Of a stretch of DNA of 64,000 nt, positions 1-64,000 are shown piece by piece. This DNA comes from Posidonia oceanica (taxonomy: Eukaryota; Streptophyta; Magnoliopsida; Alismatales; Posidoniaceae): contig JAZBRS010000029.1 of NCBI GenBank assembly GCA_037176725.1, positions 126,947,001 to 127,011,000 of the forward strand. The letters are read 5' to 3'. Position 1 is the first letter of the stretch. The number at the start of each line of letters is the position of its first letter. Made by a program: the position numbers and the translations under genes. The notes below the pieces were generated by a model that saw only the letters and a list, made by a program, of their open reading frames with translations, had not been told where the DNA came from and made no database searches.

Positions 1-118
1 AAGCTAGCAAAAAAGGGGTGCGAGGGGAGAGAGGCCAACTCTCCTATCGCGAGGGGATGCGGGACTTTGCCTTCTTGGGACAAGGTCACGCGAAGAAGGT
101 GATAAGGTGTCGGGCTTA

Positions 119-958
119 TCGGCCGGATAGTTTACGGTCCTATCAACCGGGAGTGATAGTTTACAGTCCTATCAACTGGGAGCGATAGTTTACAGTCCTA
201 TCAACTGGAAGCGATAGTTTACAGTCCTATCAACCGGAGGCAGTTGTGAGTGATAGTTACTGAATATCAGCCGTATAACATGGTTGTGCGGGATAGTTTA
301 CAGTCCTATCAACTGGAACGATAGTTTACAGACCTATCAACTGGAGCGATAGTTTACAGTCCTATCAACTGGAAGCGATAGTTTACAGTCCTATCAACTG
401 GAATGCACAAACCATGAGGGATAGTTACTGGGTATCAGCCGTATAACGCAAATGCCAGAGAATGATAGTTTACGGTCCTATCAACCGGAGCGATAGTTTA
501 CAGTCCTATCAACTGGAACGATAGTTTACAGTCCTATCAACTGGAAAGGGCATTTGTGAGGGATAGTTACTGGATATCAGCCGTATAACATGATTGCGAG
601 TGATAGTTTACAGTCCTATCAACTGGAACGATAGTTTACAGTCCTATCAATTGGAACGATAGTTTACAGTCCTATCAACTGGAAAGCGCAATCATGAGGG
701 ATAGTTACTGGGTATCAGCCGTATAATGCAATTGCAGGTGATAGTTTACGGTCCAATCAACCGGAACGATAGTTTACAGTCCTATCAACTGGAACGATAG
801 TTTACAGTCCTATCAACTGGAACGATAGTTTACAGTCCTATCAACTAGAAGCTGCAATTGCAAGGGACAGTTACTGGATGTCAGCCGTATAACACAACTG
901 TGAGCCAGATCGGGGATCGGCCCAAGATGATAGTTTACGGTCCTATCAACCGGAAAGA
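119..958 (-). repeat. Hierarchical hairpin array of A
   Basis: Nineteen units of the form GATAG-TTTACRGTC-CTATC-AACYGG are grouped in sets of three or four. The sets are separated by five units of a second form, GATA-GTTACTGG(A/G)-TATC-AGCCG. Four of the groups are enclosed by distinct complementary arms at 279-289/405-416, 448-456/549-557, 589-598/687-696 and 728-736/853-861. Inner loop letters (CAGT or CGGT) match the bases after the stem (ACTG or ACCG) in 15 of 19 units. The window part before 119 is unique sequence shared with C. Confidence 0.88.
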
Positions 959-1033
959 GCAGTGATTGATTGATTGATATTGATAAGAAAAAGGAGAGAT
1001 TGATGATTGATATTGATAAGAAAAAGGAGAGAT

Positions 1034-1990
1034 TGATAAGATATCGAACTTATCGGCCGGCAAAGAGGGGATGAGGGAATGATGAGATACCGGACTTATC
1101 GGCCGGCAAAGGGAAAGAGATGATAAGATATCGGACTTATCGGCCGGCAAAGAGGGGATGAGGGAATGATGAGATACCGGACCTATCGGCCGGCAAAGGG
1201 AAAGAGATGATAAGATATCGGACTTATCGGCCGGCAAAGAGGGGATGAGGGAATGATGAGATACCGGACCTATTGGCCGGCAAAGGGAAAGAGATGATAA
1301 GATATCGGACTTATCGACCGGCAAAGAGGGGATGAGGGAATGATGAGATACCGAACCTATCGGCCGACAAAGGGAAAGAGATGATAAGATATCGGACTTA
1401 TCGGCCGGCGAAGAGGGGATGAGGGAATGATGAGATACCGGACCTATCGGCCGGTAAAGGGAAAGAGATGATAAGATATCGGACTTATTGGCCGGCAAAG
1501 AGGGGATGAGGGAATGATGAGATACCGGACCTATCAGCCGGCAAAGGGAAAGAGATGATAAGATATCGGACTTATCGGCCGGCAAAGAGGGGATGAGGGA
1601 ATGATGAGATACCGGACCTATCGGCCGGCAAAGGGAAAGAGATGATAAGATATCGGACTTATCGACAGGCAAAGAGGGGATGAGGGAATGATGAGATACC
1701 GGACCTATCGACCGGCAAAGGGAAAGAGATGATAAGATATCGGACTTATCGGCCGGCAAAGAGGGGATGAGGGAATGATGAGATACCGGACCTATCGACC
1801 GGCAAAGGGAAAGAGATGATAAGATATCGGACTTATCGGCCGGCAAAGGGAAAGAGATGATAAGATATCGGACTTATCGGCCGGCAAAGGGAAAGAGATG
1901 ATAAGATATCGGACTTATCGGCCGACAAAGAGGGGATGAGGGAATGATGAGATACCGGACCTATCGGCCGGCAAAGGGAGGGTTTCGCGA
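1034..1990 (-). repeat. 87 bp minisatellite of dyad subunits in A
   Basis: About ten copies of an 87 bp unit are made of two subunits. One is GATAAG-8 bases-CTTATC followed by GGCCGGCAAAG. The other is GATGAGATACCGGACCTATC followed by CGGCCGGCAAAG. The period is a multiple of three, so one minus frame stays open for 303 codons with a 29-residue repeat, probably by chance. Confidence 0.92.
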
Positions 1991-2068
1991 GAGCGAATCA
2001 TCCCATGATACCAGGAATATCATAGGGGAAAGAGGGGGAGAATGATGCCGAGGGACGATCAAAAGATG

Positions 2069-2095
2069 CCCCTGGTGTCGGGATGACACCAGGGG
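2069..2095 (-). other. Conserved 11 bp hairpin in A
   Basis: Perfect stem CCCCTGGTGTC/GACACCAGGGG with a 5-base loop, about 490 bp downstream of the accessory ORF stop. The homologous hairpins at 58716-58742 (C) and 39315-39342 (B) keep pairing through a compensatory G-C to A-T change, and in B through a G-U pair on the element strand. This favours a structured RNA over a rho-type or protein site. Confidence 0.8.
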
Positions 2096-2180
2096 TTGGC
2101 CAGCGCGTCCTTGGCATCAGAAGCAGAGGGTGAAGACAAAATTGTCGTGTTTGCCAGACGAGTAGTTCGGGGTACCAGCC

Positions 2181-2300
2181 CGAAGATGATGACAGGTTGA
2201 TGGACCTATTGCCGAGCAGTTGGGGGTGCCAGCCTGCAGATGATGACAGGTTGACGGACCTATCACCGAGCAGTTGGGGGTGCCAGCCCGCAGATGACTC
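2181..2300 (-). repeat. Two copies of a composite hairpin pair in A
   Basis: Two 50-56 bp units each hold a first dyad (AGGT/ACCT around TGACGG) and a second dyad (GCA...TGC) followed by AGCCC or AGCCT. The same composite occurs three to four times in C (58830-58985) and singly in B (37865-37910, 39425-39475) with other stem letters. See the findings on covarying modules. Confidence 0.75.
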
Positions 2301-2587
2301 AGCTGGGGATGCTGGATGGCTTGGCTTGACGGCGTTGGTCTGCAGAGATTCCGGACTCCGGGTTGGCTGCTGAGGACTTTCCTGCGTTGTGTTGGCTGCA
2401 AGTCTGGCCAGAGGGCCCAAGGTGATGTTGGCAATGATCATGCAATGCATTAAGCAGGGTCCTGAAGTGTAAGCAGACGGCAGAAAACACTTTTTGATTG
2501 AAAGAACTGTTGAGTACATGCTTGTGGCAGGCCAAAAGCATACAGGACAACTTGAAAGGAAAACCACATATCGGCTGCACAAGTGCC

Positions 2588-3790
2588 CTAGCCGGTTCGG
2601 GCCTTCTTTGACTGCCTGGAGTCGGGGAATAGGGGGCCGCCTGGCAGGATTTCATTGATGGGCCAGAGCTCTTGGACCTTAGTCACATACTCAGGGGCGC
2701 ATCCTACACCTCTCACAGCTGCGATGTCTGTTGATCGCACCCCATGCTGCATCTGATTGGCCAGCTTCTTGGTTGGGGCTGTCGTGCTGAGAGGGTATGC
2801 CTGAAGAAGCTCGGGCCCTGTGCTGTCAACAAAGGCACCCTGTTGGAAGCCAAACTGGCACATAACCCTGATGGGATGGTATTCCACACCCGTCGTGAAC
2901 CCTGGTAGTACAATCAGCCGCGTGTCACGTGCGCTGAAGAAGACAGTGAATGGCTCGGCGACGGAGGGGATGATACGCTAGGTTACTGCGTCGTCAGTCA
3001 GTGCTGATAGCCTTTCGTACTCTTCTTTGACGCTTTTGACTGTCTTGGCACGGCTGCTGTTGCAGTAGGCTTCAAAGGCATGCTCCTGGGGGCGCAGAAG
3101 GTTCATCTCTAAGTGTGCGGCTAGCCAGACTTGTATAAGTGCCCCGCAGCCATGGAAGTGGCGGCAGCAATGTGAGATGCGGTCCAGCCCGCGGTATGCT
3201 TCTGCTAGAACAACTGGTGCCAGGTCTATGTGCCGGGTCACCACAGCAAGTGCTATTTCTGCAACCTCCATGGCCACTGTCAGTCGGCCATGAGTAAAGA
3301 TCAGCTCGCCCAGGAAGCGGATGACAAACCCTTGGAGCCACAGCTCATCTCCGAGTTCGACGCGCTTCTTCATGACATCATCAAAGTGCGCTAGGCGAAG
3401 CATAGGTTCAGGTCCGCTGGTGCAAATCAGTCTTTGTTGGCAGCTTCGAGTAGGGAGCCCAGTTAGTTGGCTCAGGACCTCGAGGTATCCATCACGCCTC
3501 ATGAAGATAGGCGGCCTCATGATCTTGGAGAAGCCGCAGATCCGATGCACTTCTTCCAGTGTGGGTGTTAGCTCAGTTCTGCCAAAGCGAAAGACGTGGT
3601 GTGCCGGTTTCCAGAACCTTGCGGCGGCACACAGAAGATGGCGGCTTATTTCCACATCAGCAGCCTTCAGTAGCTTGGTTGGAATACCCCACAGGCGCAG
3701 CTTTTCGCAGTCTTCTTGGGTAAGCTCGCCGATCCATTCTCGCAGGGTCTCCGAGCAGCGTGCTGGGGTCAACAGAGTAGGGAAGCCCAT
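2588..3790 (-). pseudogene. Accessory ORF of element A, plant mobile domain/DUF7745-like, one stop
   Basis: Counting from the ATG at 3790, the frame is 400 codons plus stop, exactly the length of the intact copy in B. An open frame extends 89 codons further upstream, but B does not share it. Motifs typical of the aminotransferase-like plant mobile domain/DUF7745 superfamily are visible: FRFGRTELTPTLEEVHRICGF, APVVLAEAYRGLDRI and HGCGALIQVWLAAHLE. One TAG at 2978 replaces a TGG of B. The domain is known from plant transposons; its molecular role is unknown. It lies in the sense direction downstream of pol, where it would need splicing, re-initiation or its own promoter. Confidence 0.75.
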
Positions 3791-5223
3791 TGCGCAGATT
3801 GCAGGGGTATAGGCAGATAGCCGCAGAGCTTGAAGGTACCTGTTATCATCATTGTAAACAGTCAGATCACACAGGCATATAATCTCTGACAGAAAGCAGA
3901 ATCTGAGGCTGATAATGTAGTTCAACATGTGTCCAGCAGTTAATATCAGAATATAGCAGTTAAGCATAGATAAGTAGAGAGAATCTACAGCAGTCTTGTG
4001 GGCACAGGGGCAAGGGCTGGCAGGAGGTCTGGTCCAGCGTAGCTTGAGCAGCGTCAACGCGTTCTAGGCAAGAAGTACTGTCTCAGAGTCGAAGCGAGTT
4101 GCAGAGCGGAACGATTGATAAGAAAGAAAGGATAATTGAGGATGCATGTATGCATGATGCAGGTTGGTATGCTTATGAAATGATTAGTATGCTTGGGTGC
4201 CCTCAGCATACGGAGTGCTTTGGTGCCTGCTGCAAAGGAAGGGAGTGGTCCCCGACTCACTGGGCCCTACTTAGACTCTTGGCTTGCTGGTGGCACTCCA
4301 GAACGGGTGTTGGCACTTGTACAGGTGGTGGTGTGGACAGGCTACTTGCTGGACTCTCAGGACCTACACCTATTCTTTCTGCTCTCTTTTTTTGATTTCT
4401 CCCTCATAGGTATGCAGTCTTTCTCTGCCCCTAGCTAGGAGAGGGTAAGTGTTTGCTTTTGGAGGGAAGTGGTAGACCCTTTTTAAGCTTAACACCCTTG
4501 GGTCTCTTGTAAGGTACGGGGGATGATGGTGCCTGCATTTTTGGGCTGAATCTTGCCCTTTTTCTTCCCCTTTTTTTTTGCTTTGCTTGCTTTTTCTCCC
4601 CTTTTTTGTTTTTGTTCTATCTCTTTTTTTTGCTTGTTTGATTCCTTTTTTCTCTTTTTTTTTTCAGGCTTTTGCTATCCCCATTTTGGTGGCAAAAGAA
4701 GGGTGTTTGAGTTGTTATGGATCTGGGCTTTGGGTCTGCTGTGTGATGGGTAGAAGGAGCAGGGTTAGACTGCACACCCCTATCTCTAGGACCGGCTTCT
4801 GTCTTCGTCTTCTGTTCCTTGGACGTGCCCAAGCCTAGATGTCTACTCTCACTTTTTCCAGACTCACATCCTAACATTTTTTCTCCCTCAGAGGTGTATG
4901 TCCTTACGAGTTTAGGTAGTTCGCCTATCCTGATTGGTAGTGGCTCCCTCACTAGCTAAGACATCTAAGTAGTACCGGGTGAGGTAGGGCGGACTCTTTC
5001 CAGAGCAGGCAAGCACTTCCGGTTCTCATCACTGGGCCGAAGATGCAATGCATGATTTGAGGGGATGACGATGATGATTTGAAGAGAGTTGATGCAAGAA
5101 TAGGATAGAAGAAGTATAAGCGTAAGTTCCAGAACAAAAGGTGAGGATCAAGATGAGAATGCAAGAAGTGAGAATGCAAGTGTGTAGGTGGGAGAAGGGC
5201 ATCTGCAACGGGGCCGCCCTCGG
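3791..5223 (-). other. Spacer between pol and accessory ORF in element A
   Basis: No coding domain is seen. Two points stand out. A long pyrimidine tract on the plus strand (about 4555-4667) is purine-rich on the element strand and recurs in B (42115-42220) and C (61225-61335). An AG/GTACCT junction lies at 3833-3840 on the minus strand, 45 bp upstream of the ATG of the accessory ORF, and is also present in B and C. Confidence 0.5.
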
Positions 5224-6463
5224 CTACTGATAGTACTTCTTGAGGTAGCAAAGGTTGACGGGCTCAGACTGCCCGACCTGGTCCATATCCTCAAGAGCTA
5301 CAGCGCCTCCCGAGAAGATCTGCTTGACCATAAAGGGGCCACGCCAATTAGGTCGGAATTTCCCTCGACCATTAGGCAAATGAATGGCATGCAAAACGAG
5401 GTCCCCTGGCTGAAAGTTTCTGGGCTGGACCTTCTTCAAGAATGCTCTGGCCATCCGCTTTTGGTAGCAGTGAGCGTTGTGCAAAGCTTGCAGTCTGTGC
5501 TCATCAATCAGATTTAGTTAGACGCAGCGGTGTTCAACCCATTCTGCCTCTTCCAACTCAGCTTCTCATAGGATCCGTAGTGAGGGGATCTCTACTTCGA
5601 CAGGTAACACTGCTTCCATGCCGTATACCAGAGAATACAGGGTGGCTCCTGTAGAGGTCCGAATTGATGTCCTGTACGCCCAGAGCGCGTACGGGAGCTT
5701 GTCGTGCCAATCCTTGTGGGTTTCTGCCATTTTCTTCAGGATTTTAACAATGTTCTTGTTTGCAGACTCCACTGCTCCGTTCATCTGTGGCCGGTAGGGC
5801 GAGGATCTATGATGCTTGATCTTGAGACTCTGCAGGTATTCCTCGATCCTCTTGGCAATGAAGTTTGTGCCATTATCAGAGATGACAGAGTGCGGGACCC
5901 CATATCGGGCAACGATATTGTTCCTGATAAACTTTTCTGTTGCCACAGTGGTGACTGTCTTATAAGAGGCTGCTTCCACCCACTTGGTAAAGTAATCGAT
6001 CGCTACTAGAATGTAGCTATGACCAATTGAAGCAGCCGGGTGGATGGCACCAATGACATCGATCCCCCAGGTGGAGAAAGGCCATGGCGAAGACATGTTA
6101 TGCAGCTGTTGTGGGGGGGGCCTTAATGAAGTTACCATGGATCTGGCAGTTGTGGCATCTACGCACGAATCGGCAGCAGTCTGCTTCCATGGTCTGCCAG
6201 AAATATCCTTGGAGCATGATCTTCTTGGCCAGGAGGACTCCGTTCATGTGCGGGCCACAGGTCCCTGCATGGACTTGAAGCATCAGCATGTCAGCCTCTG
6301 ATCTGTTCAGGCAGCGCAGTAGCATCTGATTATATGACCTTCTATACAGCTGCCCAGCCCCCAACACATATTTTGACGCCAGACGCGCCAGAGTTCTCTT
6401 GTCTGCTGCCGCGGTATCAGGAGGAAAGCTGCCAGACTCTAGGAAAGATTTTATATCTTGATA
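5224..6463 (-). pseudogene. Integrase of element A with one frameshift
   Basis: The H2C2 zinc-binding part (about 6290-6140; TCGPHMNGVLL, RRCHNCQIH) precedes the DDE core. Catalytic residues are D in WGIDVIGAIHP, D in VISDNGTNF and E in QMNGAVESANK. A run of nine G at about 6111-6120 shifts the frame between the zinc domain and the core; B and C have shorter, broken runs there. Further damage is a TGA at 5566 (CGA in B) and a TAA at 5518 (CAA in C). The C-terminal part ends LCYLKKYYQ at 5224 without a chromodomain. The enzyme would insert the cDNA. Confidence 0.9.
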
Positions 6464-7567
6464 CTAGGGCTGCTCCTCTGCTAGATCCACCTCTTCTATG
6501 TTCAGGCAATATGCAGGCTGCTCAATGCGAGTAACAGATACATCCACTGCGCTGTCTTCAGGTATAGTGAGCCAGGATGCTAGAGTTGCTAGTGCGTCTG
6601 CGTACGCATTCTTTGCTCTGTTCATGTATGTGAAGCAAATGCTCTCAAATTCTTCCATCAGCCTCAGCAGGTGTTCGTGATACGGCACAAGCTTGGGATC
6701 TTTTGTCCTCCAGTCGCCGTTCACTTGAGAAATCACTAGCATGGCATCACCGTGCACATGCAGCTTCCGCGCCTTATGCTCGAGGGCGACTTTCAACCCT
6801 AGGATGCATGCTTCATATTCTGCTTCATTGTTTGTGCAGGTGAAAGTCAGCTTCCTCGCAAAAGGAATCATCTGTCCCTAGGGCGTGGTCAGCACTGCGC
6901 CTACGCCTCGGCCCTTTTTGTTGACAGCACCATCAAAGTAGAGCTGCCATTCCTCTTGTTTCTCAGGATTTTTCTCCTCAGAGTCCTCCATTGCGAAGAG
7001 GATGTCCTCGTCAGGGAACTGCGTCTGGAGGGGTTGGTATTCAGGCAGAGGAAGATCAGCAAGATGGTCTGCCATGGCCTGACCCTTCATGGATTTCTGT
7101 GTGACAAAGGTGATGTCGTACTGAGACAATAACACCTGCCACTTAGCACATCTGCCTACCATGGCAGGCTTTTGAAAGAGGAACTTGATAGGATCATGTC
7201 GGCATAAGAGCTGAACTGGGTATGCCATCATGTAGTGCCTTAGTTTCTGTGCAGCCCAGATAAGGGACAAGTAGGTCTTCTCTAGTGTACTGTACCTGGC
7301 TTCGCATTCATTAAATTTCTTGCTCAGGTAATAGATGGCGCGCTCCTTTCTACCAGATTCGTCATGTTGGCCCAAGACGGCGCCCATGGAATGCTGCGTG
7401 GTAGAAAGGTAGAGAAGCAAAGGTCTCCCTGGTGTAGGGGGAACCAGGACAGGAGGCTTGATCAACAGCTGCTTGATCTTGGCAAATGCAGCCTGACACT
7501 CCTCGCTCCAGTCGATTTGCGCATTCTTCTTCAGGAGCTTGAATATGGGTTCACAGATGGGTGTAAG
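6464..7567 (-). pseudogene. Two consecutive RNase H domains of element A
   Basis: The first, RT-linked RNase H covers about 7430-7060, with LLLYLSTTQHSMGAVLGQ and AIYYLSKKF. A second RNase H follows (about 6955-6560) with the full acidic set: D in LYFDGA, E in NEAEYEA, D in HGDAMLV and D in NAYADALA. A second, archaeal-type RNase H between RNase H and integrase is a known mark of the Tat lineage. TAG stops lie at 6878 (CAG in B and C at the aligned codon) and 6464 (TGG in B and C). Confidence 0.88.
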
Positions 7568-9601
7568 CTATGCAATAAAGCGGCTGATATACTGTAAACG
7601 CCCAAGCAGACTTCTGACCTCCTCTTCAGTTCTAGGGGGTGGCATGTCCACGATGGCTTTTGCTTTCATCGGGTCCACCTCAATCCCCCTTTGGCTAACA
7701 ATGTAGCTGAGCAGCTTGCCAGAAGACACCCTGAATACACACTTCTTGGGATTCAGGCGCAACTTGTATTTCCGTAGACGATCAAAGAGCTTTTTTAGAC
7801 AGGCAAGATGGTCTTCAGGCTCTCTGGTTTTAGCAATCATGTCGTCTACGTAGACCTCTACTTCTTGGTGCATGAGGTCGTGGAACAGCGCAGTCATGGC
7901 CCTCTGATAGGTCGCACCAGCATTCTTCAGACCGAACGGCATGACTTGGTAGCAGAAGAATCCCCAAGGGGTGATGAATGAAGTCTTTTCCATGTCCTCT
8001 TCTGCCATTTTAACTTGGTTATATCCAGAGAAGCCGTCCATGAAGGAGAGCATCTTGTGGCCCGCTGTATTGTCGACTAGGACGTCAATGTGAGGCAAGG
8101 GGAAGTCTTCCTTGGGACTCGCCTTGTTCAGGTCCCTGTAGTCGATGCAGATCCGGATTCGGCCATCTTTCTTGGGCACAGGTACAATGTTCGCCAGCCA
8201 CTCAGGATAAAGAACGACCTTCAGAAAGTTGACTCTGAGCTGCTTCATTATCTCTTCTTTGATCATGAGCAGCCACTGCGGTCGCCATCTTCTCAGTTTC
8301 TGCTTCACTGGCTTGGCATCTGGGTTTAAGGGCAGATTGTGCACCACTATTTCTATGTCAAGGCCGACCATATCCTCATAACTCCAGGTGAAGATATCCG
8401 CATATTCTTTCAAAAATGCGATGAACTCTGTTCGAGCCTGGGAGGACAGCTGAGCACTGATACGAACTTCTCTGACTTCCTCAGTTGTGCCGATGTTGAC
8501 AACCTCTGTTTCTTCTTCAACATGGAGGTTGGGGCCTTCTGGGTCGTCGTCATAGGGCCGGAACTCGGGCAATGGTTCGTCAATCTCATCCATGCTCGTA
8601 TCGTCCTCCTCTCCATAAGCAATAAGTTCCGAGAGGATCTCTTTCTCAAAAGAAGGACTTGTGATGTCGAAAGAGTGTATATGTTCTACTACTTGACCCT
8701 GGTGACGCTTCAGGATGGTCACGCTCACTCGGGTATTCTTGTAGCCTCGGCGCGCGACCTCCGTCCCAGCAACTCCTTCTACTGTTTGCTCTGGCCTGAC
8801 TGATTCCGCTAAGTGCTCCGCTGATACTGCTGAGGGCCTTGTTGATTCTGCTGCTGATATCGCTGATGGCCCTGCTACTGAGGCTGCTAACAACTCTACT
8901 ACTGATTCTACTTTCTGCTCTGTTACCGTAGCTGCTTGGATTGCTAGTGCTTCCTCCTCTGAGTCTTCTAGTGTGCTTGTGGAGGGTATGCTGGACCGGC
9001 GGCTGATCTGGGCACTGCCGCTCGCTATGCTGCTCCGGTGAGGCATGTGTTGCACAAACCACCTAGACCCGCCTTCTGGTTGGAGAGTGATGAGTTCATC
9101 TGGTCTAGGGGAGTCCGGTGCTGCTGAGTCTTCTTCCAGGACCATGATAGAGGCATGGTCTTCTTGCAGAGGAGGGTCCGTAACCACGGCTTTCCCTTTC
9201 CTTTCTGCGGCTCGATGCTCTGCCAGGTCTTCTGCTATTGACTTGATTTCTTCTTGATAAAGTAGCTCTAAGTCAGACATCCATGAATCGACCTGGGCTT
9301 CTATCGCCACTCCTTCCTCCTCGTCTGAGGGTGAGTCGACGTAGTAGGCACCGGGGGCCTGCGGCACTGGCCCGGCTGCAAGACGGATCGCTGCCCTCGG
9401 AATTTGCATGATCTGGCTCATGGGCGCGCCTGATAATGGCAGCTTTGGCGTGGGAGATCCAAACAGACTGGTCAGCGGGGCCACAGATGGGTATGCTGCC
9501 AGAGTCACTGTTGCAGGTAGAGGGCAGGCAGAGACGCTCTTCTGAGGGCTCAAGGGCCGGGAGACTATGGTGCTTAGTTGGTCCTTTGCACCTGGTTGTG
9601 A
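7568..9601 (-). pseudogene. Reverse transcriptase of element A
   Basis: An acidic, low-complexity linker of about 400 codons precedes the RT domain, which runs from about 8225 down to 7570. Visible motifs are PVPKKDGRIRICIDYRDLNK, FMDGFSGYNQ, PWGFFCYQVMPFGLKNAGAT and the catalytic YVDD at 7841-7852. The thumb-side texts LNPKKCVF and RGIEVDP follow. The domain itself has no frameshift. A TAG at 7568 ends the open stretch where B has CAA. This is Ty3/gypsy RT. Tat-clade assignment rests on the second RNase H downstream and the missing chromodomain. Confidence 0.92.
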
Positions 9602-11974
9602 CTATGAGAGTGCAGCTTCTGATGCCATGGGGGCCTGCCATGAGAGTTGTTGTTTTGCGGCAGGAAGATGCGAAGCGGACTGCGCCGACTGCATTCCTAG
9701 TGATGCGGCCGCTGGAGTAGGCTGAGTCGCGCTGCTGACTGAATTGATCGACTGTCCCTCCAGAGAGAGTGACAGTGGCACTGGTGCGACTGCGACCGTA
9801 GGTAGCCTGCCCGATTCTGCCAGAAGGAGTGTCTCTGACTTCTGTACTGCTGCTGCCTGTACTTGTGATGCAGATGTGGCTGCAAAAGTGTGAGAGCTTG
9901 CCTGTTCTGCCACAGAGCCTACTGAGCTGTCTGCTATATCTGCTAGAGGGAGAGCTGAACATGCTGACTGTGGTGCCTCCGTGCTGATCATTGCCTTGCT
10001 GCCAGTTGGGACTGCCTCTACTGTGCCAGACTGCTCCTCATCCGAGTAGTAGTCCTCAATACAGACCCAGTCTTCTGCCGGCACCGCGGCTTGATCATCG
10101 GTCGATCCCAGAACTCCTGCACTAATGAAGTTAGTGAGGTCTCTGGGGATGGCTGGTTCTTGATCCTTGAGCTGAAGGTAGTGATCTTCGTTGAGCTTGG
10201 GTTCATAACCGAGGCCTTCAGATTTCCTCCGCTCCACTGCTGCGATCGGCTCTGCGATCCCCTGGCCGTGACGCCCGAGCGGTGTACCCTTTATGTAACC
10301 CCACCTGTGACATACGTTCTCGACCATTCGGAAGGGGTTGCTGTGAACGGCCAAGGAGTTGACACGTTCAAGATCAAGAATGAAGTTAACCAGCTCGCAC
10401 CGATTAACGCGATATAGAGCTTCAGAAGTCTCGGGGTCAAACGGGATAGCTTGTGAAGACACGGGGGAGACTGCTTCGATCCGCTCCTTCTCAAAGTTCT
10501 CCGCCATGACGACAATGACATCATCGCTGCGACGGTACTTTATCATCCGATGGAGGGTCGAAGGAAGGACCTGATGCTTGTGGAGCCAAGGGCGCCCAAG
10601 TAGAAGATTGAAATTCGGCTTCAAGTCGACGACATAGAATTCTACATCGAAGACGACCGGGCCAATAGCAAGGGGAATAATCAGGATCCCTAGAGCGTCA
10701 TGGTGGGTGTTGTCAAAAGCTGTCATTCCCTTCACGGCTGGCGTGATGTCCTCGGCTTTGAATCCGAGCTTGGTTGCAGTACGCAAAGGGCAGACGTTAA
10801 GGCCTGACCCATTATCAACCAGTGTTAGGGGAATGCGAAAGTTTTTGAACTGGACCGTGACGAACAGGGGTTGGTTATGATTAATCCCCGCCGGAGGTAG
10901 CTCATCACTTGTAAAAGAGATGACCTAGGGCTCCGCAATCATCCCTACCATGCTTTCCAAGGCTGAAGGCTCAATAGACTGGGACACACAGGCAGCCTGG
11001 AACACGCGAAGAAAAGCCTCGCGGTGTTTGGCAGAGGTGTGGATCAGGTCCCAAATGGAAATGTCGGCTTTGACCTTCTTAAGTTGGGAGGTTATGTCTG
11101 CCTTGGGTTGGTTCTTTTTGGTAACAGGAGGGGTTGTTTTGGCAAGCTCTAAGGGGGTAGTGGCAGGAAGTTGGGCCGCTACAGGCTGGTCAGGGATTTG
11201 GCTTGCTACAGGTTGGTTTGAGGTTGGATCTGCTATGGGTAGGTTGGAGGGTGGGGGCATAGCAGGTTTAGGGTGATTTGGCCTAATTGCCGGTGCTGGG
11301 GGCCTGTAGACCCTCCCTGATCGCATTACTTCCGCACACATTTCTGTGGCGTAGCTGTAAGGGATGCGATGGGTGTCCAAGGTTAAGTCAATAACCACTG
11401 GAGCACGTGCTGCGAGCACAGGAGGGGTTACAGGGGGACCTACTGGGTATTGAGGTCTACCTAGAGGGTATGGTTGTTGGGGTGGGAAGGCTGGGGCAGG
11501 TTGAGGTCTGCCTAGAAGGTGTACAGGAGATTCTAGCTGAGGTTGCCCTAAAAGGTGGACGGGGGATCTAGGCTGGGCCCTAGCTAGAAGGTGTACAGGG
11601 GTTTGAGCCAGAGGTAGCGCAGCGGGGGGCGCGAAGGGGCGCTCCGGCCTGGCACGCGGTCGGATCATGTGAATTCCCGACTCGGAGCTGGCAACTGCCG
11701 CAAGATAGAGATTTACAGGGAAAGGCTCAGAAATATCAGAAATAAGATCAGAAGGGTCTACCACAGAGGTAGTAGGCCCAGAAGGGAAGACAGAGTGGAT
11801 GCCTGAGGTTCCCGCCCCTCCCGGATAAGAGTGCTCCGGTAGGGGTTGGTGGATGATGCCAGAATGAGGGGGAACAGCTGAATGTGCAGATGCATGTGTG
11901 TGTGCTTGAGTGGATGCCTCGTGCGTGTCAATCACAATCGTTCCCGATTCGATTAAATCCTGAATAGCGTTCCG
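9602..11974 (-). pseudogene. pro: Gag-protease linker, retropepsin and G-patch-like segment of element A
   Basis: This continues the gag frame. A Pro-rich linker is followed by a helical segment (KADISIWDLIHTSAKHREAF). A retropepsin follows, with active-site text VDNGSG near 10805-10825 (the usual D-T/S-G is here D-N-G-S) and the flap-side text NLLLGRPWLHKH near 10575-10615. Further on (about 10200-10315) comes a Gly-rich segment with GTPLGRHGQGI and GLGYEP, like the G-patch often found next to Tat/Ogre protease. TAG stops lie at 10925, where B has CAG, and at 9602. The aspartic protease would cleave the polyprotein. Whether DNGS is active is uncertain, and B has changed it further (DNRS). 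Confidence 0.8.
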
Positions 11975-14182
11975 CTAGGAGAAGCAATTGTTCGTCGAAT
12001 GCCCGGTACTTCGATGGAAATTGCAGAAGAGGTTCGCCCTAAACCAATGCGGCAAGGGATTTGGGGGCAGACGAACCTCCGGGAACTTCAGGAGCGATGC
12101 AACCTTCGGCAGGATGACCGTGAGTGGTTCCACCAGTGGGGCGAATTTCCGCTTCTCAGTGGGTGGCCTTCTTTGCCTCTGGTATGAGCCTTGTTGAACC
12201 GGTGCAGCGGGGTAGACCAGTCTAGCGGTGGTTGTGATTTGTGGTGTGGGTGGATTCCTAGGTGCAGGAGCGTACACCATCTGAGATGGGGCAGGCCGGG
12301 ATGGCAAGCGAACAGGCACAGCAGGGGAGTCGACGAATGCAACAGCGGTTTTCGGCGAGTCTTTCCTCTTCGGGCGGTTGTTGCTGCTGCCGCTGTTGTG
12401 GTTGGAGGCGCTGCTGTTGGCACTGTTACTGCCGATCACGGCCTGCTTAGTGAACGCAGAGAGAGCCGGGAAGTTGCCACTCCGTAAAGAACTCTCCACG
12501 CGCGCTCCAGCTCTGATGAGTGCTGCAAAAGTAGTGACTGGTTGGATGCTAAGCAGAGCTCCAAGAGATGGCTGCGCCCCTTTGATGATGATCTCAATAG
12601 ACTCCTCGTCAGAGGGTCTATCTCGAACCTGAGAGGCAAGGGCGCGCCAGCGGCCGACGTACTCCCCGAACCGCTCACCAGAATTCTGCTTGATTGCGAT
12701 CAAGTCCGCCCGCTTTGGGACTAGATCGAGGTTGAAGGAGTATTGTTCCAGGAATGCCTGGCTGAGGTCGTTCCAAGTCTTGATGGCTAACATATCAAGC
12801 GATGTGAACCACTTGAGTGCCGGCCCGGTCAAACTCTTCTGGAACAGGCAGATCAGCAACCTCTCGTCAGCCTGAAGCTGAGCGAGATCACCGCAATACG
12901 CCTTTAGGTGTGCCACGGGGCAGCCCCTACCATTGTATTTCTCGAAGTCTGGGATTTTGAACTTCAGAGGGAGTACTGCCTCTGGAAAGCAGCAGAGGTC
13001 CCGAAATTGGTAGGTCTAGTGCTCAGTACCCTGCACTAGTCGTAGTGCCTTCTCCAAGACGTCCATCCGGTTGTTGATGGGGTCTGGAGTTGCTATTATA
13101 GGGGAGGGATCAGCAGGGGTAGTGAGCACATACGCCGAATGGGTGGCACCTAAGTGCTCCTCCGGATCTACCATAGCGTTGCCTGGTGGAGCAACGGGAT
13201 GGCCGGCGTATCCGTGTTGGGGAACTGTGTATGCAGTAGTGTATGCAGGATGCTGGGCTAGATGCAAAGGAGAAGAGTAAATGCCATGCTGTGCTGTGAT
13301 AGGGGTAGGATGACGGAGCACCAGTTGTTGTACAGGCGGGGTGCCAGACAGCGAGCCAGTGAGGTACTGGGCTCCAGCCGGTCCGAAGAACTGACCACCA
13401 GGGGGAAGAGGAGCATGCTGTGCTAGGTGTTGTGCAGCAGGAGGCGGTAAACGGGCCCCCATCGTCGGAACCGTGAGCAGTTGAGACGATGGTCGAGGCG
13501 GAGGTGTGGAGGTAGATGCATGAGATGCAGGAACTGGCCTCAAAGGAACCTCAGGAACGACAGGAGCACAGGAAGGACGAACCAATAAAGCCATGCCCTA
13601 CAGTCTCTGGGCAAGCTCCATCAGGTGCTGGTACTGCGCCTCAGGTGTCTCGCCAGTGGGGATGCTGAAGTGCAGTGCCGGCGAAGGTTGAGAGGCAAAT
13701 GGCACGGACACAGACTGTCCGGGAGGAACAGGTTCTACAGTAAAAGTCGCAGCGGCGGTAGGAGGGATGTCAAAGGCGACGTATCCCTGGGACGGAGGGG
13801 GCAGTGGCGTCTCCGAAGCGCGAGTAACGGTCATCAAGATAGACTCGACGACCGGATCTGGAGGGAGAGATGCTTGCCACTATCCCGGGACATACTGAGA
13901 TCCTAGAGGCGTCAGGGGAGGAAACCCTGGCGTCGGAAGGGGAACAAAAGGGGCAGAAGGAGCGACCGTAGGGGCCGGAATGGAAACACCCTCCGTGACA
14001 GGAGTAAAGAGGGGCTCACTGACGTACTGGGTCATTGCTGACCTAAAGCGCGTGAGAATGGGGCTGCGACGGGTATGCAAACGGTGATTCCTAATAGGAG
14101 CTATCGTCGCAAAGGCGGATAGCTCAGAAGAGGGAATGGTCACGAATAAGGTCGCAACAGGGATGTCAACGAGGGTCGGTAC
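11975..14182 (-). pseudogene. gag: gag of element A, three internal stops plus one at its end
   Basis: Capsid polyprotein that would package the element's RNA. The N-terminal third is Pro/Ala/Thr-rich. The conserved retrotransposon gag domain runs from about 12985 down to 12440, with EKYNGRGCPVAHLKAYC, ALKWFTSLD, FLEQY and RWRALASQVRDRPSDEES. A C-terminal C-x2-H-x4-H-x4-C zinc knuckle (CNFH..TGHSTNNC) follows near 11985-12025, as is usual in Tat/Ogre gag. TAG stops interrupt the frame at 13880, 13598, 13016 and 11975. All lie in one frame that continues into protease and RT without a shift. No clear ATG was found: the frame opens after a TGA at 14183-14185. This copy cannot make full Gag. Confidence 0.85.
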
Positions 14183-14185
14183 TCA

Positions 14186-15342
14186 AGCTCTAGCAAGGGG
14201 AACTCGCTTACCGATCACTGCTGACACAAACAGAAGGAAACTGGGGTTAGAAACTGAAAAGACGGATGCAAATGAGTTAAGTTAAATGGCATGAATGATA
14301 TGTATGCTTTCTAGTATGCCCCCCTTGCCTAACTAGTGTATCTTAGCGGGTGATCTACTTCGGGTATCCCTGGGTGTATGGGTCACCGACTCAGGTCAGA
14401 AAAGTGGGTTCCCTGCCTAACTCTTGGCCCAAAGCTCAGGTAATGACAGGGTGGTGCGTTGGTGGCCTCTACCCTGCCAAAGCGTGGGTGGTACCCTCTA
14501 CTAACACCGACACGACCCCTGAACAAAGGGGGGGCAGACCGACTGACTCGCGCCATGCCCAAAGCGGTGGAGCAAGAGGCCGGGACTGTCCTTCGCAGAC
14601 TAATAGGTGGACTCAGATGAGAAGATGCATGCCCTATATGATGCTTATGCAAATGATTAAAGTCTTTTATCTTGCACATTTTATTAACCCAAGGGGGTGA
14701 AGGATTGTTTGAAGTCTCTAGTTACCCCTAGAAGTTCCTTTTACTTGCTGTTTTTAGTTAACCATGGGGAGAGCAAACAAGTCTCTACTATCCTAGGCAT
14801 GGCATGTGCGAAAGGGAAGAAAATTAGTCAAATATGGCAGCAAACAACATACAACACAGCAAAAGGCAAGTGCATGGCATGTGCGAGTGTTCGTGAGCAT
14901 GATAGTGAAGAAAAAGCATTCATCATGTCAAAAGGCATATATGCAAGGCATGTGCGTGCGTAGTGACATAGCAACTGTGTAAGAAAAGCATTCAACATTC
15001 AATAAGCATGCATTGTTGCCAAACAAGTATGTAGACATGTATTGCAGGAAATGAAGCAATAATAAGCAAGCAAGATAAAGAAAGTAAAGACAGGTAAGTT
15101 GTAAAGCAAGTAAGAGCAGAAGCGAGGAAATAAGTAAGTAAACAAGCAACCAGGGCAAAGCAAAGCAAAACAGAACGCGAACCGAGGCAAAAGAGGTGCA
15201 AAACCTAAGCGGAGTAGCCACAAGGCGACTCGCTAGGAGTTTGCACAAAAAAGCGAGCAAAACAGGCAAAGGAGGCACTAAAGTAAACAAAGAAAGCAAA
15301 TCCCAAGCGAGCAAAAGCGAAGGCGAAAGCCGGAGTCTGCTA
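14186..15342 (-). other. Untranslated leader of element A
   Basis: This lies between the primer binding site and the upstream end of the open gag frame (an in-frame TGA lies at 14183-14185). No domain is visible. On the minus strand around 14203-14215 there is a good splice-donor-like text (CGGTAAGC). The equivalent part of B lies beyond the C insertion, and that of C lies outside the window. Confidence 0.5.
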
Positions 15343-15360
15343 TCCCCAGCGGAGTCGCCA
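15343..15360 (-). other. Primer binding site of element A, tRNA-Arg type
   Basis: The minus strand reads TGGCGACTCCGCTGGGGA, one base inside the LTR end. This is the complement of a tRNA 3' end of the form ...CCCCAGCGGAGTCG plus CCA, which fits plant tRNA-Arg. A tRNA-Arg primer is known for Ogre elements. The tRNA match is from memory. Elements B and C do not show this site in the window: in B it would lie beyond the C insertion, and in C beyond the right edge. Confidence 0.85.
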
Positions 15361-15672
15361 CTGTAGTAATCCCAATCAGAATTAGGCTTACTATTGGCGG
15401 CGAGGTCCGAGGAGGAGGGCTCAACTCGAAAACACTTAAAATAGAGGAGAAAAGGTAAGAAAAGAAGAAGATAAGACAAATCAGAGTCGCCACCGTGTCT
15501 ATTATCGGGAGACAAGGAAAACCGGGGGAAATGTGTGAATTAACAGGCAAAACCAAGCAAGAAATGCAAAGCAAAGCAATGCAAAGGAAAACAAATGCAA
15601 ATACATGCAAATGAGATGACTCATGCCTAGGATAAGGGCAATATGGTCATTGCGGGCCAAAAGACTGGGCAA

Positions 15673-15740
15673 GGACTCCTGTTACGCGCGGGGAAGGTGT
15701 TAGGCACCCCCGACACGCCCGAGAATCGGTCTTTCTAGGC
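15673..15740 (-). promoter_or_regulatory. Conserved LTR block near the LTR 3' end
   Basis: About 70 bp are nearly identical in all three long LTRs (also 31711-31780 and 50773-50840), although neighbouring LTR sequence has diverged. The element strand reads TGCCTAACACCTTCCCC in its core, and it contains a GGTG/CACC dyad. I recall similar TGCCTAACACCTTCCC text from other Tat-clade LTRs. Conservation suggests a role in transcript ends or reverse transcription, but the role is inferred. Confidence 0.6.
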
Positions 15741-16029
15741 TTATGCTCGCATACGCAGGGAAATGCAGGTTGGAATGCCTAAATGCCAATGAATGCTCAT
15801 AGGTGTGCTCTAAGTGGCAGAATGCAATGCAAGGAAAGTAAACGTGCAGTCTAAGTGCTCAGCAGCGCTGTCTGTGTTCTGAACCAGGCGAAACCTGGCT
15901 CGTGAGAACTCCAGGCAGTAAGCATCACTGCCCTATATGCAAATGCAAGCGAAAAAGCAAAACAACGGTAAAACCAAGCAATGCAGGCGACATGCAAGAG
16001 AAAACGGCTTAAAGCACGCGAAACAATGC

Positions 16030-16520
16030 AAGACACGAGAGCGGCACGCAAAACGGTGCAAGAAAACAAGACAGGCACGCAAAATGGTGCCAAAAGCGAA
16101 GCGGGCACGCAAAACAATGCCAAAGCGAAGCGGGCACGCAAAACGGTGCCAAAAACAAAGCGGGCACGCAAAACAGTGCCAAAAGCGAAGCGGGCACGCA
16201 AAACGGTGCCAAAAGCGAAGCGGGCACGTAAAACGGTGCCAAAAGCAAAGCGGGCACGCAAAACGGTGCCAAAGACAAAGCGGGCATGCAAAACAGTGCC
16301 AAAAACAAAGCGGGCACGCAAAACGGTGCCAAAGACAAAGCGGGCACGCAAAACGGTGCCAAAAACAAAGCGGGCACGCAAAACGGTGCCAAAAGCGAAG
16401 CGGGCATGCAAAACGGTGACAAAGACAAAGCGGGCATGCAAAATGGTGCCAAAAACAAAGCGGGCACGCAAAACGGTGCCAAAAGCGAAGCGGGCACGCA
16501 AAACGGTGCCAAAAGCAGCG
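16030..16520 (-). repeat. 30 bp tandem array in the LTR of A
   Basis: About 16 units with the plus-strand theme GGTGCCAAAAACAAAGCGGG followed by CACGCAAAAC vary mainly between AAAGC, AAGAC and AAAAC in the middle. The period is a multiple of three, so several frames stay open for 130-270 codons. Those frames are not credible genes. Confidence 0.9.
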
Positions 16521-17219
16521 GAATAAAATCTCGGCAAAACCATGCAGATGCAAATGCAAGGAGAGAGAACAAGAGAAGCGAAAGGGGAGGCAAACAGTGT
16601 GTGTGTGAGAACAGGCACTGTTTAAGGGCCACGCAGAGTAGGTGTGAAGACCTACACTGGGGAGAAAAAGCAAGTGGAGGGATTACCACCGCTTTGTGAC
16701 TGTTTCCCACTAAACCGCCCCACGATGTGTCTCGCACGCTGCCCAAAGCTCGCAGCGCGATCGGATCGTGGGAAAGGTGGAAGAAAGTCGCAATAAGTGG
16801 TGAATCCAAGGGAAACACGACACAAAACACTTGGGAATACGTGAAAGGAGGAACGGAATTGATAGATAAGAAGAGGAAGTCCTATACTACATGTTCGAGG
16901 AAACAAAAAGCAAAAACGATGCAAGCAATGCAAATGGTATGCAGATGAATGCTGTGTAGGGGTTCAGAAGGACGTACCTGGGAAATCTGAAACCTGATCT
17001 GAGATCTGCTTGGTCCATGCTGAAGAGCGCTTCGCCGAGGTCGTCCGGGTAGCTTATTTGAGAAGATCCAACGGCCGGATTGGAAGATATCACAGCTTCA
17101 AGGCAGAGGGGCCAGAACAGGGGAGAAGAATGGATCTAAGTGTACAGGGGGTCTAAGAGGTGTGCAAGACAGGTCCTCTCTCGTGAATGGGAGCTAATGA
17201 TACTTAAGTGTGTGCAAAG

Positions 17220-18130
17220 GATGCAAAAAACTAGAATGCATGAGTGCAATGCATGCAGAATGCAAGAAAAGGCTTAAGGGTGATTTTTCAGAAAATTGGG
17301 AATTTAAATGCAATTTTTGAAAGGATGGGGGTCTAAATGCAAAGGTTTTGAAAAGTCTGGGGCTTTCATGCAAAGATTTTGGAAAAGGGAGGGTCTGCAT
17401 GCAATTTTACAAAAGGCAGGGTTTAAAATGCAATTTTCCAAGATGAATATGCATCAGGGCAAGTGTTGAAAACATGTGGCAGGTTAAGATGCAATTTTAA
17501 AATCATTAGGGTCCAAAATGCAATTTTTCTAGCAAAACAGGGGTCTAGTGGGTCTGGGAATGCAGATGGGGGACCTATATGCAATTTTCCAAACATGTGG
17601 AGGCTAAAATGCAATTTTATAAGCAAAATATGCATTTAAATGATTTTTATAAGCATGTAGAGGACCTATGTGCAATTTTCAAATCATGCAGGGTCAAAAA
17701 ATGCAATTTTATAAGGAAAATATGCATTTAAAAGACAGACAGAGGACTGGTATGCAATTTTCAAATTATGCAGGGTCAAAAATGCAATTTTTGAAGCAAA
17801 ATATGCATTTAAATGACTACTGTGCATTGAGGATGGACCTATATGCAAAAATCAAAAAACAGAGGGGAAATAATGCAATGCAGTAAGTAAAAATTGAAAG
17901 ATAAAAGCTAAGTTAACAGGACAGAGGATTAAATGGCAATTACAGAAAACAATAAGGACCTAAAATGCAATTTTATATGGCAAACTTAGAGGATTAAATC
18001 AGATTAATTAACTGCAGGACTAAAATGCAATAATCAAAAGCTGGAGGGCCAAAATCAAATTTATTACTGAAGGAAAGCACAGTAAAAGGACTGACATGCA
18101 AATAAAGAGAACTACATATTTTTCATGCAA
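17220..18130. repeat. Degenerate ATGCAATTTT-rich stretch in the LTR of A
   Basis: The text ATGCAATTTT and variants recurs every 30-70 bp, mixed with AGGACCTA or AGGGTCTAAA. The same style is found at 52250-53300 in C and, more diverged, at 32930-34330 in B. No coding signal is visible. Confidence 0.6.
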
Positions 18131-18249
18131 TTTTGTATGGTTTTAATTCAGAAATAAACAGATTTAATCAAATAAAGGACTTGAACGCAAATAAACAAGA
18201 ACTGAGACCAAAAAAGCAATATTTGGTAAAATAACTAAGGTAGCAGAAA

Positions 18250-21010
18250 ATAAGAGCACAGTAATATTGCAGATCGTCGACCACTGTAGCAGTTGCTACC
18301 AGTGGCCGACAGGGGGAGCAGAGGGGTGCTGGCGAGGCGTAGTCCGGCGGGCGAGCTTCACCAGAGCTCGACGAAGACCGGAGCAGCATCGGCGAGCAGC
18401 GACGCTGCCTGGAGCAGGCCAGAGGAGATGCCGGAGGTCTGCAGACCTGCTCGGAGGCAGGCCGGTCGAGCAGCGTAGCGTCGACGAGGTCTGATGGCAG
18501 GGACATACTCCTGGGGTCCGTGCGGAGCTGGGGCACCGGTTGGAGCGACGTTCTGCAGACCGGAGCGGTGGGACGAGCAGCGAAGCTCGCCGGAGAAGAC
18601 AGAGCTGACCCGACGTTGACCCGGCGCAGGAGGGAAGGAAATCCCAGGCTGAGGGGCGGAAAAGCAAGAGAAGAGGGAGTCTAACCTAGGGATGAAGAGA
18701 GTTACCTGATTCGCTGGCTGGAGCGTCCTCCCGACATGGGTGTCTTTTGCAGAGGCCGGCAAGCTTGGTCCGGCTGTTGCGGGCGTCGTCCGCTGCTCGC
18801 GAGGATCGGAGTTGCTTCCGCGGAGCCCTCCGGTGCTTCTCAGACGCCTGGACGTGAGCTCTGAAGACCGGAGACAGGATCGAGATTTTTTGGGTGTACA
18901 GAGGCAGTCGGAGACGGGGGGAGGTGTTCGCTGCTCCTCAGGCCGAATGGGAGCAGCCGGTGAACTTCTGGAGGTTGGGTGAAGGGTTTTGGGTGATTAA
19001 ATTGGGTCGTGGGGGCCTGTAGGTGGAGTTTGCAGGTGGGGTGATCTTCTGGCAGAGGAAGGTCACAGGTGTTTGTTGTGGTTTGCTTGGTCTGTGAGGG
19101 GGGAGAAGGCTAGAGCTTTGGGGGGTTAGAAAGCTGGTGGTCAGGTGAGTTAGGGTGTGGAATTTGGGAAGGTTTCAAGGGCTGTGGAGTCGGTAATTTT
19201 GAGAACGAAGGTGTTGGGTTGCTGAGTTGGAAATGGGGTAGTCGGGGATGATTTCAGGGTGACTTCGGGTGTGGAATGAAAGGGTGGAGATGCTGGAAGT
19301 TTGGTCGAGATTGAGGGAGGAATTGGGAGAGTTTTGCTGGGTGGAACAGGTGCTGGATTGGATGGAATGGAAGAGGAGGGAAGGGTCTGATTTTTGCAGA
19401 GGAAAGGGAGGGGAATTGCAAGGATTCTGGGTGCTGGACGCTTTCTCTCTCAGGACGACGCGAAGAGGCTGGAAGGAGGAGAAGACCTGGAAGCTTTATG
19501 CAGCTGCGGAGGACAGACGCGCGCTGGGATTCAAATCCCCACCGGCGGGAGCACTGCTGCTGATGGAGAGGCGGTCGGCGTGGAGACGGGCAGTAAATGC
19601 CCTCCCGGAAGTTCCGCTGAGTGCGAGAGGAGGAAGGTGGACTGGTGCTGAGGTGATCGGGAGGGAGAAGCGAAGTTAAATTTTAAAGAAGATCGCGGGA
19701 AGGAGAAGAAGAAGTTGATGAGGAAGAAGAAGAAGAAGGAGGGAAGAGGAGGGTGGAAGGCGTGGGCCGGGCCGCAAGCTGAAAAAAAGAAAAAAGAAAG
19801 AAAAGAAAGAAGGGGGTGGAAGGGGCTGGATTGGGCCCAACAGGAGAAAAGGAAGAAAAGAAAGAAAGATAGGAAGAAAGAGAGAAATGGATGGGAAAGA
19901 GAGGAGAAATAAATTAGATAAAAATAAAATAAAAATAGGTAAAATTATTAGAGTGATTGTATTTTAAGTTAGGACCGTGATTAAATTTTTTAATGACTGT
20001 TTTCGGTTGGTTAATCAGGTTTAGAGGGATTTTGGGTTTGATTAGGGTTTTAAGGGTTTTCTTTGTTTTTAATTTGTTTTTTATTTTGATTAAATGTTTG
20101 TTAAGTCTTTTAAGTTGTTTTTTAATTATGTTATTCTTGTTAAGTACTTGGGATGTTAATTAGGATTTTTTAAGGTTTGTTTTTAGATTAATTAGAGTGA
20201 GTTTTGGCTTTTGATTTTAGTCTTTTAGGATTTTTCTTAGGTCTTCTTTGATTTGCTTTTTCTTAATTTCGTTTGTTAAATTCTTTTAGCATTTTTTTCT
20301 TAGGCTAGGTTTTCTTGTTAAGTTTTTAATTAGCTGTTCTTAAATTTTGATTATTTGTTTTATTATTTTTTAATTATGTTTTCAATTTTTCTTTTGAGAG
20401 TTGTTAAGTTAGGTTTTTCCTCCTTAATTATTAGCCCTTGCATTTCTTAAGTGTTTTCTTTCTTTTAGGGTTTGTTTTCTTGGTTGTTTTTAATAGAATT
20501 TTACTTTTAGCTGTTTTGATTACATTTTGGTTTTTTTCTTGATTTTACAGCATTTTCTTTTGGTTTGTTTTGCATTTTTTAGCTTGCATTCTTGGTTTTC
20601 CATTTTAGCTAGATTTAGTTGGGTTTAGGTTTTTAATTGTTTGTTCAATGTTTTTAATTATTTTTCTTAAGGTTTTGGTTTGTTTCCCTTTTGTTTTAGA
20701 GTTTTAGAGGTTTTTAAGGATTTTTTAGGGACTTAGCAAGAGAAAGAAAAGGAAAAGGAGAAGGAAGAAGAAAAGGGAAAAAAGGAGGAATAAAAGGGAA
20801 AGAGAGGAGTTGAAAGAAAATAATTTTTTGAAAGTCAAAGAAAATGCTAAAAATAAGATAAAAATAGGAATAAGATTGAGAAGAGATAGAAGCACAAGGG
20901 GGGCCCACAGCCAGGCAAGAAAAAAGGAGAGAAGGGGATGAAAAGAAGGAGGATAATCAGGAGAGAGAGAGGAGAGAGAAAAGAATAATCTTGGAGAGAG
21001 AAAACGATAA
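18250..21010. other. GC-rich block followed by strand-asymmetric tracts in the LTR of A
   Basis: A GC-rich part (18250-19680) is followed by a G/A tract (19690-19920), a T-rich tract with few C (19930-20700) and a further G/A tract (20720-21010). C repeats this at about 53420-56100, and B has a related order at about 34400-37020. In element orientation the T-rich part is A-rich upstream sequence. I see no gene, and the promoter cannot be placed from sequence alone. Confidence 0.5.
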
Positions 21011-21423
21011 TTTGGGTGAATGGAGGGCTTAAAGGTTTTGAAAAGGAGTGAAAATTGGGGAATGTGTTGCCTAGGGTTTCTAGTGTTGGTTCTGCGGATT
21101 TGGTTTAGTTTTGAGAAGGTTTTGGAAGGGTTTTGAGGTGTTGAAAAAGGGTGGTTTTACCTAGGTTTTCTAGGGTTTTTGGGAATGGTTTTGGGTTGAA
21201 AATTTCTAAGTGTTTGGGTAGGTTTGCTAAGTAGGGGTTGAGGGATTTTCCTATGGTTTTTGGGCAGGTTTTGGGCTTGGGAAATGGGTGTAGGCTTAGG
21301 TCAAGTTAGGCTTGTTTTGAAGGGTAAGATGAAAAGGATTGGTGTAGTTTTGACCCAGGTTTAGATCCAGAAGTCACCAAAAGGTCCCAAATGGTCCAAG
21401 CCTGTCAAGATGGGGAGTCAACA

Positions 21424-22419
21424 CCCCTGCTTCATGCCTTATGCGCCTTTTGGAGTTTTTTCTTTAGGGGTTGTGAGGCGACAATCTTAGTAGAGGATGT
21501 TCATGGCCTGCTTGGTGTGACTCAGATTGGAGTGGCCCGGCCAAATATTGACTTCCCATTGCCATACGGAATAGCAGATATGCAAACATTCATAGACCGT
21601 ATCTTCACCCTTCCGCCTACCTTCCCAGTGATTAGAGGTCGCAGGCTCAACTTGGCGCATCTGTACTTCAACTTCCGACGGATTGAGGACTCTGCCTCTC
21701 AGGATCAGCTGCTGGTGTGTCTACATTTACTGATTGGAGGCCTCACTTTATTTGTCACCAAGGATTTCTCCTTGGATGTCTATCACACTGAGTTCTTGAT
21801 AGGCCTTACTGAGCACTTCTGGCATTCTCCTTCAGTTGCCATTCTTGCTACTACATATCTTGGCCTGACCATCGTTTCCACTGGAGGGGATTTTGTAGGC
21901 TCTCATTTCCTACCTTCCAGTTGGCTGTAGGTCCATTTCCCCAAGCTTGGGCCTGTGAAGACAGATTTGATTGATGAAAGGGTTTGCTCTTTGTCCTCTG
22001 CCCCTATTGACATCTCCGTGCCTTCCACATCCCTTTCTCATAAGCACCAGGCGCGAGGTTCTTCAGTTGAGTTGGAGTTGATAGGGCCCACCCACTTTGT
22101 GGTGTACAACTCCTATCGCTGCTTTGAGATGGTAGGGTAGGAGAAAGGGGTGCCACCTCGGCTGAGCTTTATTCCTCGTATTCGAGTTCGGGAGTGCAAT
22201 CCTCCATCTGATGCAGTACTGGTGTACTACATTCGGGCTCTTTGGTCGTCTCTAGACTGCCATGATGATTCAGAGGGGCCATCAGCTGCTCCATCGACTT
22301 GCTGCCTACCACAAGAGGATGCGCACTGGAAGTGGTATTCAAAGCTACTGCCCAAACCCGAGGAGTGGGTTGAAGCGACGGGCATGCTGCACAGGAAAAG
22401 GAAGAAGATGATTAGATAG
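21424..22419 (+). pseudogene. Antisense accessory ORF of element D, plant mobile domain/DUF7745-like
   Basis: This reads opposite to D's pol, as in several Tat-lineage families that carry an antisense ORF between pol and the 3' LTR. Visible texts are ATILVEDVHGLLGV, LNLAHLYFNFRRI, LLIGGLTLFVTKDF and GSHFLPSSWL, which fit the plant mobile domain pattern (VEDV..LLG, GG.LF, L..WL). The 5' part is cut off by element A, whose LTR ends at 21423. Two in-frame TAG codons (21928, 22138) sit where CAG gives a sensible Gln. The natural end is TAG at 22417. Function unknown. Confidence 0.7.
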
Positions 22420-24102
22420 GCAATCATTGGAATCTTTTATTTTTGGGGACCATGTATTTTTTCAAGGGAATAAATATATCTTTCATTTTTCATCCTTGTT
22501 CATGTGTTTTGGACTGTTCTGAGTTTAGAAATACTCCCTGGTGGCCTTGGTATTTGATTAAGGGCCCTTTGTCCAAATTCTGTAGTTCTAGTCACAGTTA
22601 AATTTTAAGACGCTCAATCTAGCACTTATAACGTAAGACGCATGATATCAAGCGTCCAATATTCCTCTGTTGATCGTTATACGCTTCAAATAGTGCGTCC
22701 AACATTGGATGCTGATATTTGCTCATTTAACGCTCTCGAACTGCTCTCCTACACAACCTCAGCAAATTTGTTAATCCATCTAGGAGTATTATTGCCCCTA
22801 GTCCAAAGTGACTTCTGGAAACTCAGAAACATCCTTAACACTGTGAAATCACAACGATTACAAAACACTTGGTAACAACCTATATACAATGCATACTTTA
22901 AGCAAACCTAATGCTATGAATGGGAAAGAAGTTTTAATGCAAATGGAGAAGTTAAGGGAAACTTAGGTTTTGAATAACAAGTATTGGCCTTAGCTTTGTT
23001 GTCTGAAGATGATATGCCAGACGAGGGACTGTCTCTTCTCGAGATCCCAGTCTTAGCTCGTAGGCGAATACCAAGTGACCGTTCTGAATAGGAGGGGTCG
23101 AGTATGACGCGGAGTTGTAAAATGTCCTAGATTTTTGCATCACTAGCCTTACTTGTTATCAGTTTCATGAGGTGACGTTGGTTGGGTAGATTTTACCCTA
23201 CTCACTATTTTTGGATTTTTGATTTTATCATTTTTTTGGATTTTTGACTTTATCATTTTTTTGGATTTTTTATTTTATCATTTTTTGGATTTTTGATTTT
23301 ATCATTTTTTTGGATTTTTGATTTTATCATTTTTTTGGATTTTTTATTTTGTCATTTTTTTTGGATTTTTGATTTTATCATTTTTTGGATTTTTGATTTT
23401 ATGGGAGACAAAGAATCCTTTGGGAAGTTGGGAAACTGGGGACCTCATGGCTGGAAAACCTTGACAGTTTAGTCCTTTGTGCATCTCAGAGTCAGAAAAT
23501 ACCTCGGGCTTGTTTGGCACCTAACTGCCCCTAGACCTAGGCCTCTGCCACTTGCCTCTAATGTGTACAGTGTGGGATGTGGGTGGAAGGAAAGTCCATG
23601 TCCTATCTTAAGATGTTGGCTGAAGATTTGAAGCCTAAACCCCTCCTAGTTCAAGGTTGATTGTTACTGCGCTTAGTATTCCCCAGCTTTTCAGTTTTGA
23701 CTCTTGGACAACTTCTTTGCTGTCGTCTTTTCCATTCTCTTTCTTTTCTTGCACATGGACAGCTTCTTTGCTGCCTTCTTTTCTGACCCATTTGCTTTCT
23801 TTTCTGGGTACTTTGGCAAGTAGTCTCACCCCTTCTGAGTGCTCGGTCAATGGATACTCGTTCCGAGACACTCTTTTATTTGGTACTCTCCCCTCTTTTC
23901 TGCGCTTCGAGGTTTTAGACCTTAGATGCCTACCCGATTTGTACTAGGGTAACGTGTCTGACTTGAAGACTGTGTGTGGACTTGTTATTCATGAACTGGG
24001 AGGGGGCTCCTTATGATTTGCCTCTATCTCAGTGTTGGACCATTTCCTTTCCTTCTCCCACGAAGTGTTTATGGGGTGAGGCTAAGGCATGATTCCTAGG
24101 CT
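22420..24102. other. Non-coding 3' region of element D
   Basis: This lies between the antisense ORF and the integrase end. No gene is seen. It contains a 26 bp T-rich minisatellite (see 23208-23402). The stretch around 22600-22880 has mixed composition without recognisable termini. Confidence 0.5.
23208..23402. repeat. 26 bp T-rich minisatellite in D
   Basis: About seven units with the theme GGATTTTTGATTTTATCA followed by six to eight T, with small length changes in the T run. Confidence 0.9.
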
Positions 24103-25530
24103 TCAACAGCAGTAGGCCCTTAAGCACGGGTAGTCTAATGGCTCAGTGTGCATATCAAGGGTAGTATCTTTTGAGGTGCAGTGCATTCCAAGGATATTCA
24201 AGCCTAGTGCCATCCTCTCTAGCAAACAATAGACAATGCCCAGATATGCCTCAACCACCAAGTATGGTCCTTCCCAATTTGGTCTTAGTTTCCCATGCTT
24301 GCGAGGAAGGATTTCTTTAAGCACCCATTCACCAACATTGAATTTACGTTCAATTACTTTCTTCTTATATGCTCTTGCAAGTCATTCTTGGTAGAGGCGT
24401 GCATGCTCAGCTGCTTGCAACCGCTTCTCATCTAGCAAATCCAACTATAGACTTAATAATTGCCTCTTATCCTCGACAGTTACCTCATCGTCAAGTTGTA
24501 TCCTAGATGAGGGGACCATGACCTCAAATGGGACTACCGTTTCCATACCATAAGTAAGCGCAAACGGGGTTTGGCCGTAAGCGTTCTTATGGAGGTTCGA
24601 TAGGCCCACATGGTATCAATTAGCTTATCTGTCCAGTCATGTCCCTTGGTTCCTCCTACCATTTTCTTAAGGATTTGGATTAACATTTTATTAATAGCTT
24701 CAGCTTGCCCATTACCTTGGGGGTAATATGGCGATGAATGATGCAACTCAATCTTAAACTTCTTACAGGGCTTTTTGAAGTCTTGGGATACGAAGATTGC
24801 GTCATTGTCTGCTACCAATTTCTTTGGGAACCCGAACCTTGAGAGGATATTCTTCCGCATGAACTTGCAAAGATTTGAAGCTTTGATTTCAGTGAACGCT
24901 TCTGCTTCAGCCCATTTAGTGAAGTACTCAGTGGCTGTGAGGATGAACCTATTCTGCTTTTCAGTGTCAAATGGTCCCACGACATCAAATGCCCACATAG
25001 AGAAGGGCCACCACTTGAGTCAGATTCAACTCTGATGCTGGTGCATGTATTCTGTCTGCATGGATCTGGCACTGCCTGCACCTTCTCACCTTGTTTACGC
25101 AATCTGCCTCCATTGTGGGCCTGTAGTACCCTCTGCGTAGTATCATTTTTGCCATGAATTGAGAGCTGATGTGTCCTCCACATATGCCTTCATGCATTTC
25201 TCTAATGATAACTTCAACCTCCTCATAAGTGACACAGTGCAGCTCTATTCTGCTGAATGACCTTTTGAAAAGGACCCCGGCTCTCATGAAGTATCTTGCA
25301 GCCATCCTCCGAACTGCCTCTTTGTCTTGTGAAGTTGCATAGTCGGGGAAGATCCTGTCTTGAATGTAGTTCTGGATGTCAAAGAACCATGGGTTCCTGT
25401 CATCCCTTATGTTGTAGCAAACTTCAAACGTGCCTACCCTTGATTCCCCAGCTTTCTGTCTAAGCTCCACGGCCCATGGCTCAGTTGAGTCAATGGCAGG
25501 CATCCTGTGTGGTTGAACCATTATTGTTTG
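24103..25530 (-). pseudogene. Integrase of element D
   Basis: The zinc-binding part (about 25200-25060; MHEGICGGH, RRCRQCQIHADR) and the DDE core (24998-24540; MWAFDVVGPF, LVADNDAIF, QGNGQAEAINK) are in different frames, so at least one frameshift lies near 25000. The core lacks the usual G of DNG (DNDA). Another frame change precedes the C-terminal part ending near 24103 (GKLRPNWEGPYLVVEA). Not functional as it stands. Confidence 0.85.
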
Positions 25531-25559
25531 CTCCCGGATATTGATGGGGAACTCGATTG

Positions 25560-26466
25560 AGGAAGCCAGCGAAGCGAGAGCATCTGCTAGTAGGTTATGA
25601 CTTCAGAGGGTGTGGACATACACCACTTGCTAAAACCGCGCCAATAGGAGGCGTGCAATGCCTTTGTATTCTTCTAGCCTTGGGTTGAGGGTTCTATACT
25701 TGTTCAGAATTTGTCTTAGAACCAATTGGGAGTCTCCAATGAGTTTCAACCGCTTTGCCCCTAGCTCCAGTGTTAGGCGTAATCCGAGGATCAAGGCCTC
25801 GTATTCTGCAACATTGTTGGTATTTGCGGCGAAGTTTAGCTGTATAGCTCGAGGAATGAGAACTCCTTCCAGAGTGAGAAGTGCTACTCCGATGCCTACC
25901 CCGTGTCTGTTGAGTGCTCCATCAAAGTAGAGAGTCCATTGTCGAGTGGGAGACTCGGTGGCTTGTATTTCTAGTATCTCCTCATCGGGGAAGTCTGTTC
26001 GGACTAGTTGATAATCTTCTATTGGTAATTCTGCCAGGTGATCTGCAATGGCTTGCCCCTTGACCGCCTTCTAGGACACATATTGTAAGTCGAATTCAGT
26101 GAGGAGGAGTTGCCACCTTGCCAATCTTCCAAAGAGGGCTGGCTTCTCGAACATATATTTGATTGGGTCCATTTTGGCGATGTAATAGACTTTATGGGCT
26201 AGGAAGTAGTGTCTCAACTTTTGAGATGCCCATACCAAGGCCAAGCAGTACTTTTCTATGGCTGTATACTTCTCTTCATAACCCAGGAAAGTTCTACTCA
26301 GATAGTAGATAGCTTTTTCTTTCTTCCCATCCTCATCATGTTGAGCTAGCACTACCCCTATTGATGATGCAATGACTGCCATATAGAGTAGCAAAGGCTT
26401 CCCTGATATAGACGCTGACAAGACTGGGGGGTTCATGAGGTATGCTTTGAGTTCATCAAAAGCTTT
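25560..26466 (-). pseudogene. Two RNase H domains of element D
   Basis: The RT-linked RNase H (26436-26071; LLLYMAVIASSIGVVLAQ, AIYYLSRTF) is followed in the same frame by the second RNase H (about 25940-25600; LYFDGALNRHG, NVAEYEALILGL, GDSQLVLRQ). In-frame TAG at 26071 and 25634 and at 26467 upstream replace expected Gln codons. Confidence 0.85.
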
Positions 26467-27280
26467 CTAGCATTTCTCATCCCAAGTGAATTCCCTTTCT
26501 CCTTTCAGTAACTCATAAAATGGCTTACATTGATCTACGTGCTGCGAGATGAACCTCCTGATGAACTGTAAGTGGCCGATAAGTCCTCTGAGTTCCTTGA
26601 TGTTTCGGGGCAGAGGCATCTGTGCTATTGCTCTAGCCTTCTGTGGGTCCACCTCGATTCCTCTCTTGCTGATGATGAAGCCCAGTAGCTTCTCGGCAGT
26701 TACCCCAAACACACATTTCTTTGGGTTCATTTTCAGCTGATATTGCCATGCTCTGCTCAGTACCCTTCTTAGTGCCTCAAAGTGTGCCTCCCTTGTTCTT
26801 GATTTGACCAAGATATCGTCAACATACACCTCCATGCAATCGTGCATCATGTCGTGGAAGATGGCCATCATCGCTCTCTGATATGTTGTGCCGGCGTTCT
26901 TGAGACCGAATGGCATGACTACATAGCAGTATGTCCCCCATGGTGTGATGAACGACGTCTTCTCTTGGTCCTCCTCTACTAGCTTAATCTAATTGTAATC
27001 GGAGAAACCATCCATGAAAGATAGCATCTCAAATCCTGCTGTATTGTCCACTAGCAAGTCAATATGTGGCAAAGGGAAGTCATCCTTGGGATAGACGGCG
27101 TTGAGTTGCGATAGTCAATGCAAACCCGAACCTTCCCATCCTTTTTGGCCACTGGTACTATATTTGAGACCCAACTGGGGTATACAACCACCTTGATGAA
27201 TTTCGCTGTATTGAGCTTGTCAATTTCTTCTTTGACTTTGAGGGCGAGTTCCGGCCTTAATCGCCTTAGCTTCTACTTGA
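26467..27280 (-). pseudogene. Reverse transcriptase of element D
   Basis: RT motifs are MLSFMDGFSDYN, TSFITPWGTYCYVVMPFGLKNAG, YVDDILVK (about 26810-26835) and MNPKKCVFGV. A TAG near 26989 stands where CAG (Gln) is usual after YN. There is a frame change near 27100 relative to the upstream linker. Confidence 0.88.
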
Positions 27281-28862
27281 CGGGTTTGGTTCCAGAGTTT
27301 AGTGAAAGCAGGTGTTCCACTAGGGCTGATTGCAGACCAGGCATATCCTCGTACTTGAAGGCCAGCACATCCACAAATTCTTTCAAGATTTGGACCATTT
27401 CCTCCCACTCTTTTGGGCTTAAACTTGCACTTATGAGTATTGGTTTTGGCTCTTCGGCGGTTCCCAGGTTGACCTCCATAGTCTCTTCTTCAGCTACCTT
27501 AGTTTGCTCATCATATTTGTCCATGAGGTGCTTAAGGAGGTCTGAGTCAGCCTCTTGATCTTCTTCCTTATCACTGCAGCTAACCAGCTCATACGCTTCT
27601 ATTCCTGCACACTTCCCAAATCGATCAAATTCTTCTTCTAGGAAGACCATGTTAACAGTAGCCAGCTCCTGAGGCAATGCCTCCGTGTATTGACACACGC
27701 ACACAGTTTTGGAAGTGGTGGTCGAAGTTGACCGTGAGCTGCTAGAACTAACATGGTGATCCTCTCCCTTATTGAAAACAGAAAGTAAATTACTTTTATT
27801 CCTAGGAAATGAAAACAATGTAGAATTAAACAAAGTTTTATTTACAGTATCTAGGGGGATGCCCCTAGAGTTACCTCCATCAGTAGAGGTAGGAGCCTTT
27901 CTAGGCGGGCTCGTCATGGTTGACGTTCCCATCATCTTCGAGAAGCTCATGGTCGGCTCCTGGATTGAGGTCAACTTCAGGTCTCTAAGGCTGTAGACCT
28001 TCAGAGAGATCAGCCGTGAGGCGGCGGACCTTGTCTACGAGTCGTTGTGACTTGCGTAGAGTTTGCCCCGGCCTTTGCTCCAAAGAGGAAGAGATGTCCA
28101 AAGCTGGAGGAGGTAGAGGCTTGGAAGCAGCGGTGCCGGAAGAAGAAAGAGGTGGCCGATCTGAAGGCTCGGAGGCGGCGGTGCCGGAAGAAGAGAGAGA
28201 AGAAGAAAGAGGTGGCCGATCTGGAGGTTCGGAGGTCGGTGCGCCTAACAGTGGTGGCGGCGATGTTGCAGTCTGACCTTCGTGAGGCTCTGCTGGCAAC
28301 TCTTCTGCAGTCTGACCTTCATGAGGCTCTACTGCTATAGTCTGGCCTTCATGAGGCTCTGCTATCAACTCCCTTGCAGTCTAACCTTCGTGAGGCTCTA
28401 CTGGCAATTCAAGTGTTTGGAATAAGCCGGAAATGTTTACGTCGGCTGTGTCCTCTGCACTTTGGAGAGTGTGTTTGGTTGATTTCCCAAGGGGGATGAA
28501 TTCAGGTCGAATATCCCTACGCTGGTAAAATGTCCTTGTAGATTCCACTATAATGGTCGTCCGTCAGGGAACTGGTCGAAATCGAGTCCTCCCCTTCCTT
28601 CTCTATCACAAGCCTTTACTGGCTCCTTCATTCCCTTTCCTTTTGGGCCTAAGCCCTGGCTTTCCTTGTAGCCAATTCTCCTCATGATCTCCCATCCCAC
28701 ATTCATGGAGGGTCTTTTGCTTTTTGAGGGTTCCTTCTTCTTGTGAAATAACCTAGGCCTGGCCCACTTGTCTCTTAGCTCGACCAGAGATACTACATTC
28801 TTGCCCTTTTCGGCACGGGTCAGCTTCTCTCGCACGCTGAACTGGTGCGGCAGGTATATCAC
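27281..28862 (-). pseudogene. Linker and G-patch-like region of element D upstream of RT
   Basis: A G-patch-like segment (GWEIMRRIGYKESQGLGPKGKG) lies at about 28600-28700. It is followed by a Ser/Pro-rich variable part containing EPHEGQT repeats (28265-28410) and an acidic stretch before RT (27560-27280). Stops include TAG at 28548, 28381 and near 27274. Frame changes separate 28862-28548, 28368-27985 and 27974-27273. Confidence 0.7.
28137..28410 (-). repeat. In-frame coding repeats in the D linker
   Basis: Four to five units of about 50 bp encode EPHEGQT (28265-28410), and two units of about 60 bp encode SEP(S/P)DRPPLSSS (28137-28235). Such variable repeats are common in the disordered linkers of these polyproteins. 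Confidence 0.75.
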
Positions 28863-29079
28863 ATTTGCCTCTGCTTCTTGGCCTAGTATGTCCCTTGCTA
28901 TCTTGATGATTTTCCCATCATGAGGGAATTTCAGGCATTGGTGCCGAGGAGATGATACTCCTTTTAGACTGTCCAGCCATTGTCTCCCCAGGATGATCTA
29001 ATATGGGTCATTTATGTCTATGACGATTAGTTGGGTTAGAACCTGAGCTGGTCCTATCCCTATCTTTGTGGTCCACTTG

Positions 29080-29084
29080 CCGTG
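29080..29084. other. Target site duplication, left copy
   Basis: CCGTG directly before the solo LTR; identical to 30661-30665. Confidence 0.93.
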
Positions 29085-30660
29085 TGTGGATGGATTTTCG
29101 AGGTGTTGAAGATGAAGATGTCGGCGCTTCCACGACGTCGACAGCTTTGGTTGTGATCACCACTCGTCTTTGGGTAGACAAGACACCTAGGGGGAGATTG
29201 TGAAGATGTGGGTTCTCGGACCACTAGATCGACGGCTGGATGTCGTCTAGCGGCTTCCTCGTGCTACGCAAGTGTTTTCCTTTCCCTTCAAAACAAATAA
29301 AAATCAAAGATCTAGATTAGTTCGTGTACTAACTGTTAATAAAAAGAAAAGAATACTAGAAACAAATAAGCATAATACTAACTGGGGGTTGTTCCCCGCA
29401 TGCATATGCTATGGGTCCTATTTTAAGAAATGCAATATGAAATAAAAAGATTGGAAGATACTCCATTCACCCTCGTGCTGTTTGCAGTGGAGTAGAAGTG
29501 GAGGCACGGTCAGAGCTCCGACTAGGCTCAAGATCTCTGGGATCGTACTTGGGATTGTAGTGATCTCTGGGATCTTGGGTTTCTCTCTGGATAGAGGGTG
29601 GAGATAGAGTTTCTGGTTTGGAAGCTCTAGCTGTTTGAAGGTGGAAGCTCAGAAACCTAAAATCTACAGAAGATCTCTTTCTAACCTAACTGAGGGGGGG
29701 CTCTCTCTCCAAGAATGACCGGGGGCTCAAACACAGACCCACGGGGTCTATTCATAGACTCCAAGGGGTGTAGGGACGGTTGGAGTTCAGAAAATTCTAG
29801 AAAAGTGGCAGTTAGTTTGAGTCACCGATTGGAGTGGCGCCTAAACCTAGCAACAGCTTGGTCAAAGTGTGGAAGACCCGAGAACGAGGCCACGATAGTT
29901 AGTCGCCATTTGAAGTGGCGCCTAACAGTCAAGGTGATCGTGTGAAATAACCGTGGAAAAGCGGTTCAAAGGAGCCACGATTGTTAGTCGCCGCATGTAG
30001 AGGCACCTAATGGTCAAGGATCGTGGGGAAGACCGAGGCAGTTCCACAACTGTCTAGTCGTCCTTTGAGATGGTGCCTAAAGGTTGAGGGGATAGTGGGA
30101 ATTGACCGTGGGAAAGCAACTGCCAGAGCGGTTATGACTGTTAGCCGCCCCTTTGGTAGATGCCTAGCTCAGTCGCCCTATGATGTGGCGTCTAGTTGGG
30201 TCACCTCCTCAGTTGGCTACAAGGTAGCTTGCCTGTTGGAAGGACGTCCGTCTTAGTCGCCTTCTTAACTGGCGCCTATTATGGTCGCCTCCTCAGCTGG
30301 CAACTAATAAGCTCAGGTCATTTCCAGCCCTATTTTCCAGGTTTTGGCCAGAGAGACAAAATAGAAGGCCGGGAAACTACAGATAGTCTATAAAATCAAG
30401 AAGGCATTTCTGTTAACTCAAATCTGCCACGAATCTAAGTAGAAATAAAGGATATTCAGGGTACTCGGACTTGCCACGAGTCTGAGTGAGTTGGCTCTGC
30501 CACAGCTAACAACCTGAGTCAAGGTAGGATTAAGTGATGCTTGAAGAAATCAAGGAAGATCTGGAAAAAGTGTTGTTAAGCCTTAGACATGTGCTCTTTG
30601 GGGCCTCAGAAGTCCTTGTCCTCTATGAACTCTAGGAAATGCGAAAATGGGATATCTACA
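29085..30660 (-). mobile_element. Solo LTR inserted in D's protease
   Basis: The element strand starts TGTAGATATCCCATTTT, a usual start of plant gypsy LTRs, and ends CCATCCACA. It is flanked on both sides by the 5 bp duplication CCGTG (29080-29084 and 30661-30665). No internal region, primer site or polypurine tract is present, so it is a solo LTR left by LTR-LTR recombination. It is 1,576 bp, unlike the 6 kb LTRs of A-C. It holds dyad repeats at about 29812-30310. Confidence 0.93.
29812..30310. repeat. Diverged dyad repeats inside the solo LTR
   Basis: About eight spaced units follow the plan TTAGTCGCC - 8 to 9 variable bases - GGCGCCTAA, for example at 29898-29924, 29983-30010 and 30252-30282. 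Each forms a stem of up to nine pairs with one mismatch. The loops and spacers differ between units. Confidence 0.7.
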
Positions 30661-30665
30661 CCGTG
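30661..30665. other. Target site duplication, right copy
   Basis: CCGTG directly after the solo LTR; identical to 29080-29084. Confidence 0.93.
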
Positions 30666-32000
30666 TACTTTTCTTTTGCTATCATCATACCCGGCAATTG
30701 TCATATCAATGGGGGTTAAGGAAGCCTCATTTATGCCCAAGGCTCGTATTGTATTTAACGAGCAAATGTTCATTGATGCACCAATATCTCTGAGCACTTC
30801 AGAAATTAAGTGATTGTTTATAGAAATGGTTACATTCAATGGTGCTTTTCTCCTTTCTATTGGCACCAACTCGCTATCAGCAAAGGTAATGATAGGCTCT
30901 ACAAAGGCCGCTGTAGCTATAATATGGAGTTCCTCCGCTAGCATATCCGGGGCAACTTGGGCCTTCTCCAGCACTTCTTGCAGAGCTCTCCGGTGTTGAT
31001 TTGAGCTGTTTATGAGGTCATAGATCGAGATCCTGGCTTGCGTCTTCTTCAATTGCTCTAGGATGTCATATTCCACCGACCTGGGTCCTACTTCAAGTCT
31101 GACCGGCTCTGTTTGCTCTACTGGTGGTACAATTCGATTCGACAGCCTCCCTCCTCTGGTGATGGGCGCAGCAGCCTCATTTCCATTGCACGGGTCATTG
31201 GATGCTCCCTTCTTGGATGGCCAGGCGAAGATGGACTCCCTCCATATAGCTCCGCCAAGCTCTAGTGGCTTTGTGGCCCTAGCTTATCGCTCTGTTGGCA
31301 CTCGGAAGGTTGGGGATGACGGAGTGGTAGTGCTTCAAAATACTGAAGTGTTGAGGGCCGGCTGTAGCGATCCCGTGGAGCTTCCGCGATCGTCCATGGA
31401 CGCTGCCGGAGCTCACGTGCACCGATCGGAAAGACCAGGTTCACTATTAGTGGGTGATCCGATGAGGAAACTCGACTCAAAACACCGAAAACAGAGGCAC
31501 AAAGCCAAAGGGAAGAAGAAAAAGAAAGGAAAGACAAGAGAGAGTCGCCACCATGTCTATTAAATCAGGAAACAAGGAAAATCGGGGAAATGCATAAAAA
31601 CATGCAAAACCACACAAGAAGATGCAATTCAATGCAAATGCTATGCAAAGAGGATGTCTCGTGCCAAAGACGAGGGCAAAAGGGTCATTACAGGCCAGAG
31701 AAAGGGTAAGGACTCCTGTTACGCGCGGGGAAGGTGTTAGGCACCCCTGACAAGCCCGAGAAGCAGTCTTTCTACGCTTACGCTCACTTTTGAGGGAAAA
31801 TGCATGCTTTGAATGCCTAAGTGCCATGAATGCCTAATTAGATGCTCAAAAGTGTGTTCTAACTGTTGAAATGCATGCAAGGAATTAAACGTGCAATCTA
31901 AGCGCTCAGCAGCGCTGTCTATGTTCCGAACCAGGCGGACTCTGGTTCGTGAGAACTCCAGGCAGTAAGCATCACAGCCCTAATGCAAATGCAAGCGATT

Positions 32001-32235
32001 AAAACAAAACACCGGTAAAACCACACAATGCAGGGGTGCGACAAGCAAAGGGGAAAGCAAATCTGGACAGAAAACAAGCAATGCAAATGTGAAAGCAAAA
32101 CACCGGGAAAGCCACACAATGTAGGGGTGCGACAAGCAAAGGGGAAAGCAAATCCGGGCAGAAAACAAGCAATGCAAACGTAAAAGCAAAACAGCGGAAA
32201 AGCCACGTAATGCAGGGGTATGACAAGTAAAGGGG
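32001..32235. repeat. About 90 bp tandem repeat in B's LTR
   Basis: Two and a half units with landmarks AAAACACCGG, CACACAATGCAGGGGTGCGA and AAAGGGGAAAGCAAAT. It occupies the place of the 30 bp array of A and C. Confidence 0.85.
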
Positions 32236-32246
32236 AAGAGTAAACA

Positions 32247-32285
32247 ACATGACGGGCGTCAACCGAGCAGTTAGGGCTGCCAGCC
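32247..32285 (-). repeat. Composite hairpin pair inside B's LTR
   Basis: The first dyad TGACGGGCGTCA is followed by ACCG. The second, GCAG...CTGC around TTAGGG, is followed by CAGCCC. This is the same two-part plan as in the 3' regions, here inside the LTR. Confidence 0.6.
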
Positions 32286-35200
32286 CAGATGCAAAGGGGA
32301 GATAAGCGATGTGAGTGTAAAAACAAACACCGAAAAAGGACCACACGATGCAGGTGTGAAGACCTACAAAGGGGAAAGAAAGCAAGCGGAGGGATCACCA
32401 CTATCTTGCAACTGTTTCCCACTAAACCGTCCTACGATGTGTCTCGCACGCTGCCCAAAGCTCGCTATGCAATCGGATCATGGAAAAGGGGGAAGAAGGC
32501 TGCGATCAGTAGTGAATCCGAGGGAAAACTCAACCCAAAGACACTAAGAAGACATGAAAAGAGGGAGTAGAGTAGATAGGTAAGAGGAGAAGCTCTAATC
32601 TACATGCACGGAAAACAAGGTGCGAAAAACAATGCATGCAATGCGAATGACAAGCAACAAATGATATGCAATGATTCAAAAGGACTTACCTTGGAGATCT
32701 GAGGCCTGATCTGAGATAATCTTGGTCAGCATGGAAGTCTGCTCCGCCAGGATGATCCGGGTAGCTTGGTTACGAAGATCCTACGATCCGATCGGAAGAT
32801 ATCCAGGCTTCAAGGCAGAAGGCCCGAGGGCCAAGGAGAGGAAGGGATCTAAGTGCAAAAAGTCCCTAGGGGTGTGCAGAACAGGGCCTCCCATATGCAT
32901 GGGAGCTAAAGGTGCTCAAAAGTGTGCCAAGATACTAAGTGCAATGATGTATGGGTGCAATACATGTAAAAATGCAAGAAAAGGACCTATGTGCAAATAG
33001 GGAAAAGTGCAAGGGCCTATGTGCAAAACATGGCAAAAATGCAGTGTAAATGTGAAGAGTGCATGCAAGGATGCAAGTGCAACAATGTGTGGGGGCAACA
33101 GGGGACAGATGCAACAAAAATACAAGGCAAACATGCAATTGGTCAATAAAGGACCTAAATGCAATTTTTAGAAAACTTATGAACTAAGATACAAAAAACC
33201 AGCAAATAGGCACAAATCCCAAAAAGAAAACCTGCAGGGGATCCTCATGCAACTTTGGAAAAGCTTGGACAGGAGAAACAAAGCCAAGAAGCATTTAAAA
33301 ACCACAAAAAATGGTCCCAGGGACCCATGTGCAATTTTCAGGAAAACCAGGGCTAAACAGCAAATCTAGAAAAAAACAGACATGCACAGCCACAGCAGTG
33401 TTCAAAAACTTGGGTGCAACTTAAACAGGCTCTTGGTTTGAAAGCAAAGCCAGAAGAAAACTACATGAAAACCACAAAGCATTGGAAGGACCTACATGTA
33501 AGCTTTTAAAAAGCTAAGGGCCTAACTGCAAGAAAAACAGAAAACCTGAGGGGCATATTGAAACTCAGAAGGACCTGGATGCAAAAAACAAAAGCCTCTG
33601 GACCAAACAGCAAGTCCAAGAAAAAACCAATACATGCCACAGTTGATGTCTAGAGGACCCAACTGCCATTAAAATAAAATCCAGGGCTTAAAAACAAGAA
33701 AACACAAGGCACATCACATTCTCAGGGACTGAAATGCAATAAAAGAAACATGCTGGGGTTTTATGCAATGCAATAATATTCTAAATGCTGAATTAAACCA
33801 AATCTAACAATCAGAGGACCCAGATGCAAAACAACAAAGAAAAAAAAAGAAGAGGATTCACAGTTGTTAGACCCAAAAGTAATTTAAAGAATCTGCAAAC
33901 AATTTATGCAATGCAATATGATAAGAAAAAGAAATTAAATGACATCCATCAACTGGAGAGGACCAGATTGCAAATAAAATAAACACAAGGGCCTAGATGC
34001 AAATGGCCAAGACTACAACATTCAGAAGGACTGGAAAGTAAATAAACAAAGCTACAGTATTTTTCATTAATGCAATATAGTTAAATGGAAAATTAAATGA
34101 GATATCAACTAAGGTAGGATTAAATTGCAGATAAAATAAACATGAGGGCTAAGCTGCAAATAACCCCAAAAAAAACACATGTTAACTTAAGAGCAGAGGA
34201 CCCAAACGCAAATCAACAGAAAATCAGGGGTCAGACAGCAATATGGCATGGATTTAAAATGAAAATAAAACAGATAACTATATACAAGCACAGTATTTTA
34301 AATGAATAAAGGACTAACATGCAAATGTAAGAAACTAACGTACTTTACTGTAATGTAAATGAAATGAAAATAAAAAACATTGCGTTGCTACAGTAACATG
34401 CAGAAGGAAAACCAGAGCGGCGGAGCTCCGCGCATGCCGATGTACTCACCGGGGAAGAAGAGAGGTCTGGCGAGCTCTGGAAGCGCACAAGAGCGATGAA
34501 AAGCGCAAGTGAAGGGCCGATGAGCAAGAGGAGGTTCAGGCGAACCTCCGGGATGAAGAAGGTACCTGAGATGCTGTCTGGAATGGGCTGACGACGCAGA
34601 GATCGTCGGAGCTACAAGGCTAAAGCGGTGAGCTCGACTGGAGCGGTCGCAGAGCTTGGCGAAGGGTCCGGCGTGCTCTTGGGATCGGCGCGATGCGTTC
34701 TGGACGGCGAGGGAGCGACTGCGCTGCATCGGGCTTGGAGGTGGTCTCAGCTCTGGAAGTATGGGTGCATAGGGGTCGACCGGGTGCTCTGGAGCTCTGG
34801 AAGCGGTGGAGAGGCTTGGGATCGCTCGAGGGAACTCACAAGATGCTAAGGAGGCTCTCAGAAGCGGGTGTGGTGGTCTGTGGCGCTAGGAATCTTCTCT
34901 GGTTTTGTTGGGTGCATTGGGTTCGAAAATGGATCACGGGTTGCTCAGGACTTGCGCGGGCAATTGGAGGCTATTGGGCACGAGTGGGGATGTGGTTCGA
35001 GGTCTGGAAGGGTGGCAAAAGCTTGGGCAACGAAGTCGTTGCTCAAACCGAAATTTCTGGGCAAATGGCAGTCTCTGTGTGAGGGTGGAGGCCGGACGGT
35101 GGTGACGTAGGCTAGAGGGCTTGCTGTGACTGTTGAGAGGGTGGCTTGGTTCGAGGCTGGCCAAGGAAGTCTTGGGGGCGTCAGTGGGAGTAAATGGAGG

Positions 35201-35639
35201 GTGGACTTGGGTGAATTGTGAGCTGGAAGTTGGCTGTTATGAGCTGTGGGTCTGCTGGTTTGGGTCCGGGTCTGAGGGAGAGGAGAGGTGGTCTGGGTTC
35301 ACTAGGGCTCGGGGTTTAGGTGTTGGTTTGCAGAGAGTTGGGTTTGGGAGAGAATTGGGTGCTGGTTTGGGTGAGCTTGGTCTGCAGAGAGTGGTGCCAG
35401 TTTTGGGGAGGTTTGGGTGCTGGTGAGGTTGGGTTCGGTCTGTGATGGGTTTGGTCTGGTCTGGGTTCATGGGATTGGGGTGAGGAATTGGGTTTTGGTT
35501 GGCAAAGGATGGGTGGATGCAGAGGAGTTGGAGATTGGCAATTGAGGAAGATTGGGCGGGAGAGAGGGAAGAAGGAAAAGGAAATAAGGAAGGGATTGTG
35601 GGCTTGGGCCGGTTGAAGGGAAAAAAGGGGTGGAAAAGA

Positions 35640-35760
35640 GAGAAAAAAGAAAGAAAAAAGAAGAAGAAGAAGAAGAAGAAGAAGGAGAAGAAGAAGAAAG
35701 AAAAAAGAAGAAGAAGAAGAAGAAGAAGAAGAAGAAGGAGAAGAAGAAGAAAGGAAAAAA
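35640..35760. repeat. GAA/AAG microsatellite tract in B's LTR
   Basis: Nearly pure AAG/GAA triplets with short AAAAAAG interruptions, forming a 120 bp purine run on the plus strand. Confidence 0.95.
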
Positions 35761-36290
35761 GGGGCTTAATGGGCCTTAGGCTTGATTTGGATTTTTGCTT
35801 TGTTTTTAATTAGCTTAGGTTTGATTTAGTTTAAATGGATTTGGTTGTTGATTGTTTAAATTGATTAAATTCAAGTTAAAATTGATTTTGTGCTTTAAAT
35901 GGGTTTTAGGATTTCTTAAAATGGGGTTTAGGGGTTTAGTTTGTTTTTTAATGAGTTTGGATGTGTAACTTTGGTTGGTTTTAAATTTAAATGAGTTTTG
36001 ATTTGTTTAAGTGGGTTTTGACTTTAATTGTTAAATTCAAATTGGTTTTAGTTCTTAATTAGGTTTGAAGATGGGATTTGCATTTTAAGTGGGCTTGGGG
36101 CTTTGATTAGATTCAATTAGGTTGTAATTGTGATTTGAATTTGCATGGATTAGATATTTAAGTTTTAGGGTTTAAGTTTTTTAGGGTCTTGATTAGGATT
36201 TTATTAGGGTCTTGATCAGGGTTTAGGGTTTTGGAGTTTAGGGTTTTTTGAGTGGATTAGGTTTAAGGTTTTAGGGTTTTAGGGTTTGGA

Positions 36291-36513
36291 GTTTTTTTTT
36301 TATTAACCTAACCTACTATAGCTTAATGGATTTTTCTTCAAGGAAAGCCCACAGGTCACAGGTTCAAAACCTGTAGGCAGCAAGGAAGGGAAATTAATCC
36401 CATAATGCAAGAAAGAGTGGGAAAATCCCACTCAATATGCGGTGGGCGGGTTTCAAACCCGCATCTTGAGAGGGTAGTGGAGGTGACCCAACCACTACGG
36501 TAACGATTGCTGG
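36291..36513 (-). mobile_element. SINE-like insertion in B's LTR
   Basis: On the minus strand an A-box-like text (CCGTAGTGGTTGGG, 36487-36500) is followed about 30 bases later by a B-box-like text (GGGTTTGAAACCC, 36448-36460), as in tRNA-derived SINEs. The 3' end runs into an A stretch (T run at 36291-36300). Near-identical flanks TTTAGGGTTTGGAG (36278-36291) and TTAGGGTTTTGGAG (36514-36527) could be the target duplication, but the surroundings are repetitive. The insert is absent from the LTRs of A and C. Confidence 0.55.
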
Positions 36514-36527
36514 TTAGGGTTTTGGAG

Positions 36528-36588
36528 TTTAGGGTTTAGGGTTTAGGGTTTAGGGTTTAGGGTTTAGGGTTTAGGGTTTAGGGTTTAG
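36528..36588 (+). repeat. Interstitial telomere-like array
   Basis: About eight and a half exact head-to-tail copies of TTTAGGG, the Arabidopsis-type plant telomere repeat. Degenerate copies lie around it (36170-36290, 36590-36760). It lies within B's LTR next to the SINE-like insert. Confidence 0.95.
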
Positions 36589-37336
36589 TGTGGGGTTTAG
36601 GGTTTAGATGTGGATTAAAGTTTGGGGTTTAGGTTAGGGTTTTGAGATGGATTAAAGTTTGGGGTTTAGGTTAGGGTTTTGATGTGGATTAAAGTTTAGG
36701 GTTTTGAAGTTTAGTGTGGTGGGGTTTAGGGTTTAGGGTTTAATATGGTTGTGGAAAAGAGTGAAAGAAAGGAAGAAGGAAATAAAGAAAGAGAAGAAGG
36801 GAGGAAAAGAGATTAAAGATTGAATAGCATGGGATAGGATAAAAATAAAATAAAATAAGGATAAAATAGAGGGAAGAGAGGAGAATAAGGTGGACCCATT
36901 GGAGAGCAAGAAAAGAGGAAAAAAGGAGAGGAAAAGAAGGAGGATAAGGAGGAGAGAGAAAAAGAATAGTCAGGAGAGAGAAAAAGTTAATCAGAAGAGA
37001 AAAAAGGTGAAAGACTTGGGTTTGGAGGGGGGTTTTGTGTGTGTGTGACCTAGGGCTTCTAGGGTTTGACCTAGGGTTTAAGCAAGGGTTTTCTAAGGTT
37101 TTAAATGGAATTTTTGGAGGAATTTTGGAAGGTTCAAAGTTTGAGGTTTAAGGAGGGTTTGGGTTTGGTTTGAGGGTTTGGTTCTAGGGAATGATACTGG
37201 TTTTGGAATGGGAGAGGGTTTAGGGTTAAAGGAGGGTGAGCTTCCAGACCTCAGAACTAGTTCCAGAGTGCTTCCAGAGTGCTCCCAGAGTGTCCCCAAC
37301 TAGCTAAGACCCCTTGGCTAAAATGGGATGTCTACA

Positions 37337-37351
37337 GATGCCCCTCCCTGA
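37337..37351 (-). other. Polypurine tract of element B
   Basis: The element strand reads CAGGGAGGGGCATC directly before the 3' LTR; it would prime plus-strand DNA. The same text is at 56513-56527 in C. Confidence 0.85.
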
Positions 37352-37484
37352 GCGAGGTCAAGGGAACCGAGGCCGCTGCTCAGAGTTGACAAGACACCCC
37401 ACCCGAGCCGGTGGACGCGAAGTATGTAGGCGTGGGGTACTATCCCGACAGATGTGCCAGAAGTCATGACCCGTCGCCAAAATG

Positions 37485-37725
37485 CAAATGCAAATGCAAA
37501 TGCAGATGTGAATGCAGATGTAATGCAATGCGATGACGATGCAATGCTGATGCAGTGCCGATGCAATGCTGATGCAGTGCTGATATGCTACTGATGTCAA
37601 TGTTGATATTGAACCAATATGTAATTATGCATACTGATACTATGCATGAGGGGATGCCATGTTGATGCATAATGGTATGCTGCTGATGTTAAAGTTGATA
37701 TTGAACCAATATGCAATTATGGTGC
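37485..37725. repeat. GATGCA-rich repeats and a 93 bp spaced duplication in B
   Basis: Runs of ATGCAA/GATGCA variants precede two copies of a block ending GATATTGAACCAATATG (37583-37630 and 37676-37722). Confidence 0.7.
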
Positions 37726-38164
37726 GCTGCGCCGGGCTCCGCTAGGGGAGGCGCGAGCGATGCATGCATGCGATGCGAAATGCGACCCCGCCGGAGGAAA
37801 GCATGCGGCGATTGCACGTATGATGCTGATGCTGATATCTAGTATGCAGTGCTGATGCAATGAATGATGAGTTGACGAACTCATCACCGGATAGTTAGGG
37901 TTATCAGCCCAAGGAGTTGATGGACTCTTTGCCGGATAGTTGAAGCTATCAGCCCAAGGAAAGCGACGCCAGACAGGGTGATGGGTGTCATCTAAACAGT
38001 TTGGGCTGCCAGCCCAGAGAAGGAAGGGTAGCTTGTCCTCGCCTGAGGAAGCAAGCAGACAACCAGAGTGGTGTGGAACAAAAGGGGCAAAAAAAACCGC
38101 ACGAAAGGAAAGGGGGCATCTTTTCCGCTGAGAAAGCAAGCAAGAAAAGGAGACGCATGATAGA

Positions 38165-38962
38165 CGATAGGTTTCGGACCTACCAACTGCAAAAGGGGGT
38201 CAAGGATGATAAGTGCAAGCCTTATCAAGACCGGACGGCGAGGAAGGATAGGTGCAAGCCCTATCAAGACCAGGAAGGGGTTAGGAATGATAAGTACGAG
38301 CCTTATCAAGACCGGGCCGACAAGAATGATAGGTGCAAGTCCTATCAAGACCAGGAAGAGATAGGAAGAGGTCAGGAATGGTAGGTGCAAGCCCTATCAA
38401 GACCAGGAAAAGCCAGGAAGAGGTCAGGAATGATAAGTGCAAGCCTTAACAAGACCGAACCGCCAGGAATGATAGGTGCAAGCCCTATCAAGACCAGGAA
38501 GAGGTCAGGAGTGATAAGTGCAAGCCTTATCAAGATCGAACCGCAAGGAATGATAGGTGCAAGCCCTATCAAGACTAGGAAGAGACAGGAAGAGGTCAAG
38601 AATGATAAGTGCAAGCCTTATCAAGACCGGACCGCCAGGAATGATAGTGCAAGCGCTATCAAGACCCGGAAGAGGTCAGGAATGATAAGTGCAAGCCTTA
38701 TCAAGACCGAACCGATAGGAATGATAGGTGCAAGCCTTATCAAGACCAGGAAGAGGTCAGGAATGATAAGTGCAAGCCTTATCAAGACTAGACTGTCAGG
38801 AATGATAGGTGCAAGCCCTATCAAGACCAGGAAGAGGTTAGGAATGATAAGTGCAAGCCTTATCAAGTCCGGACCGCCAGGAATGATAGGTGCAAGCCCT
38901 ATCAAGACCAAGAAAAGGTCAGGAATGATAAGTGCAAGCCTTATCAAGACCGGACCGGAAGG
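38165..38962 (-). repeat. 81 bp dyad array of element B
   Basis: About nine units alternate GATAAG-TGCAAGC-CTTATC and GATAGG-TGCAAGC-CCTATC. The stem changes A-T to G-C on both sides while the loop stays the same, which is direct compensatory change. A third small dyad (GACC...GGTC) lies between them. It occupies the same place as the arrays of A and C but has different loops and spacers. Confidence 0.9.
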
Positions 38963-39004
38963 CTGACAGATGAAAGGTTCCAGACCCACTAACCGCGAGA
39001 GGGT

Positions 39005-39195
39005 AACTGATAAGATTCGGACTTATCGGCCGCAAAAGATTGGAATGTGATAAGTCTCAGACTTATCGGCCGTAAAGGGAAGGTGATAAGCTTCGGACTT
39101 ATCGACCGCAAAAAAGGGGGGGAAAGTGATGGGTTTCGAACCTATCGACCGCAATGGATTGGAATGTGATAAGTTTTGGACTTATCAGCTGCAAA
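39005..39195 (-). repeat. GATAAG/CTTATC hairpin units in B
   Basis: Five units with stems GATAAG/CTTATC or GATGGG/CCTATC and seven- to eight-base loops (such as ATTCGGA, TCTCAGA, CTTCGGA, TTTTGGA), close in type to the 87 bp array of A. Confidence 0.8.
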
Positions 39196-39314
39196 GGGTA
39201 TAGGGGCACCAAAATCCAAAGGCAGAGCAAAGAAATGGATGGGCCCGTGACAGTTAGGCACGCTAGCCTCGATGCAGCTGGAGATGTGATACCATGGGGC
39301 AGCGAAAAAAGATG

Positions 39315-39342
39315 CCCCTAGTATCAGGGAGGATACCAGGGG
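39315..39342 (-). other. Conserved 11 bp hairpin in B
   Basis: CCCCTAGTATC/GATACCAGGGG with a 6-base loop. One position is A against C on the plus strand, which is a G-U pair on the element strand. Homologue of 2069-2095 and 58716-58742. Confidence 0.75.
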
Positions 39343-39835
39343 ACAGCCAAAGTGCCCTTGGCATTGAAAAGCGATAGACTAAGCTGACGTGCTTGTCAAA
39401 CGAGTAGTTAGGGCTACCAGTCTGGTGATGAGTTGACGGACTCATTGTCGGATAGTTAGGGGTATCAGCCCGACAGATATCCAACTGGGAGCGCTTGGCG
39501 GCTTTGCCCGTGTTGACGGTGCTGGTCTGTAGAGATTCTGGCATCCAAGTGGAACGTAGGGTCTTCTTGTAGATTCCATTGGTGCTGATTGTGTTGGTAG
39601 TTGTTTCTGAGCTGTCAGGTTCTGATAGTGCCCTTCTCATGACTCTGAGGGGCTAAAGAAGTATGCTGAAGATATGATTGTAAGACCATGTATGCACCAT
39701 GTTATGGAAGCCAAACCAAACACACAAGCACATGGTACAAAACACCCTTGCATTAACAAAGTCTTGATTACACGCCTATAACAGGCAGAACAGAGTACAG
39801 CAAGACTCAAAAAGGGATATGCAGATGTAGACGCC

Positions 39836-41038
39836 CTAGTCAGTACGGGCCTTCTTCGACTTCCTAGTGTTAGGGAACAAAGGTGCACCAGGTGGGATCT
39901 CATTAATGGGCCAGAGCCCCTGCACTTCAGTCAGATACTTAGGAGTACATCCTGAGCCCCTTACTGCTGCAATGTCTGTGGATTTTACGCCATGGTGTAG
40001 GAGGTCTGCTAACTCCGTTGTGGGTGCAACTGTGCTGAAAGGATAGGGCTGGACTAGCTTTGGCGCGGTGCTGTCGACAAATGCCCCTTGGTGGAAACCA
40101 AATTGCCGCATAACCCAGATGGGGTGATACTCCACGCCTTCAGTGAACCCCGGCAGGACGACCAGGTGCATGTCACGGGTGCCGAAGAAGACGGTGAACG
40201 GCTCTACTACAGATGGGATGATACACCAAGTTACTATATCATCAGTCAGCTGTTCCAGCCTTTCGTACTCCTCGTGGACAGTCTTGACAGTCTTGGCGTG
40301 GCCGCTACTGTAGTACGTCTCAAATGCATGCTTCTGGGGGCACAGGATGTCTACCTCTAGGTGTCCGGCCAACCACACTTGTACCAGAGCCTCGCAGCCA
40401 TGAAAGTGGCGACAGCGGTGCGAAATGCAGTCCAGTCCGCGGTATGTCTCAGCCAAGACGACAGGTGCCAGGTCAATTTGGCAAGTCACCATAGTAAGGG
40501 CGATCTCCACAATCTCAATAGCTACGGTCATCCGGCCATGACTGAAAATCAACTCGCTCAAGAAGCGGGTGACAAAGCCGCGAAGCCACAATTCATCTCC
40601 CAGTTCGGCGTGCTTCTTGGAGACTTCTTCAAAATAATTCAAGCGGAGCGCAGTTATGGGTCCGTCGACGCAGACCAGTCTTTTCTCGCATATTTGTGCA
40701 GAGAGCCCCATGACTTGCCTCAGGACGGTGACATAGCCAGAACGCCTCATGAACACAGCGGGTCCCATGAGCGTGGAGAAGCCGCAGATTCGGCACACTT
40801 CCTCCAGTGTAAGTGTCAACTCTGTCCTGCCAAAACGGAAGACATGGTGCACTAGTTTCCAAAACCTTGCAGCAGCACACAAGAGATGTCGGCTGACCTC
40901 CACATCAGCAGCTTTCAGAAGTCTGGGTGGGATGCCCCATAGGCTTAGCTTCTCACAATCAGCTTTGGTGAGCATGGCGATCCATCCTCGGAGAGTCTCA
41001 GAGTAGTGTGCTAGGGTTACCAAGGTGGGGAAACTCAT
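39836..41038 (-). CDS. Accessory protein of element B, plant mobile domain/DUF7745-like, intact
   Basis: Open frame of 400 codons from ATG at 41038 to TAG at 39836, with no stop or shift. Motifs: LWGIPPRLLKAADVEVSRHL near the N-terminus, FRFGRTELTLTLEEVCRICGF, APVVLAETYRGLDCI, HGCEALVQVWLAGHLE and a basic C-terminus (RKSKKARTD). No signal peptide or membrane segment is apparent. The family is the aminotransferase-like plant mobile domain/DUF7745 group found in plant transposons, whose role is not known. It is in the sense direction, about 1.7 kb after pol. The start is chosen because A and C also align from this Met. It is the only undamaged gene-length frame in the window, but at the local stop rate that may be luck. 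Confidence 0.8.
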   Translation of the reverse strand: MSFPTLVTLAHYSETLRGWIAMLTKADCEKLSLWGIPPRLLKAADVEVSRHLLCAAARFWKLVHHVFRFGRTELTLTLEEVCRICGFSTLMGPAVFMRRSGYVTVLRQVMGLSAQICEKRLVCVDGPITALRLNYFEEVSKKHAELGDELWLRGFVTRFLSELIFSHGRMTVAIEIVEIALTMVTCQIDLAPVVLAETYRGLDCISHRCRHFHGCEALVQVWLAGHLEVDILCPQKHAFETYYSSGHAKTVKTVHEEYERLEQLTDDIVTWCIIPSVVEPFTVFFGTRDMHLVVLPGFTEGVEYHPIWVMRQFGFHQGAFVDSTAPKLVQPYPFSTVAPTTELADLLHHGVKSTDIAAVRGSGCTPKYLTEVQGLWPINEIPPGAPLFPNTRKSKKARTD

Positions 41039-42753
41039 GACAGGTGAGAATGTAGGCAGCTGGTGCGAAATCTTCAGGTACCTATAGCCAAAGCTGTTTC
41101 ATCAATCCGGAACATGTACAAGCATGTAACACTGGCAGATAGAGAAGCAGATGTGCATATAAAGCTGATAAAGCAGTTCAAACGCTACAGCTAGCAATCA
41201 AACCACAAAATTCAAGCACATTCAACTAAGCAAAAGGGGGCATCGCCTATACAAGGCGGAGCCGCACAAAGGGCACCCTTGTCCTTGTCCGTGCGGAGCG
41301 AGGAGACAAGGGAAGGGGGCTTCGTTCGTCTGGAATGAAGTCACAAAGGAGGCACGCTTGTCCTTGTCCTGTACAGAGCATGGGGACAAGCAGAAAAGAG
41401 ACTTCGTCCATCCAGAGTGAAATCACACAGGGATTAGAGGTAGCGCCTGATCGTGTAGACCCGACGGCCCAAAGGGGCCCCAGGGGGTGCCAAGGTTGTC
41501 CTGTTGCCTCTGGAGTGATCACCCTGTCTCTGACTACTGATGCTTTCCCTGAGCTGCTGGACTGGCAGTGATTGGTTGATCTGAGGCTTGGAGGCGGTCA
41601 ACCTGCCTTGGCAGAAGTACTGTCCCAGCGCTGAGCCGAGCCTTGTAGAGTGGGAGGAAAGGGGATGGAGATGATTTGATAGCGAATAGATGCATGCATG
41701 CTCTATACTAAGCCTATCGCCCTCAGCATATGGAGTGCTTGATGCCTGCTGCAAAGGAAGGAGCGGTCTCTGACTCACCAGACTCTACTCGGATTCCTAA
41801 CTATTTGTGCCGCTCCGGAAAGGGTATTATGGGCACTCGGATGGTGGTGTAGTGAGGATGGGCTCCATGCCAAACTCTCAAGGAGCTACACCTACTCTTT
41901 CCATTTTTTCTCGTCTCTTTTTCTGCTCCCACATAGGTGTGCAATATTTTCCCTATCCCTGGCCTGGGGGGACGATGGGTGTCTGGTAATGGCTGGGATG
42001 AGTGGTTAGGTCCCACAGGATCTGTGTATTTCCCAGGTGCAAATTTGGTTCCTCTCTAAGACAGGGAAAGGGGGCGGAATCATGCTGCTTGCATTTGTTT
42101 CTGGGGCTGACTTTTGTTTTTGCCCCTCTTTTTGTTTTGCTTGTTGTTGCTTTTTTTTGTTTTTGTCTTTTCTTTCTTGTTCCCTTTCTTCTTTTGCTTC
42201 TTCTTTTTTTTCTTGGCTTGCAGGCTTCCACTGTCCCTAACTTAGAGGTAATGGGTGCCTGGTTTCGAGACAAAAGGGGCTAGGCTTTGTATGACTTGTG
42301 GATTTGTAGGCGTGAATGTGGATCTTCCCCAAGGCAAATTGGAGGGACGAGGTCGTACTGCATACCTCTATCTCTAGGGTTAAGTCTTGTCTTCGCCTTC
42401 TAGTCTTCTGTGGTGGCTAGGCTAAGGCATGTAGGTCTTGCTTACACTCTCTCACACCCTAGGATTTTTTCCTCCCTCTTGAGGTGTAGGTTCTGAAGGG
42501 GTTTAGACATTTCGTCTGTCCTCATTGGATGGTGGCTCCCTCACTGGTTAGGACATCCAAGTAGTGTCAGGCGAGGTAGAGGGTACTCCTTCCAAAGAAG
42601 GCAAGCATCTCCAATTTTCATCATCGGGCTTATAATGGTAATGCACATAATACATTTACATCTTTTCTGTTGAAAAATAAACAAGCCTAGAATGCATGTG
42701 GAAGATGGAATGCAAGAAGTAGAAGAGGCAAGGCTGTGCAAGGCAGCGGCGGG
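41039..42753 (-). other. Spacer between pol and accessory ORF in element B
   Basis: No coding domain. It holds an 80 bp direct duplication (41262-41430, with CTTGTCCTTGTCC in each copy), the AG/GTACCT junction upstream of the ATG (near 41080-41090) and a pyrimidine-rich plus-strand tract (42115-42220). Confidence 0.55.
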
Positions 42754-43970
42754 CTACTAGTAGTACTTCTTGAGGTAGCATGAATTGATCAGCTCAGACT
42801 GCTCGACCTGATCCATGTCCTCAAGGACTGTTGCGCCGTCGGAGAAGATCTGCTTGACTAAGAAGGGGCCGAGCCAGTTGGGCCGGAATTTCCCTCGGCC
42901 GTCGGGGAGATGGATGGCTCGGAGGACCATATCCCCTGGATTGAAGCTTCTGGGCCTAACCTTCTTCAGGTATGCTCTGGCCGAGCGCTTATGATAGCAC
43001 TGAGCATGATGTATGGCCTACAGCCTATGCTCATCAATCAAGTTTAGCTGGATACGACAGTCTTCGACCCATTCTGCTTCTTCCAGCTCAGCTTCTCGTA
43101 GGATCTGTAGTGAGGGGATCTCTACTTCGACAGGCAGCACTGCCTCCATGCCGTACACCAAAGAATACGGGGTGGCTCCTGTTGAGGTCTGGATTGATGT
43201 CCTGTACGCCCAGAGCGCGTACGGAAGCTTATCATGCCAGTCCTTATGAGTCTTTGCCATCTTTTTCAAGATTTTGACAAGGTTCTTGTTGGCAGACTCT
43301 ACCGCGCCATTCATCTGTGGCCGATAAGGCGAGGATTGGTGATGCTTGATGTGGAAGCTCTACAGGTAGTCTTCAATCCTCTTGGCAATGAAGTTTGTGC
43401 CGTTGTCAGAGATAAGTGCGTGCGGGACCCCATACCAGGCTATGATATTGTTTCTGATAAACTTTTCTGTAGCCACGGCAGTAACTGTCTTGTAGGAGGC
43501 CGCTTCCACCCACTTAGTAAAGTAGTCGATCGCCACCAGAACGTAGTGATGACCGTTAGAAGCTGGTGGGTGTATGGCGCCAATGACATCGATCCCCCAG
43601 GTGGAGAAGGGCCATGGCAAAGACATGCTGTGCAATTCCTGTGGGGGCGTGTGTATGAAGTTCCTATGTATCTGGCAGCTATGACACTTGCGCACAAATT
43701 GGCAGCAGTCTGCCTCCATGGTTGACCAGAAGTAGCCTTGGAGCATGATCTTCTTTGTCAGCAACACACCATTCATGTGAGGGCCGCAGGTCCCTGCATG
43801 GACTTGGAGCATCAGAGTGTCAGCCTCCTTTTTGTCTACACAACGTAGGAGCATTTGGTTGTAAGATCTTTTGTACAGATGTCCTGCCCCTATCACATAC
43901 TTTGACGCCAGATGTGCCAAAGTCTTTCTGTCTGTTGCTGAGGCACCAGGTGGGGGGCTGCCAGATTCCA
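42754..43970 (-). pseudogene. Integrase of element B
   Basis: The zinc-binding part (TCGPHMNGVLL, RKCHSCQIHRNF) and DDE core (WGIDVIGAIHPP, LISDNGTNF, QMNGAVESANK) are in one frame. TAG stops lie at 43360 (CAG in A), 43018 (CAG in A) and 42757 (CAG in A, next to the true end). No chromodomain. Confidence 0.9.
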
Positions 43971-45060
43971 AGAAGACTTTAATGTCGTGGTACCATGGGA
44001 GTTCCTCTACTGGATCTACCTCCTCGATAGTCATGCAGTGTGCGGGCTGTTCCACACGAGAGACTGATACGTTCACTGCATGGCCTTCAAGTATGGAGAG
44101 CCAAGATGCAAGGGTTGCCAGAGCATCTGCATAGGTGTTCTTGGCTATATTCATGTAAGTGAAGTGGATGTCTTCAAATTCTCCTATCAGCTTCAACAGG
44201 CATTCATGATATGGTACCAGCTTAGGGTCCTTAGTCTTCCAGTGGCCGTTAACTTGGGAGATGACCAGCATCGCATCTCTGTGCACATGCAGCTTGCGCA
44301 CATCATGCTCAAGTGCGACTTGCAATCCCAGAAGGCAGGCTTCATACTCTGCTTCATTGTTGGTGCAAGGGAATACCATCTTCCTTGCAAAGGGGATTAG
44401 AACTCCCTGCAGCGTTGATAGGACAGCGCCGATGCCCCTGCCCCTTCTATTAACTGCGCCATCGAAGTACAGATGCCACTGTAATTCGTCTTTAGGATCC
44501 TTCTGCTCTAAATCCTCCATGGCGAACAGGATGTCTTCATCGGGGAACTACATCTGCAGAGGCTGATATTTAGGTAAAGGGAAGTCGGCCAGATGATCTG
44601 CCATGGCTTGCCCTTTCATTGACTTCTACGTGATGAAGGTGATGTCATATTGAGACAATAACACCTGCCACTTAACACATCTGCCCACCATAGCCAGCTT
44701 CTGAAAAGGTACTTGATGGGGTCATGCCAGCATAAGAGCTGAATTGGGTGCGCCATCATGTAATGCCTTAGCTTCTGCGCGGCCTAGACTAGAGATAAGC
44801 AGGTCTTCTCTATGGTGCTATACCTGGCTTCGCAATCAGTAAACTTCTTGCTCAGGTAGTAGATGGCATGCTCCTTTCTACCAGTTTCATCATGTTGGCC
44901 CAAGACGGCGCCCATGGAATGTTGCGTGGTAGAAAGATAGAGAATCAAGGGTCTCCCTAGCACAGGAGAGACCAGGACAGGAGGCTTGATCAGGAGCTGC
45001 TTGATCTTGTCAAATGCAGCTTGGCACTCCTCGCTCCAGTTGATCTGTGCATTCTTCTTC
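43971..45060 (-). pseudogene. Two RNase H domains of element B
   Basis: The RT-linked domain (about 45010-44650) and the second RNase H (44470-44060; LYFDGAVNRRG, NEAEYEACLLGL, HRDAMLV, NTYADALA). In the second, the usual HGDAM is HRDAM, but the Asp is kept. TAG at 44784 (TGG in A), 44626 and 44548 (CAG in A). Single-base deletions near 44708 and 45059 shift the frame. Confidence 0.85.
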
Positions 45061-45965
45061 AGAGCTTGAAGATCGGTTCGCAAATGGGTGTGAGTTGCGC
45101 AATGAACCGGCTGATAAACTGCAGACGCCCCAGCAGGCCTCTGACTTCTTTCTCAGTCCTAGGGGGTGGCATGTCCACGATGGCTTTGGCCTTACTCGAG
45201 TCCACTTCGATTCCCCTCTGGTTGACGATATAGCCCAATAGCTTGCCGGATGACACCCCGAACACGCACTTACTGGGGTTAAGGCGGAGCTTGTACTTCC
45301 TCAAGCTATCGAAGAGCTTCTTGAGGCAGATAAGGTGATCCTCAGGCTCTCTAGACTTAGCAATAATGTCGTCCATGTAGACCTTGACTTCTTGGTGCAT
45401 GAGATCGTGGAATAATGCTGTCTTGGCCCTCTGATATGTTGCTCCGGCGGTTCTTGAGCCCAAATGGCATGACCTGATAGCAGAAAACTCCCAAGGGGGT
45501 GATAAATGAGGTCTTCTCCATGTCTTCTTCTGCCATTCTGATCTGATTGTAACCGGAGAAACCGTCTATGAAGGAGAGCATCTTGTGCCTTGCAGTGTTG
45601 TCCACCAGGACGTCAATGTGCGGTAGGGGAAAGTCGTCCTTAGGACTGGCTTTGTTTAGATCCCTGTAATCAATGCACATACGGACTCGTCCATCCTTCT
45701 TAGGCACAGGCACGACATTCGCGAGCCATTCTGGATAGAGGACGACCTTGAGAAAGCCAACACTGTGCTGCTTCATGATTTCCTTCTTGATTTTGAGCAG
45801 CCACTATGGTCGCCACTTCCGAAACTTTTGCTTTATTGGCTTCACGTCTGGGTCTAAAGGCAAGTTATGCACCACGATCTCGACATCAAGGCCGACCATG
45901 TCTTCATAGCTCCAGGTGAAGACATCTGCGTATTCCATAAGGAATGCAATAAACTCTGCTTTGGC
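45061..45965 (-). pseudogene. Reverse transcriptase of element B
   Basis: RT motifs PVPKKDGRVRMCIDYRDLNK, FIDGFSGYNQ and MPFGLKN are present. In the catalytic text the usual YVDD reads YMDD (near 45370-45381), an accepted variant. One inserted G near 45450 shifts the frame after MPFGLKN. TAG at 45804 (CAG in A). Confidence 0.9.
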
Positions 45966-48900
45966 CTAAGGCGATAGTAGGGCGTTCATGCGGACTTCTC
46001 TGACATCTTCAGCTGTGCCAACAATGATAGCCTCTATTTCTTCCTCGACATGGAGGTTGGGCCCTTTCGGGTCGTCATCATAAGGCTGGAATTCAGGTGA
46101 CGGTTCATTATTCTCATCTATGCCTATATCACCCTCCTCCTCACATGTAATGAGTTCTGAGAGGATCTCCTTCTCAAATGTGGGGTCTGTAATGTCGAAG
46201 GAGTGGACATGTTCTGCCTCTTGATTCTGATGGCGCCTCAGGATGGTCACACTCACCCAAGTATTTCTGTGGGCTCGGTGGGTGACGTCTGCTTCAGTGG
46301 CCCCTGCTCCTGCTGACTGATCTGGCTGCTCTGTCTGTTCTGACTGCTCTGGCACCATTGTCACTGCTGGGACTGTTTGGAATGCTGGGACTACTCTATC
46401 TGCTACTGCTGCTATTTGTACTGTCTCATCCTCCGTGTTTTCAGATGTGCTTGCGGGGAGTGCCGGAGATGGGCAACTGTTCTCTAGGCGACGAATCTGT
46501 GTACTGTCGCCAGATGCACCGCTTGTGCGGGGCATGCGCCGCACGAACCACCTAGACCCGTCTTCAGGCTGCAATGTGATCAACTCGTCTAGTCTAGTGG
46601 ATGTTGCCTTCGGCTCTTCTTCCAAGACCATGATTGAGGAATGGTCTTGCGGCTGGGAGGGATCCGTGGCCACGGCTTTTCCTTTCTTCAGCGTGTGCTG
46701 CTCAGCGGCGTCTTCAGCGAACACTGCGAGTTGTTCCTGGAAAAGCAATTCCAAGTCTTCAAGCTTGTTAGCCTCTTGGGCTTTTGCAGTCACACCCTCC
46801 TCGTCTTCGGAGGGTGTGTCGACATAATAGGCACAAGCGACCTCTTCAGAGTCCTGCTCGGCGATTCCTCCACCTACGAGGCCTGCTCTGGCTTCTAAAC
46901 ATATCACTGGCCTGGGTATCTGCTCTATTACTAGCTGGTTGCCTAGTTGACCTCCGGGCGCGGCTGGTCACGGCACTAGGGGGATCAGAGATGCAAACAG
47001 GCTGGTCAGGGATGTAACTGACAGCAGCACCGACAGGGACAGTGCTGTGGCTGGAGGGGAGGCAAAGGCGCTCTTCTAATGGTCCAATAGCTGGACGGTT
47101 GCTCTAAGGGATGAAGCACCGGCACCCATGTGTGATGGTAGTTGTTTCTCTGTAGTAGCGGCGGGGGTCTTCCACAACGTTAGATCTGCTGAAGCTGACA
47201 GCGGTATGGCTGATGGTGCCGCCTGCTTTGCTTGTGGAGCTACTGATGAGGCGGGCTGAGTCACGCTGTTGCCTGAATTGACTAATTGCACCCTCGGGAA
47301 AGGTAACTTCAGTACTAGTGCGGCTGCGGCCGTGAGTGGACAAGTGGCTGGTGCCTGCAGAGGTACTCTTGATCCTGGAGCTGCTGAAATGGCTGTCATA
47401 GGCACTGGTGAGGCTGTAGAAGAAGAAACTGTCAACTCTGACACAGACTTTGCTGAATCTGCCACTGTATCAGGATAAGGGAAGGCCAGGTAGACTGACC
47501 GGGAGATTGCAGGGTTGATCTGGGCTTCTTCCTTGGACTGTGCTAGAATAACCGTGCCAGGCTGCTCTTCATCAGAATAACAATCCTGTATGCAGACCCA
47601 CTCCTCTGTCGGCAGTGGGGGGTTCTGGCATGGTGCTGGCTGGGCTGTTGTTGGGCTCGTGTTCGGGTCGAGAATACCTGCACTGACGAAGTTAGTGAGG
47701 TCCCGAGGGATCACGAGCTTCTGCTTCCCTGAATGCAGGCGCTCACCGTCGTGGGGTTGCCATTCATATCCTAGGCCTTGGAACTTTTCGCGCTCCTTGG
47801 TAGTAACCGGTTCGGCGATCCCTTGGCCATGACGCCCAAGTGGCGTTCCCTTCTTATAGCCCCACCTGCGGCAAATGTTCTCGACCATCCTGGAAGGGTT
47901 ACAATGAATAGCCAGAGAGCTGACACGCTCAAGAAGAGGAATAAAGTTAACCGGCTCAAACCGGTTAACACGGTATAGGGTATTCGTCGGCTTAGGATCA
48001 AATTGGATAGTTGGCAGGGATACAGAAGAGACCACCTCGACCGGTTCCTTGTCAAAGTTTTCCGCCATTACAACGATAACATCGTCGTCATAGCGAAACT
48101 TGATCATTCAGTGGAAAGTCGAGGGGATCACCTGATGCTTGTGCAACCAAGGGCGCCCAAGCAGAAGATTAAAAGAGGGCTCCAAGTCGACGACATAGAA
48201 CTCAACATCGAATTCGACCGGGCTAATGGTAAGAGGAATAACCAGGATTCCCAGAGAATCATGGTGCGTATTGTCAAAAGAGGTCATTCCCTTCACGGCA
48301 GGTGTGATATCCTCGGCCTTGAATCCGAGCTTCAATGTTGTGCACAGGGGACAGACGTTAAGGCCTGACCTATTATCGACCAGCGAGAGGGGAACGCCGA
48401 ATCTTTTGAACTACACCGTGATGAACAGGGGTTGATTATGGTTAGTCCCCGCCGGAGGCAGTTCATCGCTCGAGAAAGAGATGACCTGCGGCTCTGCGAT
48501 CATGCCTACCATATTTTCCAGAGTTGAAGGCTCGATGGTTTGGGACACATGGACGGCTTGGAACACGTGGAGGAAAGCCTCTCGGTGTTCATGGGAAGAA
48601 TGGATCAGGTCCCAGATGGATATGTCAGCCTTGACTTTTTTCAATTGGGCCGTTATGTCAGCTGAAGGCTGGTCTTTTTTGGTGTCAGGGATAGTGGTTT
48701 TGGTGGTAGGTTCTGTAGAAGGGGGATCAGGGGATTGGCTTACTGGAGGCTGGCTCACAGGTGGGGATGGGTCTGTCGGTGGTTGGTTTACAGGCGGAGT
48801 AGGTTCAAGGGGGTTGGGCCTGGCTATTGAGGCTGCAGGTCTGGTTGCTGGGGCGGCAGGTCTGTACACCCTCCCTGACCACGTGACATCCGCACACATT

Positions 48901-49433
48901 TCTACAGCATAGTCATAATGAACGTGGTGGGTATCCCTAGTTAGGTTAATAACTAGGGGAACACGAGCTGCGAGCTTGAGAGGGGTTGCCGAGGAATTTG
49001 TCGGTTGGCGAGCAAGTAAAGGTTGTAGCTGGGGAGGCTGTGCTGGTTCTGGCTGGGGTCTGGCCTGCAGGCAAATGGGGGGTTGAGCCTCTGGTTGTAT
49101 GGCGGGCCTCGCGGTAGTACACTCTGGCTTGGCTTCCAATCGGATCATGTGAATCCCCAACTCAGAGCTGGCAAGCACCACAAGATAGAGAGAGGAAGAG
49201 ATGGGCATAGAAAGATCTTGAATCAGATCAGAAGGGTCCATCATAGACATAGCGGGCCCAGAGGGAAAGAGAGAATGCACACCTGAGGTCCCTACGCCTC
49301 TTGGGCCAGAATGCTTAGGCAGGGGCTGGTGGACGATGCTTGAATTATGGGGAGCAGTTCCTAATGCAGAGGGGGATGCTGGTGGAGGGGTGGAAGAAGA
49401 TGCTGCCTCCCGAGTGTTGATACTGATGACCTT
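45966..49433 (-). pseudogene. pro: Linker, protease and G-patch-like region of element B
   Basis: Same order as in A: Pro-rich linker, helical segment (KADISIWDLIHSSHEHREAF), protease (active-site text VDNRSG, where the second Gly position of DNGS is changed to Arg), NLLLGRPWLHKH, G-patch-like segment (GTPLGRHGQGI) and acidic linker. TAG stops at 48411, 47076 and 45966; TGA at 48108 (CGA in A) and 46968. No frameshift is needed across these 3.4 kb. Confidence 0.82.
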
Positions 49434-50438
49434 TCAGTCAATCAGGTCCTACACGGCTCCCCATAGAGTGAAGCAATTGTTCGTCGAGTGCCCGACTACT
49501 CGATGAAAATCGCAGAAGTGATCCGTCCTATACCACCTCGGAAGAGGATTCGGTGGTGGGCGGATTTCGGGGTGCGTGAGGAGTGACGTGACCTTGGGAA
49601 GGACGGCGCTCAACGGCTCCACTAACTGAGTGTAGTTGCACTGAGGGTGGGGCCATCTCTGTCCTTGGTGTTGTCCTTGCCGAACCGGTGGGGCTGAGTA
49701 TACCGATCGGGCGGTGGTGGTGATCTGTGGTGTGTGAGGTGCACTAGGTGTGGGTGCATACACTACCTAATTCGGGCCAGGCGGAGCTACCATGTGGACA
49801 GGAGCGGCAGGAGAGTCGACGTAAGCAACTGCGGGCCACAGGGGATCCCTCCTTCTGGGGTTGTTGTTGTTGCCGCCACTGTTGTTGTTGGTGTTGCTGC
49901 TGCTACCGTCGTTGCTGGGGGATGTGGCTTGCTTGGCGAAGACGGAGAGCGCTGGGAAATTGCCGCTCCGAAGAGTGCTCTCCACGCGTGTGCTGACCCA
50001 AATCAAAGATGCAAAACTAGTGACAGCCTGAATGGCAAGCAGAGCTCCAGTGGATGGTTGCGCGCCCCGAATGATAATCTCAATAGATTCCTCGTCAGAG
50101 GGTCTATCGCGAACTTGTGCAGCTAGGGCGCACCAACGGTGGACGTACTCCCTGAACGGCTCGTTGTTCCTCTGCTTGAGAGCGACGAGGTCCTGGCACT
50201 TAGTGACCAAGTCAAGATTGAAGAAATACTGTTCCAGGAACGCCTTGCCTAGGTCATTCCAAGTCTTAATGGTGGCCATATCAAGTGACGTGAACCATTT
50301 GAGGGCCGGGCGAGTAAGACTCTTTTGAAACAAGCGGATCAATAACCTATCATCAGCCTGAAGCTGAACCAAGTCTCTGCAATACGCCTTCAAATGGGCG
50401 ATGGGGCAGCCCCTACCATTGTATTTGTCAAATGCCAA
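49434..50438 (-). pseudogene. gag: gag of element B, 5' part removed by insertion of C
   Basis: The gag domain starts abruptly at DKYNGRGCPIAHLKAYC, next to element C's LTR. It continues through ALKWFTSLD, FLEQYFFNLD and RDRPSDEES to the zinc knuckle CDFH..VGHSTNNC (about 49465-49510). TAG stops at 49767 and 49449 and a TGA at 49434. About 2.4 kb present in A (gag N-terminus, leader, primer site) are absent here and are expected beyond C. Confidence 0.85.
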
Positions 50439-53400
50439 TGTAGTAATCCCAGTGTTCAGATCGTCCATGCACACTACCAAAAGCTCGCGTGCACCGATTG
50501 GAATCAGGCTCACTATAAGCGGCTATGTCCGAGGAGGAAGGCTCAACTCGAAAACACTTGAAATAGAGGAGAAAAGATAAGAAAAGAAGAAGATAAGACA
50601 ATTCAGAGTCGCCATCGTGTCTATTATCGGGAGACAAGGAAAATCGGGGAAATGCGTGGATTAACACGCAAAACCAAGCAAAGGATGCAATGCAAAGGAA
50701 AACAAATGCAAATGGTATGACTCATGCCTAGGATAAGGGCAATATGATCATTGCAGGCCAAAAGACTAGGCAAGGACTCCTGTTAGGTGCGAGGAAGGTG
50801 TTAGGCACCCCCGACATGCCCGAGAATCGGTCTTTCTAGGCTTACGCTCGCATATGCAGGGAAATGCAGGTTTGAATGCCTAAGTGCCAATGAATGCCTA
50901 TATGAATGCTCATAGGTGTGCTCTAAGTGGTCGAATGCAATGCAAGGAAGTAAACGTGCAGTCTAAGTGCTCAGCAACGCTATCTGTGTTCCGAACCAAT
51001 CGAAACTTGGTTCATGAGAACTCCAGGCAGTAAGCATCACTGCCCTATATGCGAATGCAAGCGAAAAAGCAAAACGGCAGTAAAACCAAGCAGTGCGGGC
51101 GACATGCAAGAGAAAATAGCATAAAACACTCAAAATAATGCAAGAAACAGGAGCAGCACACAAAACGGTACGAGAAACAGAAGCAGCACGCGAAATGGTG
51201 TAAGAAAGCAAAGCAGGCACGCAAAACGGTGCCAAAGACAGAGTGGACATGCAAAATGGTGCAAGAAAGCAAAGTGGGCATGCAAAACGGTGCCAAAAGG
51301 AAAGCGGACACGCAAAACGGTGCCAAAAACAAAACCAGCACGCAAAACGTTGCAAGAAACAGAAGCAGCATGCGAAACAGTGCAAGAAAGCAAAGCAGGC
51401 ACGCAAAACGGTGCCAAAAGGAAAGCGGACACGCAAAACGGTGCCAAAAACAAAGCCAACACGCAAAACGGTGCAAGAAACAGAAGCAGCACGCGAAACA
51501 GTGCATGAAGGAAAGTAGGCACGCAAAACGGTGCCAAAAGGAAAGCGGGCACGCAAAACGGTGCCAAAACAAGCGAGATAGAACATCGATAAAGCCATGC
51601 GGATGCAAATGCAAAGGGGAAGAGTAAGAGAAGCAAAGGGGAGCAAACAGCGCAAGTGTGAGAACGAACGCTATTTAAGGACCGCGCAATGTAGGTGTGA
51701 AGAGTTACAAAGGGGAAGGGAAGCAAGTTGAGGGATTACCACTGTCCTGTGACTATTTCCCACCAAAGTGTCCCACGATGTGCCTCACACGCTGCCAAAA
51801 GCTCACGATGCGATCGGATTGTGGAAAAGGGGGAAGAAAGTCGCAATTAGTAGTGAATCCAGGGGAAACGCAATACAAGGCACTGAGAGTACGCGAAAAG
51901 GGGAGATAGAGTAGATAGATGAGAAGAGGAGGCCTTAATCTATATGCTCGAGGGAACAGAAAGCAAAAACAATGCACGCAATGCAAATGATGTGCAAATG
52001 TATGCTGTACAGGGGTTCAGAAGGACTTACCTTGGGAATCTGAAGCCTGATCTGAGAAATGCTTGGTCCATGTGAAAGAGCGCTCCGCCGGGGTTGTCCC
52101 GGTAGCTTGGTTGAGAAGATCCGGCGGCCAGATCAGAAGATATGCTAGCTTCAAGGCATAGGGGCTAGAACAGGGGAGAAGAATGGATCTAGGTGTAAAG
52201 GAGGTCCTAGAGGTGTGCAAAACAGGTCCTCCCATGTAAATGGGAGCAAAGTATGCTTAAGTGTGTGCAGAAATACCAGATGCAAAGATGCGTGGGTGCA
52301 ATGCATGTAGAAATGCAAGAAAGGACCTAAGAATAACTTTTCAGAAAACTTAGGGACCTATATGCAAGTTTTGAAAAATAGGTGACCTATATGCAAGAAT
52401 TTTGAAAAGTTAGGGACTTGTATGCAAGGTTTTTGAAAACTTGGGAGTCTAAGTGCAATTTTACGAAATGCATGGTTTAAAATGCAATTTTATAAGGTAA
52501 AACAAGCATTTGAATAAGTTTTGAAATCATGTGGAGGACTAATGTGCAATTTGAAAACATGCAGGGGTTGAAATGCAATTTTGTAAGGTAAAAAGCAGAA
52601 AAAATGGGTTCTGTGAATTAAACAGAGGACCTACGAGCAATTTTTAAATATGCAGGGTCTAAAATACAATTTTATAAGCAAAAGTATGCATTTAAATGAG
52701 TTTTATAAACTTGTAGAGGACCTATGTGTAATTTTGAAACATGCAGGGTCTAAAATGCAATTTTATAAGGATAAATGCTAAAAAAACAAATGCTGTGCAT
52801 GCAAATGAAGGACCTATGTGCAAAAATCAAAATGCATGGGGAAATAATGCAATGCAGTAAGAAAAGATGGAAAATAAATGCTTAAGATTAACAAATCAGA
52901 GGACTAAAACGCAAATAAAGGAAAGGACAGGATTAAAAATGCAATTTACTAAGGTAAATCAGAGTATTAAATGAGGTTATCAACTAAAGAAAATGAAGTT
53001 ATCAACTAAAGGACTGAAATGCAAAAATAAAAAGCCACAGGACTAGAAAATAAAGAGCAGAAACTTAAATGAACTGTAAATGGACTAGAATGTAAATAAG
53101 ATAAATAACTAGGCTGAATGTAAAGAAAAATAAATAAACTGTAACAGTAGAGGACTGGAAAGCAATTAAAAAAACATGCAGGGCCTGAGCTAAAATAAAA
53201 CTTAAAGAAAAACACAGCAGGAGGACTAGCATGCAATTAGACATATTTTTAGGTTTTTCATGCAATTTCATATAATTTAAATTCAAACTTAAATGAATCT
53301 TAAACGATGGCAGGACTAGAATGCAATAAAACAATTGCATGAGGCAAAAATGCAATACATGGTAAAGTTTGCTTATTAAGAGGAAATAAATGAACAGTAA

Positions 53401-56400
53401 AACACAGCAGAAGTGGCCACTGTAGCAGGACGCTACCAGTGGCCGGAGAGAGCAGAGAAGGGGTGCTGGTGCGGCGAGGAACGGCAGGCGTCGTGCTCCA
53501 GAGACAGGCGGAGGTCGGTGCAGCGTCGGCGAGGCGTGACCTTGCCTGGAGATGGCCGGAGAAGATGACAGAGCACTGCCGAACTGTCCGATGCGGACCG
53601 GACGAAAATGGCAACGAGGGATCGATCTGAAAGCATGGTCGCGCTCCTGGGGCTCGTGCGGACCTCGGACGACGATCGGAGCAGCGTTCTAGTAACCGGA
53701 GCGGCAAGTCGAGCTTTGAGCTTGCTGGAGAAGAAGAAGAAGCGGCGGCATTGACTTCGGCGAAAAGGGCAGCAGAAACCTAGTCTAATGGGCGGAAAAG
53801 CTAGAGGGGAAGAGAACTAAGCTAGGGGGATGAAGGAATACCTGATTCGATGGCTGAGAAGTCCCCCCGACGTCGGCTGATTTTGCAGAAGACGGCAAGC
53901 TTCGTCCGGTTACTGCAGAGGTCGTCGACGGGCTGCGATTGTCCAGTTCTGCTCAGTGGAGTCTTCCGGAGTTTCCTAGGTAGCTAGAACGGAGTTCTGC
54001 AGACCAGCGCGAGAAATGGGTTCTGTGGGTGCTCAACTGGTCACCGGAGGTGGGGGAGGGTGTCCACTGCTCTCTGGCTCAATTGGAAGGTGCCGGCGAC
54101 TTGCTGGAGGTTAGGTGAAGGTTCCTAGATGTCAGGAAGGGCCAGTGGAAGTCTGAGGTGGAAGATGGCGGTTGATCGGATTTTCTGGTAGAATTGGGTG
54201 CAGGTGTTTGAAGTGGAAGGTTTAGTCTGTGGTGAGGATGAAGCCTAAAGGCTTGGTGGTCTGAGATGGTGGGGTTCTGGTGAGTTCCTGGGTGGAGTTT
54301 GGGCAGGATTAGTGGTCAGTAGCGGTTGGAATTTTGGAAGGTGGAGGTGTTGGGTTCTACTACGAATTCAGGTGGTGTCGGGGGTGGTTTCAGGGTGGTT
54401 TTGGTCGTGGATTGGAAGGGCTGCGATACTGGAGGTTTGGTCGAGATTGGGGGAGGAAATGGAGGTGATTTGCTGGGGATGGAGGTTCTGGTTTGGATGG
54501 AATGAAAGAGGAGGAAGAGGCCTGGATTTTGCAAGGCAGAGGGGGAGAATTGGGTGCTCACGGGGCTCTAGATTGCTCTCTCTCTCAGGACGACAAAAGG
54601 CTGGAAGAAGGAGGAGAATGGTCGAGGTTTTATCAGGGGCTGGGAGGAGACGAGCGCGGGCTGTGGATTTGAATCCACCGGCGCGAGGCTGACAACTACA
54701 GAGGAGCGGCTGGTGAGGGGACTGGCAATTAATGCCCCCCAGGAGATCCACTGAGAGACGAGAGAGGAGAAGGATGATCTAGAGCTGAGGTGATCAGGAG
54801 GGAGAATTGAATTTGAAGAAGGAGGGAGTTGGCCACGGGAGAAGGAGAAGAAGTCTGAGGAAGAGGAAGAAGGAGAAGAAGGGAATAGGAGGAGGACGGG
54901 CGTGGGCCGGGCCGCGTGTGGAAAATAAAAGAAAAAAAAGAAAGAAGGAAGGAGGGGAAGAGTTGGGCCGGGCCAAAAGAAGAAATAGAAAGGAAGAAAA
55001 AGAAAGGAAGAAGAGAAAGATGAAGAAAATTAAAATAAAATAAAAAAGGATTTGAAAATGTTTTTAAGGTGGTTGTGTTTAAATCAGGATTTCAGATTAG
55101 GTTTTTAATGGTTGTTTTTAATTGGTTAATTAGGATTAGGAGGAGTTTTAACGTTGATTTGAGTTTTTAAAGTTTTCTTTTAATTGTTTTCTTGATTTTG
55201 TTTTTAAATGTTTGTTAAAAAAATTTTAATTGTTTTTAGTTAAGTTCTTCTTGTTAGGTTGGGATTTTTAGTTAGGATTTTTTAATGGATTGTTCTTAAA
55301 TTAATTAGGGTGAGTTTTAGATTTTTTTATTCTAGTCTTTTCCTTAAGTCTTCTTTGTTTTTGATGTTGTTTGTTAAGTTCTTTTAATATTTTTTAGTTA
55401 AGTTTTTCCTTGTTAAGTTTTTTAATTAAGTGTTTTTAGATTGTTGATTGTTTCTTTTTTTCTTTCTTTTTAGTTAAGCTCTCAAATTGTTTCTTTTAGT
55501 TTTGTTAGGTTAAGTCTTTTCTTAATTAATTGCCTTAGTATTTTAAATTGTTTTCTTTCTTTTTAGGATTTGTTTTTTGATTGTTTTTAGTAGGGTTTTT
55601 ACTTTTACTTGTTTTGATTATATTTTGGTTTTTGCTTGATTTTATAGTATTTTCTTTTTGTTTGTTTTACATTTTTTAGATTGCATTCATGGTTTTTAGT
55701 TTTAGTTAGGTTTTTGTTTTTAATTGCTTGTTTAAGTTTTAAATTGTTTCTTTTTAGGATTTTGATTTGTTTTCTTTTTGTTTTTAGAGTTATAAAGGGT
55801 TTTAAAGGTTTTTTAGAGATTTAGTGGAAGAAAGGAAAGGAAAGGGAAAAGGGAAAAGAAAAGGAAGAAATAAGGAGTAAAGAAGAAAGAGAGGAGTGGA
55901 AAGAAAATAAATTTTAGAAAATCAAGAAATAAGCTAAAAATAAAATAAAAATATAAATAAAATACAAAAGAGATAGATGCACAAGGTGGGCCCACAGGCA
56001 GGCAAGAAGAAGAGAGAGAAGGGAGTTAAAAGAAGGAGAATAATCAGGAGAGAGAGAGAGGAGAGAGAAAATAATAATCTAGGAGAGAGAAAAGGATAAT
56101 TTGAAGAAATGAAGGGGTTAGAGGTTTAGAAAAGAGGTAAAATTTAGGGAGTGTGTAGCCTAGGGTCTCTAGTGCTGGGCCTAGGGTGTGGGTTTGGATT
56201 TTGGAAAGTTTTGGAAGGGTTTTGAGGTGTAGAAAAAGGGTAGTTTTACCTAGGTTTTCTAGGGTTTTTGGGAGTGATTTTGGTTTGAAAATTTTGAGGG
56301 TTTTTGGTAGGTTTGCTAAGTTGGAGATGGTGAGTTTTCCTATGGCTTTTGGGTAGTTTTTGGGCTTGGAAAAGAGGTGTGATTCTAGGTTAATTTTGGG

Positions 56401-56512
56401 CTAGTTTTGAAGAGAAGGATGAAAAGGAATGTGTAGGTTTGGACCTAGATTTGGATCCATAAGCCACTAAAGGATTCCAATTGATTCAGCCTGTCAAAAT
56501 GGGGTGTCAACA
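50439..56512 (-). repeat. 3' LTR of element C (6,074 bp)
   Basis: The plus strand runs from TGTAGTAATCCC to GTGTCAACA, followed directly by the polypurine tract. It shares the block order of A's LTR: conserved block 50773-50840, 30 bp-type array 51150-51580, conserved block about 51755-51830, ATGCAATTTT-rich stretch 52250-53300, GC-rich part 53420-54780, purine tract 54800-55045, T-rich tract 55050-55800, purine tract 55820-56100. No gene is seen. Confidence 0.9.
51150..51580. repeat. 30 bp-type tandem array in the LTR of C
   Basis: About 14 units related to those of A (GGTGCCAAAA...CACGCAAAAC) are mixed with a CAAGAAACAGAAGCAGCACG variant. It is more heterogeneous than in A. Confidence 0.85.
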
Positions 56513-56527
56513 GATGCCCCTCCCTGA
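56513..56527 (-). other. Polypurine tract of element C
   Basis: The element strand reads TCAGGGAGGGGCATC directly before the LTR, as in B at 37337-37351. Confidence 0.85.
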
Positions 56528-57070
56528 GCGAGGTCAAGCGAAGCGAGGCCACTGCTCAGGGTTGACAAGACACCCCATCTGACCGACGGGAGCAGAAGAT
56601 TGCTATTGGCGTGAGTTACTTATTCGGCGGATGCACCGAAAGTCGTAGCTCGTTGCCGCAATGCAAAGTGCAGGTATAGATGGATGAGATGCAATGTATG
56701 CAATGCATGCTAATGCAAATGCAATGCAAATGTTAGCGCAAAAGTTAGTACAGTTAAGAATGCTGATGCTGTACAAGGTGATGATGATGTTGGACTAGTA
56801 TGCAGTGCTAGAAAAGAAAGTGCAAAGATGATGCAAAAGAAGAATACTAAAAGAGAACTACGATGTTGCGTAAAGACCTGGCAGCTAATCCAAATCTACA
56901 CGACTGGGTGAGAAAGAAAAGTGCAGCTTGTCCCTGCCCGGGGAGCAAGCTAGCAAAAAGGAGCGCGAGGGGAGAGGGGCCGACTCTCCTATCGCAAGGG
57001 GATGCGTGACTTTGTCTTCCTGGGACAAAGTCGCTTGAAGAGGGTGATAAGATGTCGGACTTATCGGCCG

Positions 57071-58110
57071 GATAGTTTACAGTCCTATCAACCGGAAGCG
57101 ATAGTTTACGGACCTATCAACCGGAAGCGATAGTTTACAGACCTATCAACCGGAGGGTGCAGTTATGAGTGATAGTTACTGGATATCAGCCGTAAAACAT
57201 GATTGTGCAGGATAGTTTACGGTCCTATCAATCGGAAGCGATAGTTTACGGGCCTATCAACCGAGAGCGATAGTTTACGGGCCTATCAACCGGGAGCGAT
57301 AGTTTACGGTCCTATCAACCGGAAGCACAATCCATGAGTGATAGTTACTGGTTATTAGCGGTTTAATGCAAATGCCAGAGAATGATAGTTTACGGTCCTA
57401 TCAACCGGAAGCGATAGTTTACAGGCCTATCAACCGGAAGCGATAGTTTACGGGCCTATCAACCGAGAGCGATAGTTTACGGTCCTATCAACCGGAAGTA
57501 ATAGTTTACGGTCCTATGAATCGGAAAGGGCATTTGCAAGTGATAGTTACTGGATATCAGCCGTATAACATGATTGGCACAGCGATAATTTACGGTCCTA
57601 TCAACCGGAAGCGATAGTTTACGGGCCTATCAACCGGAAGCGATAGTCTACGGGCCTATCAACCAGGAGCGATAGTTTACGGTCCTATCAACCAGAAAGC
57701 ACAATCATGAGGGATAGTTACTGGTTATCAGTCGTATAATGCAATTGCAGGTGATAGTTTACGGTCCTATCAACCGAAAGCGATAGTTTACGAGCCTATC
57801 AACCGGGAGCGATAGGTTACTGGCCTATCAACCGGGAGCGATAGTTTATCGTCCTATCAACCGGAAAGAGCAATTGCAAGGGATAGTTCTTGGATATCAG
57901 CCGTATAACGTAATTGCAAGTGATAGTTTTGGATATCAGCCAAGGATGAGTTTTGGATCATCAGCCAGAGAATGATAGTTTATGGTCCTATCAACCGGAA
58001 GGTGCAATTACGAGGGACAGTTACTGGATGTCAGCCGTATAACACAACTGCGGGATAGTTTTAGATATCAGCCCAAGACAATAGTTTACGGTCCTATCAA
58101 CCGGAAAGAG
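57071..58110 (-). repeat. Hierarchical hairpin array of C
   Basis: Same plan as 119-958. Units are GATAG-8 or 9 bases-CTATC followed by AACCGG, mostly with CGG in the loop here, and are grouped and separated by GATA...TATCAGCCG hairpins. Closing arms: 57198-57208/57325-57336, 57368-57376/57529-57537, 57569-57576/57702-57709, 57741-57749/57870-57877 and 57910-57918/58003-58011. The last pair (GTAATTGCA/TGCAATTAC) differs from the fourth (GCAATTGCA) by changes on both arms. Confidence 0.88.
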
Positions 58111-58135
58111 CAGTGATTGATTGATTGATTGATTG

Positions 58136-58168
<33 letters not shown>

Positions 58169-58200
58169 GATTGATTGATGATTGATTGAGATTGATAAGG
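58110..58200. repeat. GATT microsatellite in C
   Basis: Runs of GATT/TGAT, partly broken by GATGATT. A short form is at 960-1030 in A. Confidence 0.9.
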
Positions 58201-58244
58201 AAAAGGTTGATTGATGATTGAAAGAGATTGATAAGAAAAAGATT

Positions 58245-58625
58245 GATAAGATATCGGACTTATTGGCCGGCAAAGGGAAAGAGATGATAAGATATCAGAC
58301 TTATCAGCTAGCAAACGGAAAGAGATGATAAGATATCGGACTTATCGGCCGGCAAATGAATAAAAGAATAGAATGATAAGATATTGGACTTATCGACCGG
58401 CAAAGAGAGGATGAAGGAATGATAAGATATCGGACTTATCGGCCGGCAAAGGGAAAGAGATGATAAGATATCGGACTTATCGGCCGACAAAGGGAAAGAG
58501 ATGATAAGATATCCGACTTATCGACCGGTAAATGAATAAAAGAATAGAATGATAAGATATCGGACTTATCGGCCGGCAAAGGGAAAGAGATGATAAGATA
58601 TTGGACTTATCGGCCGGCAAATGAA
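58245..58625 (-). repeat. GATAAG/CTTATC dyad array of C
   Basis: Nine or so units GATAAG-ATATCGGA-CTTATC followed by GGCCGGCAAA, with spacers GGGAAAGAGAT or TGAATAAAAGAATAGAAT. It corresponds to the 87 bp array of A but is shorter and less regular. Confidence 0.88.
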
Positions 58626-58715
58626 TGAGTTTCGCGAGAGCGAGTCATCCCATGATACTAGGAATATCACGGGGGAAAGAGAGGGGGAATGATACCAAGG
58701 GACGATCAAAAGATG

Positions 58716-58742
58716 CCCCTGGTATCAGGATGATACCAGGGG
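58716..58742 (-). other. Conserved 11 bp hairpin in C
   Basis: CCCCTGGTATC/GATACCAGGGG with a 5-base loop. It differs from A by a G to A and a C to T at paired positions. Confidence 0.8.
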
Positions 58743-58829
58743 TTGGCCAGCGCGTCCTTGGCATCAAAAACAGAGGGTGAAGACAAAACTGTCGTGTTTG
58801 CCAGACGAGTAGTTTGGGGTACCAACTCG

Positions 58830-58985
58830 AGGATGACAGGTTGACGGACCTATCGCCGGGCAGTTGGGGATGCCAGCCCGAGGATGACACGTTGACGGAC
58901 CTATCGCCGGGCAGTTGGGGGTGCTAGCTCGAGGATGACAGGTTGATGGACCTATCGCCGGGCAGTTGGGGGTGCCAACCCGCGG
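58830..58985 (-). repeat. Three to four composite hairpin pairs in C
   Basis: Period about 49 bp: AGGT-TGACGG-ACCT followed by ATCGCCG, then GGCAGTTGGGGGTGCC followed by AGCCCGAGG. It corresponds to 2181-2300 in A. Confidence 0.8.
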
Positions 58986-59260
58986 ATGAAGATCCGGATG
59001 ACGGTGCCTGGCAGCTTTGCTTGCTTGGATGGCATGGGTCAGCACTTGTGTTGATTGAGGAGGACTTTCCTGCGGTGTTCGGCAGCAAGTCTGGCCAGGG
59101 GCCCTACAGATATGATTGATATGATCATGCATGCACTTGTAGCAGATTTGGAATGCAAACAGATGGCTCAGAATGCCTTTGTATTGATTGGACTTGATTA
59201 CATGCCTGTGGCAGGCCAAAAGTTTACAGCATAAAATAAGCAGGTAGTTACATGGACGCT

Positions 59261-60460
59261 CTAGTCGGTCCGGGCTTTCTTTGCCTTTTTGGAGTCAGGG
59301 AAGTGGGGAGCGCCAGGAGGTATCTCACTGATAGGCCGGAATGCTTATACCTCCGTCAGATATTCGGGTGTGTATCCCGAGCCTTGCGTAGATGTCAGGT
59401 CAATAGACCGCACTCCATGCTGCATAAGATCAGCCAGCTTAGCTGTAGTAGATGTTGAACCATAAGGATATGCTTGAAGGAGCCTTGGGGCTGTGCTGTC
59501 TATGAAGGCGCCCTGCTAGAGGCCGAACTGCCGCATGACCCGGATGGGGTTCTCCACGCCTCTAGTGAATCCAGGCAGCACCACGAGTCGTACATCGTGG
59601 GTATCGAAGAAGATGGTAAAAGGCTCAGCCGCAGATGGAATGATGCACCATGTGACGGTGTCGTCCGTCAACTCAGATAGCTTGTTGTATTCTTCAAGGA
59701 CGCTCTTGATTGTCCTGGCGTGGCCGCTATTGCAGTATGTTTCGATAGCGTGGCCTCGGGGACGCAGTAAGTTTAGCTCAAGGTGTGCAGCCAGCCAGAT
59801 CTGTACTAGCACTCCACAGCCGTGGAAGTGGCGGCATCGGTGAGAGATGCGGTCCAGTCCGTAGTATGTTTCAGCCAAGACGACTGGTGCCAGGTCTATC
59901 TGCCTAGTCACCACAGCTAGTGCGATTTCGACGACTTCTATCGCAACTGTCATCCGGCCGTGAGTAAATATCAGCTCTCCCAGAAATCGGGTGACAAATC
60001 CTCGAAGCCACAGATCGTCTCCGAGTTCAGCACGCTTGTCTATGATCTCATCAAAGTAGTGCAGGCGCAGCATGGGCGTGGAGCCGCTGGTGTAGATCAG
60101 TCTTTGCTAGCACCGGTCAGTAGATAGCCTAGATAGCTTGCAGAGGACCGCTATGTACTTGTCGCGCCTCATGAAAATGGGCGGTCCCATCAGTCAGGAG
60201 AAGCCACAGATGCGGCGCACCTCCTCTAGAGTTGGTGTCAGTTCAGTCCTTCCGAAGCAGAAGACATGATGCGCTGGCTTCTAGAATCTTGCGGCAGCAC
60301 ACAGAAGGTGACGGCTCACTTCGACATCAGCCGCCTTTAGCAGTTTTGTAGGTATGCCCCAGAGGCACAGCTTCTCACAGTCTTCCTGAGTAAGCTTGCC
60401 TATCCAATCCCGTAGGGCTTCAGAACAGTGCACTGGGGTTTCAAGAGTAGGATAACCCAT
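59261..60460 (-). pseudogene. Accessory ORF of element C, four internal stops
   Basis: Homologue of 39836-41038, from ATG at 60460 to TAG at 59261, one codon shorter through an in-frame 3 bp loss. No frameshift. Internal stops: TAG 60281 (TGG in A and B), TGA 60194, TAG 60107 (CAG in A), TAG 59516 (CAG in A). Motifs kept include APVVLAETYYGLDRI and HGCGVLVQIWLAAHLE. Confidence 0.75.
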
Positions 60461-62012
60461 GACGCAGGTCGCAGGGTGAAACAGACAGATGCTGTAGAGC
60501 TTGAAGGTACCTGTTATCAATACTGTAGACAATCAGATCACACAGGCATATAATCTTTAATAGGAAGCAGAATTTGAGGCTAATAAAGCAGTCCAATAAT
60601 ATTCAGTAGTTAATATCATAATATAGCAGCTAAGCACACATAAGCAGGGGGTTCTGTAGCAGTCTTGCTGACACAGGGGCGAGGACTGGCAGGAGATCTG
60701 GTCCAACGCAGCTCGAACGGCGTCAACACGTGCTTGGCAAGAGGTACTGTCTCAGAGTCGAGGCAAGTTACAGAGCTGAACGATTGAGAAAAAGGAAGGG
60801 ATGATTGGAGATGCATGTATGCATGATGCAAGTTGGTATGTTTTAGAAATGATTAGTATGCTTTGGTGCCCTCGGCATATGGAGTGCTTTAGTGCCTGCT
60901 GCAGAGGAAGGGAGTGGTCCCTGACTCACTGGGCCCTGCTTGGACTCTTAGCTTGTTGGTGGCACTCCGGAACGGGTGTTGGCAGTATACAGGTGGTGGT
61001 GTGGTGAGGACAGGCTACCTGCCAAACTATCAGGACCTACACCTACTTTTTCTGCTCTCTTTTTTGTTTTCTCCCTCATGGGTGTGCAGGCTTTCTTTGC
61101 CCATAGCTAGGAGATGGCAAGTGTTTGTTTTTGAGGTGGGAGGTGGTGGACCTTTTTAGGTTTACACCCTTGGATTTCTTGTAAGGTACGGGGGGGATGA
61201 TTTTGTCTGTATTTTCAGGCTGATTTTTGTCCAACCCTTTTTCTTTTCTTTCTTTTTTTTTCTTTTCTTTGCTTGCTTTTTCTCCTTTTTTTTTGGTTTG
61301 TTTGACTTCTTTTTCTCTTTTCTTTTTTTTCAGGCTTTTGCTATCCCCATTTTGGAGGCAAAAGAAGGGTGTTTGGGCTATAATGGATGTGGGCTTTGGG
61401 TCTGTTATGAGATGGGTAGAAGGAGCAAAGTTAGACTGCACACCCCTATCTCTAGGGCCGGCTTCTGTCTTCGCCTTTTGTTCTTTTTGATGTGCCCAAG
61501 CCTAGATGCCTATTCTCTCTTTTTTTGAACTCACATCTTAGCATTTTTTCTCCCTCAGAGGTGTATGTCCTACGAGTTTAGGCAGTTCGCCTATCCTGAT
61601 TGATGGTGGCTCCCTCACTAACTAAGACATCTGAGTAGTGCCAGGTGAGGCAAGGTGGACTCCTTCCAGAGCAGGTGAGCACTTCCAGTTTTCATCACCG
61701 AGCAGAAAATAGAATGCGTGATTTGAGAGGATGACGATGATGATTTGAAAAGAGATGGTGTATGGAGAGGATGAAATGCGATAGAAGATGTGATTTGAAA
61801 GGATGACGATGATGATTTGAAAAAAAAAGATGGTGTATGGGAAGGACGAAATGCGATAGAAGATGTGTAAGAGAAGGATAGAAGAAGTATAAGCGAATGT
61901 ACAGGAATAGAAATAGGAGACAAGATAGGAGATGCAGGTGAGGTGAGAATGTAAGGAGTGAGAATGCAACTATATGGATGGGAGGAAGCATCTGCAACAG
62001 GGCCGCCTTGGG
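60461..62012 (-). other. Spacer between pol and accessory ORF in element C
   Basis: No coding domain. It contains the AG/GTACCT junction near 60508-60515, the pyrimidine tract 61225-61335 ending TTTCAGG on the plus strand, and a 77 bp tandem duplication (about 61719-61870, theme GATTTGAAAGGATGACGATG). Confidence 0.55.
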
Positions 62013-63240
62013 CTACTGATAGTACTTCTTGAGGTAGCAAAGGTTGACAGGCTCAGACTGCTCGACCTGATCCATATCCTCAAGAGTTACAGTGCCGCCA
62101 GAAAAGACTTGCTTGACCACAAAGGGGCCACGCCAGTTTGGTCGGAATTTCCCTCGACCGTCAGGCAAGTGAATGGCACGTAGAACAAGGTCCCTTGTCT
62201 GGAAGCCTCTTGGCTAAACCTTCTTCAGGTATGACCTGGCCATTTTCTTTTGGTAGCAGTGAGCATTATGCATAGCTTGCAGCCTGTGCTCATCAATCAG
62301 ATTCAGTTGGACACAGCGGTCTTCGACCCATTCTGCTTCTTCCAACTCAGCTTCGCGTAGGATCTGCAGTGAGGGGATCTCTACCTCGATAGGCAACACC
62401 GCCTCCATGCCATACACCAGAGAGTATGGAGTGGCACCTGTTGAAGTTCGAACAGATGTCCTATACGCCCAGAGTGCGTAAGGAAGCTTGTCGTGCCAGT
62501 CCTTATGAGTTTCCGCCATCTTCTTCAGGATCTTGACCAGATTTTTGTTGGCAGACTCCACTGCACCGTTCATCTGCAGCCGGTAAGGTGAGGATCTGTG
62601 GTGTTTGATACTGAAGCTCTGCAGATAGTCTTCGATCCTCTTAGCAATGAAATTTATACCATTGTCATATATGATTGCATGCGGGACCCCATACCGGGCT
62701 ATGATATTGTTTCTGATGAACTTTTCTGTAGCCACGGCAGTCACTGTTTTGTAGGAGGTCGCTTCCACCCACTTGGTGAAGTAATCAATCACTACCAGAA
62801 TGTAACGATGACCATTGGAAGCTGCAGGGTGGATGGCGCCAATGACATCAATCCCCTAAGTGGAGAAGGACCACGGCGACGACATGCTATGCAATTCTTG
62901 AGGGGGCGCCCGAATGAAGTTGCCGTGCACTTGGCAGTTGTGGCATCTGCGCACGAATCGGCAGCAGTCTGCTTCCATAGTTAGCTAGTAGTATCCTTGC
63001 AGCATTATCTTCTTGGCCAAGCGGACGCCATTCATGTGCGGGCCGTAGGTCCCCGCATGCATTTGAAGCATCAGCGCATCAGCCTCTGATTTGTTCAGGC
63101 AACGTAGGAGCATTTGATTGTATGATCTTTTGTACAACTGTCCCGCCCCTAATACATACTTTGATGCTAGACGCGTCAGAGTTCTCTTGTCTACTGCTGA
63201 GGTACCGGGTGGAAAGCTGCTAAACTCTAGGAAAGCTTTT
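62013..63240 (-). pseudogene. Integrase of element C
   Basis: Zinc-binding part (TYGPHMNGVRL; the usual Cys of TCGPHMNG is Tyr here), core (GIDVIGAIHP, IIYDNGINF, QMNGAVESANK) and C-terminal part to 62013. In the second catalytic motif the usual SDNG is YDNG. TAG at 62985 (TGG in A), 62856 (TGG in A) and 62214 (CAG in A). No frameshift. Confidence 0.88.
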
Positions 63241-64000
63241 ATGTCTTTGTACCAGGGCTGCTCCTCTACTGTTGGATCTGCCTCTTCAATGTTCATACAG
63301 TGTGCAGGCTGCTCAATGCGAGTAATAGATACATCCACTGTGCTGTCTTTAGGTATGCTGAGCCAAGACGCCAGGGTTGCTAACGCATCTGCATATGCGT
63401 TCCTTGCTCGGTTCATGTATGTGAAGCGGATGCTCGTAAATTGTTCTATCAGCTTCAGCAAGTGCTCATGATATGGCAGTAGCTTCGGATCTTTCGTCTT
63501 CCACTCGCCATTGACTTGAGAGATCACCAGCATAGCATCGCCGTGCACCAACAGCTTCTACACCTCATGCTCGAGGGCGACATTCAGTCCTAGGATGCAT
63601 GCCTCATACTCTGCCTCGTTGTTGGTGCATCTGAAGGTCAGCTTCCTGGAGAAGGAAATCATCTATCCCTGAGGAGTTGTCAGCACTGCGCCTATGCCTC
63701 GGCCTTTCTTGTTCGCAGCGCCATCAAAGTATAGTTGCCATTGCTCCTGATCTTTAGGGTCTTTGTCTTCATAGTCCTCCATTGCAAATAGAATGTCTTC
63801 ATCTGGGAACTGCGTCTAGAGTGGCTGATATTCAGGCAGTGGGAGATCGGCAAGATGGTCTGCCATAGCTTGGCCCTTCATAGACTTCTGAGTGACAAAG
63901 GTGATGTCGTACTGAGACAGTAGCACCTGCCACTTAACACATCTGCCTACCATGGCCAGTTTTTGAAAGAGGAACTTGATAGGATCATGCCGGCATAAGA
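63241..64000 (-). pseudogene. RNase H region of element C, cut by the window edge
   Basis: The second RNase H is at about 63760-63340 with NEAEYEACILGL, HGDAMLV and NAYADALA. The end of the RT-linked RNase H is at 63830-64000. TAG at 63558, 63663 (CAG in A) and 63816 (CAG in A). Same frame as the integrase. Confidence 0.85.

Follow-up and report, generated by a model that had tools for sequence, protein, structure and literature searches.

Branched hairpin groups with their own closing stems in the 3′ untranslated region of Ogre/Tat-type retrotransposons: a probable RNA domain

LTR retrotransposons of the window

The window, by which we mean the whole 64,000-base stretch of DNA that was analysed, comes from a genome of 2.96 Gb in 80 contigs, and all 18 of its open reading frames of at least 200 amino acids lie on the minus strand. 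A Pfam scan that covered nine open reading frames identified gag, reverse transcriptase and G-patch reading frames in element A, with a plant mobile domain reading frame (PF10536) downstream of the polymerase genes, and RNase H, zinc-binding and integrase domains (RVT_3, H2C2 and rve) in element C. The elements carry the Ty3/gypsy set of gag, reverse transcriptase, RNase H and integrase on one strand between LTRs, the domains having been identified in part in element A and in part in element C. A second match to the plant mobile domain (PF10536) lies at 39836-41038, and an RVT_3 domain precedes the integrase domains at 43360-44520 of element C.

The 3′ LTR of element A (L041:3273-9800) is outside the window, with its end some 200 bases to the left of window base 1, and the two LTRs are 98.0% and 97.8% identical in two blocks. 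Because the 3′ LTR sits there, positions 1-2977 are the 3′ untranslated region of element A, and domain A (Table 1) lies about 320 to 1160 bases from the LTR. The 5′ LTR is followed by TGGCGACTCCGCTGGGGA, a candidate primer binding site of the tRNA-Arg type, the type expected in Ogre. About 590 bases of the 5′ LTR (19614-20199) are absent from the 3′ LTR (L041:3273-9800). In element B, the carrier of the domain copy at 57-58 kb, the 3′ LTR spans approximately 50.4-56.5 kb; the 5′ LTR falls beyond the right edge of the window, and the two are 90-95% identical. The LTRs of element C match at 90-94%, and element B appears to be nested in element C (50400-56500, 31362-37336, L042-L044).

Passages of PMC6317226 describe an extra RNase H between RNase H and integrase in Ogre and Retand, plant mobile domain reading frames in 57% of Ogre elements, and tandem repeats as frequent in the noncoding parts of large elements. 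The host of domain A is a minus-strand Ogre/Tat-type Ty3/gypsy retrotransposon, to which the label 'Ogre' is suited. The plant mobile domain reading frame, used as a protein query, led to 19 proteins on short ENA contigs; pattern scans of viral contigs and genome contigs and an integrase-based scan returned zero external relatives.

Table 1. Features of the branched domains and of their host elements (positions in the window)
Feature	Position	Strand	Basis or remark
Branched hairpin domain A in 3′ untranslated region	119..958	- (sense strand)	four arm-closed groups
Outer closing stem of A, 3′ arm in sense RNA, GCAGTTGTG on +	240..248	-	8 Watson-Crick pairs with 893-900; probability 0.85 in sense fold
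Outer closing stem of A, partner arm, CACAACTGT on +	893..901	-	complementary to 240-248
Spacer hairpin ahead of group 1	252..278	-	GATA..TATC type
Further copies of spacer hairpin	420-446, 562-588, 700-726, 866-892	-	between groups
Group 1 left arm, CATGGTTGTGC	279..289	-	pairs with 405-416
Group 1 right arm, GCACAAACCATG	405..416	-	single bulge, also found in other copies
Group 2 left arm, CGCAAATGCC	447..456	-	pairs with 549-558
Group 2 right arm, GGCATTTGTG	549..558	-	one G.T on +
Group 3 left arm, CATGATTGCG	589..598	-	perfect pairing with 687-696
Group 3 right arm, CGCAATCATG	687..696	-	perfect pairing with 589-598
Group 4 left arm, TGCAATTGCA	727..736	-	palindromic, perfect with 853-862
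Group 4 right arm, TGCAATTGCA	853..862	-	palindromic, perfect with 727-736
Four unit hairpins of group 1	292..400	-	sense C[G/A]GU-U-GAUAG-G-AC[C/U]G-UAAA-CUAUC
Further unit hairpins of domain A	126-236, 464-543, 602-681, 740-847, 929-952	-	as group 1 units
87-bp tandem array	1028..1979	-	sense unit CGG-CC-GAUAAG-U-CCG-AUAU-CUUAUC; pseudoknot geometry on minus only
Last ORF of element A, plant mobile domain (PF10536)	2978..4057	-	Pfam
Reverse transcriptase ORF (RVT_1) of element A	7568..9553	-	Pfam
gag ORF of element A	11975..12916	-	Pfam
5′ LTR of element A	15362..22467	-	matches 3′ LTR in two blocks
Domain B, homologous copy in second element, five groups	57071..58103	-	arm pairing
Arm starts of domain B, five groups	57198/57325, 57367/57529, 57569/57702, 57740/57870, 57909/58003	-	five groups
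Outer stem of domain B	57159-57167 / 58043-58051	-	one A.C on +, G.U in sense

Groups of unit hairpins are bracketed by their own arms

An earlier sequence-only reading of this DNA had described four sets of hairpins in domain A, each bracketed by complementary arms of its own sequence, and all four pairs are present at the positions it gave. Its description of the brackets as matched pairs holds for their presence, less so for their perfection: the 11-bp stem of group 1 has a single bulged base in its right arm, and group 2 includes a G.T. Two features are additions to that account, namely a fifth group in domain B and an outer stem that encloses all groups. The outer stem of domain A (CAGTTGTG with CACAACTG) comprises 8 Watson-Crick pairs and one G.T on the plus strand; both of its arms, variants allowed, are present in 79 of the 90 loci described below, and no paired changes were seen in it among the copies examined. 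The second hairpin type that had been placed between the brackets, GATA..TATC, was located five times, with GACA/TGTC replacing GATA/TATC at 866-892. Because its arms are palindromic, the group 4 pair alone is weak proof of bracketing.

Chance does not explain the pairing of the nine groups of domains A and B, whose longest exact complementary runs were reached in 0 to 40 of 5000 letter shuffles. Linker pairs of like geometry elsewhere in the window have a run of at least 8 in 10 of 7786 cases, versus 8 of the 9 groups. The outer stem run was reached by 1 of 5000 shuffles in A and by 76 of 5000 in B, and chance might explain the outer stem of B taken alone.

Two other candidate features overlap this region. 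A tRNA-Trp call at 774-856 falls inside the unit array and was taken as spurious, and a 303-aa open reading frame at 935-1846 was rejected as a gene, since in our view it follows from an 87-bp period that is divisible by three.

Copies of the domain across the genome

We assembled 90 related loci from this one genome, two of which are the window's own copies. The A-type set contains 40 loci (39 at 92-98% in addition to the window's A), the B-type set contains 30 (the window's B and 29 others at 91-94%), and 20 more were picked for their differing arms from the list of matches to the spacer pattern (matches listed: contig C1). A search of the genome with a pattern that joins spacer and left arm gives 84,014 exact matches, and 0 for the reversed pattern, and the matches listed on contig C1 show many other arms.

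Among the A-type loci, the order of groups is the same wherever spacers were recognised. Unit number per group varies between copies; the arms are constant. The fifth group, present in domain B and absent from the window's domain A, could be delimited in 30 of the 40 A-type loci, and its left arm was seen in two more, L020 and L040. Arm cells of the 40 loci are Watson-Crick in 1874 of 1930 cases, with 28 G.T on the plus strand, 25 G.U in sense and 3 others; these exceptions look like single decay changes without strand bias. One A-type locus (L022) has its first units swapped for another unit type (GATAGTTTAGGTTATCAGCCT), as if unit types were exchangeable.

The diverse loci carry other matched pairs, including CATAATTGCA/TGCAATTATG, CGCAAACCC/GGGTTTGCG, CGCAATGCC/GGCATTGCG and CATGATTGCAC/GTGCAATCATG, as well as CATCATTACGCG/CGCGCAATGATG, which has one G.U in sense, and the bulged CATGGTTGTGG/CCACAAACCATG. 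A contrast between subfamilies is provided by CGCAATGCC/GGCATTGCG and CGCAAATGCC/GGCATTTGCG, where one base is lost on both sides, and another by CATCATT/AATGATG and CATGATT/AATCATG. In the LTR-proximal 3′ untranslated region beside the domain, a separate stem seems to covary, reading GACTTTGTC/GACAAAGTC in B (57008-57032) and GGCTCCGTC/GACGGAGTC in L084.

Arms are group specific and change in pairs

By duplex energies, the arms of domain A in their own assignment beat all 23 other assignments on both strands. For domain B, 1 of 119 other assignments is as good as or better than the own one, since the best partner of left arm 1 is right arm 3, the two forming a perfect 11-bp helix that the sense fold of B uses. 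Specificity for the own group is therefore full in A but incomplete in this B copy.

The sequence-only reading had named two checks, that arms be complementary in other genomic copies and that covariation exceed a phylogeny-aware null. The first bears it out. Across 409 groups in 89 of the 90 loci, own arms form 6.66 of 7 Watson-Crick pairs versus 3.94 of 7 for arms from different groups of one copy. In 311 groups every one of the 7 tested pairs is Watson-Crick, and in 98 at least one is not. These groups were cut by the spacer pattern in a fixed 7-column register, which costs the bulged groups of B some pairs, and a few are miscut where a spacer was missed.

Paired changes are seen at two scales. 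For the nine window groups, whose rows were chosen as arms with one bulged base omitted in two rows, 95.6% of cells are paired versus 77.6% after shuffling (0 of 500 shuffles as high), 8 of 10 pairs have changed on both sides, with 24 such cells versus 8.8 in shuffles, and the covariation score is 0.689 versus 0.321 (0 of 500), slid registers giving at most 0.083. Fifty distinct arm pairs from the loci are 85.1% Watson-Crick; re-dealing the right arms lowers this to 61.0% (at most 69.1%, 0 of 1000 re-dealings as high), and sliding the register lowers it to 17-29% (maximum 29.3%). Every one of the 7 columns has double changes. Neither shuffles nor re-dealings remove the kinship among copies.

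Kinship is addressed by a FastTree phylogeny built on the LTR-proximal flanks of 72 of the 90 loci, on which changes were placed by parsimony. Eight same-branch double changes were found, all from one Watson-Crick pair to another, beside 66 one-sided changes. The covariation stands out from the null, which has a mean of 1.48 double changes and reaches 8 in 0 of 2000 replicates; it stands less well against a control in which the partner is slid by +1, which is imperfect in yielding 6 coincidences (the other slides yield 0, 0 and 1). Five of the eight double changes are at the fast-decaying CpG ends of arms, and two internal ones seem to be a single paired deletion, so that the tree test supports paired change without proving it.

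In computed folds the arms close best in the sense RNA

An unconstrained fold of domain A in sense contains all five closing stems at probabilities of 0.85-0.99; on the plus strand, closing stem 1 has a probability of 0.02. The sense fold of domain B contains stems 2, 4 and 5 (0.86-0.98) and lacks stems 1 and 3 (0.16 and 0), and when B is trimmed to the domain, the outer stem is part of the minimum free energy structure. The sense folds of A and B are lower in energy than 60 of 60 dinucleotide shuffles, and the plus-strand folds are matched by 8 of 60 and 19 of 60. We relied on these ranks, as z-scores shift with the shuffles drawn (A sense, -4.83 with 20 and -2.34 with 60; B sense, -1.88 and -2.76 in two runs).

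The strand difference extends to other copies. Strand folding was set up for 31 loci (6 of 40 A-type, 5 of 30 B-type and all 20 others, 4 of which had fewer than three groups), and among 131 groups from 27 loci the own-arm pairing probability averages 0.817 in sense versus 0.536 on the plus strand. It exceeds 0.5 in 112 groups versus 73 and is higher in sense in 25 of 27 loci. In five loci whose arms were kept and whose remaining sequence was dinucleotide-shuffled, the probability falls from 0.94 to 0.52 in sense (0 of 25 shuffles as high) and from 0.67 to 0.40 on plus (4 of 25). Because shuffling the context lowers arm probability, the units appear to be arranged so as to permit arm closure, an effect clearest in the sense RNA.

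Other folding measures are less discriminating. Re-dealing right linkers within a domain did not raise its minimum free energy (9 of 23 arrangements of A sense and 14 of 40 of B sense were at least as good), and total free energy was dropped as a criterion for cognate arms. Neither unit stems nor arms have a strand bias in their wobble pairs, although post-insertion decay would lead to such arm counts in any case. On both strands, the arrays adjoining the domain fold more stably than their shuffles (z of -2 to -7, with one stretch at -1.2); among controls, coding stretches give z of -1.8 to +1.6, and a leader stretch and one LTR stretch out of two give -2.5 to -3.1. No Rfam 15 family reaches its gathering score in the 64,000 bases.

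Units have the geometry of small pseudoknots

The sense unit CGGU-U-GAUAG-G-ACCG-UAAA-CUAUC reads as stem 1, one base, stem 2, one base, stem 1, four bases and stem 2. An H-type pseudoknot needs such loop lengths, which are reversed when the unit is read on the plus strand. The order of parts in several of the 3′ untranslated arrays fits, on the sense strand, a predicted H-type pseudoknot with a short loop 1 and a longer loop 3. Scanning for this geometry gave 17 matches on minus and 0 on plus at 961-2000, 13 and 4 at 58111-59000, 25 and 12 at 37860-39500, 18 and 15 at 100-960, and 14 and 10 at 57040-58110, where shuffle means on minus for these five enriched regions are 2.1 to 8.0 and tandem copies do not count as independent matches. 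The region 2001-2950 shows no clear excess (6 minus and 9 plus; shuffles 5.4 and 6.2). Five coding, leader and LTR stretches have counts at or below shuffle means, give or take one, with the exceptions of the polymerase of C on minus (18 versus 15.8) and the leader on plus (18 versus 8.5). Spacers and long hairpins do not fit the H-type geometry.

Within the units, stem 1 covaries at one pair per unit type. In T-type units the outer stem 1 pair (T/A, A/T, G/C, C/G) is matched in 12 of 20 distinct units versus a mean of 4.9 (1 of 2000 shuffles), and in U-type units pair 2 (G/C, A/T) is matched in 142 of 209 versus 110 (0 of 1000). The other three U-type pairs are not above shuffles, the fourth being unpaired in about half of distinct units, and stem 1 covariation in the window units alone is not above shuffles either (53 of 500 as high). 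An early test that started from stem 2 hairpins, and that missed units in which stem 2 could be one base longer, gave a weak signal with G.U allowed (29 of 57 distinct versus 22.9; 6 of 500) and 10 versus 8.8 with Watson-Crick pairs only (181 of 500). Stem 2 shows paired changes in one subfamily (GATAG/CTATC, GACAG/CTGTC, GGTAG/CTACC) and is otherwise nearly invariant.

A tentative reading, which we put forward as possible rather than probable, is that in the sense RNA these 3′ untranslated regions form arrays of miniature H-type pseudoknots, grouped into closed branches, with repeats variable in number and constant in fold, and that they form a counterpart of the pseudoknot domains of plant viruses. 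Candidate forms are the unit CGGU-U-GAUAG-G-ACCG-UAAA-CUAUC, the unit of the 87-bp array (Table 1) and N′GG-CU-GAUA-U-CCN-AAAC-UAUC, in which N and N′ are complementary.

Three further structures were observed in the same untranslated regions. A possible pseudoknot, UCGU-CU-GGCAAA-C-ACGA-CAAU-UUUGUC (CAGU in B), occupies the same place in A (2135-2161) and B (58782-58808). A long hairpin is common to the three elements (about 2069-2095, 58716-58742 and 39315-39335), and differs between A and B by a paired change, UGUC/GACA to UAUC/GAUA. The 3′ untranslated region of element C (37860-39480) alternates GATAAG..CTTATC with GATAGG..CCTATC, a paired change from A-T to G-C, most copies being followed by AAGACC; no group-specific brackets were seen there by eye or by the pseudoknot-geometry scan.

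A probable branched RNA domain and its alternatives

We consider it likely that the genomic RNA carries here a conserved, branched domain, which probably serves as a multivalent protein-docking platform. In the computed model, each group of short hairpin units forms a multibranch loop in the sense RNA, closed by its own stem of 8-11 bp; the loops are connected via spacer hairpins, and an outer stem of 8-9 bp encloses them all. The arms differ by complementary pairs between groups and between subfamilies, and the predicted folds of the intervening units allow distant arms to meet. Selection on the RNA of transposing copies may have kept the pairing while unit number drifted. A role as docking platform for many copies of one protein would suit the domain because it is repetitive, branched, near the 3′ LTR and kept across the fetched subfamilies, which were themselves found through the domain. 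The protein could be Gag, if the domain serves packaging, or a host factor, if it serves translation or export.

The sequence-only reading had offered either a chain of multibranch loops in the element transcript or cruciform DNA. The former is supported, as strand-specific folding and pseudoknot-like loop geometry favour a predicted sense-strand RNA over a cruciform. A DNA-level feature, whether cruciforms or palindromic sites for a host DNA-binding protein (GATAAG/CTTATC being similar to sites of the GATA or I-box type), seems to us quite improbable. It would sit well with the near invariance of the unit stems, with arrays that fold better than shuffles on both strands and with wobble pairs that lack strand bias. 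However, arm sequence differs between groups, so that no common site is kept, and neither the strand difference in folding nor the 17 to 0 imbalance of pseudoknot-geometry matches at 961-2000 is expected for DNA. Least probable of all is that ancestry alone accounts for the pairing, an ancestral block with complementary arms having been duplicated and similar arms still matching by descent. Most groups do share an arm core (ATTG/CAAT), and direct copies of the palindromic group 4 arms would be complementary without constraint, but descent would not yield different matched pairs, and the poor match between arms of different groups in one copy (3.94 of 7) and change on both sides in 8 of 10 columns speak against it.

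Matched pairs could also be a mutational by-product that needs no selection: if an arm hairpin forms in nascent cDNA, a template switch by reverse transcriptase would copy the mutation of one arm into the other. We think such copy-correction unlikely, though not negligible. Outer four columns of the arms often change as a block (CATG, TGCA, CGTA, CGCA), like one copying event, the nine window groups are without any one-sided G.U pair on the sense strand, and abnormal strand transfer is one published guess, given in a passage of PMC7004042, for the origin of 3′ untranslated repeats. Correction would, however, erase bulges, and the single bulge of group 1 is kept in A copies and in several other subfamilies. 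Arm copying also predicts no arrangement of units that favours arm pairing, in particular on the sense strand.

Relation to known systems and significance

We know of no described Ogre feature of this kind from the literature searched, in agreement with the sequence-only reading. As judged by the titles and abstract openings of the matches listed, work on pseudoknots, stem-loops, hairpins, compensatory mutations or covariation in Ogre or retrotransposons contains no such domain; the founding paper, Macas et al. 2009, may mention hairpins. The tandem 3′ repeats of Tat/Ogre elements are now treated as recombination products and seeds of satellite DNA. If a folded RNA domain is kept there by paired changes, it would have a job in the life cycle of very numerous elements, and some plant satellites may, if this is true, be derived from modules of RNA structure. 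What has passed for junk repeats here has the look of a built RNA structure.

The closest known system is formed by the hypervariable 3′ untranslated tandem repeats of Tat/Ogre elements (Macas et al. 2009, cited in PMC7004042; PMC6317226), which, in the passages of those sources that concern them, share with the present domain their site, the kind of element and units that vary in sequence and length between families. Unlike the domain proposed here, those repeats are described there as probable products of recombination or strand transfer and as a source of satellites (PMC7004042, PMC6317226), and by word count 'hairpin' and 'secondary structure' have 0 occurrences in the main text of PMC7004042.

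RNA viruses and other LTR elements provide two further points of comparison. The upstream pseudoknot domain of TMV comprises three pseudoknots, binds eEF1A, is needed for replication and acts in translation, as passages of PMC4683447 and PMC8518580 describe it. It too is a run of small pseudoknots in a 3′ untranslated region in plants and offers a model for the array's possible role, whereas here 14-18 units lie under closing stems in an LTR retrotransposon, the pseudoknots are partly supported and the protein partner is hypothetical. The RNA transport elements RTE and MTE of LTR elements, the latter with pseudoknot and kissing loop motifs according to a passage of PMC12786077, are likewise cis-acting structured RNAs on a full-length transcript; they differ from the present domain, which would string multibranch loops into a repetitive chain, belongs to a plant element and has a hypothetical role in export.
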